In this document: positions 1-58,902 of the stretch, piece after piece
Layout: every line of letters starts with the position of its first letter
Numbering within the stretch: the first letter of the stretch is position 1
Source of the DNA: a virus
Length of the DNA stretch: 58,902 nt
Direction: 5' to 3' (one strand)
IMG/VR virus record: IMGVR_UViG_3300005096_000055
Coordinates: 1 to 58,902 of that record
Made by a program: the position numbers and the translations under genes
The notes under the pieces: model-generated
What the model saw: the letters and a program-made list of their open reading frames with translations, nothing else
What the model was told of the DNA's origin: nothing
The model's database searches: none

Positions 1-91
1 ATCTTGCCTGACTGTACGGCTGATGCGAGCTCGCCTGCCACATTCACCGGGAATTTGCAGGTGATCTTGGCGGAGTGGCCCTTCTTGTCTG
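1..91. repeat. Left copy of the 91-bp terminal direct repeat
   Basis: Bases 1-91 are identical to 58812-58902. The repeat lies inside a minus-strand gene whose frame continues smoothly when the copies are merged, so it most likely marks the closing point of a circular assembly (true length 58,811 bp) and not a biological terminal repeat. Confidence 0.95.
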
Positions 92-179
92 AGGCCTGGG
101 TGTAGAACATGCTCTTGCTGTATCCGGTTGGGGCGGTCGTTTCCCACCGAGAGGCAGCTTTGTCCTGTGCAGTTGTCAT
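1..179 (-). CDS. N-terminal part of a junction-spanning phage protein
   Basis: First 59 codons of a 172-residue protein whose remainder lies at 58472-58811 once the 91-bp overlap is merged. It opens MTTAQDKAASRWETTAPTG at an ATG (179-177) preceded by GAAGGGG. The middle of the full protein (IRDAVIHRLHDIQALVDD and following) is strongly helical and charged. I do not recognise the family. It follows the divergent regulatory region 180-555 and heads the minus-strand DNA metabolism block, so it may be an early gene. The start rests on the good ribosome-binding site. Confidence 0.75.
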   Translation of the reverse strand, partial: MTTAQDKAASRWETTAPTGYSKSMFYTQASDKKGHSAKITCKFPVNVAGELASAVQSGK

Positions 180-555
180 CGATTCCCCTTCGCGTTTGGA
201 CTACGTATTCAACCACCTTCGCGTGCCTACCACAACCACCTTCGCACCCCACCACCAATCGCAGGTTATCGTCCACACACATCCATGATCCGTAGACCAA
301 AACCCGCATATATCTTCACCACAATTTCCCGCTTGGCTGGATATCATATATCCAGGCATTGGGGTGACCTATGGTATTGGGGTTGATATCAGTACATCGG
401 GGAAGTGGTCCACACTGTTTTTGGTAGGTACCACTTCCCGGATGTTGATATCAGATATCCAGGAAAGGGTGCTAAGGTAGTAGTAGCGTAGGTGCACGCG
501 GGTTCGACGCCCGAACTCATTCTACAGTGTTCTGTCAAGGTGTCAAGGAGGCATT
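180..555. promoter_or_regulatory. Divergent intergenic region with GATATC operator-like sites
   Basis: 376 bases without a gene between divergent genes. It holds a near-perfect dyad CTGGATATCATATATCCAG (337-355, 8-bp arms around CAT), the direct repeat TTGATATCAG at 383-392 and 445-454, and GATATCAGATATC (447-459). A 10-bp inverted repeat GGGAAGTGGT/ACCACTTCCC occupies 400-409 and 430-439. Repeated dyads between divergent starts are typical of repressor operators; the binding protein is unknown. Promoter boxes are not clear enough to assign. Confidence 0.55.
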
Positions 556-870
556 ATGGAAGGCTACGAGGGGATCCCAGGGTTCGTGATCGAGGGTGAT
601 GACGGCAAGGTCATCGTTGGGAACCCCGGTCAGCAAGCAGGCGGCCGGCGCGTGTATAGGGATGGTACGCAGCAGGATCGAAGTGAAGTGAAGAGGAAGG
701 GTGGAACGCATGACTATCTCTTGCGAGCCCCCAAGGGTCTTTGGGTTGCTTTCAAGCGGAAGTGCGACAACGAGGGCCTGACGATACGAGGGGCGCTGCT
801 GTTCCTTGTCAAGGACTGGACCATGGGCAAGATCGAGATTGAGGACCTTGAAACCCGTATGAACCTGTGA
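556..870 (+). CDS. Small DNA-binding-like protein (ribbon-helix-helix-like C-terminus)
   Basis: 104 residues from an ATG with a strong AAGGAGG site. The first half is glycine-rich and charged. The second half (LRAPKGLWVAFKRKCDNEGL and the following helix ending in DWTMGKIEI) looks like the strand-helix-helix pattern of phage ribbon-helix-helix regulators. It is the only plus-strand gene in the left 11 kb and reads away from the operator-like region, which suits an early regulator. The assignment is by pattern only; a search should confirm it. Confidence 0.7.
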   Translation: MEGYEGIPGFVIEGDDGKVIVGNPGQQAGGRRVYRDGTQQDRSEVKRKGGTHDYLLRAPKGLWVAFKRKCDNEGLTIRGALLFLVKDWTMGKIEIEDLETRMNL

Positions 871-944
871 GAAGGTGGTAGCGGCGGAAAGGGAGTTCCC
901 GGTAAGAGGTTCGGTCGGTTGCGGCACCGGACCCACGGCGCGAA

Positions 945-988
945 GAAACCCCCGAGCTCGCGTAAGTGATGCGTAGCTCGGGGGTTTC
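945..988. terminator. Bidirectional hairpin terminator
   Basis: Perfect 14-bp stem GAAACCCCCGAGCT / AGCTCGGGGGTTTC with a 16-base loop, between convergent genes. The terminal T tract is short on both strands (TTTC). Confidence 0.8.
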
Positions 989-1005
989 GTATTGGGTGTT
1001 GCTGC

Positions 1006-1248
1006 CTACAGCATCTTCGGCCGATGCCTGATGGCCCACTTTCGAATCGTCTTCCAGTACCAGAGCGGCTGTGGTCGGCCACCTGGCATGTCTAGGTCGG
1101 GTGGAGGGAACCTGGACGATTCACGCTTCCTCCACGAATGTACGGTGTTGAGCTGAACGCCGAAGTACTCAGCGATCATTGGCATGTTCAGTACGTCTGA
1201 GTCCTTGTACTTGGACTTCGAGGGGTTGATGCCAGGTATCACAGGCAT
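1006..1248 (-). CDS. Helix-turn-helix DNA-binding protein (excisionase/MerR-like)
   Basis: 80 residues. The core LNMPMIAEYFGVQLNTVHSW is a classic HTH (helix, AEYFGV turn, recognition helix NTVHSWRKR), followed by FPPPDLDMPGG and PLWYWKTIRKWA, the wing and C-terminal pattern of small winged HTH or excisionase-like phage proteins. The chosen ATG overlaps the stop of the upstream gene by 10 bases and has GAGAGG upstream; a longer in-frame start would overlap that gene deeply. Likely a transcriptional regulator. With no integrase present, a true excisionase role is doubtful. Confidence 0.75.
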   Translation of the reverse strand: MPVIPGINPSKSKYKDSDVLNMPMIAEYFGVQLNTVHSWRKRESSRFPPPDLDMPGGRPQPLWYWKTIRKWAIRHRPKML

Positions 1249-1472
1249 ATGCGCCTCTCGAAGTTTGCCCACACGTTGTCGAGCCACCACTGTCTTTGGG
1301 TGACCATCACTCCGTGCTCGAGCGACCTCTCCCATTGGATCTCCCAATAGTCGAAGCCCTGCCCAAGGCTCTCGAGGTACTCGTCACGCTCCCAATCGTG
1401 GATCTGGCCTTCGAACATCTTCTCGACCATCTTCTCGATGACGGCTTCCTCGTTTGCGTCTCGTTCGCTCAT
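1239..1472 (-). CDS. Small acidic phage protein of unknown function
   Basis: 77 residues, rich in Glu, Asp and Trp (WERDEYLESL, YWEIQWERSLEHG, QRQWWLDNVWANFERR). No domain recognised. It starts at an ATG 11 bases after AAAGGGGTGAG, the recurring leader of this arm, and is translationally coupled to the HTH gene downstream. Confidence 0.75.
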   Translation of the reverse strand: MSERDANEEAVIEKMVEKMFEGQIHDWERDEYLESLGQGFDYWEIQWERSLEHGVMVTQRQWWLDNVWANFERRICL

Positions 1473-1474
1473 TT

Positions 1475-1486
1475 CTCACCCCTTTC
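1475..1486 (-). promoter_or_regulatory. Leader element: GAAAGGGGTGAG ribosome-binding site
   Basis: Copy of the conserved leader 2 bases upstream of the start at 1472, with GTGAG where most copies read GTAAG. The usual short hairpin is only a weak GGT/ACC pairing here. Confidence 0.7.
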
Positions 1487-1489
1487 TGG

Positions 1490-1561
1490 TTACGAATCAC
1501 ACCTTTGTAATTCTTGGACTAGTAATACACACACGGATGTGGTTGAATCCACAGTGAGCAT
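1490..1561 (-). CDS. Possible 23-residue leader-defined peptide
   Basis: A tiny frame (MLTVDSTTSVCVLLVQELQRCDS) starting 4 bases after AAGGGGTAATC, a recognisable copy of the arm's leader. Its stop overlaps the start region of the leader for the next gene. Too short to judge by composition; the only support is the leader and its position. Confidence 0.4.
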   Translation of the reverse strand: MLTVDSTTSVCVLLVQELQRCDS

Positions 1562-1634
1562 GTGATTACCCCTTCATGTTCGGTCGGATCGAGTGGGGGA
1601 GCCATTGAGGGTGCGATGAACCTCTGGCTCCCCC
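1562..1634 (-). promoter_or_regulatory. Leader cassette with GC-rich hairpin
   Basis: Leader GAAGGGGTAA (1566-1575) preceded by a 10-bp perfect hairpin GGGGGAGCCA/TGGCTCCCCC (1595-1604, 1625-1634). Confidence 0.6.
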
Positions 1635-1655
1635 CTCGACTCTTCTCGACTCTCC

Positions 1656-1880
1656 TCAGTCGTTGATGACGAATCCGATCAATCGAACCTCCTCATCACC
1701 TTCGATGTTCGGGATCGAGTCTGCTATGAGCTCCTCGATCTTGGGGAACGGGTCCGTGCAACTCCCGGCTGCTGAATACAGCTTGTTCGACCACCTCTTG
1801 GGTATCTCGAACTCGAGGTGCAACACGGACACGCTTGGGAAGTCTGGCTTCCCTTTCGTTGGTGGCAAGAGCCCACTCAA
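1656..1880 (-). CDS. Small phage protein of unknown function
   Basis: 74 residues, coupled to the upstream gene by a TTGA overlap (TTG start inside the previous TGA stop) with GAGGG nearby. The sequence alternates hydrophobic strands (SVSVLHLEFEIP) and acidic stretches (KIEELIADSIPNIEGDEE). No family recognised. The TTG start lowers confidence in the exact N-terminus. Confidence 0.65.
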   Translation of the reverse strand: MSGLLPPTKGKPDFPSVSVLHLEFEIPKRWSNKLYSAAGSCTDPFPKIEELIADSIPNIEGDEEVRLIGFVIND

Positions 1881-2101
1881 AGAAGACCCTCACGGATCTC
1901 GTTATCTGCGAGCTTGTCAGTATCGATTGGCGGAAGCCTCAGTGCTATTGCACCAAGGAACCGCGCAACCATTGCTGCTTCTATGAGGTTGTCAGCTTCA
2001 TAGACGCCCAACGTAGGCCCGTCAACATTGATCTCATATGAGGTTTTATCCTCGTCTGATACCGAGTCAACGATGACGCTTATCACGTACTTCGTTGCCA
2101 T
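1877..2101 (-). CDS. Small phage protein of unknown function
   Basis: 74 residues beginning MATKYVISVIVDSV; the chosen ATG follows the arm's leader (GAAAGGGGTGAGA), so five upstream in-frame codons are excluded. The pattern is a beta-hairpin start, an acidic turn (DSVSDEDKTS) and a helix (NLIEAAMVARFLGAIAL). No domain recognised. Confidence 0.75.
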   Translation of the reverse strand: MATKYVISVIVDSVSDEDKTSYEINVDGPTLGVYEADNLIEAAMVARFLGAIALRLPPIDTDKLADNEIREGLL

Positions 2102-2219
2102 TCTCACCCCTTTCACGTACGGTATCTCCGCACTCTTGGAGGATCATCGGACTGTTGTGTTGTCAATCAGCCTGTTACCAGACCCAACTTGTTGTAGTTG
2201 GTTCCGATGATCCCCCAAG
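2102..2219 (-). promoter_or_regulatory. Leader cassette with long nested hairpin
   Basis: Leader GAAAGGGGTGAGA (2102-2114). Upstream lies a 17-base inverted repeat (2135-2151 with 2203-2219, one mismatch) centred on GGATCATCGGA/TCCGATGATCC, with an inner CCAACT/AGTTGG hairpin. Confidence 0.7.
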
Positions 2220-2263
2220 GCTACGGAGAACGTAGCCCGTGGATTTGTGGTCCACTGTTGTTG

Positions 2264-2659
2264 TCAGCCTTCCCACCCGATTCGGTGGACTACACGGTCG
2301 TTGAGGTAGACCTTCGTCTTGTCAAGGTACCTTGAGAGAGCTTCGTTCACCTCATCTTGGGTGAAGTCAGCATTGCCGTCCTTCCACAACACGAAGACGT
2401 TTGCACCTTGGTGCGGTTGGACGGTGACACTCTCGACCTCAGTTCCAACCATCTTGATGTCGATGGTTGCCTTCAACGTCCATTCACTCGGCGCTTCTTC
2501 GGGACTTCGGATCTCGAGCCCAACGTCAGTGATGACCTGAGCTACTTCCTCTATGGTCCCTGCATCCCACTCGATCCCGTCAAGGATTCCGTGGATGCGC
2601 TCGATGGCTCTTGCATAGTCCAAGGCGGATCCCAAGGACGTATCTTCTGCTTCTGCCAT
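2264..2659 (-). CDS. Acidic phage protein of unknown function
   Basis: 131 residues starting MAEAEDTSLGSALDYARAI directly after a GAAAGGGGTAAGCAA leader. The N-terminal half is helical (AIERIHGILDGIEW, TIEEVAQVITDVGLEI); the C-terminal half has beta strands (TLKATIDIKMVGTEVESVTV, ANVFVLWKDG). No known domain recognised. A single gene in its own cassette. Confidence 0.75.
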   Translation of the reverse strand: MAEAEDTSLGSALDYARAIERIHGILDGIEWDAGTIEEVAQVITDVGLEIRSPEEAPSEWTLKATIDIKMVGTEVESVTVQPHQGANVFVLWKDGNADFTQDEVNEALSRYLDKTKVYLNDRVVHRIGWEG

Positions 2660-2735
2660 TTGCTTACCCCTTTCGTTCTGGTAACGCTTGTCGCTACCCC
2701 ACAACAAACCTACCCGAATGGATAGGTTTGTTGGT
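2660..2735 (-). promoter_or_regulatory. Leader cassette with two hairpins
   Basis: Leader GAAAGGGGTAAG (2663-2674). Short hairpin 2680-2698 (GGTA-CG pairing CG-TACC) and a perfect 10-bp hairpin AACAAACCTA/TAGGTTTGTT (2703-2712, 2723-2732). Confidence 0.75.
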
Positions 2736-2758
2736 GGCTAGGTACAAGCTCTCGCTCG

Positions 2759-2968
2759 TTACAGGTGCAGCACCTTCCCTGCAACCTTCTTGCCGATCAC
2801 GATGAACTCGCTTTCGGGTCCAGGTGGCATTGGAGATGCGTACCCGCAATCGTCGCACTGGAGTTTCTCGATCCTCTCGATGGCGCCGAAGGCCGTCAGA
2901 ACCACGAGCTCACTGAGGAACCCAAGTTCTTCTGCCTTGGCGTAATCGATCGTGTAGAGATCATTCAT
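2759..2968 (-). CDS. Small protein with a CxxC motif
   Basis: 69 residues, coupled to the upstream gene by an 8-base overlap (ATGAATGA). A helical first half (YAKAEELGFLSELVVLTAFG) is followed by one CDDC pair and a proline turn (SPMPPGPESEF). With only two cysteines it could bind metal as a dimer or be a degenerate zinc ribbon. Function unknown. Confidence 0.7.
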   Translation of the reverse strand: MNDLYTIDYAKAEELGFLSELVVLTAFGAIERIEKLQCDDCGYASPMPPGPESEFIVIGKKVAGKVLHL

Positions 2969-3293
2969 GGGCGTTCGCTATTACTTCGAGTATCGAAGCG
3001 TTGCAGCGAAGCTCGCCGTCTTTGGCGTAGGTTCGTGCTCGCGCTCGGTACTCTGGATCGAGCATCACCACGAACTTCGAACGCTCTTTGCCCACGATGA
3101 CACCCTGCATTCCTACAAGGTACTTCGGGCGGACGTTTGCGAGTCGCACGATCGTGCCTGGCTTGAGGGAAAGCGCTAGTCGGTCCGTGAGGACCCCCTG
3201 TCGCTTCTTCAGTGCCGTGTAGATCGTGTCGAAGTCATCGTCAACCGCTCCGTTGATGATGGCATCGTAGACCTGCTGTGCATTTGCACTCAT
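2961..3293 (-). CDS. Phage protein with a KOW-like segment
   Basis: 110 residues. The middle (KPGTIVRLANVRPKYLVGMQ and on to VIVGKERSKFVVMLD) has the glycine-turn beta pattern of KOW/SH3-like RNA- or protein-binding modules; the N-terminus is helical. It starts right after a standard leader at 3297-3308 and heads a two-gene coupled pair. The KOW-like reading is a pattern judgement. Confidence 0.7.
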   Translation of the reverse strand: MSANAQQVYDAIINGAVDDDFDTIYTALKKRQGVLTDRLALSLKPGTIVRLANVRPKYLVGMQGVIVGKERSKFVVMLDPEYRARARTYAKDGELRCNASILEVIANAHE

Positions 3294-3360
3294 TTGCTTA
3301 CCCCTTTCTGGTAGCTCGTTGCTACCCCACGACTCTCGAGGGGTTCTCGAGAGTCGGTGG
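3294..3360 (-). promoter_or_regulatory. Leader cassette with two perfect hairpins
   Basis: Leader GAAAGGGGTAAG (3297-3308); short hairpin GGTAGC/GCTACC (3310-3326); long hairpin CGACTCTCGAG/CTCGAGAGTCG (3330-3340, 3346-3356). CTAGTTACGAGC is then duplicated at 3361-3372 and 3381-3392, the second copy carrying the stop of the next gene. Confidence 0.8.
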
Positions 3361-3384
3361 CTAGTTACGAGCCTGTTTGGCTAG

Positions 3385-3678
3385 TTACGAGCGGCCTGTT
3401 GGAACCGCCGGCGAGATGATCCGAGCCTTCCACCTCTTGTGGCGGAACTCAGCTACCTCTTGCATGGATGGTTCGTTGATGCTCCAGGACAACTGCGCCC
3501 TTTCGGTATCTCCGTTGAGCTCGATGCCACATGATGGGCACCGTGCCCATGCATAGAAGCCTTCGGAGATCTCAAGTTCATATTCGCCAGGTGCCACCAT
3601 ATGGGTGGTGCCTTCTACGAAGCTGTACTCGTAGCAGTTCTCGCAGATCTGGTACATGCCTTGGATTCCCTTAGGCAT
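3385..3678 (-). CDS. Zinc-ribbon protein
   Basis: 97 residues. CENC near residue 12 and CPSC near residue 50 form the two knuckles of a rubredoxin-like zinc ribbon. The rest is hydrophilic, with a basic C-terminus (RHKRWKARII). The start overlaps the upstream stop by 8 bases; the much longer in-frame extension upstream is a shadow of that gene. Probably binds nucleic acid or protein; the specific role is unknown. Confidence 0.7.
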   Translation of the reverse strand: MPKGIQGMYQICENCYEYSFVEGTTHMVAPGEYELEISEGFYAWARCPSCGIELNGDTERAQLSWSINEPSMQEVAEFRHKRWKARIISPAVPTGRS

Positions 3679-3925
3679 TGTCAAGCCAATCGAGCCAGCT
3701 CTGGAAGAACTTTTCGACTGCCTCGATTGCCATGTCCTCTCGCACCTTGTCGCGACCCCACGAGTACTCTCCCGTGTCTTCGCGGTCAGGTTGCCAGATG
3801 TTTTCGTCAGTCTCGACGAACATCCACGGCGCTTCTGAGAAGTCCACCTGTGGTTCATCGACGAGTTCTCCAGTTTCCGTGTCGATCGACACGGCTACCG
3901 GTAGGTACACGACTACTTTCGCCAT
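3671..3925 (-). CDS. Small acidic phage protein
   Basis: 84 residues starting MAKVVVYLPVAVSIDTETGE after a leader at 3931-3942, then acidic and tryptophan-rich (SEAPWMFVETDENIWQPDRED), ending in a helix (AIEAVEKFFQSWLDWLDNA). No domain recognised. First gene of a coupled pair with the zinc-ribbon gene. Confidence 0.75.
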   Translation of the reverse strand: MAKVVVYLPVAVSIDTETGELVDEPQVDFSEAPWMFVETDENIWQPDREDTGEYSWGRDKVREDMAIEAVEKFFQSWLDWLDNA

Positions 3926-3987
3926 GTTGCTTACCCCTTTTCTAGTAGCTGTCGCTACTCCCCGAGGTTCTGTGGAACCCCGAGGGC
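3926..3987 (-). promoter_or_regulatory. Leader cassette
   Basis: Leader GAAAAGGGGTAAG with one extra A; short hairpin AGTAGC/GCTACT (3944-3959, 4-base loop); a weaker GGTTC/GAACC hairpin near 3966-3979. Confidence 0.7.
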
Positions 3988-3990
3988 TAG

Positions 3991-4191
3991 TTACAGCTCT
4001 GCGAGCAGCTCGTGATACATGTCGAGAGCACACGCTGCGCAAAGGCGCATGGTTCGAGCCGTGTAGCCTTCACCTGCTTTTGCAGTCAGCTTCATCCTTG
4101 CATAGCCTTTGGGACATCCATCGCAATGGTTGTCACCGGTAGGCCATACCCTGGGGACTCCATGAGAGTTGTAATCAACCTCAACGCTCAT
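3991..4191 (-). CDS. Small zinc-finger-like protein
   Basis: 66 residues with CDGC (23-26) and CAAC (about 51-54), spaced like a small treble-clef or zinc-ribbon fold. The start is coupled to the upstream gene by ATGA. Function unknown. Confidence 0.7.
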   Translation of the reverse strand: MSVEVDYNSHGVPRVWPTGDNHCDGCPKGYARMKLTAKAGEGYTARTMRLCAACALDMYHELLAEL

Positions 4192-4787
4192 TCGCTGCTC
4201 CCCCTCTCATGTATCCACACAGCCGCCTGGAAGTCCCTAGGAGCCATTTCGAACAGCTCTGCAACCTCTCGGTAGCAACTTGCCACCATGGCGTACACAC
4301 CGACCCTCTGGAGGTCGTGAATATCCGCCCAGCGCTTCCCAGTAGCCGCCCGCAACGCCCAGCGGTCTATCACGACTGCATTGGGGTTGCCGGCGATCGC
4401 CCTGTAGAACTCTCGTATCTTGTGCGAGGGCCCGTCGGGCTCAGGAAAGGTGGAGATGATCGAGCCACCTGCAAGGATCCTCTTGACTCGTGCAACGGCA
4501 TGCGAGAACCCTCGAGGGTTTCCAGCAAGTGCCATTTCGGCCATTCGGATGTTGTTAGACCATGATTGGTTTGGACTCATTGCAGCAATCACGCCTGCGG
4601 CTTGATGCTTTGTGACTCCGTACTTTCGCGCCAACCTTCTTGCAAGGTTCTCGGCTCCGGTGTACCAACCCATCCCTGCAATCACCTCGTAGGTTGTCAA
4701 GGAGTTCCCGATATTGGTCAGGTTCTCAATGATCCTTGAGCGATGCTCGGGAAGGTTGTGGACACCTCTTGGTATCGTCGCCTTCAT
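4188..4787 (-). CDS. Conserved phage protein, possibly helix-hairpin-helix glycosylase-like
   Basis: 199 residues from an ATG right after the leader. Segments such as GVIAAMSPNQSWSNNIRMAE, FYRAIAGNPNAVVIDRWALR and MAPRDFQAAVWIHERG are very like a conserved family common in actinophages. The all-helical layout with a late V-V-I-D-R-W stretch recalls HhH-GPD DNA glycosylases, but I cannot see a convincing catalytic Lys/Asp pair, so this is only a fold-level suggestion. First gene of a coupled pair. Confidence 0.75.
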   Translation of the reverse strand: MKATIPRGVHNLPEHRSRIIENLTNIGNSLTTYEVIAGMGWYTGAENLARRLARKYGVTKHQAAGVIAAMSPNQSWSNNIRMAEMALAGNPRGFSHAVARVKRILAGGSIISTFPEPDGPSHKIREFYRAIAGNPNAVVIDRWALRAATGKRWADIHDLQRVGVYAMVASCYREVAELFEMAPRDFQAAVWIHERGSSE

Positions 4788-4850
4788 TCTTACCCCTTTT
4801 CTGATGTCCTCGTAGACACCGCCCACCCTTGGAGCTTCCCCCAAGGGTGA
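4788..4850 (-). promoter_or_regulatory. Leader cassette
   Basis: Leader GAAAAGGGGTAAG; short hairpin GATGTC/GACACC (4803-4820); perfect 9-bp hairpin CACCCTTGG/CCAAGGGTG (4824-4832, 4841-4849). Confidence 0.75.
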
Positions 4851-4865
4851 TCGCTGGTTACCAGC

Positions 4866-5459
4866 TCATACGTGGCAGTCGAGGCTAACCACGATTGCAT
4901 CAGGCCGAGCTACGCGAAGGTCATTCCATGCCTTCTCGTAACCCTCTGCTTTGTCCTCCTCGGTCTTGCCGTCCTCATCAGGAATTGAGGAACCGAACCA
5001 ACCCATGCGGGCTCGTTCGATCCATTCTCCGTCTGGGTTGACGAATGCAGTCATCGTGTAGTCGCTATGGACTTCTGATAACCGACAGCGGTTTCGCCCA
5101 AGTGACGTGTAGCGATCATCTGAAGGCCACACGGAACTCTCACCAGTCCCATCACAGCCATTGCAGCCGTTGCAACCGTCGTACCAGGCTTGCCCGAACT
5201 CCTCGAGTCCTCGTGGACGTTCGCCGGTACCGTTGCAAATGCGACAGAGCTCCTTGAGATCGAGCCAATCCAGCCCGCGGATACTGCCATCCCATCTGCC
5301 TCCAACAACCCACCAATCCCATCGCGAACCTTCGCTGAACGCTTCATCGTTCTCGTCGAAGGGCGCCATCAGTCTGGTGACCTCTTCCAGGACATCCTTC
5401 TTCTGTGAGAGATTGTCGAACCTCTCTGGTAGCACAACGGCTACCTTGAAGTGTGTCAT
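4866..5459 (-). CDS. DnaJ-type zinc-motif phage protein
   Basis: 197 residues starting MTHFKVAVVLPERFDNLSQK. A tryptophan-rich motif (RWDWWVVGGRWDG) is followed by CRICNGTGE and CNGCNGCDGTGE, paired CxxCxGxG repeats like the DnaJ zinc-binding region. Proteins with this WWxxGGRWxG plus DnaJ-zinc layout are common in actinophages and uncharacterised. There is no J domain, so it is not a DnaJ chaperone. Confidence 0.8.
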   Translation of the reverse strand: MTHFKVAVVLPERFDNLSQKKDVLEEVTRLMAPFDENDEAFSEGSRWDWWVVGGRWDGSIRGLDWLDLKELCRICNGTGERPRGLEEFGQAWYDGCNGCNGCDGTGESSVWPSDDRYTSLGRNRCRLSEVHSDYTMTAFVNPDGEWIERARMGWFGSSIPDEDGKTEEDKAEGYEKAWNDLRVARPDAIVVSLDCHV

Positions 5460-5525
5460 GTCTCTTACCCCTTTCTCGTGTGGTCCATCCACACTCCGCG
5501 AAGTTCCTTGGAACTCCACGGGCTG
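5460..5525 (-). promoter_or_regulatory. Leader cassette
   Basis: Leader GAAAGGGGTAAG; perfect 6-bp hairpin GTGTGG/CCACAC (5478-5494); AGTTCC/GGAACT hairpin (5502-5515). Confidence 0.75.
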
Positions 5526-5526
5526 T

Positions 5527-5709
5527 TTACGAACCTTTGCTCCTGCGTTCCTTGAGGATCTCCTTGGCTATCTCGAGCCTCTCTTCATCCTCTTTGGCGT
5601 TCAGCCACGGCAACGTCTCAAGCGCTTTCACCATGTTGGAAAGCTCCCAGCTCGGCCGGCGACTCCACATCTTCTTGTGATAGTCGCGCGACATTGACTG
5701 AGCTACCAT
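5527..5709 (-). CDS. Small basic phage protein
   Basis: 60 residues, mostly helical with a charged C-terminus (NAKEDEERLEIAKEILKERR). The start overlaps the previous stop by 7 bases (ATGGTAG). No family recognised. Confidence 0.65.
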   Translation of the reverse strand: MVAQSMSRDYHKKMWSRRPSWELSNMVKALETLPWLNAKEDEERLEIAKEILKERRSKGS

Positions 5710-6008
5710 GAGGTATCGGCCATCCGATACGACTGGTGTATGTCGTCGTAGAGCCGTCGTGCATCAGACCATGCATATTCACCGTAGAAGGTCTTGACCC
5801 TCTTTGCGGACTTCTGCGAGATCAGATGGGTTGCATAGACCCTGTGCATTCCATCGGTGTATTCGTAACCACCAACGGTGTCGCGCATGTCGGCCACTTC
5901 ATGTACGAGCTCGATTGCATGATCCTCTGTGTCGCCTCCGACCCAGAACACCATGCTCTTAACCACTCGCCATGAACCAACCTTCGCATATCTCTGCGAT
6001 GCTCTCAT
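5703..6008 (-). CDS. Phage protein of unknown function
   Basis: 101 residues with a standard leader 5' of its ATG. Beta-rich N-terminus (WRVVKSMVFWVGGDTEDH), then a helix and a tyrosine-rich tail (YGEYAWSDARRLYDDIHQSY). No domain recognised. Heads a coupled pair. Confidence 0.75.
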   Translation of the reverse strand: MRASQRYAKVGSWRVVKSMVFWVGGDTEDHAIELVHEVADMRDTVGGYEYTDGMHRVYATHLISQKSAKRVKTFYGEYAWSDARRLYDDIHQSYRMADTSW

Positions 6009-6080
6009 GTTCTCTTACCCCTTTCTTGGTACCTTGTCAGTACCCCACCACCTTCGACCTGAGTGCGTCGAAAGTGGGTG
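6009..6080 (-). promoter_or_regulatory. Leader cassette
   Basis: Leader GAAAGGGGTAAGAG; GGTAC/GTACC hairpin (6028-6044); 11-base hairpin CCACCTTCGAC with GTCGAAAGTGG (6048-6058, 6067-6077, one mismatch). Beyond it CTAGTTCGTG is tandemly duplicated (6093-6102, 6104-6113). Confidence 0.75.
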
Positions 6081-6103
6081 GCTAGTGACAAGCTAGTTCG
6101 TGC

Positions 6104-6652
6104 CTAGTTCGTGATTGGGCGGTCCTTGATTTGATTCCGCGGATCATCGAGGCTCCTGAAGAACTCCTCGATGGGTTCTGCATAGGCGCTGTTGGTGATC
6201 GCCAGCTTCCTTTCGTACTCCACTTCGGCTTCATTGAGTTCCCGGAAGGCTCTTCCGGTTCCACCAGGATCGTACCTAGACGTGAACCTCCGCACCTTCG
6301 GGAGCCCCTGTACGTCCCTCTCGGTGCGATTGACAACGTAGAACCCGTTATCGCCTGGGTCGGTTCGCACCAACTGCAGCGATACCTCGAGGTTGTGTTT
6401 GTCCATCACGCCTAGTGGGACGTTCACGATTCCAACCGAGAGTGTTTCGAACCTCTCGCGGCCATCGAAGAACTCACAGACGATTTGCGCGAACCTCGAA
6501 GCTTCGTACTCCTGGTCGGCGCGAACCTTCCGCCTATCCAGCTCCTTCAGGAAGGCATAGACCGATTCCGGTCCCCCATTCCAGTGAAGGTATATGGCTG
6601 GTGAGAACCTCATCTCGCCATTTGTGAAGATCACGTTGGCTCGATTTCCCAT
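6104..6652 (-). CDS. Conserved phage/plasmid protein (MGNRANVIFT family)
   Basis: 182 residues. The N-terminus MGNRANVIFTNGEMRFSPAI followed by YLHWNGGPESVYAFL is highly characteristic of a small family found in phages and mobile elements, whose function I do not know. It ends in a helical charged region (ELNEAEVEYERKLAI). A single gene in its cassette, starting 2 bases after the leader. Confidence 0.8.
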   Translation of the reverse strand: MGNRANVIFTNGEMRFSPAIYLHWNGGPESVYAFLKELDRRKVRADQEYEASRFAQIVCEFFDGRERFETLSVGIVNVPLGVMDKHNLEVSLQLVRTDPGDNGFYVVNRTERDVQGLPKVRRFTSRYDPGGTGRAFRELNEAEVEYERKLAITNSAYAEPIEEFFRSLDDPRNQIKDRPITN

Positions 6653-6725
6653 TTGCTTACCCCTTTCCGTAGGTGTCCATCACCTACACGCCCTTGCAGG
6701 AACTACACAGCTCCTGCAAGGTCGT
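6653..6725 (-). promoter_or_regulatory. Leader cassette
   Basis: Leader GAAAGGGGTAAG; perfect 7-bp hairpin GTAGGTG/CACCTAC (6669-6687); perfect 10-bp hairpin CCTTGCAGGA/TCCTGCAAGG (6692-6701, 6712-6721). Confidence 0.8.
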
Positions 6726-6741
6726 CTAGTTGTCGAACGGT

Positions 6742-7566
6742 TCAGAACAGCTTCATGTGAAGCCGGCCGAACTTGACGAGACCCTCGAGGGTTTCCACAA
6801 CACCTTTGACAGTGTTCGGGTTTTCAAAACCACCTTCGCTCTTGACGGTGATCACGGAACCTTCATCGTCCTCATCGGAACCATCGTAGATCCCAATCAT
6901 GGCTCCCTCAAAGTCTGTGAGCCACACGTATAGGTCCTCGTAGCCGTAGCCTTCCTGCCTGTTGAAGTGAACGGCTAGGGCTTGCAGCCCACCACCTAGC
7001 TCTTCAACGAAGGTCTTCGTGTTCACAGGTAGCTTCCCTCGAGCCCTCGACTCTTCAATGGCTTTCGCCAACTCGCCGAAGTGCTTTGAGCGATGGCTAC
7101 GCGCAAGTTCACGACCCTTTGCATCGCGTTCCTCCCTTGCAACTTTCTCCACTGCTAGATGGAGGTTGAAGGGATCCTCGCCAACTTCAAGGGCGATTCT
7201 CGCAGCCCATTCAGTGTCGTAGTAGAAACCCATTGAGGGTTCCGTAGACAGTCCTGAGTAGGCTGTGAAGTACTTCGTGTACGCCGCTTCGCCTCTCCAG
7301 AGCGCTGCGAGTTTTCGGTAGATATGGCTGTTGCCGGACACGCGTGTTTCGCTTGTCCTATGCATTGCCGCAATCTCACCTGTGGAAAGCGGAATTGCTT
7401 CGTCGAGGTTCACGAAAGCCATGTAGGAGCTCGGATGAGCCCTATCCTCGGCCTTCTTGGAAACCTCATGGATCACTTCCACGATTGCACGACCGTCTGC
7501 AGAGAAATAGAGGGTTTTGAACCCCAAATCAGTCTGCATGTCTTTGTGCATACCTCTCGCTTTCAT
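6742..7566 (-). CDS. Phage protein of unknown function, 274 residues
   Basis: One of the largest genes of the left arm. An N-terminal beta region (TLYFSADGRAIVEVIHEVSK), a central helical region rich in Lys and Arg (EKVAREERDAKGRELARSHR), and an acidic beta C-terminus (DGSDEDDEGSVITVKSEGG). No motif identifies a function. The start is set by the leader two bases upstream. Confidence 0.75.
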   Translation of the reverse strand: MKARGMHKDMQTDLGFKTLYFSADGRAIVEVIHEVSKKAEDRAHPSSYMAFVNLDEAIPLSTGEIAAMHRTSETRVSGNSHIYRKLAALWRGEAAYTKYFTAYSGLSTEPSMGFYYDTEWAARIALEVGEDPFNLHLAVEKVAREERDAKGRELARSHRSKHFGELAKAIEESRARGKLPVNTKTFVEELGGGLQALAVHFNRQEGYGYEDLYVWLTDFEGAMIGIYDGSDEDDEGSVITVKSEGGFENPNTVKGVVETLEGLVKFGRLHMKLF

Positions 7567-7632
7567 CTCTTACCCCTTTCCGTAGCGGTTGTCGCTACTC
7601 CACAGGGACCTCGTTTGAAGTCCCTGCGGGCT
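7567..7632 (-). promoter_or_regulatory. Leader cassette
   Basis: Leader GAAAGGGGTAAGAG; perfect 6-bp hairpin GTAGCG/CGCTAC (7582-7598); 7-bp hairpin CAGGGAC/GTCCCTG (7603-7609, 7620-7626). Confidence 0.8.
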
Positions 7633-7634
7633 AG

Positions 7635-7844
7635 TTACAACCTGTCTCGTTTGGCCTGGCGACGTAGCTCATCTAAGTCGTCAATCCAGATGCGCTTTCG
7701 GTAACCCGTCCTGTCCGTGTAGACCTTTACGTAAAGGTCGGGATCGATCAGGAGGTTCTCGTGGATGTGTGAGCGAACTTTCTCAATTTCTGATAGCAGC
7801 TCGCTCACAGTTCCCTCGGAGCTTTCGTAAACCACTTCGTACAT
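7635..7844 (-). CDS. Small phage protein
   Basis: 69 residues, helix then charged strands (SELLSEIEKVRSHIHENLLI, WIDDLDELRRQAKRDRL). Starts 3 bases after the upstream stop with GAAGGTGTAAG, a diverged leader formed by the end of that gene. Function unknown. Confidence 0.65.
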   Translation of the reverse strand: MYEVVYESSEGTVSELLSEIEKVRSHIHENLLIDPDLYVKVYTDRTGYRKRIWIDDLDELRRQAKRDRL

Positions 7845-7847
7845 GGC

Positions 7848-8102
7848 TTACACCTTCTCCGCAAACATGTTCCCGGAAGCCAGTCGCGGCTTCACATAGT
7901 CCTCGAAGGTCCAGCCGGCATCGTCGTAACCCGCTATGGTCACCACGCTCTTGCCGTCACCTTCCGTGTAGCCTCCGGTGACTATTGCATTCCTTGGTAG
8001 GTATGCTGCAACCCTCTTCTTGGAGATGCCGTTGCCGCGAACCTGCGCTATCCAGCTCGAGTTTCGCGAAGACCCATGACCCTTTGTCTGTTGGTCATTC
8101 AT
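7848..8102 (-). CDS. Small phage protein
   Basis: 84 residues with a standard leader. Polar N-terminus, then a beta-rich segment (AAYLPRNAIVTGGYTEGDG, SVVTIAGYDDAGWTFEDYV). No domain recognised. Confidence 0.7.
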   Translation of the reverse strand: MNDQQTKGHGSSRNSSWIAQVRGNGISKKRVAAYLPRNAIVTGGYTEGDGKSVVTIAGYDDAGWTFEDYVKPRLASGNMFAEKV

Positions 8103-8182
8103 CTACTTACCCCTTTCTCATCTAGTGCAGTTTGCCTACACCCCACCGGACTCGAGCGCTTTCGCCCAAGTCCGAGTGGCTG
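8103..8182 (-). promoter_or_regulatory. Leader cassette
   Basis: Leader GAAAGGGGTAAGT; a weak, bulged short hairpin (about 8121-8137); longer hairpin CGGACT/AGTCCG with flanking pairs (8143-8179). Confidence 0.6.
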
Positions 8183-8201
8183 TTTGCAACCTCTCAGTCG
8201 C

Positions 8202-8762
8202 TCAGTCGATCCGTGAATGCCCGTATACCTTCACCTTGGTTTCGCCCAGCTCCTCGAGCCCTTCGCGCAAGCTCTTGGCCATTGCATAGGCTGCAGCTTC
8301 CTTTCGCGCCATGCTTTGGGAGCTTCTACCAACCGGTAGGTTGATTCGCATCCCTCCACCGTAGGTAGATGATGCACCGAGGTTCTTCTTAGCCCAATGG
8401 GCGAAAGAAGAGTTCCCAGGTCGCGTAGTCAGCCATGCGAAGCCACAGACCCCCTCAGGCACGTTCCAGCTTTGCACAACCTCGCTCGAGTCATCGAACA
8501 GGGTTGCATGTTGCTGAACCACCATTGGGGTTGGTTTCGCATCCTCGAAGGCCTTGATGCCAACCTCGGTCGCTTTCGCCCAGAGTTTGGCATAGGCTTC
8601 GTAGCGCTTTGCGCGCTTTGCGGCTTGCTCGTCGCGGTTCGCAATGAACTTGTCGCGAGCTTCTGTGGCGTGTTGGACGCAGTATTTCGACTTCGATGCA
8701 GAGTACGATGACTTTGCAGCAGTCGTACATGCTTCCCACGCGCATTGTCCGTAGGTTTCCAT
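8202..8762 (-). CDS. Zinc-finger-like phage protein
   Basis: 186 residues. N-terminal Cys7, Cys12, Cys28 and His31 could form a C2CH-type zinc site, followed by a long basic helix (ANRDEQAAKRAKRYEAYAKL) and a C-terminal globular part (GVCGFAWLTTRPGNSSFAHW). The gene at 10803-11330 has a similar CxxxxC...CxxH site and Lys-rich helix, suggesting distant paralogy. Role unknown, perhaps nucleic-acid binding. Confidence 0.7.
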   Translation of the reverse strand: METYGQCAWEACTTAAKSSYSASKSKYCVQHATEARDKFIANRDEQAAKRAKRYEAYAKLWAKATEVGIKAFEDAKPTPMVVQQHATLFDDSSEVVQSWNVPEGVCGFAWLTTRPGNSSFAHWAKKNLGASSTYGGGMRINLPVGRSSQSMARKEAAAYAMAKSLREGLEELGETKVKVYGHSRID

Positions 8763-8832
8763 CGTTCTTACCCCTTCTCGTAAAGTCGTTCGACCCTACG
8801 CGTAGGTTCCCCGATCTCTCGAGGAACCCTCG
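8763..8832 (-). promoter_or_regulatory. Leader cassette
   Basis: Leader GAGAAGGGGTAAG; 9-bp short hairpin GTAAAGTCG/CGACCCTAC (8780-8799); on the transcript its two unlike pairs are G-U wobbles. Outer hairpin GGTTCC/GGAACC (8805-8828). Confidence 0.75.
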
Positions 8833-8844
8833 CCTAGTTTCGCA

Positions 8845-9117
8845 CTAGTGGTTTCGGCCTCCGCATATGCTGCATCCAGCCTCTTTGCGGTCCTTTGTGT
8901 CTAGGTGATCCTGTAGCTCGTCGATGAGGGTTTGCACATCCTCATCAGTCAAGAGCAGGCCTTTGTAGGAACTCGTGTCGACCAGTATCAGCCGCGTAAA
9001 CTCAGCGGCAGAGGTTTCCAAGACGTTCACCCACGCTGTGGGAGAGGTTTTGGATCCCTCTAGCTGGATCGTGGTGGTTCTCAAGTGGCCTTCGAAGCTC
9101 ACTTCTACCTTCGCCAT
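8845..9117 (-). CDS. Small phage protein with C-terminal CxxC
   Basis: 90 residues starting MAKVEVSFEGHLRTTTIQLE. The chosen ATG is 7 bases after GAAGGGG; a second ATG two codons upstream is closer to that site than usual. Beta-rich, a helix (DEDVQTLIDELQDHLD), then a C-terminal CSICGG. Function unknown. Confidence 0.7.
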   Translation of the reverse strand: MAKVEVSFEGHLRTTTIQLEGSKTSPTAWVNVLETSAAEFTRLILVDTSSYKGLLLTDEDVQTLIDELQDHLDTKDRKEAGCSICGGRNH

Positions 9118-9192
9118 TGTCATACCCCTTCTCGCAGTCTCGTTTGAGCCTACGCGCCCTTCCATGAATCCTTGTGGACCCATGGAAGGTCG
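9118..9192 (-). promoter_or_regulatory. Leader cassette
   Basis: Leader GAGAAGGGGTAT; short hairpin CGCAGTCTC with GAGCCTACG (9133-9154, one mismatch); 9-bp hairpin CCTTCCATG/CATGGAAGG (9158-9166, 9181-9189). Confidence 0.7.
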
Positions 9193-9204
9193 TCTAGGTT
9201 CACC

Positions 9205-9543
9205 CTAGCGATAGTCGCTTTGGTCGGCGGTTCTTGTGATCTTGACGTCGCTTGCAGTAACTTCCACGCGACTTGTGCGGCTATCGCCACCAGTTGCCCA
9301 GAACCGTCTTTGCACGCTCCCGGTAACCCATATGGCTGCTCCGCGAAGCCCACCAGTTTGGATAACCTCAACGAGCTCGTCATCAGGATCCCACAACACT
9401 ACGGGGATCACATCGATCCTCCTACGCGGTTCGCTGGACCTTACGGTTACCAGCAACCTCACAAGTTGTGAGCCGGATTCGAAGAACTTCAGCTCCGGTT
9501 CCGCGGCTAGTTTCCCAGCCAGTACGGTTAGATTCAAGTCCAT
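9205..9543 (-). CDS. ssb: Single-stranded DNA-binding protein
   Basis: 112 residues with the OB-fold pattern of phage SSBs: LNLTVLAGKLAAEPELKFF, LVRLLVTVRSSEPRRRIDVI, PVVLWDPDD, then GAAIWVTGSVQRRFW and RVEVTASDVKI. It coats single strands during replication and recombination, and would serve the Sak4-like ATPase, exonuclease and helicase encoded at the right end. It lacks the acidic C-terminal tail of cellular SSBs. Starts 3 bases after a standard leader. Confidence 0.85.
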   Translation of the reverse strand: MDLNLTVLAGKLAAEPELKFFESGSQLVRLLVTVRSSEPRRRIDVIPVVLWDPDDELVEVIQTGGLRGAAIWVTGSVQRRFWATGGDSRTSRVEVTASDVKITRTADQSDYR

Positions 9544-9620
9544 TCGCTTACCCCTTCTCGCAAGTCACTTCGTACTCACGCGCCCTTGCACGAACCCTAT
9601 GAAGTTCGTGCAAGGTCGCC
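9544..9620 (-). promoter_or_regulatory. Leader cassette
   Basis: Leader GAGAAGGGGTAAGCG; 7-bp short hairpin CGCAAGT/ACTCACG with two wobble pairs (9559-9580); perfect 12-bp hairpin CCTTGCACGAAC/GTTCGTGCAAGG (9584-9595, 9604-9615). Confidence 0.8.
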
Positions 9621-9775
9621 TGGGAACGAGACTAGATTCGTCAATCCCAAGTTATTCAGTTGTCAGCTTTCGCCACTATCGCTTTCGCATTTGCTTACCC
9701 CTTTCGTATCTCTTTAGAGCCTACGCGCCTCCCCACCAGGCCTACGCACCTTCGCGTAGCCCCGATGGGGAGTCG
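9621..9775 (-). promoter_or_regulatory. Orphan leader cassette with almost no gene
   Basis: A complete cassette (leader GAAAGGGGTAAG, short hairpin CTCT/AGAG at 9710-9719, nested hairpin CTCCCCA/TGGGGAG at 9729-9772 with inner CTACGC/GCGTAG) but its ATG (9690) opens only a 4-codon frame, MRKR. The roughly 60 bases after it hold no frame. Most likely the remnant of a deleted gene, or an untranslated RNA. Confidence 0.6.
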
Positions 9776-9785
9776 TCTAGGTTCG

Positions 9786-9902
9786 CTAGAATCCCATGTA
9801 GCTCTGTGCAACGTCCTCGACGTTTGACCAAAGCTCGATCATCCCGGCGCCTAGGGAGGACCCATAGACGCTGAGCACGAACCCCAGCAACGTACCAATC
9901 AC
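9786..9902 (-). CDS. Tiny membrane protein
   Basis: 38 residues, coupled to the upstream gene by a GTGA overlap. The N-terminus MIGTLLGFVLSVYGSSLGAG is a plausible single membrane segment, followed by an acidic tail (MIELWSNVEDVAQ). One of several tiny genes in this genome. Similar in size to the membrane peptide at 10564-10689, with no clear sequence match. Confidence 0.6.
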   Translation of the reverse strand: MIGTLLGFVLSVYGSSLGAGMIELWSNVEDVAQSYMGF

Positions 9903-10201
9903 GTTCGCACCAAGTACTCGTGCGCCGGCGAGACCTTTGCAAAGTACTCACCAACGTCTGTACCTATTGCAAGCTCGGCCTCGATGACCCCACCTACAAC
10001 AGAGTCGCTTGTGGGGTTGGCAAGGCCGTTTGCGCTCTGTAGGTACTTTCGCGCGACTCTCAGGTCCGTAAAGAACCTGCCATCTGCGCGCGTCCATATC
10101 GGCTGTTTGGAACCATCGGGTAGGTATTCCCAATCCTGTATCAGGATCACGAAGACGTTTCCTGCGAGTTGCCCCACAGCCCAGAGCCTTAGGGAAACCA
10201 T
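9899..10201 (-). CDS. Phage protein of unknown function
   Basis: 100 residues. Hydrophobic N-terminus (LWAVGQLAGNVFVILIQDWE) then WTRADGRFFTDLRVARKYL, a pattern common in small phage proteins. The ATG overlaps the previous stop by one base (TAATG). No family recognised. Middle gene of a three-gene coupled unit. Confidence 0.7.
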   Translation of the reverse strand: MVSLRLWAVGQLAGNVFVILIQDWEYLPDGSKQPIWTRADGRFFTDLRVARKYLQSANGLANPTSDSVVGGVIEAELAIGTDVGEYFAKVSPAHEYLVRT

Positions 10202-10449
10202 TACAGCCTCCCAGCAGCTTCATGGGTTTCAGCAGCCTTGGCGGCTTGCTCGAACATCATGGAGAGCTCAAGCAGCTTTTCACGGCTTGCCTGGAACTCC
10301 ACACGAGTGCTTCCACCCTTGGCGAATGCCTCCACGGTCACGGTAGCTTCAACGCTACCCCTGACGATCACGTAGGCTTCCACCAACGTCTCGCCATCCA
10401 TGAAGGTCAATTCAACCTCTGGTGGGTATGCCATGAATATCGGCATCAT
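10201..10449 (-). CDS. Small phage protein
   Basis: 82 residues, beta-rich (VELTFMDGETLVEAYVIVRG) with a C-terminal helix (SREKLLELSMMFEQAAKAAE). Two tandem ATGs follow the leader; the first is used here. Confidence 0.7.
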   Translation of the reverse strand: MMPIFMAYPPEVELTFMDGETLVEAYVIVRGSVEATVTVEAFAKGGSTRVEFQASREKLLELSMMFEQAAKAAETHEAAGRL

Positions 10450-10560
10450 TCTCTTACCCCTTCCGGTTCTTGAGAACCTCTCAAGATCCCCGCAACCCTC
10501 GAGGATCTTTCCTCAAGGATTCTGGGGACCCCATGAACCCTCTCGAGTCCACGGGGAAGT
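10450..10560 (-). promoter_or_regulatory. Leader cassette
   Basis: Leader GGAAGGGGTAAG; perfect hairpin GGTTCT/AGAACC (10465-10478, 2-base loop); AAGATCC/GGATCTT hairpin (10483-10509). Confidence 0.7.
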
Positions 10561-10563
10561 TCC

Positions 10564-10689
10564 CTACAAGTTTGCCGCGACCTTCGCTAGTTCCCCTGAG
10601 GCCCATTGGGCCATTTGAAGAACTAGGAACGTACCTATGGCGATTGCCACTAGGTATTTCGCGATTGCTTCGAGCGCACATCGGCTCAT
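10564..10689 (-). CDS. Tiny membrane protein
   Basis: 41 residues, one base after the leader GAAAGGGGTAAGC. AIAKYLVAIAIGTFLVLQMA forms one membrane helix; the rest is short and polar. The leader makes it a convincing gene despite its size. Function unknown. Confidence 0.7.
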   Translation of the reverse strand: MSRCALEAIAKYLVAIAIGTFLVLQMAQWASGELAKVAANL

Positions 10690-10765
10690 TGCTTACCCCT
10701 TTCGTTGGTCGATAGGTTGGTACCTACCCCTAGCCCTACCATGAATCGGTAGAGCTAGGGCTAGG
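10690..10765 (-). promoter_or_regulatory. Leader cassette
   Basis: Leader GAAAGGGGTAAGC; hairpin TAGGT/ACCTA (10713-10726); bulged 12-bp hairpin CCTAGCC-CTACC with GGTAG-GGCTAGG (10729-10765). Confidence 0.75.
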
Positions 10766-10802
10766 TGCAAGAGCTCTTGTGTGAACCCTTGCACCCTATC
10801 GC

Positions 10803-11330
10803 TTACCCCTTAAAGGTGACAGTTGCCAATTCGTCACCGAGTCCTTGGCTTGAGAGGTTGGCGACCGTATCGGTAGCTATCACCTCTGCTGTCCATCCTT
10901 CATCGGTCGCGACATCGGAATTGGCCAACACACCAGCGAACGCAACAGCATTCGCGAATGAGTCGAACCCCTGCAACAAGGTCCCTCCATACTCGTGGTC
11001 GTTTGAGTCCACGTAGTAATTGACCATTTCCGCTTTCACATGGTACGCGAACCCACTACGGCCGTCAGTAATCCTGACGAACGCCGTAGCATTGTCGGTC
11101 GCATCCGTTGCGTTCGCCTTGGTTGCCGCTTCCCTCACGAGGTTGCGGTAGCCCTTGCGCCGTTTTTCGTTGGCCGCTGCTTTGTGGGCGCGACACAACG
11201 TAGCCTTCCCGACTACTTCGACGTTGCAAGACTCATCAGCGCACACACGAGTAGTTGAGGCTACGGTAGCCTTACTCGCTGCATCGCGTTCGGTCGCTGC
11301 ACTGTCAATCGCTTCTAGGTTGATAGGCAT
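10803..11330 (-). CDS. Zinc-finger-like phage protein
   Basis: 175 residues, Ala- and Thr-rich. Cys30, Cys35, Cys46 and His49 form a C2CH-like site, followed by KAAANEKRRKGYRNLVREAA. The C-terminal half is beta-rich (GFAYHVKAEMVNYYVDSNDH). It resembles the gene at 8202-8762 in layout. It ends exactly over another leader copy (AAGGGGTAAGCG at 10802-10814) that has ATA where a start would be, another probable orphan. Confidence 0.7.
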   Translation of the reverse strand: MPINLEAIDSAATERDAASKATVASTTRVCADESCNVEVVGKATLCRAHKAAANEKRRKGYRNLVREAATKANATDATDNATAFVRITDGRSGFAYHVKAEMVNYYVDSNDHEYGGTLLQGFDSFANAVAFAGVLANSDVATDEGWTAEVIATDTVANLSSQGLGDELATVTFKG

Positions 11331-11443
11331 TACTTACCCCTTCCGGCACCTTGCCTCAAGCACTTCTCGAGGACTTACATGTACCCTTCGACCTACCAAC
11401 CTATGCCCTAGAAAGGGCTATCGGTCGATAGGTTCAAGGGTAC
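11331..11443 (-). promoter_or_regulatory. Leader plus multi-tier hairpin at the head of the left arm
   Basis: Leader GGAAGGGGTAAG and a weak GGC/GCC hairpin, then a three-tier inverted repeat: GTACCCTT (11381-11388) with AAGGGTAC (11436-11443), CGACC/GGTCG (11389-11393, 11423-11427) and GCCCT/AGGGC (11405-11409, 11414-11418). First cassette of the left-arm transcript. Confidence 0.65.
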
Positions 11444-12358
11444 CTATCGACACCGAACACGCTAGACGCGCTCAGTGCCGATAGGTACGGGGTAAGGGGT
11501 AGGTCACTATGTAGACTGACGATACCTACTTGCCATCATCCACATGGACTTACGGCGTCTAACCTCGTATCGTTGTAAATGCCCTAGCGCTATCCCGATT
11601 CAAGACTTGCACCTATCACAAGGTGCCTAGTGCCATAGCAGGGACTTACCCATCACTGTCGATAGTTCATCACGGCGGCATCACCCCTCTAACGATATCC
11701 ACCTAGGTCGATATCGGCAATTCCGTTCCCATCATGGCGTAGTTGACACTAGGCCATGGGGGTATCGGTATCGGGGTACTTGAGTCGAACACGCTAGGAC
11801 CGATAGTCAGTATCGGTAGGGCTCTCATCAGTCAGGTTGTCAAGGTGCAGTGCACCCCTCGAGCGTAGGTACTTGATACGACTCCTGCGATTCACGCAAG
11901 CCCACTGAAGGGCTAGGCCGTGAGTCATCCGATGAGCGATAGTGCCTAGGCTCTATCCATCGGTCGGCTTTCCGTATCGACTTAGGCTATCAAGGTGCCT
12001 GTACCGCTAGGCGGCACAAGGGCAGTATGGCACAGATCTAGCGATATGGTCAATACCCATAGTCAAGAATTCCCTACAACCCTTGCTATGACTGACTTAC
12101 CAACCAACTGCAATCACCCTAGAGCGCCACAATGGCCCTAAATCGGGGGGTTCAGCGTATGTGCCTAGTGGTTGGCTACAACCTCGCCACGAAGCGCTTA
12201 AATCGCCGTGTATGGCGTGTGTGCCAGGTGCTATCAACTAGGGGTAAGCGAGGTTAGTTACCTTTCATCACTATAACTGGGCTCTATTTGGGCTACTTGA
12301 CCTTAACTGCTGTTATTGGAAGGACCTGGTAAATACCGAACATATGTTCGACTCACCC
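11444..12358. other. Gene-free region dense in CGATA and CTAG words
   Basis: No credible frame on either strand. I count about 18 CGATA/TATCG occurrences over 11421-12475 (about 2 expected by chance) and 14 CTAG tetramers between 11408 and 12243 (about 3 expected). Clusters include 11421-11490, 11690-11715, 11761-11820 and 11936-12050. It lies between the leftward arm and rightward gene 12687, the usual place for a replication origin, an operator array or a partition-like site. Confidence 0.65.
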
Positions 12359-12479
12359 TTACCCCTACCACCATAGGGGGAACTATTCCTTAGTCCCTTA
12401 CTCAACTACTAATCAATAGATCCATAGTTGAGTAGTGAGCAACTAAGGAATTGACTTAACACTATGGCGATAGGGGTAA
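12359..12479. repeat. 121-bp nested inverted repeat
   Basis: Outer arms 12359-12375 and 12463-12479 (15 of 17 pair, core TTACCCCTA/TAGGGGTAA), middle arms ATTCCTTAGT/ACTAAGGAAT (12385-12394, 12442-12451), inner arms ACTCAACTA/TAGTTGAGT (12400-12408, 12425-12433). The inside is AT-richer than the surroundings. Candidate origin or cruciform; a large RNA hairpin is the alternative. Confidence 0.75.
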
Positions 12480-12552
12480 CCCCCGTTACCAGTTTGTATA
12501 GTGATGTGTGAAGCCCCGCTCACAAATTTGACCCCCAATTTTAACCCCCTTG

Positions 12553-12605
12553 ATATCCGTCCATCCAGCCCCACGAATCAGGCAAATGTATATATCCGTC
12601 CATCC
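12553..12605. repeat. Direct repeat of 14 bp, operator-like
   Basis: ATATCCGTCCATCC occurs at 12553-12566 and 12592-12605, 39 bases apart, just upstream of the promoter for the gene at 12687. It shares GATATCC with the sites at 337-355 and 447-459. Confidence 0.7.
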
Positions 12606-12624
12606 GTTACCTCGAAACTGGGGG

Positions 12625-12652
12625 TTGTCACCAATCACCAGGCCCATACAAT
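12625..12652 (+). promoter_or_regulatory. Sigma70-type promoter
   Basis: TTGTCA (12625-12630), 16-base spacer, TACAAT (12647-12652), with a transcription start expected near 12659, about 28 bases upstream of the gene at 12687. Adjacent to the 14-bp direct repeats, which could regulate it. Confidence 0.55.
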
Positions 12653-12686
12653 GGTGAAGGGAAACCGCATCTACCAAGGAGGATGA

Positions 12687-13067
12687 ATGGACCGACCGAA
12701 CAGACTATCCGAGATCACCGTTGGGGTGGGTGACTTGATCGATACCGTTGTCAAGAATCGCGCCAAGCACCTACAGGACTACAGCGTTGCTCTGGAGAGA
12801 TTCCATGAAGCTGCCAAGGACGCGCTCTATGGGCGCATCACCCAGGTAGTGAATGGGACCATCAAGGACCTCAGGTTCGACCTACCAGTGCCCGAGAACC
12901 ATGTCGACGACTACGACCGCGCGATCAAGATGCTCCAGATGACTCGCGACGCCGGCCAGGACACAGTGGTGCTGAGCGAAAGCGAGCAGGAGTCCTATGT
13001 GATGGACAATTGGGGCTGGAAGCGCAAGTTCACCGAGACCTCGACGTTCTATGTGGGCAAGGGGTAG
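12687..13067 (+). CDS. Conserved phage protein of unknown function
   Basis: 126 residues with an AAGGAGG site. The stretch DLPVPENHVDDYDRAIKMLQ and the later YVMDNWGWKRKF match a pattern I associate with a widespread phage protein family of unknown role. Helical N-terminus. It opens the rightward unit that includes the tRNA cluster and has a recognisable promoter, so it is probably transcribed together with the tRNAs. Confidence 0.8.
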   Translation: MDRPNRLSEITVGVGDLIDTVVKNRAKHLQDYSVALERFHEAAKDALYGRITQVVNGTIKDLRFDLPVPENHVDDYDRAIKMLQMTRDAGQDTVVLSESEQESYVMDNWGWKRKFTETSTFYVGKG

Positions 13068-13114
13068 CGAGAATTGGGGGTTGTGGGGCTCGTAATGGGT
13101 TGATACGATCATGA

Positions 13115-13170
13115 TCCCAGTGGCGGCAGTTAAGCTGGTCGCCAGTGGGACACCCCACTCGGGGTTGGGA
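13115..13170 (+). ncRNA. Structured RNA segment 1 of the tRNA cluster
   Basis: A compact three-way fold: closing stem TCCCA/TGGGA, hairpin GGCGG/TCGCC (13122-13143) and hairpin AGTGGG/CCCACT (13144-13159). It contains TTAAGCTGG, also present in the structured segment at 13638. It is not a standard tRNA. The remainder up to 13243 shows nothing I can name. Confidence 0.35.
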
Positions 13171-13243
13171 ATGGGCGCAGTGGCAAGGCGTGCTAGCGAA
13201 CCCTGTCAACACAGTCCGCTCCCTTCGCTCGAGTGGGGTATAC

Positions 13244-13312
13244 GCCGGGGAGGCCATGGGGCCAAGCAGCTTCCAAACCTGTATGGGTGGGGTTCGATTC
13301 CTCGCTCCGGCG
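13244..13312 (+). tRNA. tRNA, probably Trp (CCA)
   Basis: Acceptor GCCGGGG/CTCCGGC, T arm TGGGG-TTCGATT-CCTCG, loop TTCCAAA giving anticodon CCA, and G73 as in bacterial tRNA-Trp. The D arm is short and the top anticodon pair is C-C. Reading the loop as CTTCCAA would give Gly(TCC), but G73 argues against it. Possibly degenerate. Confidence 0.5.
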
Positions 13313-13394
13313 CGACCCATCCCCATGGAGGGTGGAGAGGCATCGTGGATTCCGACGGCCGGTCCACACGTACAGATGCACTAGGCGGTCATAA

Positions 13395-13467
13395 CAGTGT
13401 GTAGCTCAGTTGGGAGAGCGCTCGGTTTGGAGCCGAGGGGTCGTAGGTTCAAGTCCTACCACACTGA
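13395..13467 (+). tRNA. tRNA-Pro (TGG)
   Basis: Complete cloverleaf: acceptor CAGTGTG/CACACTG, D stem GCTC/GAGC, anticodon stem CTCGG/CCGAG with loop TTTGGAG, T arm GTAGG-TTCAAGT-CCTAC, A73. CCA is not encoded. Confidence 0.93.
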
Positions 13468-13468
13468 C

Positions 13469-13557
13469 GGGGCCTGCCGAGGGAAAATAACTCGGGTGGC
13501 GAGGCGAAAGCGCGTAAGTAACTGAGCTAACAGCGGCGGAAGGATCCGCCAGGTCCC
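13469..13557 (+). ncRNA. tRNA-like structured RNA, 89 nt
   Basis: Between two good tRNAs. The ends pair as a 7-bp acceptor-like stem (GGGGCCT/AGGTCCC); a D-like hairpin CCGAG/CTCGG has a 9-base loop; a terminal hairpin GGCGGA/TCCGCC abuts the closing stem just as a T arm would, but its loop is AGGA, not TTCGANN. The middle holds a GC-GAAA-GC tetraloop hairpin. Not a canonical tRNA; a mimic, a decayed tRNA or a new small RNA. Confidence 0.45.
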
Positions 13558-13564
13558 AGATTTT

Positions 13565-13636
13565 GAAGCCATAGCTGAGGGGCATAGCAGCGGACTTTTA
13601 ATCCGCAGTACGTAGGTTCGACTCCTACTGGCTTCA
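13565..13636 (+). tRNA. tRNA-Lys (TTT)
   Basis: Cloverleaf with acceptor GAAGCCA/TGGCTTC, anticodon stem GCGGA/TCCGC, loop CTTTTAA (anticodon TTT), T arm GTAGG-TTCGACT-CCTAC, A73. Confidence 0.93.
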
Positions 13637-13637
13637 C

Positions 13638-13703
13638 GGTAGGGGGTGCGCGCCGTTTAAGCTGGCGGGTTCATAACCGTTGTCGGAAGGCGGCCCCCGT
13701 ACC
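13638..13703 (+). ncRNA. tRNA-like structured RNA, 66 nt
   Basis: Closing helix GGTA-GGGGG with CCCCC-TACC (one bulged G at 13699), hairpin CGCC/GGCG (13651-13667) and a possible T-like arm CCGTT-GTCGGAA-GGCGG directly beside the closing helix. The centre GGTTCATAACC resembles a Met (CAT) anticodon loop but there is no room for a full arm. Contains TTAAGCTGG, like the segment at 13115. Confidence 0.4.
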
Positions 13704-13710
13704 AACGCCC

Positions 13711-13782
13711 ACCAGGCTCTTCTAACTGGCAAGATGCTAGGTCCTGACCCTGGCGATCGAGGTTCGAGTCCTTGGCCCGGTG
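13711..13782 (+). tRNA. tRNA-Gln-like (CTG) with C33
   Basis: Acceptor ACCAGGC/GCCCGGT (one A-C mismatch), D loop with conserved A14, G18, G19 and A21, T arm CGAGG-TTCGAGT-CCTTG, G73. Anticodon stem CTAGG/CCTGG with loop TCCTGAC, which reads CTG but has C where U33 is almost universal. Confidence 0.7.
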
Positions 13783-13787
13783 CTCAT

Positions 13788-13858
13788 TCCGGGGTCGGCT
13801 AATGGCAAGCCGCGGGTCCTTGGAGCCCGCTATCAAGGTTCGAACCCTTGCCCCGGAG
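13788..13858 (+). tRNA. tRNA-Gln-like (TTG) with C33
   Basis: Acceptor TCCGGGG/CCCCGGA with the U1-A72 pair and G73 typical of tRNA-Gln, D stem GGCT/AGCC, T arm CAAGG-TTCGAAC-CCTTG. Anticodon loop CCTTGGA reads TTG but again has C33; GCGGG/CCCGC would instead give a 9-base loop containing TGG (Pro-like). Confidence 0.75.
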
Positions 13859-13881
13859 CCAACTACGAAGGAATAGCACAC

Positions 13882-14193
13882 ATGACATTCAACTACCTCA
13901 TCGTTGATGGCTATGAACGCGTTGCAAGCCACACGGAACATGAGTGGGGGAGATACAACAGCCACGTCATCCAGACGAACAGTGAGTCAGCATTCAAGGG
14001 CATCTGCTGCATCGACAGGAAGGCAGATGTGGTCGCGACGGTGTGTGATGCAGCACTTACCGGGGTGTCATGGAGCATGCTGAGGGATTATTGGCTACCA
14101 GTGAAGCGCATCGAGGTCGTGTTCGCCAACTGTGGATGCCTACTGGATGCTGCTGAGGCCTTCGCTGATCTCGATGGTGACTGTGGCAGGTAA
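13882..14193 (+). CDS. Phage protein of unknown function
   Basis: 103 residues starting MTFNYLIVDGYERVASHTEH after GAAGGA. An upstream in-frame extension would run into the tRNA-Gln gene and is rejected. Several cysteines (GICCIDRK, VCDAAL, NCGCLLD) without a clear zinc spacing. Ends 54 bases inside the convergent minus-strand gene. Confidence 0.7.
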   Translation: MTFNYLIVDGYERVASHTEHEWGRYNSHVIQTNSESAFKGICCIDRKADVVATVCDAALTGVSWSMLRDYWLPVKRIEVVFANCGCLLDAAEAFADLDGDCGR

Positions 14194-14421
14194 GCCACCG
14201 ACGAGGTAGCGGCTGTTGTTGAGATCAGTGCAGTAGACGGTGAGTGATGAAGTATCCTGGTGGAGATCGATCGTGGCAACACGATCTACGTCAGTGTGGC
14301 GGTTGATGAGCTCGAGGAGCTTGGTGCGGTTCTCGTCGGTGAGGAACCTCATGTGGGAGTGAGAGATGAGGCCCTTGTTCAGCCGGCCGTTTTCATCCTC
14401 GAGGGGTCGATCGCTTGTCAA
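14140..14421 (-). CDS. Phage protein of unknown function (last gene of the minus-strand chain)
   Basis: 93 residues from a TTG that overlaps the previous stop (TTGA) with AGAAGG upstream. The helical LTDENRTKLLELINRHTDVD is followed by beta strands (RVATIDLHQDTSSLTVYCTD). No family recognised. Its 3' end overlaps the plus-strand gene 13882-14193. Confidence 0.65.
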   Translation of the reverse strand: MTSDRPLEDENGRLNKGLISHSHMRFLTDENRTKLLELINRHTDVDRVATIDLHQDTSSLTVYCTDLNNSRYLVGGLPATVTIEISEGLSSIQ

Positions 14422-14660
14422 GTCACTGCCTTCTCTGCTCGCTGTGCAAAGTACCTTAGCGCCGATTTGAACTGGTTGGTAGTGATGTCGGGTGGGAGTA
14501 GCTTTTGGGCGGCTTCGACGATGCGATCGTAGTCGTATTGGCCGACTTCATCAAAGCTCTCCCATCCCTGGGTCTCAGTCCAGTCCTCGAATGCCGACCA
14601 CAGCAGTTGGGTTGCCATGGTGTTGAGGTTCCTTTCGAGTTCACGTTCTTCCATCATCAT
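14418..14660 (-). CDS. Small helical phage protein
   Basis: 80 residues. The start is placed at the first of three ATGs, which overlaps the upstream stop as ATGA. Helical and charged (FEDWTETQGWESFDEVGQYD, LPPDITTNQFKSALRYFAQR). No family recognised. Confidence 0.65.
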   Translation of the reverse strand: MMMEERELERNLNTMATQLLWSAFEDWTETQGWESFDEVGQYDYDRIVEAAQKLLPPDITTNQFKSALRYFAQRAEKAVT

Positions 14661-14950
14661 CTCTTCACCCAATTCCCTTGATCATCGACAGCCGCTTGAC
14701 ATGCCTCACCGAACTCTTCGCCCAGGATCGCAAGCCACTCGAAGGCTGTGTGATGCTGGGATCCCCACTTGTGCTCTTGTGAGAGCCGTTCCATCTGGAC
14801 CAGGGTCATGGCAGTGCGGTGAGCGTTGGTTTGCTCACCAATGCCGTTGTAGAGTAAGGTTGAGCCTTGCTCGAGGTCGGTGAGTATGGCAATCGCAACT
14901 GCGGCTACCTGGACGAGCTCGTCTTTGAAGTCCTGGTTCGCTTCACTCAT
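14657..14950 (-). CDS. MazG-like nucleotide pyrophosphohydrolase-like protein
   Basis: 97 residues. MERLSQEHKWGSQHHTAFEW followed by LAILGEEFGEACQAA is very like the short MazG-type proteins of phages, with EExxE at 78-82 as the metal-binding glutamates. Such enzymes hydrolyse (d)NTPs or alarmone-type nucleotides. It is shorter than full MazG and the second metal-binding half is not obvious, so activity is uncertain. ATGA-coupled on both sides. Confidence 0.75.
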   Translation of the reverse strand: MSEANQDFKDELVQVAAVAIAILTDLEQGSTLLYNGIGEQTNAHRTAMTLVQMERLSQEHKWGSQHHTAFEWLAILGEEFGEACQAAVDDQGNWVKR

Positions 14951-15159
14951 GCTCGCACCTCACTGCCTTCTAGCTTCACTGCTGGCATCACTTCTCGGGT
15001 CTCAATCCACACAGCCCGGATGAAGCCATGGGGGTTGAGCCTGAGTGCCCATGATTTGGCAGCCTTCTCGGCTGTAGTGATGTCCTTTTTCCCGTACCTC
15101 GTGACCTTGCCCTTGTAGTTCTCGATGCACAGGGTTACTTCCAGCTTCATCTTGCTCAT
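14947..15159 (-). CDS. Small phage protein
   Basis: 70 residues (MSKMKLEVTLCIENYKGKVT...). Beta-alpha-beta pattern with a basic helix (TTAEKAAKSWALRL). Start at the ATGA overlap; a longer in-frame start lies inside the previous gene. Function unknown. Confidence 0.7.
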   Translation of the reverse strand: MSKMKLEVTLCIENYKGKVTRYGKKDITTAEKAAKSWALRLNPHGFIRAVWIETREVMPAVKLEGSEVRA

Positions 15160-15440
15160 GGCCGGCCTTTCCATACGCACACATAGCAGTACTCAGTGTG
15201 CGGGACATTTCCCCGTCGCTTGATGCCCCTGGTGCACTTGAATCGATACAGCGGCTCACTACCCAGCACTGCTACGAGCATGTGGTCTATGTCTCCACTA
15301 AGCCGCTTCTGGATCTCCCTCTGTATCGATCCAACGCTCACCTGCCGCCTTCGTGCATTGCTCACCACACTTGCCAGGCTCGGCTCGAGCCAGCTCGAGA
15401 TCATCATGACGTACTTCTCTGCTGCTTCCCTGTTGATCAT
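15156..15440 (-). CDS. Small phage protein
   Basis: 94 residues, helical first half (NREAAEKYVMMISSWLEPSL), basic middle (NARRRQVSVGSIQREIQKRL), C-terminal cysteines (FKCTRG...EYCYVCVW) that may form a weak zinc knuckle. ATGA-coupled. Confidence 0.7.
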   Translation of the reverse strand: MINREAAEKYVMMISSWLEPSLASVVSNARRRQVSVGSIQREIQKRLSGDIDHMLVAVLGSEPLYRFKCTRGIKRRGNVPHTEYCYVCVWKGRP

Positions 15441-15682
15441 TCCCCCATTGCCTTTCTGTAGGGCCTCGAGAACACTGCACCGCCGTACTGGTCGAGGAAC
15501 GTGACCTCGGCTGACTTGGCTGCAAGCTCAGCAGCCTCAGCTACCTTGAGCGGCACCCTCTTGATTCCTGTGTGCTCCGGGTACTCGAGGTACCACTTGC
15601 CGGCCCTGTCATACCTGACGACCTCGGCCTCAGCGATCAGCGTCACTGCATGGACGACTCTCTCGAGGCTTGGATCGCTCAT
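15437..15682 (-). CDS. Small phage protein
   Basis: 81 residues (MSDPSLERVVHAVTLIAEAE...). Start chosen at the ATGA overlap. A beta segment (VRYDRAGKWYLEYPEHTG) and an alanine-rich helix. No domain recognised. Confidence 0.7.
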   Translation of the reverse strand: MSDPSLERVVHAVTLIAEAEVVRYDRAGKWYLEYPEHTGIKRVPLKVAEAAELAAKSAEVTFLDQYGGAVFSRPYRKAMGE

Positions 15683-15903
15683 TTGACTATCCATCCGAAC
15701 TCTCCTTGTCTACTCTTGCCTTCAAGCTCCCTATGGCGCCGGCAAGCGCAAAGAGGCGCCCTGTTCTCACATCCACCCCTCGAGGCGCACCCCCAATGGG
15801 GAACTCCGTAGTAGCCATTGCACACAGGGCAGAAGTGCATGGTGGATACATGAGATGGAAAGCTTGTGTTCTGGTAGACATGGACAGGTTCGTTCCTACT
15901 CAT
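15679..15903 (-). CDS. Cysteine-rich zinc-binding-like protein
   Basis: 74 residues with CPVC and, further on, C-x5-C, CAC and nearby histidines (HWGCASRGGCENRAPLCAC), enough ligands for one or two zinc sites. Start at an ATGA overlap. Function unknown; one of several tiny zinc-ribbon-like proteins here. Confidence 0.7.
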   Translation of the reverse strand: MSRNEPVHVYQNTSFPSHVSTMHFCPVCNGYYGVPHWGCASRGGCENRAPLCACRRHRELEGKSRQGEFGWIVK

Positions 15904-16124
15904 TTGACACTCCATTCTGGCAACATCTGAACCACCCTCATTGAGCTGCAATTGTGGTCGATATGGCGCTCACCGTCATCACACTCAACGTAAATGGCCC
16001 TGTCATTGAATGCAAGGTTGAGGATGTAGTCGAGTGCTGCTTCGTTGAGGGGTTGGTTGTTCTCGATGTGGTCATACATCACATCGAGAAGCCCGTCGCG
16101 CATATCGTCGTAGTTGATGGTCAC
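15900..16124 (-). CDS. Small acidic phage protein
   Basis: 74 residues from a GTG overlapping the previous stop (GTGA). Helical (MRDGLLDVMYDHIENNQPLN), then a Cys/His-containing strand (YVECDDGERHIDHNCSSM). Function unknown. Confidence 0.7.
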   Translation of the reverse strand: MTINYDDMRDGLLDVMYDHIENNQPLNEAALDYILNLAFNDRAIYVECDDGERHIDHNCSSMRVVQMLPEWSVK

Positions 16125-16363
16125 TTTGATGCCTCAAGCTCTTCGATGGTGGCTACGAGCTCAATGCAGCGCCTCTCGGCATCATCACACCAGCGCTTCC
16201 AATCATCACGCTCCATTGCAAGACGCTTGATCTTATTCGGCCACCACGCCAAGCGGATACGCTGCTTCAGGAAGAACCAGTTGTCGCGTAGGCGCACTGA
16301 TAGGCGGTTGCGCTTTGGTGGTGGTCCCGGGTTACAGGTTGCTGTTTCGTCTTGGTCACTCAT
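16121..16363 (-). CDS. Small basic coiled-coil-like protein
   Basis: 80 residues. Basic and tryptophan-rich middle (RLRDNWFFLKQRIRLAWWPN) followed by a heptad-like helix (DDAERRCIELVATIEELEAS). Overlaps the previous gene by 8 bases. Function unknown. Confidence 0.7.
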   Translation of the reverse strand: MSDQDETATCNPGPPPKRNRLSVRLRDNWFFLKQRIRLAWWPNKIKRLAMERDDWKRWCDDAERRCIELVATIEELEASK

Positions 16364-16577
16364 CTTCGCTCTCCAATCTGAGACGTTTCACTTTGCGTTT
16401 GCTCAACCGATCCCAATGCTGCCACTCAGCAGATGAACATCTCCACCACCGTCCACAAGAACACTGACGGACCTCTCCAAGCCAGCCGCGATTTCTCCAA
16501 TCGCCCATGAACTCCCCAAGCGTGCCAGCCTCCCTGCATTCCGAGGCGCGGTGTGGGGTGATGATCCTGTCACTCAC
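16356..16577 (-). CDS. Small basic phage protein
   Basis: 73 residues from a GTG start (GTGA overlap). Trp-rich, with one CSC and a very basic C-terminus (RLSKRKVKRLRLESEDE). May bind nucleic acid; no family recognised. Confidence 0.65.
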   Translation of the reverse strand: MSDRIITPHRASECREAGTLGEFMGDWRNRGWLGEVRQCSCGRWWRCSSAEWQHWDRLSKRKVKRLRLESEDE

Positions 16578-16789
16578 GATGGTTCCTTTGGTTTGCCATC
16601 ACACCAACAAGGATCTCCTGTAGCTGTTGTAACGATCCACGGAATCCCTTTCCACGAATTCGTTCCGCCGATGATGTGTCCAGAGACATTCCCGTGAACA
16701 CATTGCTCGACTGGAGCGAACAACCCTTCGACTTGCTGCTCAAAGCGTTCACGGTCCCGTTCTGGTCCAACATATTCGTACAGGGTCAT
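16574..16789 (-). CDS. Small phage protein (MTLYEYVG...)
   Basis: 71 residues, ATGA-coupled. Begins MTLYEYVGPERDRERFEQQV and ends in a CWCDGKPK segment. Its first four residues match those of its upstream neighbour (MTLYQLEL), hinting at a local duplication or a conserved start. Confidence 0.7.
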   Translation of the reverse strand: MTLYEYVGPERDRERFEQQVEGLFAPVEQCVHGNVSGHIIGGTNSWKGIPWIVTTATGDPCWCDGKPKEPS

Positions 16790-17040
16790 ACTGCCTCCTC
16801 GTCAAATGGCATGAGTGCCATCTTCACGAATGAACATGGGCCGATTTGGATGAACGCTGTGCAGCGGTCACTGTTGCCGTAGACCAAGTTGCCTCCATGC
16901 GACTTGCACACTGTCATGAACCCGTATGGATCAACTTCGACAGCAACAAGGTCGGCCTCACAACAGCCGTTGGCTGATGGAATGATGAGGCATGATTTCG
17001 ATTCAGTTTTACTGAGCAGTTCGAGTTGGTACAGGGTCAT
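16786..17040 (-). CDS. Small phage protein (MTLYQLEL...)
   Basis: 84 residues starting at an ATG with GGGAGG 5 bases upstream. Beta-rich with several cysteines (SKSCLIIPSANGCCEADLVA). A longer in-frame start is rejected because the small gene 17037-17180 occupies that stretch and couples by ATGA. Confidence 0.7.
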   Translation of the reverse strand: MTLYQLELLSKTESKSCLIIPSANGCCEADLVAVEVDPYGFMTVCKSHGGNLVYGNSDRCTAFIQIGPCSFVKMALMPFDEEAV

Positions 17041-17180
17041 GTTCGCCTCCCACACTTCCGGTGCCGCCACCGTCCAACTGTCAACCGGTGCCAACGCTGC
17101 CACCGCGTTTCATCCTCCCGGGCGATCATGTGGAAACAGCCGCCTGTACGTTTGATGCTCGTGAACCGTTCGGTGCTCAC
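17037..17180 (-). CDS. 47-residue basic protein
   Basis: Short frame from a GTG overlapping the previous stop (GTGA) to a TGA overlapping the next start (ATGA), so it fills the chain exactly. Very basic, Trp/Arg-rich C-terminus (RWQRWHRLTVGRWRHRKCGR). May bind nucleic acid. Support is the perfect double overlap. Confidence 0.6.
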   Translation of the reverse strand: MSTERFTSIKRTGGCFHMIAREDETRWQRWHRLTVGRWRHRKCGRRT

Positions 17181-17383
17181 GAGTCACCCCCGTCATCGCC
17201 GTTCACCAGTGCTTCCAGCAATTCGCGTCTCGTCGTCCGATTCAGCACCTCGACGCCATCGAGCATCAATAACCAGATATTCACAGAATCCCACCGATCC
17301 CGCACGACGATGTAGTCGGTGCCGACGACCTCATACACCCCTTCTCCCGCGTTCCTCAATTTCGGGATTCGCGCCTGGGTCAC
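17177..17383 (-). CDS. Small phage protein
   Basis: 68 residues from a GTG start. A beta segment (GVYEVVGTDYIVVRDRWDSV) and a helix (TTRRELLEALVNG). Directly upstream is a 10-codon frame (17380-17412, MLVALNGGDS) that couples to it by GTGA and could be a leader peptide. Function unknown. Confidence 0.65.
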   Translation of the reverse strand: MTQARIPKLRNAGEGVYEVVGTDYIVVRDRWDSVNIWLLMLDGVEVLNRTTRRELLEALVNGDDGGDS

Positions 17384-17437
17384 GAGTCACCGCCATTCAA
17401 TGCGACTAACATGCCTTCATAGTTTTGTCCATGGCGA

Positions 17438-17563
17438 CTATATGCGAGTAGGCTTCCACGCACGCCACGATCCCTGCCGCTTCCACAGGTGTTTCCCTTG
17501 ACTGCACATGATCTCCCTCCACTTCCCCTTGAACCACTCAACGACCCATGCAACCATCGTCAT
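17438..17563 (-). CDS. 41-residue basic Trp-rich protein
   Basis: MTMVAWVVEWFKGKWREIMC and a basic tail with HLWKRQGSWRAWK. Start at the ATGA overlap; the longer in-frame extension is a shadow of the upstream gene. Amphipathic and possibly membrane-associated. Confidence 0.6.
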   Translation of the reverse strand: MTMVAWVVEWFKGKWREIMCSQGKHLWKRQGSWRAWKPTRI

Positions 17564-17766
17564 TTGGAGTACACCTCGAGCTCGTCGAACTGACTCTCGT
17601 TCCACACGATCATCGCCCTCACCGGCCGGCAAGCTGATGGACGGTGGTACGACTTGTTCAGGAGCTCCACGTACTCACAGTTCGAGTCATCCTCGATCGA
17701 TACCATGATGGAGCGGTGGACCTTGCAGTAGTTCAGGCTTGTGTTCGTGAGTCCCTGGAGCCTCAT
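17560..17766 (-). CDS. Small phage protein
   Basis: 68 residues, ATGA-coupled. Polar with scattered cysteines (LNYCKVHRS, SNCEYVELL, SACRPVRAM). No domain recognised. Confidence 0.65.
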   Translation of the reverse strand: MRLQGLTNTSLNYCKVHRSIMVSIEDDSNCEYVELLNKSYHRPSACRPVRAMIVWNESQFDELEVYSK

Positions 17767-18134
17767 GTGCTCACCCTGGCAGCTGCATCAAGCTCGACAA
17801 GCCTCAACCACGAACTCGTGATTGGCTCTGAGCCAGCCGTAGCTCCCCACTCAGCTAGCCACACACCAACGTTCTGATGCATCGTGTACTGCCCACCCTT
17901 ATAGCCCTCCATGACCGTATCGAGCGCACCCTCGAGGACCTTGACCATGGCACCAATAGATGCGGTGGCCGGCTGCACTGCCAACTCCTCGTAGTAACCG
18001 CGGTACGTGTACGCATCGTTGAACCCGTACTTGGTAACAGCATCCTGAGGGAGTCCCTTGAGTGCTTCGATCAGCTTCCCAAGACACATTGCCTCATACA
18101 TGCTCGTATCCCACTGGTTCGCTTCGTTACTCAT
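17763..18134 (-). CDS. Conserved phage protein (RGYYEELA family)
   Basis: 123 residues. The core GKLIEALKGLPQDAVTKYGF, then YRGYYEELAVQPATASIGAM, is typical of a phage family I recognise by its SYRGYYxELA motif but cannot assign a function. The start overlaps the upstream stop by 8 bases; a start four codons upstream is less likely. Confidence 0.75.
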   Translation of the reverse strand: MSNEANQWDTSMYEAMCLGKLIEALKGLPQDAVTKYGFNDAYTYRGYYEELAVQPATASIGAMVKVLEGALDTVMEGYKGGQYTMHQNVGVWLAEWGATAGSEPITSSWLRLVELDAAARVST

Positions 18135-18474
18135 GATTCGCTCCATTCGTATTCGTCAGGTACTCGACCAACTCGCTGTTGTCCTGCAACAGCGCAATCA
18201 GCCTTGGTGTCAAGCAACCAACAAGGTCTTCTTCGGTCAGCTCGAGATCACGGATCCCGGCATCCTGCCAGATGCAGTGCATGGCCTCATGGAGCAACGT
18301 GTCGCGGATCACCGGTTCAGCGACTTCATCATCGATGGTGATGGTGAGTGTCGAGTGGTTGGTGTGGCCGAACAGCGACCTTGCTGCTTTGGCGGACTCA
18401 ACCATCGATTCTTTTCGGCTGTAGACAACGGCATATGCCGTTGCCCCAACCGAGATCTCACTAGGCCTCTGCAT
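18127..18474 (-). CDS. HEXXH metallopeptidase-like protein
   Basis: 115 residues with H62-E63-x-x-H66 in DTLLHEAMHCIWQDAG, the zinc-metalloprotease signature seen in SprT/ImmA-like phage proteins. A later acidic helix may supply the third ligand. It could cleave a host or phage regulator; the substrate is unknown. Good GAAGGGAAG ribosome-binding site. Confidence 0.75.
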   Translation of the reverse strand: MQRPSEISVGATAYAVVYSRKESMVESAKAARSLFGHTNHSTLTITIDDEVAEPVIRDTLLHEAMHCIWQDAGIRDLELTEEDLVGCLTPRLIALLQDNSELVEYLTNTNGANHE

Positions 18475-18619
18475 GGAATCTTCCCTTCTTCACAAGCGCC
18501 CAGGCGCCTTTCTTATGGCCGACCGGATTCCATGCAGCACCACACTCACCACAGATCCAATCGAAGTCCTTGAGGCCCAACCTCCAGCCTCTCACAAGGA
18601 AATGGCGATGGTCGCTCAT
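18461..18619 (-). CDS. 52-residue zinc-knuckle-like protein
   Basis: Short frame starting at an ATGA overlap with the upstream gene and ending 14 bases inside the next. Contains WICGECGAAWNPVGHKK, half a zinc ribbon (CGEC plus a possible His). Function unknown. Confidence 0.65.
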   Translation of the reverse strand: MSDHRHFLVRGWRLGLKDFDWICGECGAAWNPVGHKKGAWALVKKGRFHAEA

Positions 18620-18861
18620 GGCCATTGCCCTGTCGCTGTGAAGCTGAGGTCCCGGATCCTTGGGTCGAAGATCGTGACAACGCAGCCATCGGTTGGTGGA
18701 AGCAGCTCCATCCTCACGATTCTCAGCATCCTGAGTGCCTCCTCATTGTCGGGGCGTTTGCCAAAAGTGGCCTCGAGGCGCTTGAGCGCTTCATCAAGGC
18801 CATTGCGGAACCACTCAAAGGCTTCAACGGACGGTATGTTCTTGAGATCGATGTCGCTCAT
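18616..18861 (-). CDS. Small helical phage protein
   Basis: 81 residues (MSDIDLKNIPSVEAFEWFRN...). Helical with a charged middle (LDEALKRLEATFGKRPDNEE). Start at the ATGA overlap. Function unknown. Confidence 0.7.
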   Translation of the reverse strand: MSDIDLKNIPSVEAFEWFRNGLDEALKRLEATFGKRPDNEEALRMLRIVRMELLPPTDGCVVTIFDPRIRDLSFTATGQWP

Positions 18862-19241
18862 GGCCTTGGGCCTACCCACTGCGTTGGATCATTCCTGTTG
18901 CTGATGGCACGCCGAGTGTCTCCACGGACTGCATCGCGCATCTTGCCAAGGTCCCATGCCAGCCGGCGAATGAATGTAGCAAGGTCGCGAGAAGTGGCCA
19001 CGGACTCGAGGTCTGTTCCGTCCGCTTCACACATATCGGCATCGTGCTCAAGCAGCATGGCAACGTGATCGAGCTTGAAGATCCTTCCTCTTCCAGGAAC
19101 GAGGTTCTTGACTCGGTTGGTCTGTTGCTCGAGCCGGTTGACCTTCCGTGTCAGGTACCTCACTCGCCGCCTAAGTTCATCGATCTCCTCGTCACAGTTG
19201 ATCACTTCCACTTTGGTCGCTTCATCCATGTCCTTGCTCAC
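18858..19241 (-). CDS. Coiled-coil phage protein
   Basis: 127 residues from a GTG overlapping the previous stop. Residues about 20-48 (EEIDELRRRVRYLTRKVNRL) form a clear heptad coiled coil; the rest is helical and charged. Probably oligomeric. Function unknown. Confidence 0.7.
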   Translation of the reverse strand: MSKDMDEATKVEVINCDEEIDELRRRVRYLTRKVNRLEQQTNRVKNLVPGRGRIFKLDHVAMLLEHDADMCEADGTDLESVATSRDLATFIRRLAWDLGKMRDAVRGDTRRAISNRNDPTQWVGPRP

Positions 19242-19531
19242 TTTCTCGTATCCCATACTGCGTACACGCTGACCAAACAGCCGCGCTCCTTGTCTTGATA
19301 CACACCGGTCACGAGCGAGTCGCACTCACTCTCACCGATGATCGCCTGTATGCCATCCTGTATATGCGCATCGAACCGGCTCAGTGACTTCGTGATGTTC
19401 TCGAACCAGTACCTGCTCTTGCCGAACTCATCCCATGGCATCTCGATGACACGATCGACCTTCCTGCCGGTCCTGAGCTCATTGATGCCGATATCGGTGA
19501 TGATCATCGCTCGCGTCTTCTTGATCACCAT
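19238..19531 (-). CDS. Phage protein of unknown function
   Basis: 97 residues (MVIKKTRAMIITDIGINELR...). Mixed alpha/beta, ending in a beta pair (GCLVSVYAVWDTRK). The start is placed at the ATG sharing a base with the previous stop (TGATG); a GTG one codon upstream is equally possible. Confidence 0.65.
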   Translation of the reverse strand: MVIKKTRAMIITDIGINELRTGRKVDRVIEMPWDEFGKSRYWFENITKSLSRFDAHIQDGIQAIIGESECDSLVTGVYQDKERGCLVSVYAVWDTRK

Positions 19532-19629
19532 CACTTCACCACAGCAATCGTCAATGCCACAATCCCAACCACTGACACCGCATAGATCACAGCCACGATC
19601 AGCTTGTGCTTCATTGGTTCACTCAGCAT
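19531..19629 (-). CDS. Tiny single-span membrane protein
   Basis: 32 residues: a short polar N-terminus (MLSEPMKHK) and one membrane helix (LIVAVIYAVSVVGIVALTIA). Starts 11 bases inside the upstream gene. Could affect the membrane during infection; function unknown. Confidence 0.6.
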   Translation of the reverse strand: MLSEPMKHKLIVAVIYAVSVVGIVALTIAVVK

Positions 19630-19828
19630 GGAAATGGCTCGGCTGTGGGTTGGTTGGCTTCTCGGTTGGGTTGTCCCATGCCCACCCACAGACGATGCAG
19701 CGGTAGCGAGCTGGGATCCATTGATCGTCGGTGATCCATGTGGCTTGTGAGTCGCGCACAGCGTCATGGCCACCCTTGCAGGGATCATCGAGTGCTTTGG
19801 GCAGCTTGATTGGCTTGGTATTCGTCAT
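19619..19828 (-). CDS. Small zinc-ribbon-like protein
   Basis: 69 residues. Cys17 and H21 early and CIVC late (RYRCIVCGWAWDNP) suggest one zinc site. ATGA-coupled. Function unknown. Confidence 0.7.
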   Translation of the reverse strand: MTNTKPIKLPKALDDPCKGGHDAVRDSQATWITDDQWIPARYRCIVCGWAWDNPTEKPTNPQPSHFHAE

Positions 19829-20136
19829 AGCTCTGGATCCGCTGCTACGTCCTCGAGCTCAGCCGGAAGTGCACCATCTTCCCAGGTTGTTCCCCATACG
19901 GTCGTCCATCTTGTGACTGTTCGCGACTGGACTGTCATAGGTAAGCAGTTTCTCCGTGTATATGCGTTGCGTGCCTTGTCCCATTGCGCTGCTGCTCTTG
20001 TTGCAACATCGAAGTTCACCTTCGGGTAGATGTGCCTTGGGCCAGAGTGGTTGCCGGCACAGATGATGCGATACTCGTCTTCTTTGCCAACAGTTGTGTT
20101 GGCACTGGAGACGATAACCCTTTCGCTTTCAGCCAT
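19825..20136 (-). CDS. Phage protein of unknown function
   Basis: 103 residues with AAGGGGG upstream of the ATG, two bases after the rtcB stop. Beta-rich N-terminus (ERVIVSSANTTVGKEDEYRI) and a basic middle (QWDKARNAYTRRNCLPM). No family recognised. Confidence 0.7.
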   Translation of the reverse strand: MAESERVIVSSANTTVGKEDEYRIICAGNHSGPRHIYPKVNFDVATRAAAQWDKARNAYTRRNCLPMTVQSRTVTRWTTVWGTTWEDGALPAELEDVAADPEL

Positions 20137-20137
20137 T

Positions 20138-21778
20138 TCATGCCCCCTTGAAGTTGAGCACCTGATGGAGCTCAGTCACGATCTCAACCAAGTCAGCCTG
20201 ATCTGCCATCACGTCCTCGATGTCCTTGTACGAATCGGGGTGCTCATCCAGAAGCTTCTTCCCCATAGAGCTGTTCCACACCTTCCCATCCATTCTCGCA
20301 GTGAGATCCTCAACGCTCAGTTCCTTTCTCGCTCTCGTCCTTGACATCCGTCTCCCAGCACCATGGGCGCTCGAGTCGAACGATGCCTTGTTGCCGAGCC
20401 CCTTGACGATGTAGGAGTTGGTTCCCATCGATCCTGGGATGACTCCGAAGTCACCAACACGGGCACGGATCGCACCCTTGCGGGTCACCCATATGTCGCT
20501 GCGATCATGGCTGCCATCACATACTTGTATGGTATCATTCTGTGGTGACACCAAAGAAGAAACACCCAAGAAGGACAATTCCTGCAATATGCCCGATCTG
20601 TCAATCAGACTTTCGAGCGCGCCAGGTTGGCGGTAAACAGACCGTAAAAACGTGCTCGTCAAGCTGTGGGCGGAAGTTGGCGTGGCGGAGTGGTTTCTAT
20701 GGCAACTACAAGGGCGGTCGGCTTCTCGTAAATGGCTACGTTCTGATTCTTCAACCAGATCATCCAAGGGTGAACAACTCAGGATATGTGCGAGAGCACT
20801 TGCTAGTAATGGAAGGGATTCTTGGTCGCCCCGTTTTGAAGTCAGAACAAGTCCACCACAAGAATGGAAACCGATCTGACAACTCTCCAGAAAACCTCGA
20901 ACTCTGGTCAAAATCTCATCCTTCTGGGGTGAGGCACTCGGACTGGCATTGTCCAGGGTGTCGCTGTCAAGACAAGTAAGGCAATGTGACTCTTTCGCGG
21001 TGTAATTGTGGTGACAATTGATGCGGCGCTTCTCATATGACTGGTTGGGCCAACCAACAACGTAGGCAAGATCCTTCAGCACAGCATCCATCATCGTTTC
21101 ACGATTCGCCAGTGCATAGTCCTGTGCCCAATGCAGGTCCGTCATGTACTCTGCGAATTCACGCGTGCCCTCCACGAAGTAAGCAAGGTCAGGGTCATCG
21201 AGCGTGATGAAGTACCTTTCCATCAGCCCCTTCGCTGTCTTGATGTGGCGCATCGCCAACTTGTTCCCAACACCACGAGAACCTGAGTGCAGCACCACCC
21301 ACACCGTTCCTACTTGGTCGAGGCACACTTCAACGAAGTGATTGCCACTCCCGAGTGTCCCCATCTGTGCCGCGGCACGATCAGCCAGTCCGAGCTTCTG
21401 CACATTCTCGTTGTCAGCAATCAACTCATCTGCATACCCACGATTGCTGTTGTGGCCCCTCCCAACACCAGCCGGGATCGATCTCGAGATCGAGTGGTGG
21501 AGTGGCGTCAAGTCATCTGGCAGGTCCGATGCGTTGAGTGACGTTTCGACGGCGATCATGCCACAGCCAATATCCACACCAACAGCAGCCGGGATGATGG
21601 CGCCAACAGTCGGAATCACTGACCCGATCGTTGCACCCATCCCGATATGGGCATCGGGCATCAGTGCCACATGGTTGACGATGAACGGCAACTGAGCTGC
21701 TCTTGCAGCCTGGTCCAGCGTCCCATCTTCAACGTCGCTACCCCAAGACAGCAGCTTGGTTCTCATCATCCGTGGCAT
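20138..21778 (-). CDS. rtcB: RtcB-type RNA ligase with a 158-codon antisense insertion
   Basis: Seals RNA 2',3'-cyclic phosphate (or 3'-phosphate) to 5'-OH ends using GTP and Mn2+; in phages it is thought to repair RNAs cut by host defences. Family residues are present: D69 and C72 (GVDIGCGM), H147 (GSGNHF), H164 (LHSGSRG), H256/H257 (NCHHNY), and the guanylated histidine H471 (AHGAGR). Residues 266-423 do not belong to the family: they are the antisense reading of the HNH insertion at 20510-20983. Joining ...AKESH to DRSDIWVTRKGA restores a normal 388-residue RtcB. Unless the insert is removed or tolerated, the enzyme may be inactive. Start by TAATG overlap. Confidence 0.88.
   Translation of the reverse strand: MPRMMRTKLLSWGSDVEDGTLDQAARAAQLPFIVNHVALMPDAHIGMGATIGSVIPTVGAIIPAAVGVDIGCGMIAVETSLNASDLPDDLTPLHHSISRSIPAGVGRGHNSNRGYADELIADNENVQKLGLADRAAAQMGTLGSGNHFVEVCLDQVGTVWVVLHSGSRGVGNKLAMRHIKTAKGLMERYFITLDDPDLAYFVEGTREFAEYMTDLHWAQDYALANRETMMDAVLKDLAYVVGWPNQSYEKRRINCHHNYTAKESHCLTCLDSDTLDNASPSASPQKDEILTRVRGFLESCQIGFHSCGGLVLTSKRGDQESLPLLASALAHILSCSPLDDLVEESERSHLREADRPCSCHRNHSATPTSAHSLTSTFLRSVYRQPGALESLIDRSGILQELSFLGVSSLVSPQNDTIQVCDGSHDRSDIWVTRKGAIRARVGDFGVIPGSMGTNSYIVKGLGNKASFDSSAHGAGRRMSRTRARKELSVEDLTARMDGKVWNSSMGKKLLDEHPDSYKDIEDVMADQADLVEIVTELHQVLNFKGA
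20510..20983 (+). mobile_element. 474-bp HNH-gene insertion within rtcB
   Basis: Boundaries inferred from loss of RtcB similarity: after codon 265 (H of KESH) and before DRSDIWVTRKG. The trinucleotide CAT (minus strand) occurs at both junctions, leaving a 3-bp ambiguity. The length is a multiple of three and the rtcB frame stays open. The HNH gene fills 438 of the 474 bases, too little room for a group I or II intron. Confidence 0.8.
20542..20979 (+). CDS. HNH homing-type endonuclease
   Basis: 145 residues on the strand opposite to the surrounding operon. N-terminal zinc knuckle CPIC...CSSSC, core KGGRLLVNGYVLILQPDHPR, and the HNH motif: REH, then QVHHKNGNRSDNSPENLELW and SKSHPSG, plus a C-terminal CPGC. 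Typical of free-standing phage HNH endonucleases that spread by cutting alleles lacking them. Start at tandem GTG codons with no clear Shine-Dalgarno site. It sits in the most conserved part of rtcB, a favourite kind of homing site. Confidence 0.9.
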   Translation: MVTPKKKHPRRTIPAICPICQSDFRARQVGGKQTVKTCSSSCGRKLAWRSGFYGNYKGGRLLVNGYVLILQPDHPRVNNSGYVREHLLVMEGILGRPVLKSEQVHHKNGNRSDNSPENLELWSKSHPSGVRHSDWHCPGCRCQDK

Positions 21779-22011
21779 TACTTACCCATCCTTCTTGTCG
21801 CTCTGTCGATCATCTCCTTGTAGTACTTGGTGCGCACATCGAAGGCCTCGCCCGCCTGAGCGAGCATGAAGTACAGGATGATGAGCAGCAGCATGACCTT
21901 CTGGTACGCCTCAACATTGCTCTTGACGACTGGCCCTACGAGCGTCAGCACCACGAGGCTCGAGAGTGCGAGCCACACAAAGCTCAGTCGCATCGATCTT
22001 CGGCTTGTCAT
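21778..22011 (-). CDS. Two-span membrane protein
   Basis: 77 residues. Two hydrophobic segments (SFVWLALSSLVVLTLVGPVV and KVMLLLIILYFMLAQAG) joined by a short polar loop, then a basic tail. Starts after GAAGGGG and heads the minus-strand chain. Could be a holin-like or exclusion protein, but a holin-like gene already follows the endolysin; function unknown. Confidence 0.7.
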   Translation of the reverse strand: MTSRRSMRLSFVWLALSSLVVLTLVGPVVKSNVEAYQKVMLLLIILYFMLAQAGEAFDVRTKYYKEMIDRATRRMGK

Positions 22012-22124
22012 TGAACTGCCCCTTCACTTGTCGGTTACTTGTCGGTCAAATCCGTACACGTATCTGTACCCTGCCACAAACACCGACTAGACACAACCCC
22101 CTATTTCCCCCTACACTGTCAACC
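22012..22124. promoter_or_regulatory. Divergent promoter region of the late operon
   Basis: 113 bases between divergent transcription units. Contains tandem 11-bp repeats ACTTGTCGGTT and ACTTGTCGGTC (22026-22047), a candidate activator or repressor site. The -35/-10 boxes are not clear enough to place. Confidence 0.5.
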
Positions 22125-22871
22125 ATGGCTGAATGGAAAACCAAGGACATCGTTGAACACGACCGAGAGATAACGCGCACGATGACCGTGCTCGAGTACC
22201 TAGACCAAACTGATGATGTCCCATGGGAGAAGATCCCTCACGAATCGATGAAGGCGTACCGAGCGTTCTGCACCTACCGTGATGCAGGCCGGCGCCGCTC
22301 GGTCACCTATCTCCGCGGCCGAGGCGTAGCAGTTGCCAACATGTGGGTCCAGGAGTACAAGTGGACCTTACGCGCTCGCCTCTTCGATGAATACACTCTT
22401 GCTTCTGAGCAGATCGAGCAGCACAAGCTCAACCAGGAGATGAAGCTCAAGCACGCCGAGCAAGCAGCCTCAGCACTCGATGGTCTCATGGCTCCGTTCA
22501 TTGAATTCCAGCGCCGATCGGAACGGGACCCAGCTCAACTTGCCGACGATATGGCTGCCCTCGATGGCAAGAAGCTTCTCTCAACAATGCAGGCATCTGC
22601 TAGAGTCTTACAACCCATCATGTCTGCAGAGCGCCTCGCTCGAGACATGCCAACCGAAATGGTAGAAACGCATGTCCAAGGCCAGATCACCGTTCAAGAT
22701 TCACCGGAGGCCTTAGCTAGTGTCCTCGGAGTCCTTGCTGAAACAGGTATCCTCGCTTCCCTCGTCGGAACGGGCCCGATTATTGACATTGTTGACCCCA
22801 CGGACGAACAAGTGGGTCAAGATGAGCCCACACCCGAAGCAAGCCGCCTTCCTGCTAGCACCTCAGCGTGA
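22125..22871 (+). CDS. terS: Terminase small subunit
   Basis: 248 residues. AYRAFCTYRDAGRRRSVTYL followed by WVQEYKWTLRARLFDEYT is the DNA-binding region typical of small terminases that pair with this class of large subunit. It recognises phage DNA and hands it to TerL for packaging. The ATG at 22125 is used; the upstream in-frame extension crosses the promoter region. The 3' end overlaps terL by 152 bases, unusually long. Confidence 0.8.
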   Translation: MAEWKTKDIVEHDREITRTMTVLEYLDQTDDVPWEKIPHESMKAYRAFCTYRDAGRRRSVTYLRGRGVAVANMWVQEYKWTLRARLFDEYTLASEQIEQHKLNQEMKLKHAEQAASALDGLMAPFIEFQRRSERDPAQLADDMAALDGKKLLSTMQASARVLQPIMSAERLARDMPTEMVETHVQGQITVQDSPEALASVLGVLAETGILASLVGTGPIIDIVDPTDEQVGQDEPTPEASRLPASTSA

Positions 22872-25236
22872 AGTCCTCTTTGGTGGAGCTGCAGGTGGGG
22901 GCAAGATGCTGGAAGTATCTACCAGTGTCCCTACCCCAAGCGGGTTCAGGGAACTAGGGTCGATTCATCCTGGTGATCTTGTCTATGGGGTGGACGGAAA
23001 AGCGCATCTCGTTGAGTGGGAATCGCAGGTTCAGTTCGTAGGTGGTTACACAATCACGTTCGACGATGGTTCGACAGTCACGGCAAACGATGACCATTTG
23101 TGGCTTACCTATGATGTGAAGGAGCTTGTGGCACTCACGAAGCGCACGCCAGAGTACAGGGCGAGGCGACGTGCATCGAGGAAGTCTCGAGCGAAGGCGA
23201 ACCCGCAGAAGGGGCTTGCCCATCAACGTCGACGCATAGAGCTCAACAAGACCGACAACCCGTCGAAACCGCAACCACCACCAACTGGCACGGCTCGCAC
23301 AACACGAGAGATCGTTGACACACTCACAGTACGTAACGGCCGCGCCAATCATGCCATACCTGTAGCCCAATCACTGCAACTACCAGAGAAGAGCCTCCTC
23401 ATCGATCCATACGTACTCGGTGCATGGCTAGGCGATGGGTTCACGGCTAATGGTCGCATCTGCGGCATGGATGATGCAGTCTTCGAGAATGTCAACGTCA
23501 CGTACGACCCTGGATCAACAATCTATGACCCCGATAAGGGTGGCGGTGGGTACCGGGTTGCCAACTACCCACAACTCAAGTCCGACCTCGATTCCCTTGG
23601 CCTCATCGGCAACAAGCATGTCCCACATGACTACCTATGGTCATCCGAATCTCAACGCCTTGCACTTCTCCAGGGGCTCCTCGATACCGATGGCAACGTC
23701 AGCAAGGCGTCAGTCGAGTTCACGAATACCAACCAGGATCTCACTGAAGGCGTAGCTCACCTGGCGCGCTCACTTGGGATGAAGGTGACTGTGCGGACAA
23801 GAGATGCAAAGTGCAATGGCAAGAACTATGGAACTGTCTGGACGGTGAAGTTCGCTGCCAACCGTATCGTGTTCAGGATCCCACGCAAGGCCGAAGCCCA
23901 ATCGATCTCGACACGCAGAACCTCGAACTTCCGCTACATCAAGTCCGTCGAGCGCATTAAACCGACTGAGATGAAGTGCCTCAAGGTCTCTTCGCCCGAC
24001 TCACTCTTCCTCGTCACCGAGAACTTCATCCCGACCCACAACTCCGAAGCTGCCCTTGCCGCCTTTGCTCAATACGCCGATGTCCCTTTCTACAAGGGCA
24101 TCATCTTCCGCCGCACCTTCACTGACCTCAAGCTTCCTGGCGCCCTCATGGATCGATCTCACGAATGGTGGGACAACACCGAGGCCAAGTGGAAGGCTCA
24201 GGACCATGCTTGGCAGTTCCCGTCAGGCGCTGTCCTTCAGTTCGGCTTCCTCGAGCGCGAGGCCGACAAGCTCAAGTACCAGGGCGCCAACTTCCACTAC
24301 ATCATGTTCGATGAGCTCACTCAGTTCACCGAGTCCCAATACACCTACCTCTTCTCTCGCCTCCGCAAGCTCACCAAGGAAGAACTCGAGAAGTTCGGGA
24401 TCAGCTTCGATATCCCACTCCGCATGCGATCAGCATCGAACCCTGGTGGGCCCGGTCACGAATGGGTCAAGAAGCGCTTCATCGGCACTCCCGAGGAACC
24501 AGTCAATCACCCCAACCGCATCTTCATCTCGTCGCGCCTTGAGGACAACCCCTCGCTCGACCAGGCCGAATACGAACTCTCACTCTCCGAACTCGATCCC
24601 ATCACTCGCGCCCAACTCCGGCTTGGTGACTGGACGGCCGACGCTCGAGGTGGCATGTTCAAGAAGGTTTGGTTCAACCTCAAAGAGGACAGACCTCGCC
24701 ACTTCACCTACATCTGTCGGTTCTGGGATCTCGCTGCAACCGAGGCAAAGATCGGTGAGGATCCTGACTACACGGTCGGCTTGCTCTACGGCCTCGACGA
24801 GGACGGTGAGACATGGATCCTCGACATCCAGCGCCTCCGTGAGTCCTCAGCTACCGTTGAACGCACCATCAAGGCAACGGCACTCGCTGACGGCCCTGAT
24901 GTCGAGATCTGGATGGAACAGGAACCGGGAGCATCGGGCAAGGCACTCATCTCTCACTACCGACGCAACATCTTGGCTGGCTACACCTTCCGGCGCTATC
25001 TCCCATCAGGCAAGAAGGATGTGCGCGCTCGTCCAGTCTCTGGCGCTGCAGAGGAAGGAACGGTGAATGTGATCTATGGTGGATGGAACCTTGCTTTCTT
25101 CGATGAGGTATCTAACTATCCCGATTCACTCCACGATGACCAGATCGATGCACTGTCTGGTGCCCATGATGTGACGCAAAAGGTGCAGAGGTTGACTGAT
25201 ACGAAGAAGCAAGCGAAACAGACATCGGGGTATTGA
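22720..25236 (+). CDS. terL: Terminase large subunit (packaging ATPase-nuclease) with intein
   Basis: 838-residue precursor; about 459 residues after splicing. ATPase: Walker A GGAAGGGK-S is split by the intein between K62 and S442; Walker B IIMFDEL-like (YIMFDELTQF). Nuclease: RFWDLAATEAK, EQEPGASGKA and DDQIDALSGA carry the expected acidic residues. It cuts concatemers and pumps DNA into the prohead. The GTG start has GGAGG 9 bases upstream; an internal ATG at 22822 lacks a site. The fold matches Terminase_6-type enzymes. Confidence 0.92.
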   Translation: MSSESLLKQVSSLPSSERARLLTLLTPRTNKWVKMSPHPKQAAFLLAPQREVLFGGAAGGGKMLEVSTSVPTPSGFRELGSIHPGDLVYGVDGKAHLVEWESQVQFVGGYTITFDDGSTVTANDDHLWLTYDVKELVALTKRTPEYRARRRASRKSRAKANPQKGLAHQRRRIELNKTDNPSKPQPPPTGTARTTREIVDTLTVRNGRANHAIPVAQSLQLPEKSLLIDPYVLGAWLGDGFTANGRICGMDDAVFENVNVTYDPGSTIYDPDKGGGGYRVANYPQLKSDLDSLGLIGNKHVPHDYLWSSESQRLALLQGLLDTDGNVSKASVEFTNTNQDLTEGVAHLARSLGMKVTVRTRDAKCNGKNYGTVWTVKFAANRIVFRIPRKAEAQSISTRRTSNFRYIKSVERIKPTEMKCLKVSSPDSLFLVTENFIPTHNSEAALAAFAQYADVPFYKGIIFRRTFTDLKLPGALMDRSHEWWDNTEAKWKAQDHAWQFPSGAVLQFGFLEREADKLKYQGANFHYIMFDELTQFTESQYTYLFSRLRKLTKEELEKFGISFDIPLRMRSASNPGGPGHEWVKKRFIGTPEEPVNHPNRIFISSRLEDNPSLDQAEYELSLSELDPITRAQLRLGDWTADARGGMFKKVWFNLKEDRPRHFTYICRFWDLAATEAKIGEDPDYTVGLLYGLDEDGETWILDIQRLRESSATVERTIKATALADGPDVEIWMEQEPGASGKALISHYRRNILAGYTFRRYLPSGKKDVRARPVSGAAEEGTVNVIYGGWNLAFFDEVSNYPDSLHDDQIDALSGAHDVTQKVQRLTDTKKQAKQTSGY
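22906..24042 (+). mobile_element. Class 3 intein with LAGLIDADG endonuclease in terL
   Basis: 379 residues inserted between GGGK and SEAALAAF of the Walker A loop. Block A VSTSVPTPSGFRELGSIHPG; block B STVTANDDHLWLTY; two LAGLIDADG-like helices (VLGAWLGDG and ALLQGLLDTDG); block F EMKCLKV; block G NFIPTHN followed by Ser. The first residue is Met, not Cys or Ser, and the WCT set that defines class 3 inteins is present: W66, C358, T377 of the intein. Such inteins start splicing from the block F cysteine. Confidence 0.9.
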
Positions 25237-25237
25237 C

Positions 25238-25402
25238 ATGAAGAAGTTCAAGTGGATTCGGCTGGCGATCTCAAGTTGGACGGCCAACGATGACTGCGCA
25301 GGCAAGCACATTCGGATCAAGGCAATGTGGCTGATAGGGAAGAAGAATGGGTGGCGCATAGCGCTGATTGTCCCTGGGAAGCAAGACAACGGTCATGCAT
25401 AG
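25238..25402 (+). CDS. 54-residue phage protein
   Basis: MKKFKWIRLAISSWTANDDC and GKHIRIKAMWLIGKKNGWRI: short, basic, beta-like. It starts one base after the terL stop and overlaps the next gene by 8 bases, filling the gap exactly. Function unknown. Confidence 0.65.
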   Translation: MKKFKWIRLAISSWTANDDCAGKHIRIKAMWLIGKKNGWRIALIVPGKQDNGHA

Positions 25403-25601
25403 ATCCCAACTCAAGCCATCATTCTTCGCCCTCCTTCGTTGCCACTTCCTCGGCCACTTCTACAAGTTCAGTGGCATGGAGCCACCGCACGCCCACAATG
25501 GGATGGGCTACATAGTCCACACATCATGCTTGCGTTGTGGGAAAACGAGGACTCTCGTGAATCCCGCTACTAGCATTGCAGCTAAACGAACACAGGAGTG
25601 A
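25395..25601 (+). CDS. Small zinc-knuckle-like protein
   Basis: 68 residues (MHRSQLKPSFFALLRCHFLG...). One CLRC plus possible His ligands (HFLGHFYKF, PPHAHNG). Overlaps neighbours on both sides. Small zinc-knuckle proteins often lie between terminase and portal genes; function unknown. Confidence 0.65.
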   Translation: MHRSQLKPSFFALLRCHFLGHFYKFSGMEPPHAHNGMGYIVHTSCLRCGKTRTLVNPATSIAAKRTQE

Positions 25602-25603
25602 AC

Positions 25604-27142
25604 GTGGGCTTGCCTATAACTGATTTGCCTCAAGGGGACCTGGCACAGCTCTCCGACGAGCAGGCCTATGCCATCATCCGTGCTGTCGTCACCGAGATGG
25701 AGTCATCCAACACGGAGATGGACGAATCCCGCGACTACTACAACGGCGAGCAGGCACTCAAGTACTCAACTACTGAGTTCAAGCGCGCCTTCGGTGATCT
25801 CTTCGATGACTTCAAAGCCAACTGGTGCGACGTTGCCATCACAGCAACTCAGAACCGCCTTGAGATGGATCGCATCGTCTTCCGTGATGGTGAACTCGGT
25901 GAGATCGATGAGGAGTCAACCTCTGCCGTCTGGAACGTGCTGCGCGACAACGAGATCGATGAACTCGAGAACGACCTCTACTCGTCTGCCATGATCGAAT
26001 CGAAGGCTGCCGTCATCGTATGGCCTGGTGGCGAAGACGACGACCAAGAAGTTCTCCTCACTGTCGAGCGCGGTCAGGTCATCTTCGTTTCCTACTACGA
26101 CGACAACCCACACCGGCCACAGTTCGCTGTCAAGAAGTGGCGCACATCCCTTGGCGAGGTCTTCGTCACCCTCTACACCGAGAGCTTCGTCTACAAGTAC
26201 AAGGTACCCCAGCAGTTCGTTGACTTCTCATCGGACATCTTCAATCAGTCCACATTCGATACCTCAGGCTGGGAGAAGCGGGAACTTCCCGATGAGGAAT
26301 GGCCGCTTGCCAATCCATTTGATCGTATCCCGATCGTCGAGTTCCGTGCTCGCAAGAACCGCTCCGAGCTCAAGAACATCATCCCGATCCAGGATGCAAT
26401 CAACAAGACCATCATCAACATGATGGTGGCTGGCGAGTACGCATCACACACCCAAACCTACATCATCTCGTCCAACGAGGAGCCAAAGGGTGGGTGGAAG
26501 AAGCGCCCGGGTGGCGTGTGGCAGATCCAGCCCGAGGTTGACCTTGATGGCAAGGCACTCCCAACAACGGTTGGCTCGCTTGACTCTGAAGACCCATCCA
26601 ACTTCATTCAGATCATCGAGCACTTCCTTGCAGAGTTCTCAAACCTCTCATCCACTCCTGGCTACTACATCTTCAACTCCAACTCTCAATCCGGCCGCGG
26701 CGATGCACCATCCGGTGACTCACTCAAGGTGTCTGAGACCACCCTCATCAAGAAGGTGGAGAACTACCAACAGCGCTTTGACCATCGTTGGATCAGAGTG
26801 GCCAAGCTCATCCTCGAGGCTCTCGGCAAGCGCCGCGTACCTGAATATGCTGAGGTCAACTGGACCAACCCACAGAAGCACTTCATGGGGATGATCCTTG
26901 AAGAGGGCCGTAAGATGATCGCTGAGCTCGATCTCCCACATGAATACGCATGGGCACATATCGGCCTATCAGAGGCTCAAATCCGCGATGCCAAGCGCGA
27001 GATGGAACAGCGCAAAGAGGAAGAGTTCAAGCGCGAGCAGGCCATGAAAGCCCCCACTGCTGCTGATGGCTCAGCCGACTCATCCACCACCCGCTCAACC
27101 GAAGATCAGATGAAGAACGGCTCCACGCCAAACAACACCTGA
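25604..27142 (+). CDS. Portal protein
   Basis: 512 residues from a GTG 5 bases after AGGAG (a GTG two codons upstream overlaps the previous stop). DYYNGEQALKYSTTEFKRAF, WCDVAITATQNRLEMDRIVF, IPIVEFRARKNRSELKNIIP and SGDSLKVSETTLIKKVENYQ match SPP1 gp6-like portals of actinophages. Forms the dodecameric vertex through which DNA enters. The polar C-terminal 60 residues are probably disordered. Confidence 0.9.
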   Translation: MGLPITDLPQGDLAQLSDEQAYAIIRAVVTEMESSNTEMDESRDYYNGEQALKYSTTEFKRAFGDLFDDFKANWCDVAITATQNRLEMDRIVFRDGELGEIDEESTSAVWNVLRDNEIDELENDLYSSAMIESKAAVIVWPGGEDDDQEVLLTVERGQVIFVSYYDDNPHRPQFAVKKWRTSLGEVFVTLYTESFVYKYKVPQQFVDFSSDIFNQSTFDTSGWEKRELPDEEWPLANPFDRIPIVEFRARKNRSELKNIIPIQDAINKTIINMMVAGEYASHTQTYIISSNEEPKGGWKKRPGGVWQIQPEVDLDGKALPTTVGSLDSEDPSNFIQIIEHFLAEFSNLSSTPGYYIFNSNSQSGRGDAPSGDSLKVSETTLIKKVENYQQRFDHRWIRVAKLILEALGKRRVPEYAEVNWTNPQKHFMGMILEEGRKMIAELDLPHEYAWAHIGLSEAQIRDAKREMEQRKEEEFKREQAMKAPTAADGSADSSTTRSTEDQMKNGSTPNNT

Positions 27143-27200
27143 CCTCCATGGTTACTATTGGTGCGCGTAACTAACCACATATGCGTATACTCAAAATCGC

Positions 27201-27249
27201 CTGTTCGATAAACCGAACAGTTGGTAAATCACATCACTGTGGTTTACCA
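27201..27249. other. Twin hairpins between portal and scaffold
   Basis: CTGTTCG/CGAACAG (27201-27220) followed by a 12-bp stem TGGTAAATCACA/TGTGGTTTACCA (27222-27249, one G-U pair, 4-base loop TCAC). They lie in the 185-base gap 27143-27327, which has no gene. No T-run follows, so they are processing or regulatory structures more likely than simple terminators. Confidence 0.7.
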
Positions 27250-27327
27250 TGGCAACAGCTAGAGCGTGCAACTAGAACAACACGCATGGAAGCCTGATCG
27301 GCAAGCAGGCACCGAATGGAGGTTCGG

Positions 27328-28026
27328 ATGAATGGATGGCCTTTCGCCCTCTGGGGTGGAGACGGTTCAGATGATGGTGATACCGGTGATGGTGCTGGTG
27401 ATGACGGCGATAAGGGTAAAGGCCCTGACGACGACGACACTGGTAGCGATGAATCGGTATCGATGACCAAGAAGGATCTCGAGGCTACGATCGCAAAGGC
27501 GGTCTCTCGAGCTACTCGCAAGGACAGGAAGTCCCAGCGCGAATCCCTCGGATTCGAATCGCAGGAGGCCCTGGCCGAGTTCGTGAAGGCAGCCAAGGAA
27601 GCTGAAGACACGAGCAAGAGTGAGGCTGAACGAGCAGCCGCCGAGCTGGAAGCAGCAAGGCTCAAGCTATCGGCCGACGAAACGTCCCTTGGTCAGCAGC
27701 GCATCGACTTAACAGTCGAGCGTGCAGTCATTATGACCGGCATCACCGACGAGGCCACCGTCAAGCGGATTCGAACGCTTGTTCGTTCTGAGCTTGGTGA
27801 CGACTTTGATGCTGACTCACTCGCTGAGGAAGTAGCAGATGCACTGGATGCGGTCAAGACCGATATCCCGGCGCTGTTCGACTCGCAGAAGAAGTCCTCG
27901 GGATCCGGGGATGGCGGGAAGGGCAACGTCAAGCCAGACACAGACGAGGAAGCCGAGAAGAAGCAGCTCGAGAAGTACCGTGTGGAATACGAACGCAAGT
28001 ACGGAACCGTCACGGTAGGCCAGTAA
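27328..28026 (+). CDS. Capsid scaffold protein
   Basis: 232 residues. Low-complexity acidic N-terminus (Asp/Gly-rich), long charged helices (SKSEAERAAAELEAARLKLS) and a Lys/Glu-rich C-terminus, the usual make-up of scaffolds, located just before decoration and capsid genes. Guides prohead assembly and is then lost. The ATG at 27328 has GGAGG 5 bases upstream. No separate protease gene is visible nearby. Confidence 0.8.
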   Translation: MNGWPFALWGGDGSDDGDTGDGAGDDGDKGKGPDDDDTGSDESVSMTKKDLEATIAKAVSRATRKDRKSQRESLGFESQEALAEFVKAAKEAEDTSKSEAERAAAELEAARLKLSADETSLGQQRIDLTVERAVIMTGITDEATVKRIRTLVRSELGDDFDADSLAEEVADALDAVKTDIPALFDSQKKSSGSGDGGKGNVKPDTDEEAEKKQLEKYRVEYERKYGTVTVGQ

Positions 28027-28047
28027 GCAACCAAGGAGATCCTGAAT

Positions 28048-28479
28048 ATGTCGAGACCCGACAAGATCACAGGTCGATTCCGCGGTGTTGTGGCACAGGC
28101 GACTGCTATCGCCGGAGTCTTCGGACCCGCTGGTAGTGAGGACCTCGCTCTCGTGAAGATCGACGGCAGTGGAGAGCTCGTTCTGGCTACCCAGGGCGAA
28201 GCAGTCGGCGTCATCGTGACGACCGAAGGCAAGGCAAGCTCCAGTGTTGCGAACTTCCGAACGGCAGCAGCAGGTTCAGTCGTCACGGTGTACACGCATT
28301 GTGAGATCGTAGATGACGGTGCAACCGTTGGCGACGAGTACTGGTCCACTGCGGCCGGCGATGTCGTGACCGTCGTACCTGGCGCCACACCAGTCCAGAA
28401 GGTTGGCGTCGTCCTCAACAACGATGCAGCCAAGGGTGGCACACGCACCCTGTTCAACATCGTTCCGTACAGCTTCTAG
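28048..28479 (+). CDS. Head decoration-like protein
   Basis: 143 residues, Ala/Val/Gly-rich beta protein (RFRGVVAQATAIAGVFGPAG, EAVGVIVTTEGKA, VQKVGVVLNNDAA) like the DUF2190/lambda-D-like decoration proteins that bind the capsid exterior. Good AAGGAG site. Position between scaffold and capsid supports the call. Confidence 0.75.
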   Translation: MSRPDKITGRFRGVVAQATAIAGVFGPAGSEDLALVKIDGSGELVLATQGEAVGVIVTTEGKASSSVANFRTAAAGSVVTVYTHCEIVDDGATVGDEYWSTAAGDVVTVVPGATPVQKVGVVLNNDAAKGGTRTLFNIVPYSF

Positions 28480-28492
28480 GAAGGGAGTCAAC

Positions 28493-29668
28493 ATGAGTGA
28501 AAACGCAGTGGCTTCTTTTGATGAAGCTCTCGAACGGTTCACGGCCCTCTACGGCCCTGTTCCCAAGCACATCTCCGGGATGGCCCCGTTCCTCTTTGGT
28601 GCAGACGATGCACCAGGTGGTTATCACCAGCGCTCTGACGTTGGTGAACGGTCGACTGTCGACGGAACCCCCCTCGAGACCCTCTGGGATGAGTTCCGTA
28701 CTCGCCTGAGTGTCTTCAACCAACAGCACTCTCTGTGGGTCGGTACCTTCGGGTCTCCCGTCACGCAGACCACCATGCGTGTTGCGATTCCGCGTCGGGC
28801 GAAGATGGAAAGGGCGACCGAGTTCGGCCAGCCTTCCCTGATCCGCACCGAGCGTGTGGCGCGAGCGTTCTACCTTGACCATTGGGATATCGGTATCGGC
28901 TTCACCCAGGAGTTCCTGGATGATGCAACCGACGCCGAGATCCAGGCCAACCGTCTCCTCGTCGAGGAAGCATGGATGTCCCGTCAGCGTCAGAACGTCC
29001 TCGAGCTGCTCATGCGGAGTTCGAACTTCACTGATCCCAAGGAAGGGCTCGCTGTCAAGCGGCTCTACAACGGTGATGGCGAAGTTCCACCGGAGTACGA
29101 CATCTACACGTTCGCCGGTTCGCACACCCACTACCTGACGACTGCTGGTGCAGCGCTCGTCGAGGCTGACCTCACGACCATCGAGGATGACCTCATCTCT
29201 CATGGCTATGGGGACAACAGCGCTGGTGGTGCTGGTGGCGAGCTCCTGCTCTTTGCTCCACGAGACCTCGTGGCGAAGATCCGGACGTTCACCTCGTTCA
29301 TCCCTGCGGCTACTTCTCAGATCGCTGAGATCCTGCCGAACAGTGGTGTGATCGTTGGTAACCGTCCAACGGGTGCAGGTTGGAAGATCGAAGGAACCCT
29401 TGGCAAGCTGGCGATCATCGAATCGACAGCAATCCCTGCAGGCAACCTTGTGGCAACCACCACAGCCGGTCAGCTTGCTCCTGGGAACGTCCTGGGCATC
29501 CGTCAGCACACCAACCCATCAGTGAGAGGCCTTCGCCTCAATCCTGGGCGCAATGACTATCCACTCCTCGACTCCTTCTACGACGGCTACATTGGTGGCG
29601 GCGTGAAGCATCGTGGTGCGGCTCTGATCATGCAGGAAACTGCAGGCGCATACACCGATCCGGTCTAG
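28493..29668 (+). CDS. Major capsid protein
   Basis: 391 residues after a GGAAGGGAG site; an upstream in-frame extension lies inside the previous gene. HK97-fold type by order and pattern (PRRAKMERATEFGQPSLIRT, YLDHWDIGIGFTQEFLDDAT, MSRQRQNVLELLMRSSNF, and the C-terminal NPSVRGLRLNPGRNDYPLLD). A strong terminator follows directly, consistent with very high expression. Confidence 0.85.
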   Translation: MSENAVASFDEALERFTALYGPVPKHISGMAPFLFGADDAPGGYHQRSDVGERSTVDGTPLETLWDEFRTRLSVFNQQHSLWVGTFGSPVTQTTMRVAIPRRAKMERATEFGQPSLIRTERVARAFYLDHWDIGIGFTQEFLDDATDAEIQANRLLVEEAWMSRQRQNVLELLMRSSNFTDPKEGLAVKRLYNGDGEVPPEYDIYTFAGSHTHYLTTAGAALVEADLTTIEDDLISHGYGDNSAGGAGGELLLFAPRDLVAKIRTFTSFIPAATSQIAEILPNSGVIVGNRPTGAGWKIEGTLGKLAIIESTAIPAGNLVATTTAGQLAPGNVLGIRQHTNPSVRGLRLNPGRNDYPLLDSFYDGYIGGGVKHRGAALIMQETAGAYTDPV

Positions 29669-29689
29669 GAAACTAGACCCTGAACAATG

Positions 29690-29725
29690 AGAGAGCGGCA
29701 GGAAGGTACCCCTGCCGCTCTCTTT
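29690..29725 (+). terminator. Rho-independent terminator after the capsid gene
   Basis: 13-bp stem AGAGAGCGGCAGG/CCTGCCGCTCTCT with an 8-base loop, followed by TTGCGTT. Confidence 0.85.
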
Positions 29726-29775
29726 GCGTTATGGTTATCAACGAGCACCGAAGATCGAAACCGAAAGGGATCCAT

Positions 29776-30306
29776 ATGAGAGACATCTGGAACGACAATG
29801 ACTACACCAACGATCAGGTAGAAGCCCTCGTCAAGGCCAACCGCGAGTATCGCACCGGTGGTGAGCCACAGAAGGCGCAGATCCTTGCCATGCAGGTCGA
29901 GCAGGGCCTCCCCTTCGACCAGATCAAGCTCCCAGGCGATGTGTCTGATGCTCGAGCGCGCCGGCTTGCCCTCCGTCCTGAGACAACTGTTGACCCCAGC
30001 CTCCTCGATGTTCCACCGCGTCACGGCAAGGGTTCAGGCCAGACTGTCTGGCAGGAGTTCGCCACCCTCGTCTCCACGATGGATGAAGAGGTCATCGATC
30101 AGTTCACTCGTGACGAGATCATCCAGATCCTCATTGACCGCGACATCATCGATGGTGACAAGACGGCGGCTGAAGATGACCTTGACAGAGCGATTGCCGC
30201 TAAGGACATCGTTCATGTTGATGAACCTGAGCTCGACGTTGCTGATGGCATTGTTGATGATGACGGCAGCAACGAAGTTGAAAGTAACCTCAACGAAGCA
30301 GGTTGA
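29776..30306 (+). CDS. Acidic structural-region protein
   Basis: 176 residues starting MRDIWNDNDYTNDQVEALVK after GAAAGGGATCC. Highly acidic C-terminal third (DIVHVDEPELDVADGIVDDD). Located between the capsid gene and the fibre-type genes. May be a minor head protein or an assembly factor; no family recognised. Confidence 0.7.
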   Translation: MRDIWNDNDYTNDQVEALVKANREYRTGGEPQKAQILAMQVEQGLPFDQIKLPGDVSDARARRLALRPETTVDPSLLDVPPRHGKGSGQTVWQEFATLVSTMDEEVIDQFTRDEIIQILIDRDIIDGDKTAAEDDLDRAIAAKDIVHVDEPELDVADGIVDDDGSNEVESNLNEAG

Positions 30307-30389
30307 CGTCAATTGATGGCAACTGCCCCAAACTTGGGGTAACATAGCGATGCGTCAAAGAATCAATGTCCGGGCAAGGAGACGATGAG

Positions 30390-30983
30390 ATGAGCCAAAG
30401 TACTGACAAGATGGGTGTTCGCGATTCGGTCACTGCCGAACTTGGGCATCTCACCTCAATCCCGAACCGTGGCGAATTCATCGCGGAGAAGAACCGTGTT
30501 CGTGTGAACGTTCATGCGGTGTTGACGGGTCCGGATGGTGAGATCAAGTATGAGTCGTGGGGTGAGAACCTTGTCACCGATCATGGCGACAACTTCATGG
30601 CTGCCCGTCTCTACGACAACGCACAGAACATCGTCACCGGGATGCGGTTGGGTACAGGTGCTACCGCTGTCGCGAAGTCTGGCGCCGGTGCAGTCATCGT
30701 CACCTACATCGCTGCATCCCAACAGGCACTTGATGCTGCTGCGACTGATGCAACGAAGGGTGCCGGTCTTGGCTGGAGAACCACCTACCTCACGACCTAC
30801 ATTGCAGGCGACGTAACGAACGCTGCGATCGCTGAAGTCGTGCTCACGGACGAAACACCGCTCACTGACGTTGCCGGTGCAGTCGCGAACACTGTCGCGA
30901 GGCATGTGTTCCCTGCAACGATCGACAAGCAGGTCGGGGACTCGCTGGCAGTGACATGGCAGATCGACGTTCTTGGGTCATAA
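30390..30983 (+). CDS. Virion-associated protein, fibre or decoration type
   Basis: 197 residues from an ATG 8 bases after AAGGAG. Beta-rich: DGEIKYESWGENLVTDHGDN followed by GMRLGTGATAVAK is a pattern I link with phage tail-fibre or decoration proteins. Ends in a compact domain (FPATIDKQVGDSLAVTWQID). First gene of a three-gene block probably forming a surface appendage. Confidence 0.65.
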   Translation: MSQSTDKMGVRDSVTAELGHLTSIPNRGEFIAEKNRVRVNVHAVLTGPDGEIKYESWGENLVTDHGDNFMAARLYDNAQNIVTGMRLGTGATAVAKSGAGAVIVTYIAASQQALDAAATDATKGAGLGWRTTYLTTYIAGDVTNAAIAEVVLTDETPLTDVAGAVANTVARHVFPATIDKQVGDSLAVTWQIDVLGS

Positions 30984-30993
30984 GGGGCTGTAG

Positions 30994-31956
30994 ATGCCAT
31001 TTACGATCCCAAACGAGGCTGATGCCGGTGCCGCTGACCAGGCTGAACCTGACTCCGTAGACTTCGACATCCTGGCGTTCGGTGCGAAAGCTACTGGTGT
31101 CGTTGACGGGTGTGCCGTGACAGCACAGGGTGTGCCGGATATGACGGTTGCGGTCGCTGCTGGTTCCGTGTCGATCGCTGGGCGTCAGGTAGCTGTCGCT
31201 GCTGCAGATGGGACAATCACGGCTGCCGACGGGACGAACCCACGATTTGATCTCGTGTCTATCAACACGGCAGGCACGATCGTCGTGACGGTAGGTACGG
31301 CGGCTGCTTCACCGGTGTTCCCTGCCCACCCTGCGAACGTCGTGGTGCTGGCTGCTGTGTATGTCCCCGCATCAGATACTGCGATTGGTGCGACACAGAT
31401 CATCGACAAGCGGATGATGCTTGCATCAACAAACTTCAATCGTTTCGTTGACGGGAAGTATTACGCATTCGGGCAGGGCCAATCAACACAATCGACAGGC
31501 ACGGTGACATTCCAAAACGTGTTGCTGTGTTGGCCGCTATGGATACCGCAAGCCGTGTCGATCGACGGATGTTTCTTCTACAACAATGCGATCACGACTG
31601 GTCTACTAAGAGTCGGACTGTACTCGTCTGGTGCTGACGGGCTTCCGGAGACGGTACTTGCCGATTCGGGTGACATTGATGTTGCAACAGTCGGGTACAA
31701 GACGGGTGCATGGACAGCCGTAACTGTTGGCCCTGGTCTTGTGTGGGGAGCAATCAACACGAATGACGCAGCAACCGCAGTTAGGGTGTGGGGTTCCGTA
31801 GATTCCCTTCCCGATATTGGGTCTGTAGCCTCTACCAATACGATGTACAGGGCATACAGCGCCGCCCAAACGTATGCAGCGTTTATAGGCAATCCGGTAG
31901 TTATCGGAACGACGACGAGAAACGCTCCGATGGTCAGGTTCAAGGTGATGATATGA
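30994..31956 (+). CDS. Fibre or receptor-binding-like protein
   Basis: 320 residues. The N-terminal half (DMTVAVAAGSVSIAGRQVAV, TIVVTVGTAAASPVFPAHPA, DTAIGATQIIDKRMM) is typical of tail-fibre attachment domains in actinophages. The C-terminal half is a separate beta-sandwich (FFYNNAITTGLLRVGLYSSG) that may bind the host surface. AAGGGG site. Lies in the head region of the operon, so an attachment to capsid or head fibre is possible. Confidence 0.7.
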   Translation: MPFTIPNEADAGAADQAEPDSVDFDILAFGAKATGVVDGCAVTAQGVPDMTVAVAAGSVSIAGRQVAVAAADGTITAADGTNPRFDLVSINTAGTIVVTVGTAAASPVFPAHPANVVVLAAVYVPASDTAIGATQIIDKRMMLASTNFNRFVDGKYYAFGQGQSTQSTGTVTFQNVLLCWPLWIPQAVSIDGCFFYNNAITTGLLRVGLYSSGADGLPETVLADSGDIDVATVGYKTGAWTAVTVGPGLVWGAINTNDAATAVRVWGSVDSLPDIGSVASTNTMYRAYSAAQTYAAFIGNPVVIGTTTRNAPMVRFKVMI

Positions 31957-32327
31957 GTTGGCGTGTAGAGAACTATCGTGACGGGGTGCTCGTCGATACT
32001 GAGGAACTGATCGACATTGCCGGAGCCATCACCTATCGCCGCACCGTGTTAGGGTCTGTCGTTGAGGAACGGCCAGCCACCACCGAGGAACGGGCAGTCT
32101 ACACAGACGAAGTGCGGCAGCAACGCATCGACATTCTCGGCACCGACTTCACGAACGGCATCAAGACACTCCGCAAATGGTCAACTCAGGCACAAGCAAC
32201 GACCGTCACGAAGACCAACGCTATCGCAATTCTACAGGTCATGGTCGATAGGCAGGGTGTGTTCTTCGACCGTTTCGCAGACCTCCTCGTCCTGCTCGGC
32301 CAGGCCGACATAGACGACTTCGACTGA
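31953..32327 (+). CDS. Fibre-associated or chaperone-like protein
   Basis: 124 residues, ATGA-coupled to the fibre gene. N-terminus WRVENYRDGVLVDTEELIDI, then a helical part (EERAVYTDEVRQQRIDILGT, VMVDRQGVFFDRFADLLVLL). Translational coupling to a fibre gene suggests an assembly chaperone or a fibre subunit. No family recognised. Confidence 0.65.
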   Translation: MSWRVENYRDGVLVDTEELIDIAGAITYRRTVLGSVVEERPATTEERAVYTDEVRQQRIDILGTDFTNGIKTLRKWSTQAQATTVTKTNAIAILQVMVDRQGVFFDRFADLLVLLGQADIDDFD

Positions 32328-32333
32328 TAGCCG

Positions 32334-33263
32334 ATGGCTGTCTTCACACTCCGCAAAGCAGCGGGCGGTTCAACTGTCCGTGGCGGAGATACACTTCAAG
32401 GTGTCTCTGGTGGCGTCAACTACACGCGTACCGTCACCGATGCTGTCGGAGTCACAGATGCTACCTCACGCATTGCTCCTGCCTCCCGCACTGCAACCGA
32501 GTCTGCCAACGTCACCGATACAACTTCAGCAGCCAAGTCCTCCCAGGCAACGGCAACCGAACCGGTCGCGGTCACTGACTCTGTTTCCGTCGTCCTGACA
32601 CGCACTGCATCAATCACTGACCCTGTTGGCGTGACTGACGCGATTACAGCAGTCAAGTCCGCTGCCGCAACTATCACGGAACCGATCACAACAACCGATG
32701 CTGTCTCCACAGCCAAGACCATCTCTGAAACGATCACTGATTCCGTATCGGTCACTGATGTAACCGCATTCTCCAAGTCCGGCGACAAGGCTGAGACGAT
32801 TACTGAAGCTGTCGGTGTCACGGATACGGTGTCCCGTGTCGCTCCCGCTGTCCGTACTGTCACTGAAGCAGCATCGGTCACTGACTCGACTTCAACAGCG
32901 AAGACCATCGTCGTCACAGTCACGGAAGCCGTCAGCATCATCGATGCAACCAGTGCGCCAAAACTCAGCTCGGTCACCATAATCGAACCGGTCTCAACAA
33001 CTGACATCATCTCAAGAACCCGATCAGTGTTCAGGGTGATCAATGAGCCCATCTTGGTGACTGACTCGCCATCCCGTATTGCAACTGCAGTGCGTACCAT
33101 CACGGATCCTGTTGTCATAACCGACTCGACAACCAAGGCCCTATCCGTCACGGGCCTGATCACCTGTGTTGGGTTCCAACGTCATCCAAATCCATCGCTG
33201 GCACGCAATCCTGACAATGCCGGTACGCGCACACCGCCCCAAGGTGGCTGCTCATCTCCATAA
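32334..33263 (+). CDS. Repeat fibre protein with twelve 20-residue repeats
   Basis: 309 residues. Residues 32-273 are twelve tandem units of 20 residues (one has 22), consensus xTxTExVxVTDxxSxxxxxx, e.g. RTVTEAASVTDSTSTAKTIV. The N-terminal 31 residues include a GGDTLQGVSGG stretch that may anchor it; the C-terminus is short and proline-rich. Such periodic Thr/Val/Asp repeats usually form a long beta shaft, so this may be a flexible fibre. A weak ribosome-binding site suggests coupling to the preceding gene. Confidence 0.75.
   Translation: MAVFTLRKAAGGSTVRGGDTLQGVSGGVNYTRTVTDAVGVTDATSRIAPASRTATESANVTDTTSAAKSSQATATEPVAVTDSVSVVLTRTASITDPVGVTDAITAVKSAAATITEPITTTDAVSTAKTISETITDSVSVTDVTAFSKSGDKAETITEAVGVTDTVSRVAPAVRTVTEAASVTDSTSTAKTIVVTVTEAVSIIDATSAPKLSSVTIIEPVSTTDIISRTRSVFRVINEPILVTDSPSRIATAVRTITDPVVITDSTTKALSVTGLITCVGFQRHPNPSLARNPDNAGTRTPPQGGCSSP
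32427..33152 (+). repeat. Twelve 60-bp coding repeats
   Basis: Tandem degenerate repeats of 60 bases (one of 66) encoding the TExVxVTD units. The DNA copies have diverged much more than the protein pattern, so the repeats are old or under selection at protein level. Confidence 0.8.
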
Positions 33264-33361
33264 CCTCTCCATAACCGATGCCAATCACTCTCAATGAATG
33301 GCTACTCGTCAACTACAATCCAACCATGTAGACTGGCGTAAAAGCAGAAAGGAATCGCATC

Positions 33362-33748
33362 ATGGCATTGGCTCAAGCGGTAATTGACCTCATACGTGAT
33401 GAGATTGGTGACATCGAAACGAACGAAGTTGATTTCGTTGACAACGACACAGATCTTCCAGGTGTTCCACCTGCACTCGGCTCCCTCGAGGGCATCTACA
33501 CGGACACTGCTCGAGGCAACTTCTCCCCACTTGGCACTGCACTCATTGTCTACCGCCGTCGCCTCCACAACCATCGCAACCGAGCTTTCGACATATCAAA
33601 GGAAGGCAACTGGATCGCTCGATCACAGAAGACACGTTTCCTTGCCGGCCGCATCAAGGAGCTCGAGGCGCTCACAGGCGCCGGCAAGCGATCCAAGAAC
33701 ATGGCAATCATATCCGATGCTGAGCTCGACACGATTGCATCAGCGTAA
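33362..33748 (+). CDS. Head-tail connector-region protein
   Basis: 128 residues with GAAAGGAATC upstream. DISKEGNWIARSQKTRFLAG followed by RIKELEALTGAGKR is common in proteins of the head-tail connector block. Helical C-terminus. Exact role (adaptor or structural) not certain. The 98-base gap before it holds no gene and may contain a promoter I cannot define. Confidence 0.65.
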   Translation: MALAQAVIDLIRDEIGDIETNEVDFVDNDTDLPGVPPALGSLEGIYTDTARGNFSPLGTALIVYRRRLHNHRNRAFDISKEGNWIARSQKTRFLAGRIKELEALTGAGKRSKNMAIISDAELDTIASA

Positions 33749-34011
33749 TGGCGGTACCCGACATGCCCGAACACCAATCACTCAAGTTCTCGGATGGCAT
33801 CATGATCAGCGGATCTAACTGCGACATCGAGGGCATCGGTCACTCAAAGACCAACATCATCCTTGCCTATGACTTCAAGGGCACTGTAGCTTGCATCTGT
33901 TCGCGTCCTTGGTGCCACGAGGTCATCAACACGATTGCAGTCGACGATCTCACCTCTACCGAATACGATGAGCTCATGTCGCTCCTTCACTCGCTCTCTG
34001 AGCCAGACTGA
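33748..34011 (+). CDS. Small structural-region protein
   Basis: 87 residues, start sharing one base with the previous stop (TAATG). Cys-containing beta segment (GTVACICSRPWCHEVINTIA) and an acidic C-terminus. No family recognised. Confidence 0.65.
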   Translation: MAVPDMPEHQSLKFSDGIMISGSNCDIEGIGHSKTNIILAYDFKGTVACICSRPWCHEVINTIAVDDLTSTEYDELMSLLHSLSEPD

Positions 34012-34013
34012 AC

Positions 34014-34403
34014 GTGAATCAACGAGCCCTTACCAACCTCGAGGCCCACTTCCACGATGAACCTGACTACGAGTGCGTAGGCCTCCTCCTCGCTGACGGC
34101 TCAACCATTCGTCTCAAGAACCAAGCTCGATCACGCAAGCGCTTCTTCGTCAACCCCGTTCAGTTTGCTGGCCTCGACATCCACCCAACCAACAATCCCA
34201 TTGCTGCCCTCTACCACTCACACCTCGACACACCACCTGCACCATCGGGTGAAGACCGCCGCATGATGCGCTATCTTGTCACGGTCTGGCCGAACGTCTA
34301 CCACATCATCCTCTCACCGAGCGGCCACATGGGGTACCATGTAGTCGATGACGGCGTTATCGAGAGGAAAGATCTACCGTGGCTATCGAAACCGGATCCC
34401 TGA
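34014..34403 (+). CDS. JAMM/MPN+ metallopeptidase-like tail assembly protein
   Basis: 129 residues from GTG. Complete JAMM motif: E20, then H68-x-H70 and S78-x-x-D81 in ALYHSHLDTPPAPSGED, binding one catalytic zinc. The family includes the N-terminal domain of phage lambda K protein and deubiquitinase-like enzymes. Here it is a stand-alone domain in the connector block, with no NlpC/P60 partner, so it may process a structural protein or act on host modifier tags. Confidence 0.85.
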   Translation: MNQRALTNLEAHFHDEPDYECVGLLLADGSTIRLKNQARSRKRFFVNPVQFAGLDIHPTNNPIAALYHSHLDTPPAPSGEDRRMMRYLVTVWPNVYHIILSPSGHMGYHVVDDGVIERKDLPWLSKPDP

Positions 34404-34795
34404 CAGATGCAGAGCTTGATGCTGTCCGGCTCGACAATGAATACGAGATGGAAGACACCTGTCGCATCTATGAAGTCACAACCAAGGGATCCCTTCAGCC
34501 TGATGGCACGATGACGCCTGATGTAGAGGCAACCGTCTACACGGGCAAATGCTCGATCTCACCTATCATTGCACGCCGTGATCGCTTTGATGAGTTCGGC
34601 CAAGGCCTCGTCTACTCAGTCCAGTACCGGCTCACCGTCCCCTACACAGTCGTCGGTGTCCGCATCACTCACCGCGTCACCATGGTTACCACCCGCGACC
34701 CCGACTTTGTCGGCCGTGACTTCGAGGTCCGTGACGTTCACCGCACCACAGACATCTCGCAACGCCGCATCACACTCCACGATCTCGATAGGTAG
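34379..34795 (+). CDS. Head closure-like protein
   Basis: 138 residues from a GTG with GAGAGGAAAG; overlaps the JAMM gene by 25 bases. DTCRIYEVTTKGSLQPDGTM, CSISPIIARRD and TTRDPDFVGRDFEVRDVHRT resemble the DUF6093-type head-tail joining proteins of actinophages. Placement before the HK97 gp10-like gene fits. Confidence 0.75.
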   Translation: MAIETGSLTDAELDAVRLDNEYEMEDTCRIYEVTTKGSLQPDGTMTPDVEATVYTGKCSISPIIARRDRFDEFGQGLVYSVQYRLTVPYTVVGVRITHRVTMVTTRDPDFVGRDFEVRDVHRTTDISQRRITLHDLDR

Positions 34796-34804
34796 CCACC
34801 CCAT

Positions 34805-35803
34805 ATGGCACGACGACCACCCCGCTCCTCGATGGTCTCACCGCGTGGTAGCGGTGGTGCTGTCGTTGCTGTTCCGAAGCCAGGCACGAGCGTCCAGTGG
34901 AACGTGTTCAGGTCGCCATCGATGGATCGCATCAATGGGCTTCCCGGGAATCGTAAGTCACCGAAGTTCTCTCGAGCAGACCTCAAGAGCGGCAAGTACC
35001 AGGTCTTCCGTAAGTTCGGCGGTGCCTACCATGTAGAGATCCAGCTCATCGGCTGGCGTACGTTGATCATCGATCAGCATGCTGTTGCATCACTCGTCAC
35101 ATCCCTTGCTACTCAAGTGACACAACTGGCCGGCGAGCTCGCTCGCGACTCAGCCATTCGCGACTCAACCTTCCAGGACCGGACTGGCGAGACCCGTCGC
35201 TCCATGCTCAAGGACCCTGCGATGATCCGTGAAGGCGATGACATCATCGCTGAAATGGGGCCTACCACCTTCTATGCACCCTTCCTCGAGTTCGGCTGGG
35301 TCAAGAACGGCACACCCTATGCCTTCCCCTTCATGATCCCGGCACTCGATAAGCACACCATTGACTTCATCAACGGACACATCGATGTCATGGGGATCGT
35401 GGCAGGCGAACGCCCTTACGTACTGCGCGGAGCCATGGGCCGAGACAGACGCATCACCTCAACGATGTCCAGGGCTCGCAACTTCCTCTACACCCAAGAG
35501 AAGGCCCTCGGTGACATTGCTGTCCTCACTGGCTCATCCTTCATTGGTCCAGTGCGTTCGATCATGCTGATGATGGCCAAGCAGCTTGGTGACCTTTCAG
35601 CATCGATGAATGGAACCGTTGCATCTCGCATCTCGACTCGCATCTCGGGACGTATCACCGGCCGTGGTCTTGGTTACGTCAACACGGTTGTCGTTTCAAG
35701 AACGTACTCAGGAAGCCCAGGCGGAAGCTCTGGCGTTGGTTCCCGCGTCTACAACCGTGTTGCAGGTAGAGTTACTGCACCACTTGCTCGAGGGGGCATC
35801 TAG
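34805..35803 (+). CDS. HK97 gp10-like tail completion protein
   Basis: 332 residues. The middle contains the gp10 signature TGETRRSMLKDPAMIREGDD, FYAPFLEFGWVKNGTPYAFP and FMIPALDKH. The extended N-terminus (80 residues) and the basic, Ser/Gly-rich C-terminus (RISTRISGRITGRGLGYVNT) go beyond the usual 120-150 residues of this family, so it is a multi-part version. Joins tail to head. Confidence 0.82.
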   Translation: MARRPPRSSMVSPRGSGGAVVAVPKPGTSVQWNVFRSPSMDRINGLPGNRKSPKFSRADLKSGKYQVFRKFGGAYHVEIQLIGWRTLIIDQHAVASLVTSLATQVTQLAGELARDSAIRDSTFQDRTGETRRSMLKDPAMIREGDDIIAEMGPTTFYAPFLEFGWVKNGTPYAFPFMIPALDKHTIDFINGHIDVMGIVAGERPYVLRGAMGRDRRITSTMSRARNFLYTQEKALGDIAVLTGSSFIGPVRSIMLMMAKQLGDLSASMNGTVASRISTRISGRITGRGLGYVNTVVVSRTYSGSPGGSSGVGSRVYNRVAGRVTAPLARGGI

Positions 35804-36252
35804 TGCCAAGAACCGTAGTCCTGCTCAACGACCACCTCACAGCCATAGTCACGCGTCTCACATCAACCATGACGGCCCTTGCCTCACCCGTGTACGTTGG
35901 CTATGGCGAACGTCCTGTAAACCCAGCAACGAAGCAGCACTATCCACCACCCTACCTTGTTGTCTCATACCTCCCTGGCGGCACGCTTGATGGCTCTCTC
36001 AGCGATTCACAGGCAGATGTGGCCATCCGGATCCTGATCAACTCGATGGGCAACTCGGCTCAAGAGGCAACCATCGTGCGCGATATCGCCCATGCCGACA
36101 TGATGGATAAGTCAAACTTCACCATCACCAATCGCAAGATCCGCAACCTATCTCTCGAGATCCCCTCTGATGGAACCTACAGAGATGATGATGCACCTAC
36201 ACCGATCTTCTATACTCGTCAGATATACATCCTCGACACCACTCCCACATAG
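35803..36252 (+). CDS. Tail terminator-like protein
   Basis: 149 residues from a GTG sharing a base with the previous stop. ITNRKIRNLSLEIPSDGTYR, then ADVAIRILINSMGNSAQEAT resemble tail-terminator proteins that cap the tail tube. Position between the gp10-like and tail-tube genes supports the role. Confidence 0.75.
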   Translation: MPRTVVLLNDHLTAIVTRLTSTMTALASPVYVGYGERPVNPATKQHYPPPYLVVSYLPGGTLDGSLSDSQADVAIRILINSMGNSAQEATIVRDIAHADMMDKSNFTITNRKIRNLSLEIPSDGTYRDDDAPTPIFYTRQIYILDTTPT

Positions 36253-36261
36253 GAGGAACCC

Positions 36262-36477
36262 ATGACAGACTTCGTAGCCATGTTCCACGAGGAGCTCGAC
36301 ACTATCTACAAGTGCCCTGAGGCTGCCGTATCCCATTACGAGGATCGTGGCTGGGTTCGTGTAGACTCCGTTGAGCCAGAGTTTCCCGTTGCAAATGATG
36401 ACGGGGAAATTGATTGGGAAGATACGGGTGATGCCGTAGACTCCCAGCAAGAAGCTTCGAACCAGGAGGATGACTGA
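36262..36477 (+). CDS. Small acidic protein before the tail tube gene
   Basis: 71 residues with AGGAGG. An N-terminal helix and a very acidic tail (NDDGEIDWEDTGDAVDSQQE). Often seen next to major tail protein genes; may be a structural adaptor. Function unknown. Confidence 0.7.
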   Translation: MTDFVAMFHEELDTIYKCPEAAVSHYEDRGWVRVDSVEPEFPVANDDGEIDWEDTGDAVDSQQEASNQEDD

Positions 36478-36944
36478 TGTCCAGAACTATTGCCGATGGT
36501 GAAGTCCTTATCAACTTCGCCCCCGCCATTGCCAACACGGCGGCGCCAACCGTTGCGGAACTCGCTGCAGGCACGGATGTGACTCCGTTCCTCTCGACGA
36601 TCGATACCCCGCTTGACGGCGATGCTGTCGATTCGTCTGACCTTGCCTCCGCATTCAACAAGACTGTGGCCGGCACGTACGGTGGAAACATCTCCGCTGA
36701 GATGTACCGCGATGACACCACCGACACTGCATGGACGACCTTTGACCGCAACGTCGAGGGCTACTTCGTCATCCGGCGCTTCGGTGGTTCCGGAACTGCT
36801 TGGGCTGTGGCTGATTCGGCCGAGGTCTATCACGTTCGCATCATCACGAAGTCGCCAGGTACCCTTGATCGGAACAACGTCCAGATGTTCTCGGTTGACG
36901 CTGCCGTCCTCGACGAGCCCGTGCTCACAGCAGTAGTCGCCTAA
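36477..36944 (+). CDS. Major tail tube protein
   Basis: 155 residues. AGTDVTPFLSTIDTPLDGDA, SDLASAFNKTVAGTYGGNIS and TFDRNVEGYFVIRRFGGSGT match actinophage tail-tube proteins. Coupled by TGATG and followed by a strong terminator, as expected for a highly expressed gene. Confidence 0.85.
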   Translation: MSRTIADGEVLINFAPAIANTAAPTVAELAAGTDVTPFLSTIDTPLDGDAVDSSDLASAFNKTVAGTYGGNISAEMYRDDTTDTAWTTFDRNVEGYFVIRRFGGSGTAWAVADSAEVYHVRIITKSPGTLDRNNVQMFSVDAAVLDEPVLTAVVA

Positions 36945-36969
36945 GCGACGAAACTCCTGGTACACAAAG

Positions 36970-37008
36970 AGCTACCAGTAGGTTACGATGCCTACTGGTA
37001 GCTTCTTT
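36970..37008 (+). terminator. Rho-independent terminator after the tail tube gene
   Basis: 13-bp stem AGCTACCAGTAGG/CCTACTGGTAGCT, 8-base loop, then TCTTTGCG. The downstream TCTTTGCGTT is shared with the terminator after the capsid gene. Confidence 0.85.
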
Positions 37009-37043
37009 GCGTTGCTACAAGTCACCTACGAAGGGATCGAACC

Positions 37044-37643
37044 ATGGGGCAGAAGTTCACGAGCGATTCACCATCCATCCAAGAGATCATGAGGCTGAAG
37101 AACAAGCACACGGTCTCGATCGACATCCTCTATGATGCAACGCTTGCAGCGCGCATCAAGGATCTCGAGCGCCAGCTTATGATCGAGATGCGCATCGATG
37201 TCAAGGAGAACCGCACCCCCAAGGCCCCGGACATCAAGAAGCAGATCGAAGAGCTCACCGACGAAGCGATCGCCAAGACCGTCAAGTTCACCTTCGAGGA
37301 CCTCGGTCGCAAGCGATTTGAGGATCTCTGGAAAACCTGCCCTCCAACTGATGAGCAGCGCGAGAAGGGCTATGAATGGAACCCCGATGAGTTCGGTCCA
37401 GTCATCATTGCTGCATCGTGCATCAAGGCTGGGTCGTCTGATGGGCTGACCCTCGAGGAAGCCACCGAGATCTACAATGGCTGGTCAACGGCCGAAGCAG
37501 AGATGCTTGTCATGACGGCGGTGAACGCCAACATGGGGGCGACTTCCGTCCCTTTCTCCGGGATCGGTACCGAAGATCCACCAAGTTCAGGATTGAGCTT
37601 GATTACTGCGCCGATCGAGGAATCCCCTACTCCCACTTCATAG
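37044..37643 (+). CDS. Tail assembly chaperone G
   Basis: 199 residues after GAAGGGATC. Helical, located between tail tube and tape measure, the fixed place of the lambda G-type chaperone. Contains the slippery heptamer CCCTTTC at codons 170-171 that directs a fraction of ribosomes into the GT product. Confidence 0.85.
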   Translation: MGQKFTSDSPSIQEIMRLKNKHTVSIDILYDATLAARIKDLERQLMIEMRIDVKENRTPKAPDIKKQIEELTDEAIAKTVKFTFEDLGRKRFEDLWKTCPPTDEQREKGYEWNPDEFGPVIIAASCIKAGSSDGLTLEEATEIYNGWSTAEAEMLVMTAVNANMGATSVPFSGIGTEDPPSSGLSLITAPIEESPTPTS

Positions 37644-37960
37644 GTGGACCACTCGAGTGGACTGAAGATGATCGATCGATGGTCATGGCTTGGACCATTG
37701 AGAAGTCGCTTCGTTGCCCTGACTGCAACACCTACTACGAGGTATGGGATGAGGACAAGGGTGGCCATCGTCATGCCTACTTCCCTAAGGTCCAGTACTG
37801 CATGGGATGCAAGGCGAAAGAGGATGCGTACTCAGCGATTCGCGAGAACCACAAGGACAATGACAGTGCCACCCATGGGATCCAGATGAACCTCACGCTC
37901 AATGAGGCAGCTCCTGGGTTGCGTTCGCCCCTGAACCACAAACCTATTCAGCACAACTAG
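37044..37960 (+). CDS. Tail assembly chaperone GT (-1 frameshift product)
   Basis: Reads frame 0 to the heptamer C-CCT-TTC at 37550-37556 and continues in frame -1 to 37960, about 305 residues. The -1 frame encodes TKFRIELDYCADRGIPYSHF, then IGGPLEWTEDDRSMVMAWTI, the hallmark of GT proteins, and a zinc ribbon (CPDC...CMGC). A run of five G at 37535-37539 is a second possible slip site. The GT form bridges the tape measure and tube subunits during tail assembly. Confidence 0.85.
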
Positions 37961-37974
37961 CCCTTCTTGGGCTA
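37958..37974 (+). other. Short hairpin before the tape measure gene
   Basis: TAGCCC/GGGCTA with a 5-base loop, starting at the GT stop codon and ending 11 bases before the tape measure start. May limit readthrough or set initiation. Confidence 0.5.
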
Positions 37975-37985
37975 TCCTGTGCCCA

Positions 37986-40976
37986 ATGGCTGACAAAACT
38001 GTAGTAGTTCGATATATAGCGCGCGGTGCAAGCCAGGTTGGCGCTCAGGCACTTGCTGTTGCTCGATCTCACACTACAGCGGCTCAACAGATGGCTCGAG
38101 CCGGTGAACAGGTTGCCGCAAAGTCACGTTCCATAGCTGGCGTTGCTGCATTCGCCGGCAAGGCTGTTCTTGTCGGCCTTGGTGCTGCATTTGCCGTCTC
38201 AGCCAAGGCAGCTATCGACTTCGAATCTGCAATGGCCGGTGTCTACAAGACCCTTGGTGACACAGCCACCGATCAACAGATCGTTGCCCTCGGTGATGCC
38301 CTTCGCGACATGTCGCTTGTCACTCCCGTCAACGTCAATGACCTGGCTGAGATCGCTGAGCTCGGTGGTCAGCTTGGTGTTGGCATCCAGGACATGGAGA
38401 AGTTCGTCAAGACCATTGCTGCGCTTGACGTCTCAACCAACCTGAACTTCGATGATGCAGCAAAGGGGCTTGCACGGTTCTCGAACATCCTCCAGCTCCC
38501 CATCTCGGACGTAGACAAGCTCGGTAACGTCATCGTGGACCTGGGTAACAACCTGGCTACGACCGAATCCGAGATCCTCACGTTCGCCCTTCGCCTTGCA
38601 CCTATTGGCAAGACCATTGGAGCAACCGAAGAGCAGATCCTCGGCATCTCAGCAGCCTTCTCGTCTCTTGGTATACCTGCCGAGCGTGGCGCCACTGCAC
38701 TCCAGCGTTCGTTCCTTGACATCGAGAAGGCAGTCGACTCCGGTGGTCCCAAGCTGCTCAAGTTCGCTCAAGCTGCCGGCATGTCTACTGAGGAATTCAT
38801 CAAGCTCGATGCCATCGGCCGCTTCACTGCATTCACCGAGGGCCTTCGTCGCATCCAGGACGAGGGTGGATCGGCCCTCACGACGCTCAAGAACCTCAAG
38901 ATCAACCAGCAGCGCACGATCCAGGTCCTCCTTGCTGCTGCCGGCGCTGGTGACTTGCTCTCCCTCTCACTCGAGCGGGCAAACACTGCTGGTGACAATG
39001 GCAATGCAATGTGGGAAGAAGCTGCCAGGCGTTATGGGACAACTGAGTCACAGATCCGCCTGATGGCCAATGCATTCAACGACCTGCGCATTGAGCTTGG
39101 CGCCGGGATGATCCCATTCATCAGGGAGATACTTGGTTGGATGAAGGACCTCTTCATGTCAATGAAGGACAATGCCGACACGATCAAGGTATTCGCCAAG
39201 GCACTTCTCTTGATCGTCGGAGCCAAGGGTCTTCTTGGCCTGGGCGTCTCGATATTCAAGGCCGTAGATGCATTGAAAGCAATGAAAGCTGCATGGGCCT
39301 CATCGATGCTCATGGGTGGCGGCATCACGCGTCAGCTTACTGGCGTCTCAACGGCCCTTGGTGGGCTAGTAGGCGTACTCGGCGTGGCAGTGATTGCCTT
39401 CACTGCATACACAGCATGGCAGGCACGCTCGGCACGCAAGGCTCGCATCCTCAGGGAACAGGTTGAAGGGCTCAATGATGCGATCGATGCTGGGTCGTCA
39501 GTCGAATCAACCCTTGCTGACTTCATTGGTGAGTCCTTGGGTGAAAGTGACAAGTTGCTCGAGTTCTTCCGCTTTGCAGGGATTGGAACGCGTGAGCTTG
39601 CAGTTGCAGTGAGTGACCTCGATGGAACGGGCATGGAGGACCTCATTGCACGGATGGTTGAGTACAAGAGTGCAACCGAAGATGCGTTCTTCGAGACGGA
39701 CACCATCACAGAAGAACAGATGAAGAGCACCAGGATGCTGGGTCAGGCGATCTCCTTTGTTGGTGACATGAGGGTCATTGCAACCGAACGGCAGATCGAC
39801 GCTGACAGGCGCCTCACCGATGAGCTGCTGAACCAAGATGCAGCAACACAGCGACTCATTGCTCAGGCACGCCAGCTCTTCAAGGCCTACGAGGCACCAA
39901 AGCGGAAGATCTCATTCCTTGATGCTGTGTATGGAGGATCCAAGGAAGCTGTGAAGGCATGGGAGGATTTCGTCAAGGACTCCGACGAAGCCCTTGACCA
40001 GTACGGCAAGAACGTCATCGATGCATTTGACAATGCGCGCGATGCGATCACGAGCGGAATGGGTGCTTGGGACGAGTACAGCGGTGCCGTGAAACTGAAC
40101 CTGACAAAGGCACGCAAGGCCATGAAGCTGCGCCTCAAGGATGCTGTTGAGTGGAACGAAACGCTCAAGACACTCATTGCATCCGGTGCAACATCTGAGA
40201 CCATCACATTTTTTGAGAACTACTCCCTCGAGGAGAAGGCTGCCCTCACATCACTGCTCAAGGAAAGTCCAGAAGAGTTCTTCAAGTATGTCGGCCAGTG
40301 GGAAGATTTCATCGACGACATCAACTCAACCGTAGAAGACAACCTCAGGATACGCGGGATCTTCAAGCAGAAGATGGATGAGTTCGTGATCGAGATGATT
40401 GCTGGTGCTCGCAAGCTTGAGGATACGGGTACAAGTGCTTGGGAGGGGTTCGTTACCCAGACATTCGAGGAACTCGCCAAGCTTCCTATCGGCGGGAAGA
40501 AGCTGATGATCGAGACGATACGCGCCATGGGTGACTCGGGTGTGCTGGCCGATATGTTCGGTGTTGGGCAGAACGTCATCGATGCCCTCATCAAGGGCAT
40601 GATTGCTATGCGCGGACCGCTGATAGGTGCCATGGGTGGTCTTGCCGATGTGACGATGACAACAGCTAACGGGAAATTCGAGATCACTTCCCCATCCAAG
40701 GTCTTCATGGGCATCGGTGAGAACGTCACCAAGGGCCTGATGCTCGGCATGGAGAAGGGTATGAACCTCGACCAGTATGACAACTTCATTGGCGGGTTCA
40801 GAAAGTCGGCTTTCGGTGGCGGCAATGGCGCTCCAACCACAGTCAACAACTCGAGCTCGCAAGCAACGACAGTGGTTGTCCAGGATGCGAACTATCGTGA
40901 CCTACGTTCAGACATCTCAGCCGGCTTGATCGCTGGTGGGGTGAACCGTCAAGTAGAGGTGTTGGTGAAACGATGA
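37986..40976 (+). CDS. Tape measure protein
   Basis: 996 residues. The N-terminal region ALAVARSHTTAAQQMARAGE, a hydrophobic stretch, then FESAMAGVYKTLGDTATDQQ and SAAFSSLGIPAERGATALQR match the phage minor tail (tape measure) domain. Long helices with hydrophobic spans near residues 395-480 (GVVGLLVGVLGVAVIAF-like region TALGGLVGVLGVAVIAFTAY). Sets tail length; about 1,000 residues predicts a tail near 150 nm by the usual 0.15 nm per residue. Confidence 0.92.
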   Translation: MADKTVVVRYIARGASQVGAQALAVARSHTTAAQQMARAGEQVAAKSRSIAGVAAFAGKAVLVGLGAAFAVSAKAAIDFESAMAGVYKTLGDTATDQQIVALGDALRDMSLVTPVNVNDLAEIAELGGQLGVGIQDMEKFVKTIAALDVSTNLNFDDAAKGLARFSNILQLPISDVDKLGNVIVDLGNNLATTESEILTFALRLAPIGKTIGATEEQILGISAAFSSLGIPAERGATALQRSFLDIEKAVDSGGPKLLKFAQAAGMSTEEFIKLDAIGRFTAFTEGLRRIQDEGGSALTTLKNLKINQQRTIQVLLAAAGAGDLLSLSLERANTAGDNGNAMWEEAARRYGTTESQIRLMANAFNDLRIELGAGMIPFIREILGWMKDLFMSMKDNADTIKVFAKALLLIVGAKGLLGLGVSIFKAVDALKAMKAAWASSMLMGGGITRQLTGVSTALGGLVGVLGVAVIAFTAYTAWQARSARKARILREQVEGLNDAIDAGSSVESTLADFIGESLGESDKLLEFFRFAGIGTRELAVAVSDLDGTGMEDLIARMVEYKSATEDAFFETDTITEEQMKSTRMLGQAISFVGDMRVIATERQIDADRRLTDELLNQDAATQRLIAQARQLFKAYEAPKRKISFLDAVYGGSKEAVKAWEDFVKDSDEALDQYGKNVIDAFDNARDAITSGMGAWDEYSGAVKLNLTKARKAMKLRLKDAVEWNETLKTLIASGATSETITFFENYSLEEKAALTSLLKESPEEFFKYVGQWEDFIDDINSTVEDNLRIRGIFKQKMDEFVIEMIAGARKLEDTGTSAWEGFVTQTFEELAKLPIGGKKLMIETIRAMGDSGVLADMFGVGQNVIDALIKGMIAMRGPLIGAMGGLADVTMTTANGKFEITSPSKVFMGIGENVTKGLMLGMEKGMNLDQYDNFIGGFRKSAFGGGNGAPTTVNNSSSQATTVVVQDANYRDLRSDISAGLIAGGVNRQVEVLVKR

Positions 40977-41767
40977 GCTGGGATGTTGCCTACAAAGCTG
41001 GACCACCAGGAGGTGCGCTCTCCACCATCCTGGACTACGCCACCATGGTGCGCATCACCAATGAGTGGTCACTTGGGTACCGCGGGTCCGATCCCATGTC
41101 ACAGTACAAGCATGGGGAAGAGTCCTCACCACGCAAGTTCATGCCATCAGCGAACTTCAACATCGAATGCACACTGCGCGACACCAACGCTGCAGGGCTC
41201 ATCGTTCATGCTGACGGAGCCCCTGGCCATCGCCTTGAGAACTTCTCAACCCTCAAGCAGCTATTCGCCGGCACGCAAGGCAAACTCGTCCGCATTGAGC
41301 GCACCATGCCTGATACCGGCACCACCTACATCGATTGCTGGCAAGTTGGCGTTGCAATGCCAACACAGAACCGCATGACATACTCGTGGCCGATGCGCGC
41401 GCCGAGACCGTTCTGGATAGGAGCAGCCGACCTCCTCAATGCAACACCGGTCTTCACCATTGCAGGTGATGCACCGATCGATGATGCAGTCCTTGACTTC
41501 ACTGGTGGCTCAACCGACTCGCGCCTCACTCACAGCCCAACAGGTGATTGGATCGAAATCGCCGGCGTGCTCCCTGCTGGTGGTGTGCGTGTTGATATCG
41601 GAGCCGGTACCTGTGTCAAGATCACAGGCGGTGCGGACTACTCGAACAACCTACGCGTGTTGACTCCATGGTGGATGGAGCTTGACCCTGGTGCAAACAG
41701 CGTTGTGGTGAGCCAGTCTGCCGGAGTCGCTGTCGTTACTGCCGACTGGTACACAAAGTGGCGGTGA
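40973..41767 (+). CDS. Distal tail protein
   Basis: 264 residues, ATGA-coupled to the tape measure. Order and the pattern of an N-terminal beta domain with VRITNEWSLGYRG plus a C-terminal sandwich (DWIEIAGVLPAGGVRVDIGA) fit the Dit-like baseplate hub protein that links the tail tube to the receptor-binding machinery. Confidence 0.8.
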   Translation: MSWDVAYKAGPPGGALSTILDYATMVRITNEWSLGYRGSDPMSQYKHGEESSPRKFMPSANFNIECTLRDTNAAGLIVHADGAPGHRLENFSTLKQLFAGTQGKLVRIERTMPDTGTTYIDCWQVGVAMPTQNRMTYSWPMRAPRPFWIGAADLLNATPVFTIAGDAPIDDAVLDFTGGSTDSRLTHSPTGDWIEIAGVLPAGGVRVDIGAGTCVKITGGADYSNNLRVLTPWWMELDPGANSVVVSQSAGVAVVTADWYTKWR

Positions 41768-41775
41768 TCTGAACC

Positions 41776-43869
41776 ATGACTGCCATCAGATACGAAGTGT
41801 GGACGAGACAGGAGTCCGGTTCGTTCACGCGCAAGTTCCCTATCCGCGGAGAGGTCTCTGCATCATTCCAAACGGACCTGTTCGGGCGTGCGACGCTATC
41901 TCTCCCCGTCAACCATGCACGGCTTGACGACCTGCTCTACATCGACAAGTCCAACCGCGCCCTCGACAACGCATCCGTCATACGCGCCTACATCGGTACC
42001 ACCCCTATCTATGACTTCTACGTTGAATCACTTGACATGAACTTCACCGATACAGGCTCGAGGACAGCGATAGTTGAGGGCGGTAGTCGCGGCACATGCC
42101 TGGATCGAGTGTCAGTCCGGCAGTACGACTGGAACGTGAAGCCTTCTATCGATCCCGATTGGGAGTATGGGGTCGGTGGGAGCAACGGTCTTGTTAACCC
42201 AGGCTTCGAGGATTGGGACTGGAATGGTGACGCAGAATCCGGTGCCATCACGCCGTGGAAAGACACACCGAACGATTCGATATTCGACACACCCGCCGTG
42301 TCCCTCATCGTGCAGTCAACCGATGTGTTCGCAGGGACCTATGCCTTCGAGGTCGACCCGTCAACAGTCCACTCTGGGATGCAATCACCACCGATCAAGG
42401 TTGAAGGCGGTAAGCAGTACGTCTTTACAGCGAAACTGAAGGACCCCGCCGCTTCCGGCGATCGTTACACGATGTACGTCAAGATGGGCGATGGGTCGGT
42501 TCTGAATGTTGGGGCCGCTGTCTGGTCCGGATATGGGATTGCAGAACTCGCAGGCGCAGCATATGAGGCCGGTGCGTCGGACGGTACGTGGCAGAACTTG
42601 ACCTTGACGATCACGTTTGGGTCAGACGTAACGGAGACAACGATTTCGATCATTTACGACGACCATGTTGGTGGTGTCGGCGGGCTGTTCCGTGTCGACA
42701 ACATTACGATCTCTGGACCTGGTATCGGGTTGGATCCATGGGAAGCGGTTGGCTACTTCGATACGTTCGAGTTGAATTCAACGATCAAGCGCAATGGTGC
42801 GAACTCGCTGCAATTGAAGGTCAATGCAGCGTCACCGCTCGGCGGGTCCGGAGTACGTGAGAAAGTCGAAGGCCTGATCATTGGCAAAACCTACACTTGG
42901 GGTGGCTGGTTCCAGCATGACGGGGCAGGAAATGAACCGATTCGCATCGTCGCGAAACGCCCAGCAGGGTCCTATGTTGGGCAGTCACTCACCCAAATCC
43001 CTACGGGCGTCGTCAACTGGACGTTCGCCTATGTCACTTTCGTAGCAGACACAACCGAGCTGTGGCTTGACTTCCGGTACGACGCTGCCGGCGCATCACC
43101 AAACATCTACTTCGAGGATGCATCATTCACGAACAGCCTTCCTGCTGCAACGGTCGGCAAGATACTCAATGACCTTCTCGATGATGCTGGCATCAACCAT
43201 GTAGCCGACAGCCGCACCGCATTGGCATGGTTGTCTCGCACCTTCACCGATACCTTGGATTCCTCCGGCGTTGCCTGGGACCAAGACATCGATATCCGCA
43301 TTCGACGGGGAGTCACTTACCGCTCTGTGATCGAGACCATGGAAGGCATGGGGTACGAGTTCTCCATCGATGTCAATCCGGCTGACGAAACCGATTGGCG
43401 CCTCAATGCCTACAACCCGGGGAACATGGGCACTGACCACTCTGTACTCGATGGTCCAGCAATCCTTTCCCGCCCAGGCTTAATGGCTGCTGGACCATTC
43501 ATCCGTCGCGAGCCCGTCTCAACCTACACCATGGTTGAGGGTGACAACTTCTATTGGGAGGAGTACCGCGACACAGCAATCGAAACGAATTGGGGTGAGC
43601 TCGAGACCTACCTTGGATCCCCTGATTCATTGTCAGGAGTACTGCTCAAGCATGCCACCGAGATCGTTACGTCCGATGCAAGTGAGTCGCTCATCTTGTC
43701 GTTCGCCGGCCACCTTCTCACCCCCGGTATCAACTACGACGTTGGCGACACTATTCGCATCACACTTGGCGACATGTACTACCCTTCATCGAAGTTCAGG
43801 GTTGCAGCAATCTCGGTGAGCGACAATGAGATAGAGCCACAGTTCCAAGTCGAATTCCAACCGGTGTAA
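41776..43869 (+). CDS. Baseplate hub or minor tail protein with carbohydrate-binding modules
   Basis: 697 residues. The N-terminal 120 residues and the C-terminal part (TAIETNWGELETYLGSPDSL, DSRTALAWLSRTFTDTLDSS) form the tail hub. Between them are two jelly-roll modules of CBM_4_9 type, one opening LVNPGFEDWDWNGDAESGAI and one FDTFELNSTIKRNGANSLQL. They would bind cell-wall sugars and position the tail. Weak ribosome-binding site. Confidence 0.82.
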   Translation: MTAIRYEVWTRQESGSFTRKFPIRGEVSASFQTDLFGRATLSLPVNHARLDDLLYIDKSNRALDNASVIRAYIGTTPIYDFYVESLDMNFTDTGSRTAIVEGGSRGTCLDRVSVRQYDWNVKPSIDPDWEYGVGGSNGLVNPGFEDWDWNGDAESGAITPWKDTPNDSIFDTPAVSLIVQSTDVFAGTYAFEVDPSTVHSGMQSPPIKVEGGKQYVFTAKLKDPAASGDRYTMYVKMGDGSVLNVGAAVWSGYGIAELAGAAYEAGASDGTWQNLTLTITFGSDVTETTISIIYDDHVGGVGGLFRVDNITISGPGIGLDPWEAVGYFDTFELNSTIKRNGANSLQLKVNAASPLGGSGVREKVEGLIIGKTYTWGGWFQHDGAGNEPIRIVAKRPAGSYVGQSLTQIPTGVVNWTFAYVTFVADTTELWLDFRYDAAGASPNIYFEDASFTNSLPAATVGKILNDLLDDAGINHVADSRTALAWLSRTFTDTLDSSGVAWDQDIDIRIRRGVTYRSVIETMEGMGYEFSIDVNPADETDWRLNAYNPGNMGTDHSVLDGPAILSRPGLMAAGPFIRREPVSTYTMVEGDNFYWEEYRDTAIETNWGELETYLGSPDSLSGVLLKHATEIVTSDASESLILSFAGHLLTPGINYDVGDTIRITLGDMYYPSSKFRVAAISVSDNEIEPQFQVEFQPV

Positions 43870-43879
43870 GCGGGCGCAC

Positions 43880-44368
43880 ATGACAATCAAACGAAGACGA
43901 TACGACAAGGAGTCGTCGCAAGCTGCCGGGTTGGACTACCTGTTGCGGAGAATCGACCGGCTCACTACGGAACCATTGACGAGCGCAAAAGCGACGGGCG
44001 GCTACACGTTTACCGGCCCGATCGAACCGACATTTCTTGTCGCATCGGTTGATGCACGGTCTGCCATACGCGACGTTGCAGACTTCGTATGTGACGGTGT
44101 GAACGACGAGGAAGAAATCCAGTATGCGTTGGACCTTCTCAAATTCACAGGCGGATGTGTCGTGTTGTCCCGCGGCCAGTTCCACATGGGGAACGATGTC
44201 GCTGCCGTCACAATTGTTGTCCATGCAAACGTCGCTCTGGTTGGCCGCGGTGAACATGTGACCCAGTTTGTGTCTGATCCTTTGGCTGCAATGTTCGACT
44301 TCCAAATCACATATACGACGAACTCTAAGCTGGCAGACTTCTCAATCATCGAGGTAGGGTTCGACTGA
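43880..44368 (+). CDS. Tailspike N-terminal half (pectate-lyase-like beta-helix start)
   Basis: 162 residues. The first 30 are a basic coiled adaptor; ASVDARSAIRDVADFVCDGV, NDEEEIQYALDLLKFTGGCV and VLSRGQFHMGN are the start of a pectate-lyase-like right-handed beta helix. It stops after only a few turns at a TGATGG junction with the next gene, which continues helix-like sequence in the -1 frame. No ribosome-binding site is clear. Confidence 0.75.
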   Translation: MTIKRRRYDKESSQAAGLDYLLRRIDRLTTEPLTSAKATGGYTFTGPIEPTFLVASVDARSAIRDVADFVCDGVNDEEEIQYALDLLKFTGGCVVLSRGQFHMGNDVAAVTIVVHANVALVGRGEHVTQFVSDPLAAMFDFQITYTTNSKLADFSIIEVGFD

Positions 44369-45333
44369 TGGCTATCACAGGACTCCCCGTAATCGCACCG
44401 GCATCCGGAATGGCAGGCGTGCTGCATCACATGTCGAACCTCGACGTGACTGCGTTGACGAGCCAAGACGGTGTTTGGTCGTGTCCCGACACCGGGTCGA
44501 CGATAGAGAACGTGTCGGTGACTGGCGGTAATGGTGCAACGAAATACGGGATGCGTGTCGGGGCCACCGTGTCAGCTACGAGAGGCAAATACGCGAACGT
44601 GTCGGTTGCTGCTTCGTCAGGCGACGGACTGTGGCTGACCTATGTCGAAGAATGCCAGTTCGTGAATCTCAGCGTGGACCGGCCGATCAAGCACGGCATC
44701 AACGTCGATTTGGCATCGAACCGCAACCAGTTCGACAATGTGATATTGAACAATCCGTCGAATGCGAACTCGGGGATATCGGATGGTATTCACGTCGCAG
44801 ATGGCGACTCGAATATCTTCGACAATGTGACGTTCGACCCTCTGCTAGTAGCGACACACAAGTCGGCATTCGATTTGTCGGGCGGGGTCGACAACCGTGT
44901 CGGCCAATGTGTGTTGATACCGGGAACAGCAGAGGCATATTTGGAAACTGCTGTAGGGGACAACGACTTTGGCATGGACGTTGTTCGGTTCGTCATCCCG
45001 GGCACCGCTACCGTTGGTACTGGAGTTGAGCGCATTTACGCCGAGGTCGACCGTCAGGTGTTCGCCTGTCGAGTCACTGCGAATACAGCACCAACTGGCG
45101 CTGACCTGATCGTCGATGTGAACAAAGATGCAGTGACGATCTTCACGACTGCAGCGAACCGTCCAAAGATCCTTGCAACAGCGGTATTGGGTGCGTGGGC
45201 ACTACCCGACCGTGTAGCATCCGCTGGTACGAAAGTCGCGAAGGGTTCCTACCTCACCGTTGATCGAGATCAGATAGGTGCCACTGTGGCAGGTGCAGAC
45301 CTGACAGTCGAGATCATGTGGAGGAAAGAATGA
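44368..45333 (+). CDS. Tailspike C-terminal half (beta-helix)
   Basis: 321 residues. Repeating strands with IENVSVTGGNGATKYGMRVG, NVSVAASSGDGLWLTYVEEC, QFVNLSVDRPIKHGINVDLA and NQFDNVILNNPSNANSGISD are right-handed beta-helix coils, followed by a C-terminal domain (GVERIYAEVDRQVFACRVTA) that may trimerise or bind receptor. Coupled to the N-terminal half by TGATG, so the two chains are made together and may assemble as one spike. Confidence 0.78.
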   Translation: MAITGLPVIAPASGMAGVLHHMSNLDVTALTSQDGVWSCPDTGSTIENVSVTGGNGATKYGMRVGATVSATRGKYANVSVAASSGDGLWLTYVEECQFVNLSVDRPIKHGINVDLASNRNQFDNVILNNPSNANSGISDGIHVADGDSNIFDNVTFDPLLVATHKSAFDLSGGVDNRVGQCVLIPGTAEAYLETAVGDNDFGMDVVRFVIPGTATVGTGVERIYAEVDRQVFACRVTANTAPTGADLIVDVNKDAVTIFTTAANRPKILATAVLGAWALPDRVASAGTKVAKGSYLTVDRDQIGATVAGADLTVEIMWRKE

Positions 45334-45692
45334 CGGCGGATGGATACCTACGGTTTGCAGCGATGGTTGCTGCTGCTGGTGGAGTAGCGTTGGCGCTTCA
45401 TCTCATTTGGCGACACATCCTCATCCCTACATGGGAGTTCATGAAGCATGTAGTGGCGATCACAAGGGCAATCGTTGTATTCATCGAGGCACAACCTACG
45501 CTTATCGATATCGCACATGAGTTCAAACCGAATGACGGTGACTCATTGCGTGACCAGATCGATACTGCCAACATCAGGCTCGGGAACATTGAGGGCCAGA
45601 TGGAGATCCTCATACAAAGACACCTGTGGGATGGTGAAGTAGATCGTGGGCAAGCGACCATAGCCATCGATCAGCAGGATGATGAGGTGTGA
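45330..45692 (+). CDS. Membrane protein (DUF2746-like)
   Basis: 120 residues, ATGA-coupled with GGAGG. One membrane segment (FAAMVAAAGGVALALHLIWR) and an amphipathic helical tail (DSLRDQIDTANIRLGNIEGQ). Similar single-span proteins occur between tail and lysis genes in actinophages. Could be a lysis accessory; not proven. Confidence 0.7.
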   Translation: MTADGYLRFAAMVAAAGGVALALHLIWRHILIPTWEFMKHVVAITRAIVVFIEAQPTLIDIAHEFKPNDGDSLRDQIDTANIRLGNIEGQMEILIQRHLWDGEVDRGQATIAIDQQDDEV

Positions 45693-45748
45693 ACTGCAGG
45701 GTATTTCCTGTACGATGATTGTTGATCACGACAGAAGGGGCTGGGTGA

Positions 45749-46054
45749 ATGTCCGATTACGCTCGAGAACTACGTCAGATGAACGGAACAAGATTCCCAC
45801 CGAACCCATGCAAGGTACTCCGCATATGGGTTGACGGTGATGAAGAGAAGTACCACGAAGTGCTTGCTGCGATGTTCATGCGCGACGAGCTCACAAACCA
45901 GCTCTATGAGCTCGAACACGTTGCTCGCGTCCTCACCAAGGACCTGGAGCCCACCACCAACATTCGCATCACACGCAACGATGTCTGGAAGCACCGCAAG
46001 GGCCAATGCAATGGCTGCAACATCATGGCAGATAGGGCTGAGAACCAATCGTGA
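45749..46054 (+). CDS. Phage protein of unknown function
   Basis: 101 residues after AGAAGGGG. NPCKVLRIWVDGDEEKYHEV and NIRITRNDVWKHRKGQCNGC: helical with a C-terminal CNGC. It may include a small HTH-like segment. Coupled by GTGA to the phosphoesterase gene. Confidence 0.65.
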   Translation: MSDYARELRQMNGTRFPPNPCKVLRIWVDGDEEKYHEVLAAMFMRDELTNQLYELEHVARVLTKDLEPTTNIRITRNDVWKHRKGQCNGCNIMADRAENQS

Positions 46055-47238
46055 CAGACTACCTTGCCCAACTCGAAGAGCTCAAGCTCCCTGGAGATCG
46101 ATCCGGTTACGAAACGAAGCGCCGTAACCACGACTCGTATCCAGAAGGTTGGCGCCCAGGCCTTGACGTCGATTCAGAATCTGGTGGCTACATCACGACC
46201 GAGGCCTACCAACCTGGTTCCGAACCCGACAACGAAGCAGTCCTCGAGGAGTTCGGATACGACCCCGCAGCATGGACGATTGTCTCCATTCGGCATGGAA
46301 AGTGGCAAACGTACGACGAGCGTTGGCTGGAGACCAAGAAGATCTTCATTGAGCCACAAAAGCGTACCGCATTGGTACGGTTCGACACCGAGCAGATCAT
46401 GGCACGCATCTTGACTTGGAAGCCTAAGAAGCCATCCTCGAGGCTCTCAGAGGCATCGTTCTTTGCCCTCTCGGGAGACACTCAATTCGGGAAGATCGAG
46501 AATGGTGGAACCGAAGCGATCATTGAGCAATACATGAGTGAGTTATCGCGCACCCTTCATCGTCAGAAGAAGATCAAAGCCGCGACCGTAGTCCTTCCAT
46601 GGCTCGGTGACTGCATCGAAGGCAACCAATCACAAGGCGGCAGAGTCAAAGGCCGGATCGACCTGTCCCTCACCCAGCAGATACGGATCCTGCGCCGCAT
46701 CATCATGTGGCAGATCAAACAGTTCACGCCGACAGCAGACAGGGTGATCGTTGTCGTCATACCGGGAAACCATGATGATGTTGATAGGCAAATCTTGACT
46801 TCGATGACGGATTCGTGGGCGATAGAAGCGATCTCTGCTGTAGCCGATGCCGTGGCCGAGAACGAAGACCTCAACGAGCGAGTGAGCTTCATCTTCCCCG
46901 ACGAAGACACCATGTCAGTCACCGATGAATTCTCCGGCGTAGTCACTTCTATGGTTCACGGCCACCAATTCGGGACAGGAGTCAACGGTTGGAAGACTTG
47001 GTGGGATGGGCAGTGTGCAGGGAGGACACCAGTAGGTGACGCCGATCTTCTGCTATCTGCCCATCGCCACCATCTCAGGATCCAGGACTACGGTGGCTCG
47101 AGGCTATGGATACAGCAACCCTCGCTTGACATGGGTTCATCCTGGTGGACGGAGAGGAAAGGTGACCAATCGCCTGGTCGCATGATATCGTTCATAGCAA
47201 TCGATGGGCGAGTGGTCGAACTAGATCCCGTCCTATAA
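46051..47238 (+). CDS. Metallophosphoesterase
   Basis: 395 residues from GTG. Calcineurin-like motifs are complete: GDTQFGK (142-148), GDCIEGN (186-192), GNHDD (239-243), HGH (303-305) and HRHH (338-341), giving a two-metal hydrolase site. Substrate unknown: nucleic acid, nucleotide or cyclic-nucleotide signal are possible. The N-terminal 130 residues are a separate domain, partly similar to phage HTH/terminase-linked regions. Unusual place between tail and endolysin. Confidence 0.85.
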   Translation: MTDYLAQLEELKLPGDRSGYETKRRNHDSYPEGWRPGLDVDSESGGYITTEAYQPGSEPDNEAVLEEFGYDPAAWTIVSIRHGKWQTYDERWLETKKIFIEPQKRTALVRFDTEQIMARILTWKPKKPSSRLSEASFFALSGDTQFGKIENGGTEAIIEQYMSELSRTLHRQKKIKAATVVLPWLGDCIEGNQSQGGRVKGRIDLSLTQQIRILRRIIMWQIKQFTPTADRVIVVVIPGNHDDVDRQILTSMTDSWAIEAISAVADAVAENEDLNERVSFIFPDEDTMSVTDEFSGVVTSMVHGHQFGTGVNGWKTWWDGQCAGRTPVGDADLLLSAHRHHLRIQDYGGSRLWIQQPSLDMGSSWWTERKGDQSPGRMISFIAIDGRVVELDPVL

Positions 47239-47250
47239 GGAGAAGCACCT

Positions 47251-48213
47251 ATGAAGCGGATACCAGAATCGGTAATCAGCATGATCGAGGCACTTGGTGT
47301 CAGTGTTGTTGTCGTGGATGGGGCGTGGGAGCGTGGCAGTGATTTCCCAACTGGCATTGTTGGTGGCATGGTTCATCATTGGGGGAGCGAGGCTGCTCGT
47401 CGGGGTGACGTACAGGCTGGCCATTCGTACCCGAAGTCACAGGGTGGATTAAGGACCGATGAACGGATCGTTGACAACTGGTTCGTTGATCAGGACGGAA
47501 CCATCTATCTGATTGCTGCCGGGGCTTCCAACTACTCGTCATGCTACGGGTCACGCCAGGTGCTCAATGAGGTACGTGAAGGAAGGTGGCCGGGTGGTAC
47601 GGCGCGACAGCGCAAGCTGACTCATAACACGATCTGTGGGAACAAGTACTTCTGGAATGTTGAGACTGAACACCCAGGTGATGGCTCGCCAATGCCTGAC
47701 ATCCAGGAAGTTGCGGTCGCTGCACTTGTTGCATGCATGGCTCGGGCACTCAACCAGTCGATCGACCAGGTGATTGGGCATTCAGAATGGACAACGCGCA
47801 AGGTCGATCCACGCTGGGAGGGCCCAGGTAACCGTATGCCAGCTATCCGTGCTGAAGCGCTTTCGATCTTCGCCGGCAATCTACCCCTACCACTACCACC
47901 ACAGGAGACAGACATGCTCCAGATGCCACCAACACTCAAGTACGGCGACGGTGCCTGGGTCAACCAACGACAAGATGCACCGAATGGTGACTTCAGCATT
48001 GAGGCGATCTATGCAGTCGAGAACCTCCAGGCCCTCATGGCTTTGCGTGGGTTCATTGATGAGAACAGCGAAGATGACGGATCGATCCCGGCCGATGGGA
48101 AGTTCGGTCGCGGAACAGAAGCAGCAGTGAAGGCATTCCAGACATCAGTTGGGCTAGCATCTGACGGTGTTGCCGGACCAATGACCTGGACGGCACTCAT
48201 ACTTGCAACCTAG
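47251..48213 (+). CDS. Endolysin: N-acetylmuramoyl-L-alanine amidase
   Basis: 320 residues after AAGGAG. Amidase_2/PGRP domain: H42-H43 (VHHWG), Y96/E140 region (VETEHPGDG), H177 (IGHSEW) and K184/D186, with zinc ligands H42, H177 and D186 likely. A C-terminal peptidoglycan-binding domain (residues about 235-318) contains KFGRGTEAAVKAFQTSVGLA and GVAGPMTWTAL. It cuts the amide bond between muramic acid and the stem peptide. No signal peptide, so it needs the holin. Confidence 0.92.
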   Translation: MKRIPESVISMIEALGVSVVVVDGAWERGSDFPTGIVGGMVHHWGSEAARRGDVQAGHSYPKSQGGLRTDERIVDNWFVDQDGTIYLIAAGASNYSSCYGSRQVLNEVREGRWPGGTARQRKLTHNTICGNKYFWNVETEHPGDGSPMPDIQEVAVAALVACMARALNQSIDQVIGHSEWTTRKVDPRWEGPGNRMPAIRAEALSIFAGNLPLPLPPQETDMLQMPPTLKYGDGAWVNQRQDAPNGDFSIEAIYAVENLQALMALRGFIDENSEDDGSIPADGKFGRGTEAAVKAFQTSVGLASDGVAGPMTWTALILAT

Positions 48214-48225
48214 GAAGGGAGCTAC

Positions 48226-48441
48226 ATGCTCGAACGAATCAAGCAAGAACCAGTGAGGTTCTGGTCGACACTGACTGGCATCATCACGGCAGGGTTCGGG
48301 ATCCTCATTGGGTTCGGGATCCTCGACTGGACAGCCGAACAGATCGGCCTCATCCTGGTACTGTGGGCAGCCGTTGGGTCCCTGTTCCAGTTCTTCTACG
48401 TGAGGAACAAGGTCACGCCCACACAACCGCCCAACCAGTAA
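48226..48441 (+). CDS. Holin-like membrane protein
   Basis: 71 residues. Two membrane spans (TLTGIITAGFGILIGFGILD and IGLILVLWAAVGSLFQFFYV) with a short polar C-terminus, right after the endolysin. GGAAGGGAG site. Fits a class II holin. Confidence 0.85.
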   Translation: MLERIKQEPVRFWSTLTGIITAGFGILIGFGILDWTAEQIGLILVLWAAVGSLFQFFYVRNKVTPTQPPNQ

Positions 48442-48460
48442 CCACACACAAGATCAGAGA

Positions 48461-48501
48461 AAGCCCCCTCCCCGTCTAGGTGCCGGGTCAGAAGGGGGCT
48501 T
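48461..48501. terminator. Bidirectional terminator between convergent operons
   Basis: 9-bp stem AAGCCCCCT/AGGGGGCTT (48461-48469, 48493-48501) at the meeting point of the late operon and the minus-strand block. Confidence 0.8.
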
Positions 48502-48529
48502 CTCTGTGTCTGTGCAACGTGAGTACACG

Positions 48530-48739
48530 CTATTCGTGTAGCCGTGAGCTCTGGTCCTTCCAGTGCCAGAAGTGAGCCTCATCCCTCGAGCGGTAATGCA
48601 TGACCATCTGTGAGCGTTTCCACTGCCTCTTACCTGGGCGCCCACGCATCGATCTGATCACGGTAGAGAAGTGCGTTGAATCAGCTTCACAGGCACAATC
48701 GATCTTCGACTCCTTCGCTGCCATCCACTGCACGGCCAT
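48530..48739 (-). CDS. Small basic phage protein
   Basis: 69 residues (MAVQWMAAKESKIDCACEAD...). Basic, His/Arg-rich C-terminus (MHYRSRDEAHFWHWKDQSSR). Start shares a base with the previous stop (TGATG). Function unknown. Confidence 0.65.
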   Translation of the reverse strand: MAVQWMAAKESKIDCACEADSTHFSTVIRSMRGRPGKRQWKRSQMVMHYRSRDEAHFWHWKDQSSRLHE

Positions 48740-49020
48740 CAGCGACCCTCGTACTGCCACATACGGGCATTGCAGTAGGCGTGTACGGCACCTTCAGTTA
48801 GGTCGGTGTCGTGATCATGCTGGAGGTGGATGAGGTGGTCAAAGAAGCCCAAAGGGAACAAGGTTGGATTGACGACCCTGTCAAACACCCAATCTGCCGG
48901 TTCTCCATGAATATCCACTTGACAGTAGAAGCACTTGCCATCTTGCCGCTTCACATACTCTTCTCTGACCGCACGCCTATCCCTCCATGTCAACTGTGAG
49001 TACTCCACTGGCAGGTTCAT
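48739..49020 (-). CDS. Endonuclease VII-like HNH nuclease
   Basis: 93 residues. C30-x-x-C33, then HLIHLQHDH and TEGAVHAYCNARMWQYEGR: the compact HNH (EndoVII) pattern in phages, with H68/H70 and N84 as likely catalytic and metal residues. Family members resolve branched DNA, for example Holliday junctions, before packaging. ATGA-coupled. Confidence 0.85.
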   Translation of the reverse strand: MNLPVEYSQLTWRDRRAVREEYVKRQDGKCFYCQVDIHGEPADWVFDRVVNPTLFPLGFFDHLIHLQHDHDTDLTEGAVHAYCNARMWQYEGR

Positions 49021-49742
49021 CGCGCCACCGTCGCACCGAGATGCTTCTTGATCAGCCATGCACCCCTAACCATCTCAGGGCTCGGCTTCATGCCAACGAA
49101 GTGCCTGAGCTTCAACAGCTCCGTCAATGTGAACTGTGGCACGCCAGCATGCACACCCTGAGGCAGCATCACATCCTCATCCTTTGTGATCACGACATAC
49201 TCACCCACCGTCCCGAGGTACACTTTTGCATACCCCTTCGACTCGAGATCCCACTTGAGTTGTTCGGCGGCTGCAACCGATGTCAGGCCCTTGAGCTTCT
49301 TGGGTAGCCTTGGCAGCCGAGCCTCGCCATTGATGGCAGCGCTCACCTTCGTTGCCTGCTTGGACCAACTGTACAGCTCCCTCTTCTTGACGAACTGAGG
49401 GTGCTTCCAGAACAGCGTGAACCAGGACCGACCGGCGTTCTCGCGTGGTAACGCTTCGGTGATCGATCCACCCTTATGGAACTCGATCTCATACAGGGCG
49501 CCGGTAGCTCTCATGATTTGATCGCGATGGAGGCGGCAGGTTGTGTCGGCAGCCTCGAGGAAGTCGACACTGAGCTTGTCAGTCAAGCTTGAATATTGCC
49601 TGGAAAGCCTTTTGGAGGCCCCGAGCCGCCTCCACAGAACTAACTCCACCGTAGGGATGAGGGAGCTTACCTTGGGTAGCTCCGTGCAGGCCTTGCACTT
49701 CTTCATCGACTTGCGGATCTTGATCGCTCTCTTCGTCTCCAT
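49017..49742 (-). CDS. Phage protein of unknown function, 241 residues
   Basis: Starts after GAGGGG. N-terminus basic with CKAC (KIRKSMKKCKACTELPKV), middle WFTLFWKHPQFVKKRELYSW, C-terminus with EYVVITKDEDVMLPQGVHAG. No known domain recognised. Sits between the EndoVII-like and ERCC4 nucleases, so a DNA-processing role is plausible. Confidence 0.7.
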   Translation of the reverse strand: METKRAIKIRKSMKKCKACTELPKVSSLIPTVELVLWRRLGASKRLSRQYSSLTDKLSVDFLEAADTTCRLHRDQIMRATGALYEIEFHKGGSITEALPRENAGRSWFTLFWKHPQFVKKRELYSWSKQATKVSAAINGEARLPRLPKKLKGLTSVAAAEQLKWDLESKGYAKVYLGTVGEYVVITKDEDVMLPQGVHAGVPQFTLTELLKLRHFVGMKPSPEMVRGAWLIKKHLGATVAR

Positions 49743-49751
49743 GTTGACCCC

Positions 49752-49796
49752 TCAACTGTTCTTGTACTTCGGTCGGAAGTACTTCACCTTGCCCAC
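49752..49796 (-). CDS. Possible 14-residue basic peptide
   Basis: MGKVKYFRPKYKNS from a GTG with AGAGG 5 bases upstream, in the gap between two genes. Very short; only the site and the gap support it. Confidence 0.3.
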   Translation of the reverse strand: MGKVKYFRPKYKNS

Positions 49797-49823
49797 TGAA
49801 TCCTCTTGCTGTTCCCATGGCCA

Positions 49824-50501
49824 TCACGATAACGCATCCCACAAGCGCTCGGCTGTCTTTGGTCCGATTCCCTTGATCTTGAGCAACTCTGCCTTGTCAT
49901 CGAACAACCAGGTGAAGGGGAGGCCACCGAAGTGATCCATAATTGCAGTTGCTTGTACCGGCCCAACACCATCGAATCCTTGTAGGAAGTGAATCTGCCA
50001 GGACCTCGAGTCTCGCGTCCCCCACTTGGTTCTTGGCGATGATGGGCGCCTATCCAGTGAGCTCCTGCCGTTCTGATGGTCGGGTGATTCGGTCCACTTC
50101 TTGATGGCCTTGATCACCTGCACCATCTCGGCTTGGTCGCGCACGCGATAGGTCGGCATGTCGTAGAGGAGTGCCACTGAGGTCAGGAGCACGAACATGC
50201 CTTCCTTGGTGAGCTTGTCGTATCTCCCCATAGGTTGGCCATCCGTAGTCCACTGTCCGAACCCCTCGAGCACCAGGAACGCCTGATCGATCGAATCGAT
50301 TTGCCCGAGCTCCTTGGCCAATCTCCCGTCGTCCAGTGACGACTCAAGGTCATTGGGGTACTGCTTCCTCTGGACCCCGTACCATCGCTTACCGGCCATC
50401 CACATGAAGTCGACACCGTGCTTCTCGGGCTTCGAGCTGGTGCGCCCGAGCTCGCGCACTAGGGACTTGGGTTCAGTGGGTGAACAGAGGATCTTCTTCA
50501 T
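49824..50501 (-). CDS. ERCC4-type structure-specific nuclease
   Basis: 225 residues from an ATGA overlap. N-terminal ERCC4 nuclease: GVDFMWMAGKRWYGVQRKQY, then PNDLESSLDDGR, in which the usual ERK active-site triad reads QRK. C-terminal tandem helix-hairpin-helix (FDGVGPVQATAIMDHFGGLP, LLKIKGIGPKTAERLWDAL) binds DNA. XPF/Mus81-like enzymes cut branched DNA in recombination. Confidence 0.88.
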   Translation of the reverse strand: MKKILCSPTEPKSLVRELGRTSSKPEKHGVDFMWMAGKRWYGVQRKQYPNDLESSLDDGRLAKELGQIDSIDQAFLVLEGFGQWTTDGQPMGRYDKLTKEGMFVLLTSVALLYDMPTYRVRDQAEMVQVIKAIKKWTESPDHQNGRSSLDRRPSSPRTKWGTRDSRSWQIHFLQGFDGVGPVQATAIMDHFGGLPFTWLFDDKAELLKIKGIGPKTAERLWDALS

Positions 50502-51358
50502 TTCCCCTTCTTCTTCTGAGCAGCTTTCCTCTCGGCAACCGTCATCTTCGGCTTCTTCTTGCCCTTCTCTTTCCACCCAGCAACGTCCCTGAGGTAGTCG
50601 TAGGCGAAGTTCTCGACGGGCTCGTTCTTGAGCATCTCTCTCTCACGGTCCTTGGCGGTCGTGATGCTCCAGCCCTTCTTGTCCTGGGTGAACAGAATCG
50701 CTGTGTGGACATTGTGCATGAGGCGCTTGTTGCCAGTCGGCTTCAACCCGACATGGCCGAAGGTGCTGATCACATCCTTGCTGTCACCAAAGCTCCCTCC
50801 ACCCCTCGAGACGGCAGCGGCGCCGGCTGTAACGAACGTATGACCGCGGTGCATGTAGAAGACGGCTTTGGAGAACGAGTTGTACAGGGGCTTGATGACG
50901 TTCCAGTCAGTGAAGCCCTCGAACAGGTTCTCCTTGGCTGGGTTCTTCATGACCTTTCTCCGGCTCACGAAGTAGTCACCCTTGTCCTCGCCGTACACCT
51001 CGTTGGAGTAGTGGTTCTGCGCTTCTTCCCACGACACATCCATGAGATCAGCAACGGCCCAATCGTCGTTACCCATGTTCTTCTTGATCATCTTGCCGAA
51101 GGCCACGTAGTCTTCCCAACCGTCATAAGGGATGGTGAGATTGATGCGGCCGGACTCAGCTAGATCAGGGTAGCCGTCATAGAGCATGCGCTCGATGGCG
51201 TAGTCGGTGTCCAAGACGTAGAAGTCGCCATCGATGTCGGCCTCGAGCAATGCTTGAGCAATGTCCAACCAGGCCTTGGACTTACCTGCGCCCGACCCAC
51301 CGTACCCGAGAATCCTCTCGCGCGGCTTGCCCTTCGGTATGTAGAGTTGCTTCCCCAT
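50498..51358 (-). CDS. Sak4-like AAA/RecA-type ATPase
   Basis: 286 residues. Walker A GYGGSGAGKS (18-27), Walker B-like DDWAVADLMD, and a Lys-rich C-terminal tail (KKKPKMTVAERKAAQKKKGK). Phage proteins of this type (Sak4 group) are minimal RecA-like ATPases that work with SSB in annealing or strand exchange. Next to the exonuclease gene, as in other recombination modules. Confidence 0.8.
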   Translation of the reverse strand: MGKQLYIPKGKPRERILGYGGSGAGKSKAWLDIAQALLEADIDGDFYVLDTDYAIERMLYDGYPDLAESGRINLTIPYDGWEDYVAFGKMIKKNMGNDDWAVADLMDVSWEEAQNHYSNEVYGEDKGDYFVSRRKVMKNPAKENLFEGFTDWNVIKPLYNSFSKAVFYMHRGHTFVTAGAAAVSRGGGSFGDSKDVISTFGHVGLKPTGNKRLMHNVHTAILFTQDKKGWSITTAKDREREMLKNEPVENFAYDYLRDVAGWKEKGKKKPKMTVAERKAAQKKKGK

Positions 51359-51361
51359 GTA

Positions 51362-52354
51362 CTACCCCTTCTCTTTGCGTGGTGTGATGCTCCAACGGTC
51401 ATAGTTGCTCGTTTTCGTGTACCTGTCAACCAGCTCTTTGCCCTCGCCGGCGATCAGTGCAGTCTTGTCGAGCCTCTGACTGGAGACCTCGGTGATCTTG
51501 ACTTGGAAGTGGTCACTACCAAACCGCAGCCTGTTGTTGCGGTACCCACCATCAAGCTGCTTCTTGATGCGGTCCTTCTCTTTCTTGGCCCACTTCTCGG
51601 TCTCAACGACCTCGTAATACCCAGCCAGCATGTCGTCGAGTTCAGCGATGTTGTCGATCGGGATCTCACCGTCACCAACTTCGGTGTCATCGACCTCATC
51701 CTCATCATGGAGGAACCAGAACTCACAGAAGTACGAGGCCCCGCCATCAACATCGCACTTGGGCATCTCGCCCTTCTTGAACATGTTGTAGAGGCGCACC
51801 GCTCTCGAGCGTATCTGGCGCAACGTCTTGGGTGGCTCGTTGATCAGCCAGGTATCGATGAGGCCATCATCGCGGCGCTTGACCGTGTAGTGGGCAGTGA
51901 GGTGCTCGGAAGCAAGCATGTAGATGGCAAGTTGCCATGCGTAGCTTGGACGAGCGTTGAAGCGACCGTTGATCCACTGATCAAACGACGACCTCGAGGC
52001 CGACTTACACTCCCACAGCCGCTCTCCACCGTACTCGCCGGAGTCGAACTGGTCTGAGGTGCCGAGGTTGATGTACCCATCGATGTGGCCGACGATGTGG
52101 AGTTTCCCAGGTAAGATCTTGAGCACGACTTCGGCCTGATCACCGTTGAACTCGTATCCCTCTTGAGTGAGCTGCTCAACGGCCGCAGCTTCGTGGAGGT
52201 GCCCCTCAGAGAACGCTCTCTTGATGACATCCTTGTGCTCCATGGGCTGGACACCATCGTAGATGGCCCACAGCTTTCTCGAGCACCCGCCGAACGACGA
52301 TGCGCGCACATAGATGATGCCGTCCTTGGTGTAGACAGATGGTCCGTCAGCCAC
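51362..52354 (-). CDS. PD-(D/E)XK exonuclease (Cas4/RecB-like)
   Basis: 330 residues from GTG with GAAAGGAACC. H54/E55 region (GHLHEAAAVEQL), D92 (GHIDGYI), E115-x-K117 (WECKS) and Q141-x3-Y145 (QLAIY) are the RecB-family nuclease set. Cys24 and later cysteines (PKCDVDGG, YFCEFWF) might hold an iron-sulfur cluster as in Cas4, which I cannot confirm. Likely resects ends for the Sak4-like ATPase. The C-terminus is charged and helical. Confidence 0.85.
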   Translation of the reverse strand: MADGPSVYTKDGIIYVRASSFGGCSRKLWAIYDGVQPMEHKDVIKRAFSEGHLHEAAAVEQLTQEGYEFNGDQAEVVLKILPGKLHIVGHIDGYINLGTSDQFDSGEYGGERLWECKSASRSSFDQWINGRFNARPSYAWQLAIYMLASEHLTAHYTVKRRDDGLIDTWLINEPPKTLRQIRSRAVRLYNMFKKGEMPKCDVDGGASYFCEFWFLHDEDEVDDTEVGDGEIPIDNIAELDDMLAGYYEVVETEKWAKKEKDRIKKQLDGGYRNNRLRFGSDHFQVKITEVSSQRLDKTALIAGEGKELVDRYTKTSNYDRWSITPRKEKG

Positions 52355-53000
52355 GTTGGTTCCTTTCGGGGAAGTCGGTTACCTTGAGCTTGGTGATGAT
52401 GCGCTGGCCCATGCGGTTGCGGAGTTCAACAACTGGTCGTAGTACCCAGCCCTCGGCCTCGGTGTCGCGTTCGTACGATGGAACCATCCCACCACCACGG
52501 AACCAATCGACTGCATGACGGAGTGGCATCATCGCTGCGACGAACACATGATTGATGCCAAGCTGATTGGCGATGTCGAAGACGTTCTCTCGCTCAAGGA
52601 ACACGCCGGTCTCGGTTACCATCACATCGTACAGGATGAAGCCCTTGTCTGATCGATAGTCACCGCCACCCTTCTGAATCCCAGCGCCATAGCCCTCACC
52701 GTAGAGCGTGAGGCCGTCGAGGTTCAGCCTCACCGTCCTGTCACCAATCTCGTTGAGGTGGTTCATGAGGTCAACGTGGAGCTGTGCATTGTCTGTTCTG
52801 CCGCCGATACTGAACCCTGATGTACCAACGTGAATGCGCGTGTTGGTCCCATCGATCTTCTCGGTAGCCTCCCACATGTCCTCAGCTAGGTAGCTGAACT
52901 CAGGCTCACTCCATTTCCACATGAGGAACGTCTTGTGGTGGTTGTTGGGGTCGCGCTTGAACACGGACTGGATCTTTGGGTATGTGGGGGTGGTGGTCAT
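52347..53000 (-). CDS. Rnl2-like RNA ligase
   Basis: 217 residues. Nucleotidyltransferase motifs: I, EKIDGTN with K48 as the adenylated lysine; Ia-like GFSIGGRTDN; LYGEGYG and FILYDVM (III); EGWVLRP (IV); ITKLKVT (V). It joins RNA ends with ATP through 5'-phosphate/3'-OH chemistry, complementary to RtcB. It lacks a large C-terminal domain. ATGA-coupled to the preceding gene. Confidence 0.85.
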   Translation of the reverse strand: MTTTPTYPKIQSVFKRDPNNHHKTFLMWKWSEPEFSYLAEDMWEATEKIDGTNTRIHVGTSGFSIGGRTDNAQLHVDLMNHLNEIGDRTVRLNLDGLTLYGEGYGAGIQKGGGDYRSDKGFILYDVMVTETGVFLERENVFDIANQLGINHVFVAAMMPLRHAVDWFRGGGMVPSYERDTEAEGWVLRPVVELRNRMGQRIITKLKVTDFPERNQRG

Positions 53001-53431
53001 GTCGTCCCTCTCTCTGCTGGGAACCTCACCAGGAGCCGGTAACCAGTTCCGTAGTACCCATTTCCGTCATCGCCCTCAACCGCATACAGGTTGATGCGCT
53101 TGTCCTCAGCCACGACGAACACGGAGTAGATGGTTTCACGTTCCCATTCACTTTCGTCATCAGACACGCCTTCTTCAAACTCGACTGCTGTGATGATGTT
53201 GTCGCAGTCGTTCAGTTCCGTGAGGCCATACCAGCCGCTCGCGCATCCGCCACATCCTTCGTTCGCGACAACCCTGACAACGGTTCCGTCATCGAGCTCA
53301 AGATGATCATCGGCAACCTTCGCTACCTTGTGCCCAAGAAGGAGATCACGGATCTTGTCGTGGTCGAATTCACTGTACTCGGTAATCGTCTTGTCGTTGT
53401 ACGGATAGGCCTCATTGATCAGTTTGGTCAT
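52997..53431 (-). CDS. Conserved phage protein (DUF7448-like)
   Basis: 144 residues. GHKVAKVADDHLELDDGTVV, EGCGGCASGWYGLTELNDCD and EGDDGNGYYGTGYRLLV match a beta-rich phage family with a GYYGTGY end; I recall it under DUF7448, which should be checked. It may bind metal through CGGC. Start at ATGA. Confidence 0.75.
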   Translation of the reverse strand: MTKLINEAYPYNDKTITEYSEFDHDKIRDLLLGHKVAKVADDHLELDDGTVVRVVANEGCGGCASGWYGLTELNDCDNIITAVEFEEGVSDDESEWERETIYSVFVVAEDKRINLYAVEGDDGNGYYGTGYRLLVRFPAERGTT

Positions 53432-53649
53432 GTCTTCTCCCTGTCCATAGGTACTAGCGCACATATCTTCCCGTCGAATATCACTTCGTTGCATCCAGTC
53501 AACGTGAGGGTGTCGCCGCCGTCGATCCATGCCAACGAGGTGATGATGCTGCCGATCGATTCGTTCTTGATGTTGCTGAACCCGATGGAGATGTTCGGTG
53601 TTTGTTCCTTGTACGCTGGTCTCTTGTTCTTGGTGCGTCGGAATATCAT
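53428..53649 (-). CDS. Small phage protein
   Basis: 73 residues (MIFRRTKNKRPAYKEQTPNI...). Basic N-terminus, beta-rich rest (DTLTLTGCNEVIFDGKICAL). ATGA-coupled. Function unknown. Confidence 0.65.
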   Translation of the reverse strand: MIFRRTKNKRPAYKEQTPNISIGFSNIKNESIGSIITSLAWIDGGDTLTLTGCNEVIFDGKICALVPMDREKT

Positions 53650-54224
53650 GTCGTCTCCCATCGATTCAGGTAGAGCTTCTCGAACTTCTTCTGGTAAGCA
53701 ACCTCATGCTTGCGACATAGGAATATGTCCATGTTGCTAGCTGGCCCCGTTGCCGAGCAGTCACATTCACTGGCCTTCACGCCGTACTCGTCTCTCTCAC
53801 AGCCTTCACAGACATCAGGCACTTGAGATACAACATCTAGAAGGATCCCGCACTCGCTGCAGAAGTGCTCAGTGAATGGTCTGAGGTCTCCAGGCGTCCA
53901 TCCTTCAGGCTCTCTGCAACACCCATCACATCCGTGGACTGCCTCGAACTCAGTCCCAACTTCCTTCCAGTAGGGAAGCTGATCGGGATCAGGGTGCCCA
54001 ATGCCGTGCTCACAGATCCTCTCGAAGATGTTGCGGTCGTCGCGGTAGAGCAGGTCCATGGAGCGCATGTGGTGAATTGATGGGTTGTGGATCACACAGT
54101 TGCGACCCTTGCAGTTCTGCCGGTAATGGACTCCGATGATGCGGTGGCCATGGATCAGCCAGACCTCGCCAGGGATCGTGACGGTGTCGACGTACTCGAG
54201 GGCTGGATCAGGTTCGTTACTCAT
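53646..54224 (-). CDS. Multi-zinc-site phage protein
   Basis: 192 residues with many zinc-like pairs: CKGRNC, CEHGIGHPDPD, CDGCC, CSEC, CEGC, CDC and a final CRKHE. Several zinc knuckles suggest a scaffold or nucleic-acid binding role. Start at ATGA; a much longer in-frame extension is rejected. Function unknown. Confidence 0.7.
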   Translation of the reverse strand: MSNEPDPALEYVDTVTIPGEVWLIHGHRIIGVHYRQNCKGRNCVIHNPSIHHMRSMDLLYRDDRNIFERICEHGIGHPDPDQLPYWKEVGTEFEAVHGCDGCCREPEGWTPGDLRPFTEHFCSECGILLDVVSQVPDVCEGCERDEYGVKASECDCSATGPASNMDIFLCRKHEVAYQKKFEKLYLNRWETT

Positions 54225-54574
54225 GACATCTCCACGTTCTCTTTGATGGAAATGTGCCTGTGTCCGTTCATTTCGTACCAAGATGCGTGTTCGCTGAATT
54301 CGTAGCCGCATGCGATGCATCTCGAGACGACCGGCGGTCTGGACTCGTTCAGCTTGTCCGTCCACATGCACCTGAGGCAGATGGATTCTGTCTCGTTGAT
54401 GATGAGATCCCCGTCAACTACTACCTGCTTGATTCTGCCACCAGACCCGCAGATAGGCGCCAGAGCCCCGCTTGGACTTTCCTTCACCAAGTGCCAGGTG
54501 CCGGCCTTAGTCATCCCTAGGTCTAGGTGCTCGGCTACATACGGAACGCTGGGATCAAAGTCTAGGTTGCTCAT
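54221..54574 (-). CDS. Zinc-ribbon protein
   Basis: 117 residues with CLRC and CIAC (about residues 67-91) forming a zinc ribbon, plus a C-terminal helix. GAGAGGGG site; first gene of this sub-operon. Function unknown. Confidence 0.7.
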   Translation of the reverse strand: MSNLDFDPSVPYVAEHLDLGMTKAGTWHLVKESPSGALAPICGSGGRIKQVVVDGDLIINETESICLRCMWTDKLNESRPPVVSRCIACGYEFSEHASWYEMNGHRHISIKENVEMS

Positions 54575-54852
54575 CTCGTACCCCTCTCATCGGTCATTAT
54601 GAGGGCGCATGACTCTGTTGGACTCGAGCAGCCTACGCCCTCTTTGGGGTTCTCTCTGCGACTGAGATAGGACAGCCGCTCCAACAAACCGTAGGTGGGG
54701 GCGGATTCGAACCACTTTCCTAATCAACCGCATCCAACGGCCACCTGCCTGCACTTACCAGCTCTCACTGGCTCTCGTTCAGCCCACTAACAGTACTCGT
54801 ACCCGTGTAACCGAACCTCGAGGCTGTGCAATAACCCCGTGTCTCTCGAGAC
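54575..54852. other. Gene-free gap with a tRNA 3'-end-like segment
   Basis: 278 bases. On the minus strand around 54690-54745 lies GTGG-TTCGAAT-CCGCC followed by CCCACCTA, which looks like a T arm and 3' acceptor; AGGTGG upstream pairs with it, but only about 23 bases lie between, too few for D and anticodon arms. A truncated tRNA, an attP-like tRNA remnant, or chance. The rest shows nothing clear. Confidence 0.35.
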
Positions 54853-55530
54853 CTACGAGTCAAAGATCCCATCCTCGTCAAGCACCTCATCGTAGAGGTC
54901 ACTGAAGTCCTCTACCTCAGGGAACTTGTCGAGAGCAGCCTCAACGAACTCGTCGTGATCATCGTGCTTGCCGGCCAGCTTGACAAGCGCCTTTCTCAGG
55001 TCCTTCTCGCTGGCCTTACTTGCTTTTCCCTTGGATTTGTCCTTGTCCTTGGACTTCTTCTTCTTCTTCTTGCCAGCCTCACCGATGAACTTTGTCGGCA
55101 GGAGAAGGAACTTCTCTTCACCATCGAAGCCCTTGTACGACTTGCGCTCGAAGTCGAAGATGAGATCGCGGTAGATGGAGGCATCTGCAGGTCCTTCGCC
55201 GGACTCTTCTGCCCTTGCCATCACCAGGTCAGCAGCATCTGTCTCGAGAACTGCACGGAAGAACCGAGCGTAGTTCGTGCTGCCGTTGAACTGGTCACGA
55301 CCCTCAACGATGATGTTGTCATCCGTCTCCCAGCCCTTGCCGATGGAGTACAGGATGCTTCCCTGCCAGTGCTCGTGATCGCAGTCGCCTTCAAGGATGA
55401 AGACGAGAACTTCGCCTTCACCATACGAAGCGTCGTAGTTGAACGACTGGTCCGTGATGGCGACTCTTACCGGCCCGTCTGAACCTGGCAGTGCGCCACC
55501 TTCTGTGGTTTCCCACTTGTTCTTACTCAA
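54853..55530 (-). CDS. Conserved phage protein with Lys-rich linker, possibly DNA-binding
   Basis: 225 residues from a TTG with AAGGGAGTC. N-terminal beta domain (GEVLVFILEGDCDHEHWQGS, ILYSIGKGWETDD), then RFFRAVLETDAADLV and a Lys/Asp-rich linker after KFLLLPTKFIGEAG before an acidic helical end. This layout occurs near recombination genes in actinophages; it could be an SSB-like or DNA-binding protein, but I cannot assign it firmly. Confidence 0.7.
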   Translation of the reverse strand: MSKNKWETTEGGALPGSDGPVRVAITDQSFNYDASYGEGEVLVFILEGDCDHEHWQGSILYSIGKGWETDDNIIVEGRDQFNGSTNYARFFRAVLETDAADLVMARAEESGEGPADASIYRDLIFDFERKSYKGFDGEEKFLLLPTKFIGEAGKKKKKKSKDKDKSKGKASKASEKDLRKALVKLAGKHDDHDEFVEAALDKFPEVEDFSDLYDEVLDEDGIFDS

Positions 55531-55600
55531 GGTTGACTCCCTTGGTAGGGAGCAGGAATAGAGCCACCCCTTCGGCGGTTACCCTCTGCTCGTCGGTCGT

Positions 55601-55629
55601 GTCTCACTACAGTACTACTCCAGCGAGAC
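55601..55629. promoter_or_regulatory. 29-bp quasi-palindrome over a possible minus-strand promoter
   Basis: GTCTC...GAGAC with 21 of 29 positions symmetric. A TAGACA box (-35 like) and TACTGT (-10 like) on the minus strand flank or overlap it, about 60-90 bases upstream of the gene starting at 55530. Candidate operator. Confidence 0.4.
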
Positions 55630-55660
55630 TTGTCTACCCCCTCTTTGAGGGGAAGTTCGG

Positions 55661-55888
55661 TCACGTTTCCGTGCCCATGATCTTGTCGTCCTTGCCCTTG
55701 CGTTTGCTCACCTCGAGCCTGGGCGAAAGGACCTTCTTCTTACCAATAGTGACCCTCACTACGTTCACTTCTTCCTGGGTGAACGAGCCCTTGTCGCCAC
55801 CGATCTCGGTGCAGTAGAGCCATGCTCCGCGCAGGGGGTGTACCCATGGGGACTTTCCACATCGATCGCATACGCCGAGCTCACTCAC
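55661..55888 (-). CDS. Small zinc-binding-like protein
   Basis: 75 residues. CDRC plus C29 (WLYCTEIGGDKG) and a basic C-terminus (EVSKRKGKDDKI). The GTG start overlaps the upstream stop by 8 bases. Function unknown. Confidence 0.65.
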   Translation of the reverse strand: MSELGVCDRCGKSPWVHPLRGAWLYCTEIGGDKGSFTQEEVNVVRVTIGKKKVLSPRLEVSKRKGKDDKIMGTET

Positions 55889-56198
55889 TGTGACCACACC
55901 CCTTCTTCTTGTGTTGACACACCCTCTTCCTATACTCGCGTAGCACGGCTTCATTCAGTTGCTCCATTAGCTCGCTTGAGCTGCTGTGAGGATCCACGAG
56001 GAATCCTTTCGGCACATTGGCCTCATGGCGCATCCGCTCTATGACCTCATCGATGGCTGCTCGGACATCCTTTACAGCCTGCTTCCTTCTCTTCCGCCGC
56101 TCCTGCTCGAGCACCCAATCATCAAGTGCCTTAGTAATCAACGCCGGAATCCCCTTGTAGATCGCAACGATGTCCCTCGCTATAACCCTCAACCTCAT
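55881..56198 (-). CDS. Basic helical phage protein
   Basis: 105 residues. Long basic helices (WVLEQERRKRRKQAVKDVRA, IDEVIERMRHEAN) and a C-terminal Cys/His/Lys cluster (RVCQHKKKGCGH). ATGA-coupled to the helicase gene. May be a nucleic-acid-binding helper. Confidence 0.7.
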   Translation of the reverse strand: MRLRVIARDIVAIYKGIPALITKALDDWVLEQERRKRRKQAVKDVRAAIDEVIERMRHEANVPKGFLVDPHSSSSELMEQLNEAVLREYRKRVCQHKKKGCGHSE

Positions 56199-58276
56199 CT
56201 CAATCCCCTGTCTCTCGGTGCTCCGGACTTCACTAACGCCTCACTCCACCACTTCGGCAGCATCTTGCGGTTCTTGTTCATGATGTTCTTGACGAACTGC
56301 TTGTCCAAGATGTAGGTCTCTGACGAATCGTCCCTTGACCTCATCGCTCTACCCGTCATCTGCACGACGCTTCTGATCGTCAGCATCGAGTACCAGCCTT
56401 GGCCACCCTTGCTATACAGCCTCCCGTTCACCTGCTTATCCTTGAGGTTCGGGTACGGGATCTTGGCAACCACCACCACACGGCAGAGATCACCCTTCAA
56501 GTCAACGCCTCTATCGAAGCTCGGCGCCAACATCACACCATCGGTAGATCGATCCAGCCACCTTCTCAGTGCTGGTTCCCTCTCCCTTGAGTTTGAGTAC
56601 GTGTGGACACGATGCTTCTGACTCCCCACCATGTTGTCCTCAAGGTACCGTGCAAGTGCATATGAGACAGTATGTACCAACACCCGCTCACCCTGGTGAT
56701 ACTCAGCAATCTTGCCAACAGTCTTTGCCATTGCCGGCCACGCCACATCCTTCTCTTTCCAGGTCATGTTGGCAACAGGCATGACGTAGATAGGCCTTGA
56801 CTCAACAGGGAAGCCACTCTCCATTGTCACAACGCCCCACTCATCATCATCAAGGCCGAGGTCCTCAGCCATCTGTTGGGCTGAGATGATGGTGGCCGAC
56901 ATGAGCAACCACTTCTTGGCATGGCTCCACAAGATGTCTTGGGCATAGTCGGCCACTGTGATGGGCTTGAACGTGGCATCGCCCTTCTCGTAGTCCATGT
57001 AGACCCAGCCCTCGAGGCCATGTTCTTCGTCGCTCCATGCTCTAGCCTCATAGTCCCAGCCACCGAGCGCTTTCAGCCTCGAGACCAACTGCTGGAGCTT
57101 TGAGCGCTCATCCTCGAGCTTCTTGTCTCGTGAGTACCCAGGTGTGTCCTTGATCTCTTCGATACGACCCACGAGCTTTGGGTGAGCCTCATTGCGGATC
57201 CACTCAACCCACGAGCTCATCACGGTCTTCTTCTCGGGAGGATTGATGCCGTACCTGACCATGTTGCGTTTCGAGATCGATACGGTGACAAATCCGAGGA
57301 GCTGCTGCTCGAGCACATCAGCCTCATCGATGATGATGAGGGGCTCGTCAGTGAACTTGTTCTGGTAGTTGGCCATGGTCAAGAGGTAAGCGATGTTGGC
57401 CACTGCAAGCTTCGACTTCAGTGCCGTTGCCTTAGCTGACTCGTATGGACACAGGCCAATCTCGTCGCACAGCTCGCACTCAGTCTTGTTGCCACCTGTG
57501 CGCGTACACTGGCTGGCATTGATCGTTGGGAATCTGGTTGGGTGGTTCAGTGTGGGGTAGTTTGCTCGCCCCTTGATGACATCGGCGTAATCGAAGTCCT
57601 CAAGGAACTGGTCTTGGAGTGTCAGGGTCGAGCATGTGTAGATGACCCTACCTGGGGACTCTTTTCTCCTGATGAGCTCACCGATGAGTGTCTTGCCTGC
57701 TCCAGTCGGTGCATCGAGGAACACGATCTTCTTTCCCTCGGCGTACATCTCGAGCACTTGCTCGAGTGCATCCACCTGCCCTTGCCTCAAGTACTCCACC
57801 CATTTCGGCAGTGGTCGGTACTCCCTGTCTGAGTTGAACTCTCGATCTAATGCCTCTCGTGCTTCCTCGATGGAAGCACCGGAACCCTCGACAAAGGGGA
57901 GCATCTCGCGTAAGGGGTAGGTAACGCTAGATGGTGAAGCTTCGTCGAGGGCCCCAGTGTTCTGTTGCGGTTCTTCTTGGATGTCCACATCGATGTCGAC
58001 CTTGCCTTTGCGTGCAAGTGTGATGTAGACGATGTGTGAGCAGATCTTGCGGTACTCGCCACCTTGATGGCCCTGGCAAGAGCAGCGGTATTTGCGCTCA
58101 CCTTCAGGCAGCACGATGAAGTACTGATCGTACTGGTCACCGAGCTTTGGGTTCCCCTCAACGATCCACTTGCCCTGGCCAACCTGGATTCCGTGCCTCT
58201 TCTTGGCGCGGTTCACGAGCGTCGGCCTGAACGAGTCCTCTATCTTGTGGCTTCTTGTGGTGTCCCACGATGCCAT
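56195..58276 (-). CDS. DinG/XPD-type helicase with N-terminal SWIM zinc finger
   Basis: 693 residues after AAAGGGG. SWIM finger C65-x-C67...C79-x-H81; Walker A DAPTGAGKT (188-196); iron-sulfur cysteines 257, 267, 270 and 276; DEAD box IIIDEADVL (317-320 for DEAD); late motif QMTGRAMRSRDD. DinG/XPD enzymes are 5'-3' iron-sulfur helicases. The SWIM finger, a DNA or protein binding module, is an uncommon addition. As the only clear helicase, it is the best candidate for replication-fork unwinding. Confidence 0.92.
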   Translation of the reverse strand: MASWDTTRSHKIEDSFRPTLVNRAKKRHGIQVGQGKWIVEGNPKLGDQYDQYFIVLPEGERKYRCSCQGHQGGEYRKICSHIVYITLARKGKVDIDVDIQEEPQQNTGALDEASPSSVTYPLREMLPFVEGSGASIEEAREALDREFNSDREYRPLPKWVEYLRQGQVDALEQVLEMYAEGKKIVFLDAPTGAGKTLIGELIRRKESPGRVIYTCSTLTLQDQFLEDFDYADVIKGRANYPTLNHPTRFPTINASQCTRTGGNKTECELCDEIGLCPYESAKATALKSKLAVANIAYLLTMANYQNKFTDEPLIIIDEADVLEQQLLGFVTVSISKRNMVRYGINPPEKKTVMSSWVEWIRNEAHPKLVGRIEEIKDTPGYSRDKKLEDERSKLQQLVSRLKALGGWDYEARAWSDEEHGLEGWVYMDYEKGDATFKPITVADYAQDILWSHAKKWLLMSATIISAQQMAEDLGLDDDEWGVVTMESGFPVESRPIYVMPVANMTWKEKDVAWPAMAKTVGKIAEYHQGERVLVHTVSYALARYLEDNMVGSQKHRVHTYSNSREREPALRRWLDRSTDGVMLAPSFDRGVDLKGDLCRVVVVAKIPYPNLKDKQVNGRLYSKGGQGWYSMLTIRSVVQMTGRAMRSRDDSSETYILDKQFVKNIMNKNRKMLPKWWSEALVKSGAPRDRGLR

Positions 58277-58301
58277 TCGTACCCCTTTGCGATGTCAGTC
58301 A

Positions 58302-58466
58302 TCATATCTTGTGCTTCCCGCCGCCAAGCGTCAACCCCCTGTTTGCGAGGATCACCAGTGCAACGGATCGACGGAAATCCTTGTCCTCGAGGATGTTGAT
58401 CCCCTTCTTGCGAGCGATGCGAATAGCGGCATCGATCACCTGCTTATCGCTGTACCTACCCACCAC
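58302..58466 (-). CDS. 54-residue basic phage protein
   Basis: From tandem GTG codons just after the end of the junction-spanning gene. MVGRYSDKQVIDAAIRIARK, KGINILEDKDFRRSVALVIL and a Gly/Lys tail. Helical and basic, perhaps nucleic-acid binding. Fills the gap before the helicase gene neatly. Confidence 0.65.
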   Translation of the reverse strand: MVGRYSDKQVIDAAIRIARKKGINILEDKDFRRSVALVILANRGLTLGGGKHKI

Positions 58467-58471
58467 CGTAC

Positions 58472-58902
58472 CTATCGGCCGACAGTCTTGAGTCTCGAGT
58501 TCAGGTCAGAGACATAGCCGGCCCTGAACTCCTCGGGTATTGCGGACTCAGCTTTGTCAAGGAGGTCGTTGAGGTAGAGCCGTAGCTTCTTGTCCTGTCT
58601 CGTGCCAGTGAGGTGTGCGATGTGCTCCTCGATCGCTGACATCATGTCGACGTACTCCTCGCGCTGTTGCCTTGCACGCAGCGCTTCGTTGTGGATCGTC
58701 CACATCGTGATCTTACGCTCGAGGTCTGGGTCATCAACAAGAGCTTGGATGTCGTGGAGGCGATGGATAACGGCATCTCGGATGAAGTCTTGAGCGGTCT
58801 TGTAGTCAGGGATCTTGCCTGACTGTACGGCTGATGCGAGCTCGCCTGCCACATTCACCGGGAATTTGCAGGTGATCTTGGCGGAGTGGCCCTTCTTGTC
58901 TG
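58472..58902 (-). CDS. C-terminal part of the junction-spanning phage protein
   Basis: Continues the protein that begins at 179. Helical and charged (ARQQREEYVDMMSAIEEHIA, LYLNDLLDKAESAIPEEFRA). The final 91 bases of the window (58812-58902) duplicate 1-91, so the reading frame runs off the end only because of the assembly overlap. Full length after joining: 172 residues. Function unknown. Confidence 0.8.
   Translation of the reverse strand, partial: DKKGHSAKITCKFPVNVAGELASAVQSGKIPDYKTAQDFIRDAVIHRLHDIQALVDDPDLERKITMWTIHNEALRARQQREEYVDMMSAIEEHIAHLTGTRQDKKLRLYLNDLLDKAESAIPEEFRAGYVSDLNSRLKTVGR
58812..58902. repeat. Right copy of the 91-bp terminal direct repeat
   Basis: Identical to 1-91; see the left copy. 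Marks circular closure of the genome. Confidence 0.95.

Follow-up and report, generated by a model that had tools for sequence, protein, structure and literature searches.

Seventeen intercistronic leaders with two mutually exclusive RNA folds in a leftward phage operon

We analysed the left arm of the genome of an uncultured phage, taking as the window the whole 58,902-nucleotide stretch of IMG/VR record IMGVR_UViG_3300005096_000055. The arm contains a leftward polycistronic operon of about 10 kb in which nearly all gene units have a leader cassette on their 5' side. There are 17 such leaders, all on the minus strand from 2.1 to 11.45 kb; each runs from arm A through the strong hairpin B to arms C and D, followed by (G)AAAGGGGTAAG and the start codon. 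In nearly all copies the 5' arm of D begins at most 4 nt from where B ends; D itself ends 3–12 nt 5' of AGGGG. Shine-Dalgarno (SD) core sites precede 18 minus-strand start codons between 1472 and 11330, with 10–14 nt from the first A of AGGGG to the start codon at nearly all of them. Nine exact copies of the core GAAAGGGGTAAG occur, every one of them on the minus strand and within 2663–10703; when up to three mismatches are allowed, the window contains 59 occurrences against an expected 31.8 (sd 5.6). The SD that the cassettes share is longer than needed. Hairpins of the A/B/C/D plan are present at 17 of the 18 sites, the exception being the GAAAGGGGTGAG copy at 1475–1486 (minus strand, before ORF 1239–1472), which lacks a recognisable A:C stem or D hairpin. 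The initial annotation had claimed about 17 cassettes 5' of the left-arm genes, each with a proximal hairpin (our D) and a GC-rich hairpin (our B) whose letters differ from copy to copy. The number and both hairpins are confirmed, but the complementarity between A and C, and the mutual exclusion of the long and the proximal hairpin, had been missed.

All cassettes are on the minus strand and are described here in order of increasing coordinate, with E-values from the covariance model described below. Cassette 2103 (2103–2236; A 2220–2236, B 2135–2219, C–D 2112–2134, SD 2103–2114) precedes ORF 1877–2101, and its hairpin B is a 17-bp stem with a branched loop of 51 nt. It is followed by two type I copies, 2663 (2663–2750; A 2734–2750, B 2702–2733, C–D 2672–2701, SD 2663–2674; E=1.8e-7) before ORF 2264–2659 and 3297 (3297–3373; A 3357–3373, B 3330–3356, C–D 3306–3329, SD 3297–3308; E=1.7e-7) before ORF 2961–3293. 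Cassette 3930 (type III; 3930–4002; A 3986–4002, B 3960–3985, C–D 3939–3959, SD 3930–3941; E=5.9e-5) precedes ORF 3671–3925, cassette 4789 (4789–4867; A 4851–4867, B 4823–4850, C–D 4798–4822, SD 4789–4800; E=3.4e-5) precedes ORF 4188–4787, and cassette 5464 (type III; 5464–5538; A 5522–5538, B 5496–5521, C–D 5473–5495, SD 5464–5475; E=5.7e-4) precedes ORF 4866–5459. Next come cassette 6014 (type I; 6014–6094; A 6078–6094, B 6048–6077, C–D 6023–6047, SD 6014–6025; E=3.7e-3) before ORF 5703–6008 and the model seed 6656 (type II; 6656–6738; A 6722–6738, B 6692–6721, C–D 6665–6691, SD 6656–6667) before ORF 6104–6652. Duplicated A arms are seen twice, near 3297 and near 6014. ORF 6742–7566 follows cassette 7569 (type III; 7569–7646; A 7630–7646, B 7600–7629, C–D 7578–7599, SD 7569–7580; E=1.2e-7), and ORF 7848–8102 follows cassette 8106 (type I; 8106–8192; A 8176–8192, B 8146–8175, C–D 8115–8145, SD 8106–8117; E=6.2e-6).

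Three further type II copies served as model seeds: 8767 (8767–8846; A 8830–8846, B 8804–8829, C–D 8776–8803, SD 8767–8778) before ORF 8202–8762, 9121 (9121–9206; A 9190–9206, B 9158–9189, C–D 9130–9157, SD 9121–9132) before ORF 8845–9117, and 9547 (9547–9632; A 9616–9632, B 9584–9615, C–D 9556–9583, SD 9547–9558) before the SSB-like ORF 9205–9543 (SSB PF00436). Cassette 9694 (type II; 9694–9789; A 9773–9789, B 9729–9772, C–D 9703–9728, SD 9694–9705; E=1e-8) precedes only a 4-codon ORF. Cassette 10453 (10453–10538; A 10522–10538, B 10494–10521, C–D 10462–10493, SD 10453–10464; a weak match, E=0.53) precedes ORF 10201–10449, and cassette 10692 (10692–10777; A 10761–10777, B 10728–10760, C–D 10701–10727, SD 10692–10703; E=4.9e-3) precedes the 41-aa ORF 10564–10689. 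The first cassette of the operon, 11333 (11333–11450; A 11434–11450, B 11391–11433, C–D 11342–11390, SD 11333–11344; a weak and partial match, E=0.14), is atypical and precedes ORF 10803–11330. Cassettes 11333, 10453 and 10692 fit the plan less regularly. Upstream of the array, about 1.35 kb (11340–12685, minus strand) has no convincing genes and contains long inverted repeats. This region, which includes the sole leftward sigma-70-like match (12053–12024), is presumed to hold the operon promoter. No such leftward promoter was found inside the array (1200 to 11400), and no leftward terminator at any cassette.

Each leader can adopt two folds. In the S1 fold, A, B and C form one long interrupted hairpin (A·B·C); the S2 fold keeps B and adds a small hairpin of C with D, 3–12 nt 5' of the SD core. 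The two are mutually exclusive because both use the C strand, with 4–9 nt of C in common. Taken in isolation, S1 is the more stable in 17/17 copies, by 1.1–10.1 kcal/mol, and since C is shared, D would be favoured in most copies only after A is removed or blocked. Pairing is maintained within copies: D hairpins fold at a mean of -8.6 kcal/mol with their own halves versus -4.2 kcal/mol with halves exchanged among copies (P<5e-6), and A and C, which flank B, form in strict register 9.5 Watson-Crick pairs out of 16 in their own copy versus 5.0 after swapping (P<5e-6). Folding z-scores for 15 leaders range from -4.4 to -6.1, and no shuffle was as low for any leader. G·U outnumbers A·C by 26:1 in B and D, which indicates selection on the transcribed (mRNA) strand. 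No such excess is seen in the lower A:C stem, where the counts are 15 vs 17 in total and 5 vs 4 when taken at helix positions; the test is uninformative for this stem and counts neither for nor against an RNA-level role.

Helix positions are Watson-Crick in 110 of 126 cases. Within these variable stems the mismatches of the internal loop are near-invariant, namely C-U, A-G and G-G in type I, A-G and G-G in type II, and C-A, G-G and A-G in type III. The conserved loop reads AACUAG opposite GUAG, and its core letters hardly change. The swap tests, column covariation, the covariance model and the strand bias together support the earlier proposal of a selected RNA structure.

The covariance model, a check proposed in the initial annotation, was seeded with four copies (6656, 8767, 9121 and 9547); it matched 12 more copies in the window and nothing in 401 kb of DNA from other phages. 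Scanning by structure alone gave 13 matches in the window, none in eight actinophages and three in an IMG/VR phage, L085. Neither the scanner nor the model matched TM4, Anaya or AnnaSerena, and two pattern matches, in L130 and L133, were judged to be due to chance. Rfam 15 at the gathering threshold found only tRNAs in the window and no leader family. Searches with left-arm proteins found no relatives in IMG/VR or in GTDB genomes, and among phages none beyond DUF7178 homologues and two weak matches. The array lies outside the part covered by the portal relative L009 (91%), and no orthologous leaders were found in relatives. The leader class is recognised by shape, not sequence, which makes it invisible to ordinary motif and Rfam searches.

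Several known systems share parts of this design. The T7 leaders of genes 0.3, 0.5, 1 and 1.3 fold into an upper stem, short loop, internal loop and lower stem, as S1 does. At T7 RNase III sites, too, one irregular hairpin serves each transcription unit, including the first gene, and lies beside the SD of the next gene; irregular hairpins likewise separate the cistrons here, the comparison covering presence in an operon, which in T7 is an early one. T7 has about five sites rather than 17, its internal loops are not symmetric as they are here, and the alternative C:D hairpin and shared extended SD are built in only here, where cleavage is a prediction. In the SAS/ESAS elements of cluster K mycobacteriophages and cluster EF Microbacterium phages, many non-structural genes are preceded by an extended ribosome site that is conserved; upstream of it lies an inverted repeat in cluster K and a weakly conserved element in EF (PMC3203893, PMC7302621). 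The cassettes also sit just 5' of the start codons of many non-structural genes, so the previously noted SAS/ESAS likeness holds for layout. It does not extend to arm conservation, promoter hexamers or RNA pairing. The cluster K element near the start codon is the 13-bp GGGATAGGAGCCC, unlike the core GAAAGGGGTAAG. The 17-bp inverted repeats of ESAS are conserved in primary sequence, lack covariation, and were found by their authors to have little support for RNA pairing (PMC3203893, PMC11373665), whereas here letters vary and pairing is kept. ESAS contain SigA-like -35/-10 promoter hexamers (PMC11373665), and the array (1200–11400) has no leftward sigma-70-like site. We rejected identification of the cassettes as cluster K ESAS elements, terminators or promoters.

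Our preferred reading, held tentatively at just short of even confidence, is that the cassettes are intercistronic mRNA-processing and insulating leaders of one leftward operon. A, B and C would fold into S1 at once during transcription, producing a predicted substrate for host RNase III, as at T7 early-gene sites; none of the phage genes was recognised as encoding RNase III. Cleavage close to the internal loop that separates B and C would release C from A, and hairpin B would then form the end of the upstream message. The freed C could then pair with D, so that the downstream message would begin with a small hairpin 3–12 nt before the extended SD, an arrangement expected to stabilise the mRNA and promote initiation. 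We infer the cut, the enzyme and the stabilisation. An mRNA is stabilised by a leader whose 5' end is occluded and/or whose SD is strong (PMC3997798), and an mRNA leader is cut by RNase III in an actinobacterium (PMC4681348). The ompA, papA, aprE and ermC leaders similarly place a small hairpin beside a strong SD (PMC3997798), at what would here be the processed 5' end; the difference is that the present hairpin recurs along an operon and would not form until processing has taken place.

The competition of both folds for C could also suit a ribosome-driven coupling switch, in which a ribosome ending the upstream gene covers A and lets C:D form, A:C forming otherwise, so that translating one gene would set the leader of the next, with the SD exposed or hidden. 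At 11/17 cassettes (12/17 if the doubtful ORF upstream of cassette 9694 is counted as a gene) the upstream stop codon ends within or close to arm A, 5–28 nt ahead of B, and at three the stop is the TAA inside arm A. We consider this switch rather unlikely, since the SD core is open in both folds and pairing of the D 3' arm with the SD does not exceed shuffles (2/17 at or below 0.1). At 10692, 10453 and 2103 the stop lies 42–44 nt ahead of B, a distance at which A would not be covered, and 9547 is preceded only by a 4-codon ORF and 11333 by no gene, yet A:C persists in all of these. Some minimum-energy folds had hinted at SD sequestration by the D 3' arm, which was rejected when shuffles gave no excess; an ermC-type translational attenuator fails likewise. 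Coordinated translation, as suggested earlier, is possible, but not through sequestration of the ribosome site above chance. The near-invariant mismatches and core letters within variable stems, and a common SD longer than needed, could instead mark sites bound by an RNA-binding regulator, of phage or host origin, that reads the internal loop and extended SD and switches the whole set together. This is unlikely in our view: we identified no candidate regulator, the same loop could serve an RNase, and L085 lacks the core sequence.

Strong two-hairpin structures repeated and transcribed in one operon also recall transcription elongation elements (HK022 put-like pause or antitermination RNA) or unusual intergenic terminators. 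Such elements would be needed 17 times in one operon, whereas put RNAs are known from few copies, and no T tract follows B on the transcribed strand, which also led us to reject an intrinsic terminator; we regard this explanation as improbable. Very improbable is a role at the DNA level, as sites for recombination, gene-cassette shuffling or cruciforms, or as palindromes kept by template-switch repair. The gene-cassette shuffling proposed earlier has anecdotal support in the 4-codon ORF behind cassette 9694 and the two duplicated A arms, against which stand the 26:1 excess of G-U over A-C on the mRNA strand of hairpins B and D, the persistence of conserved mismatches, the fixed position at start codons and a failure to find paralogous genes from which cassette copies could have originated.

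The 17 different solutions of one two-fold RNA in one genome are a natural mutagenesis set, with which one can test directly whether the division of operons into separate capped mRNAs also occurs in phages beyond the T7 group. The array also bears on the role of unexplained start-associated elements in other phages, and a leader class defined by shape may be commoner than known. A broader view, that the cassettes represent a multi-copy bistable leader, an architecture-defined class of RNA device that sets operon-wide processing and translation, having emerged in or spread among unrelated phages, seems to us possible though doubtful.

At least one unrelated phage has a similar leader arrangement. 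In L085 (IMGVR_UViG_3300012952_000007), at least five cistron units are preceded by long interrupted hairpins, mostly with GAAAGGGGTA. Its proteins are unrelated to those of the present phage, its core sequence differs, and the alternative D fold is clear in only two or three copies. A 43% homologue of one L085 gene, in L141, has an ordinary GGAGG site and no leader. The two phages are alike in their ribosome site and in the long interrupted hairpin between cistrons, and the start of the L085 array also adjoins about 0.9 kb without convincing genes.

Eighteen sites of the GAAAGGGGTAAG type precede start codons on the minus strand between 11.3 and 1.5 kb, separated by single genes or by closely packed or overlapping gene groups; with few exceptions, the start codon lies 10–14 nt from the first A of AGGGG. 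Since AGAAAGGGG can pair across nine positions, one of them G·U, with the usual 16S rRNA 3′ end, UCUUUCCUC, it is by its predicted pairing an extended Shine-Dalgarno (SD) sequence. AGGGGTA ribosome sites also precede minus-strand genes of the right arm at 58276, 54574 and 51358 (sites 58286, 54585 and 51369), and a hairpin leader of the kind described below is absent at these three. At the end of ORF 10803-11330, TTAAGGGGTAAG (10802-10813) is SD-like, without a good start codon or such hairpins.

At 17 of the 18 SD sites, the leader (a cassette, named here by the lowest coordinate of its SD) follows a common plan that reads, 5′ to 3′, arm A, hairpin B, arm C, arm D and SD. Arm A spans 17 nt and frequently contains CTAG, GTAG is frequent in arm C, and hairpin B has a stem of 11–17 bp and a loop of mostly 4 nt. 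Arms A and C, one on each side of B, can pair with each other in strict register, so that A·B·C makes one long interrupted hairpin (S1). The start of C can instead pair with D, giving a small C·D hairpin 3–12 nt 5′ of the SD core while B stays intact (S2). Because 4–9 nt of C are common to both folds, they are mutually exclusive; folding energies of the isolated leader favor S1 by 1.1–10.1 kcal/mol. Most leaders fall into three types, grouped by mismatch positions, with near-invariant mismatches within each: C·U, A·G and G·G in type I (e.g., cassette 2663), A·G and G·G in type II (e.g., 9547), and C·A, G·G and A·G in type III (e.g., 7569). In these types, 110 of 126 helix positions are Watson-Crick. 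Arm A is duplicated beside cassettes 3297 (3357-3396, with CTCGTAACTAGCC twice) and 6014 (6078-6115, with several CTAG repeats), which suggests local duplication at the arms. At 9676-9702, a complete leader (cassette 9694) is followed by only a four-codon ORF (MRKR stop), with the next cassette close behind, possibly a case of gene loss in which the leader was left in place.

The initial annotation had proposed about 17 leaders that covary with their pairing kept, and the statistical tests bear this out for the 17 leaders. Since B alone sets the A/C register, arms exchanged between copies offer a fair null comparison. A and C form 9.5 Watson-Crick pairs of 16 within their own copies and 5.0 when swapped, and none of 200,000 permutations did as well. 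The D hairpin gave the same P (none of 200,000), with a mean energy of −8.6 kcal/mol in own copies versus −4.2 kcal/mol in swapped ones. Single columns use several pair types: A:C position 3 is paired in 17/17 copies with three types (null 9.6), and position 11 in 14/17 with six (null 7.4). For comparison, 47 hairpins from other parts of the genome, each with a stem of 9 bp or more, average 6.4 flank pairs of 16, about chance, versus about 11 in the cassettes. Fold z-scores range from −4.4 to −6.1 in fifteen leaders. With four copies as its seed, a covariance model picks up 12 others, ten at E-values of 1e-8 to 5e-3 and two weaker (11333, E = 0.14; 10453, E = 0.53). Its matches in the window all lie within the array except a weak one at 56977 (E = 0.076), and three plus-strand matches are the same palindromes read in reverse. 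In 401 kb of other phages, the model found nothing better than E = 2.5.

We used the transcribed strand to separate selection on RNA from selection on DNA, fixing the register on Watson-Crick pairs only and then counting G·U against A·C. The counts are 20 versus 1 in B and 6 versus 0 in D (joint P = 4e-7), which points to selection on the mRNA. In the lower A:C stem both kinds are scarce (5 G·U and 4 A·C at helix positions), and this stem does not decide between the two levels.

A shape-only scanner, which further requires just an SD of any kind and a start codon, returned 13 window sites, every one a cassette; the plus strand gave none and shuffled sequences essentially none. The scanner's thresholds were picked after the cassettes had been seen, so the comparison across genomes outweighs this site count. 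It found none in TM4, Anaya, AnnaSerena, P318, DalanDe, Faja, Dagobah or Hyperion (mostly stretches of at most 50 kb each). Over 1.44 Mb of fetched loci it gave four matches, three of them in L085 (IMGVR_UViG_3300012952_000007), a 39.6-kb phage selected for fetching solely because the SD string was present; one of the three falls within a small ORF and does not count as a leader. With relaxed criteria, a scan of 2.55 Mb likewise singled out the window and L085. The L085 array (860-4240, plus strand) carries interrupted hairpins of the same kind before 1609, 1876, 2404, 2856 and 4224, just 5′ of (mostly) GAAAGGGGTA and start codons, and leaders 1876 and 2404 have the exclusive C:D hairpin. The proteins of L085 and of the window show no convincing relationship, and this second, unrelated phage has a similar architecture.

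The cassettes match no Rfam family. They are not ESAS of the cluster K mycobacteriophage kind, which are repeats with conserved letters that carry promoters and show no RNA covariation (PMC3203893, PMC11373665). In terms of function they come nearest to the T7 RNase III sites, whose leaders fold to the same plan with the same layout; the cassettes are candidate members of that class, which is defined by cleavage. We found no leftward terminators at the cassettes and no leftward promoters in the array, and the array genes are therefore likely carried on a single transcript. We propose that on such an RNA S1 would fold first and be cut near the B/C internal loop, presumably by RNase III, and that the freed C would then pair with D; the newly made 5′ end would thereby be capped next to a strong SD, which may stabilize the message. 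Known stabilizing mRNA leaders have in common an occluded 5′ end, a strong SD or both (PMC3997798). In nearly all copies the 5′ arm of D starts at most 4 nt from the end of B, which fits a cut near the B/C loop followed by C·D refolding; in cassettes 9121 and 9694, only the outer D stem, past a bulge, comes this close.

The main rival is a switch in which ribosome coupling selects the fold. Upstream stop codons often lie in or near arm A, as this would predict; at several leaders, however, the region of A lacks a stop, and neither fold hides the SD. We class the cassettes as a putative new variety of the processing leaders found between cistrons, one that includes its own refolding step.

In both phages the start of the array adjoins a gene-poor stretch without convincing genes, about 0.9 kb in L085 and 1.35 kb in the window (11340-12685). 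The latter contains long inverted repeats at 12385-12451, at 11440-11488, and between 12359-12376 and 12462-12479, where GGTAGGGGTAAG (minus strand) pairs with its complement; it is possibly an origin or operon control region.

The window, a complete IMG/VR virus record of 58,902 bases, also encodes a terminase, portal, tape measure, four tRNAs and a helicase. Its portal distantly resembles those of actinophages such as Thermobifida P318 and Arthrobacter Faja (25% identity), and the sole close relative found is an 8.5-kb fragment (portal 91% identical) that does not extend to the array region. The left-arm protein at 4866-5459, without a Pfam match, has repeated CNGC/CDGTG motifs that look by eye like a DnaJ zinc finger. 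The 838-aa terminase large subunit (22720-25236) is about 43% identical to that of methanogen phage psiM2 in its C-terminal half, and its N-terminal part resembles helicase-annotated proteins of large mycobacteriophages. Two RNA ligases occur in this one phage, an RtcB-type enzyme and an RNA_ligase (PF09414) protein (20138-21778 and 52347-53000).
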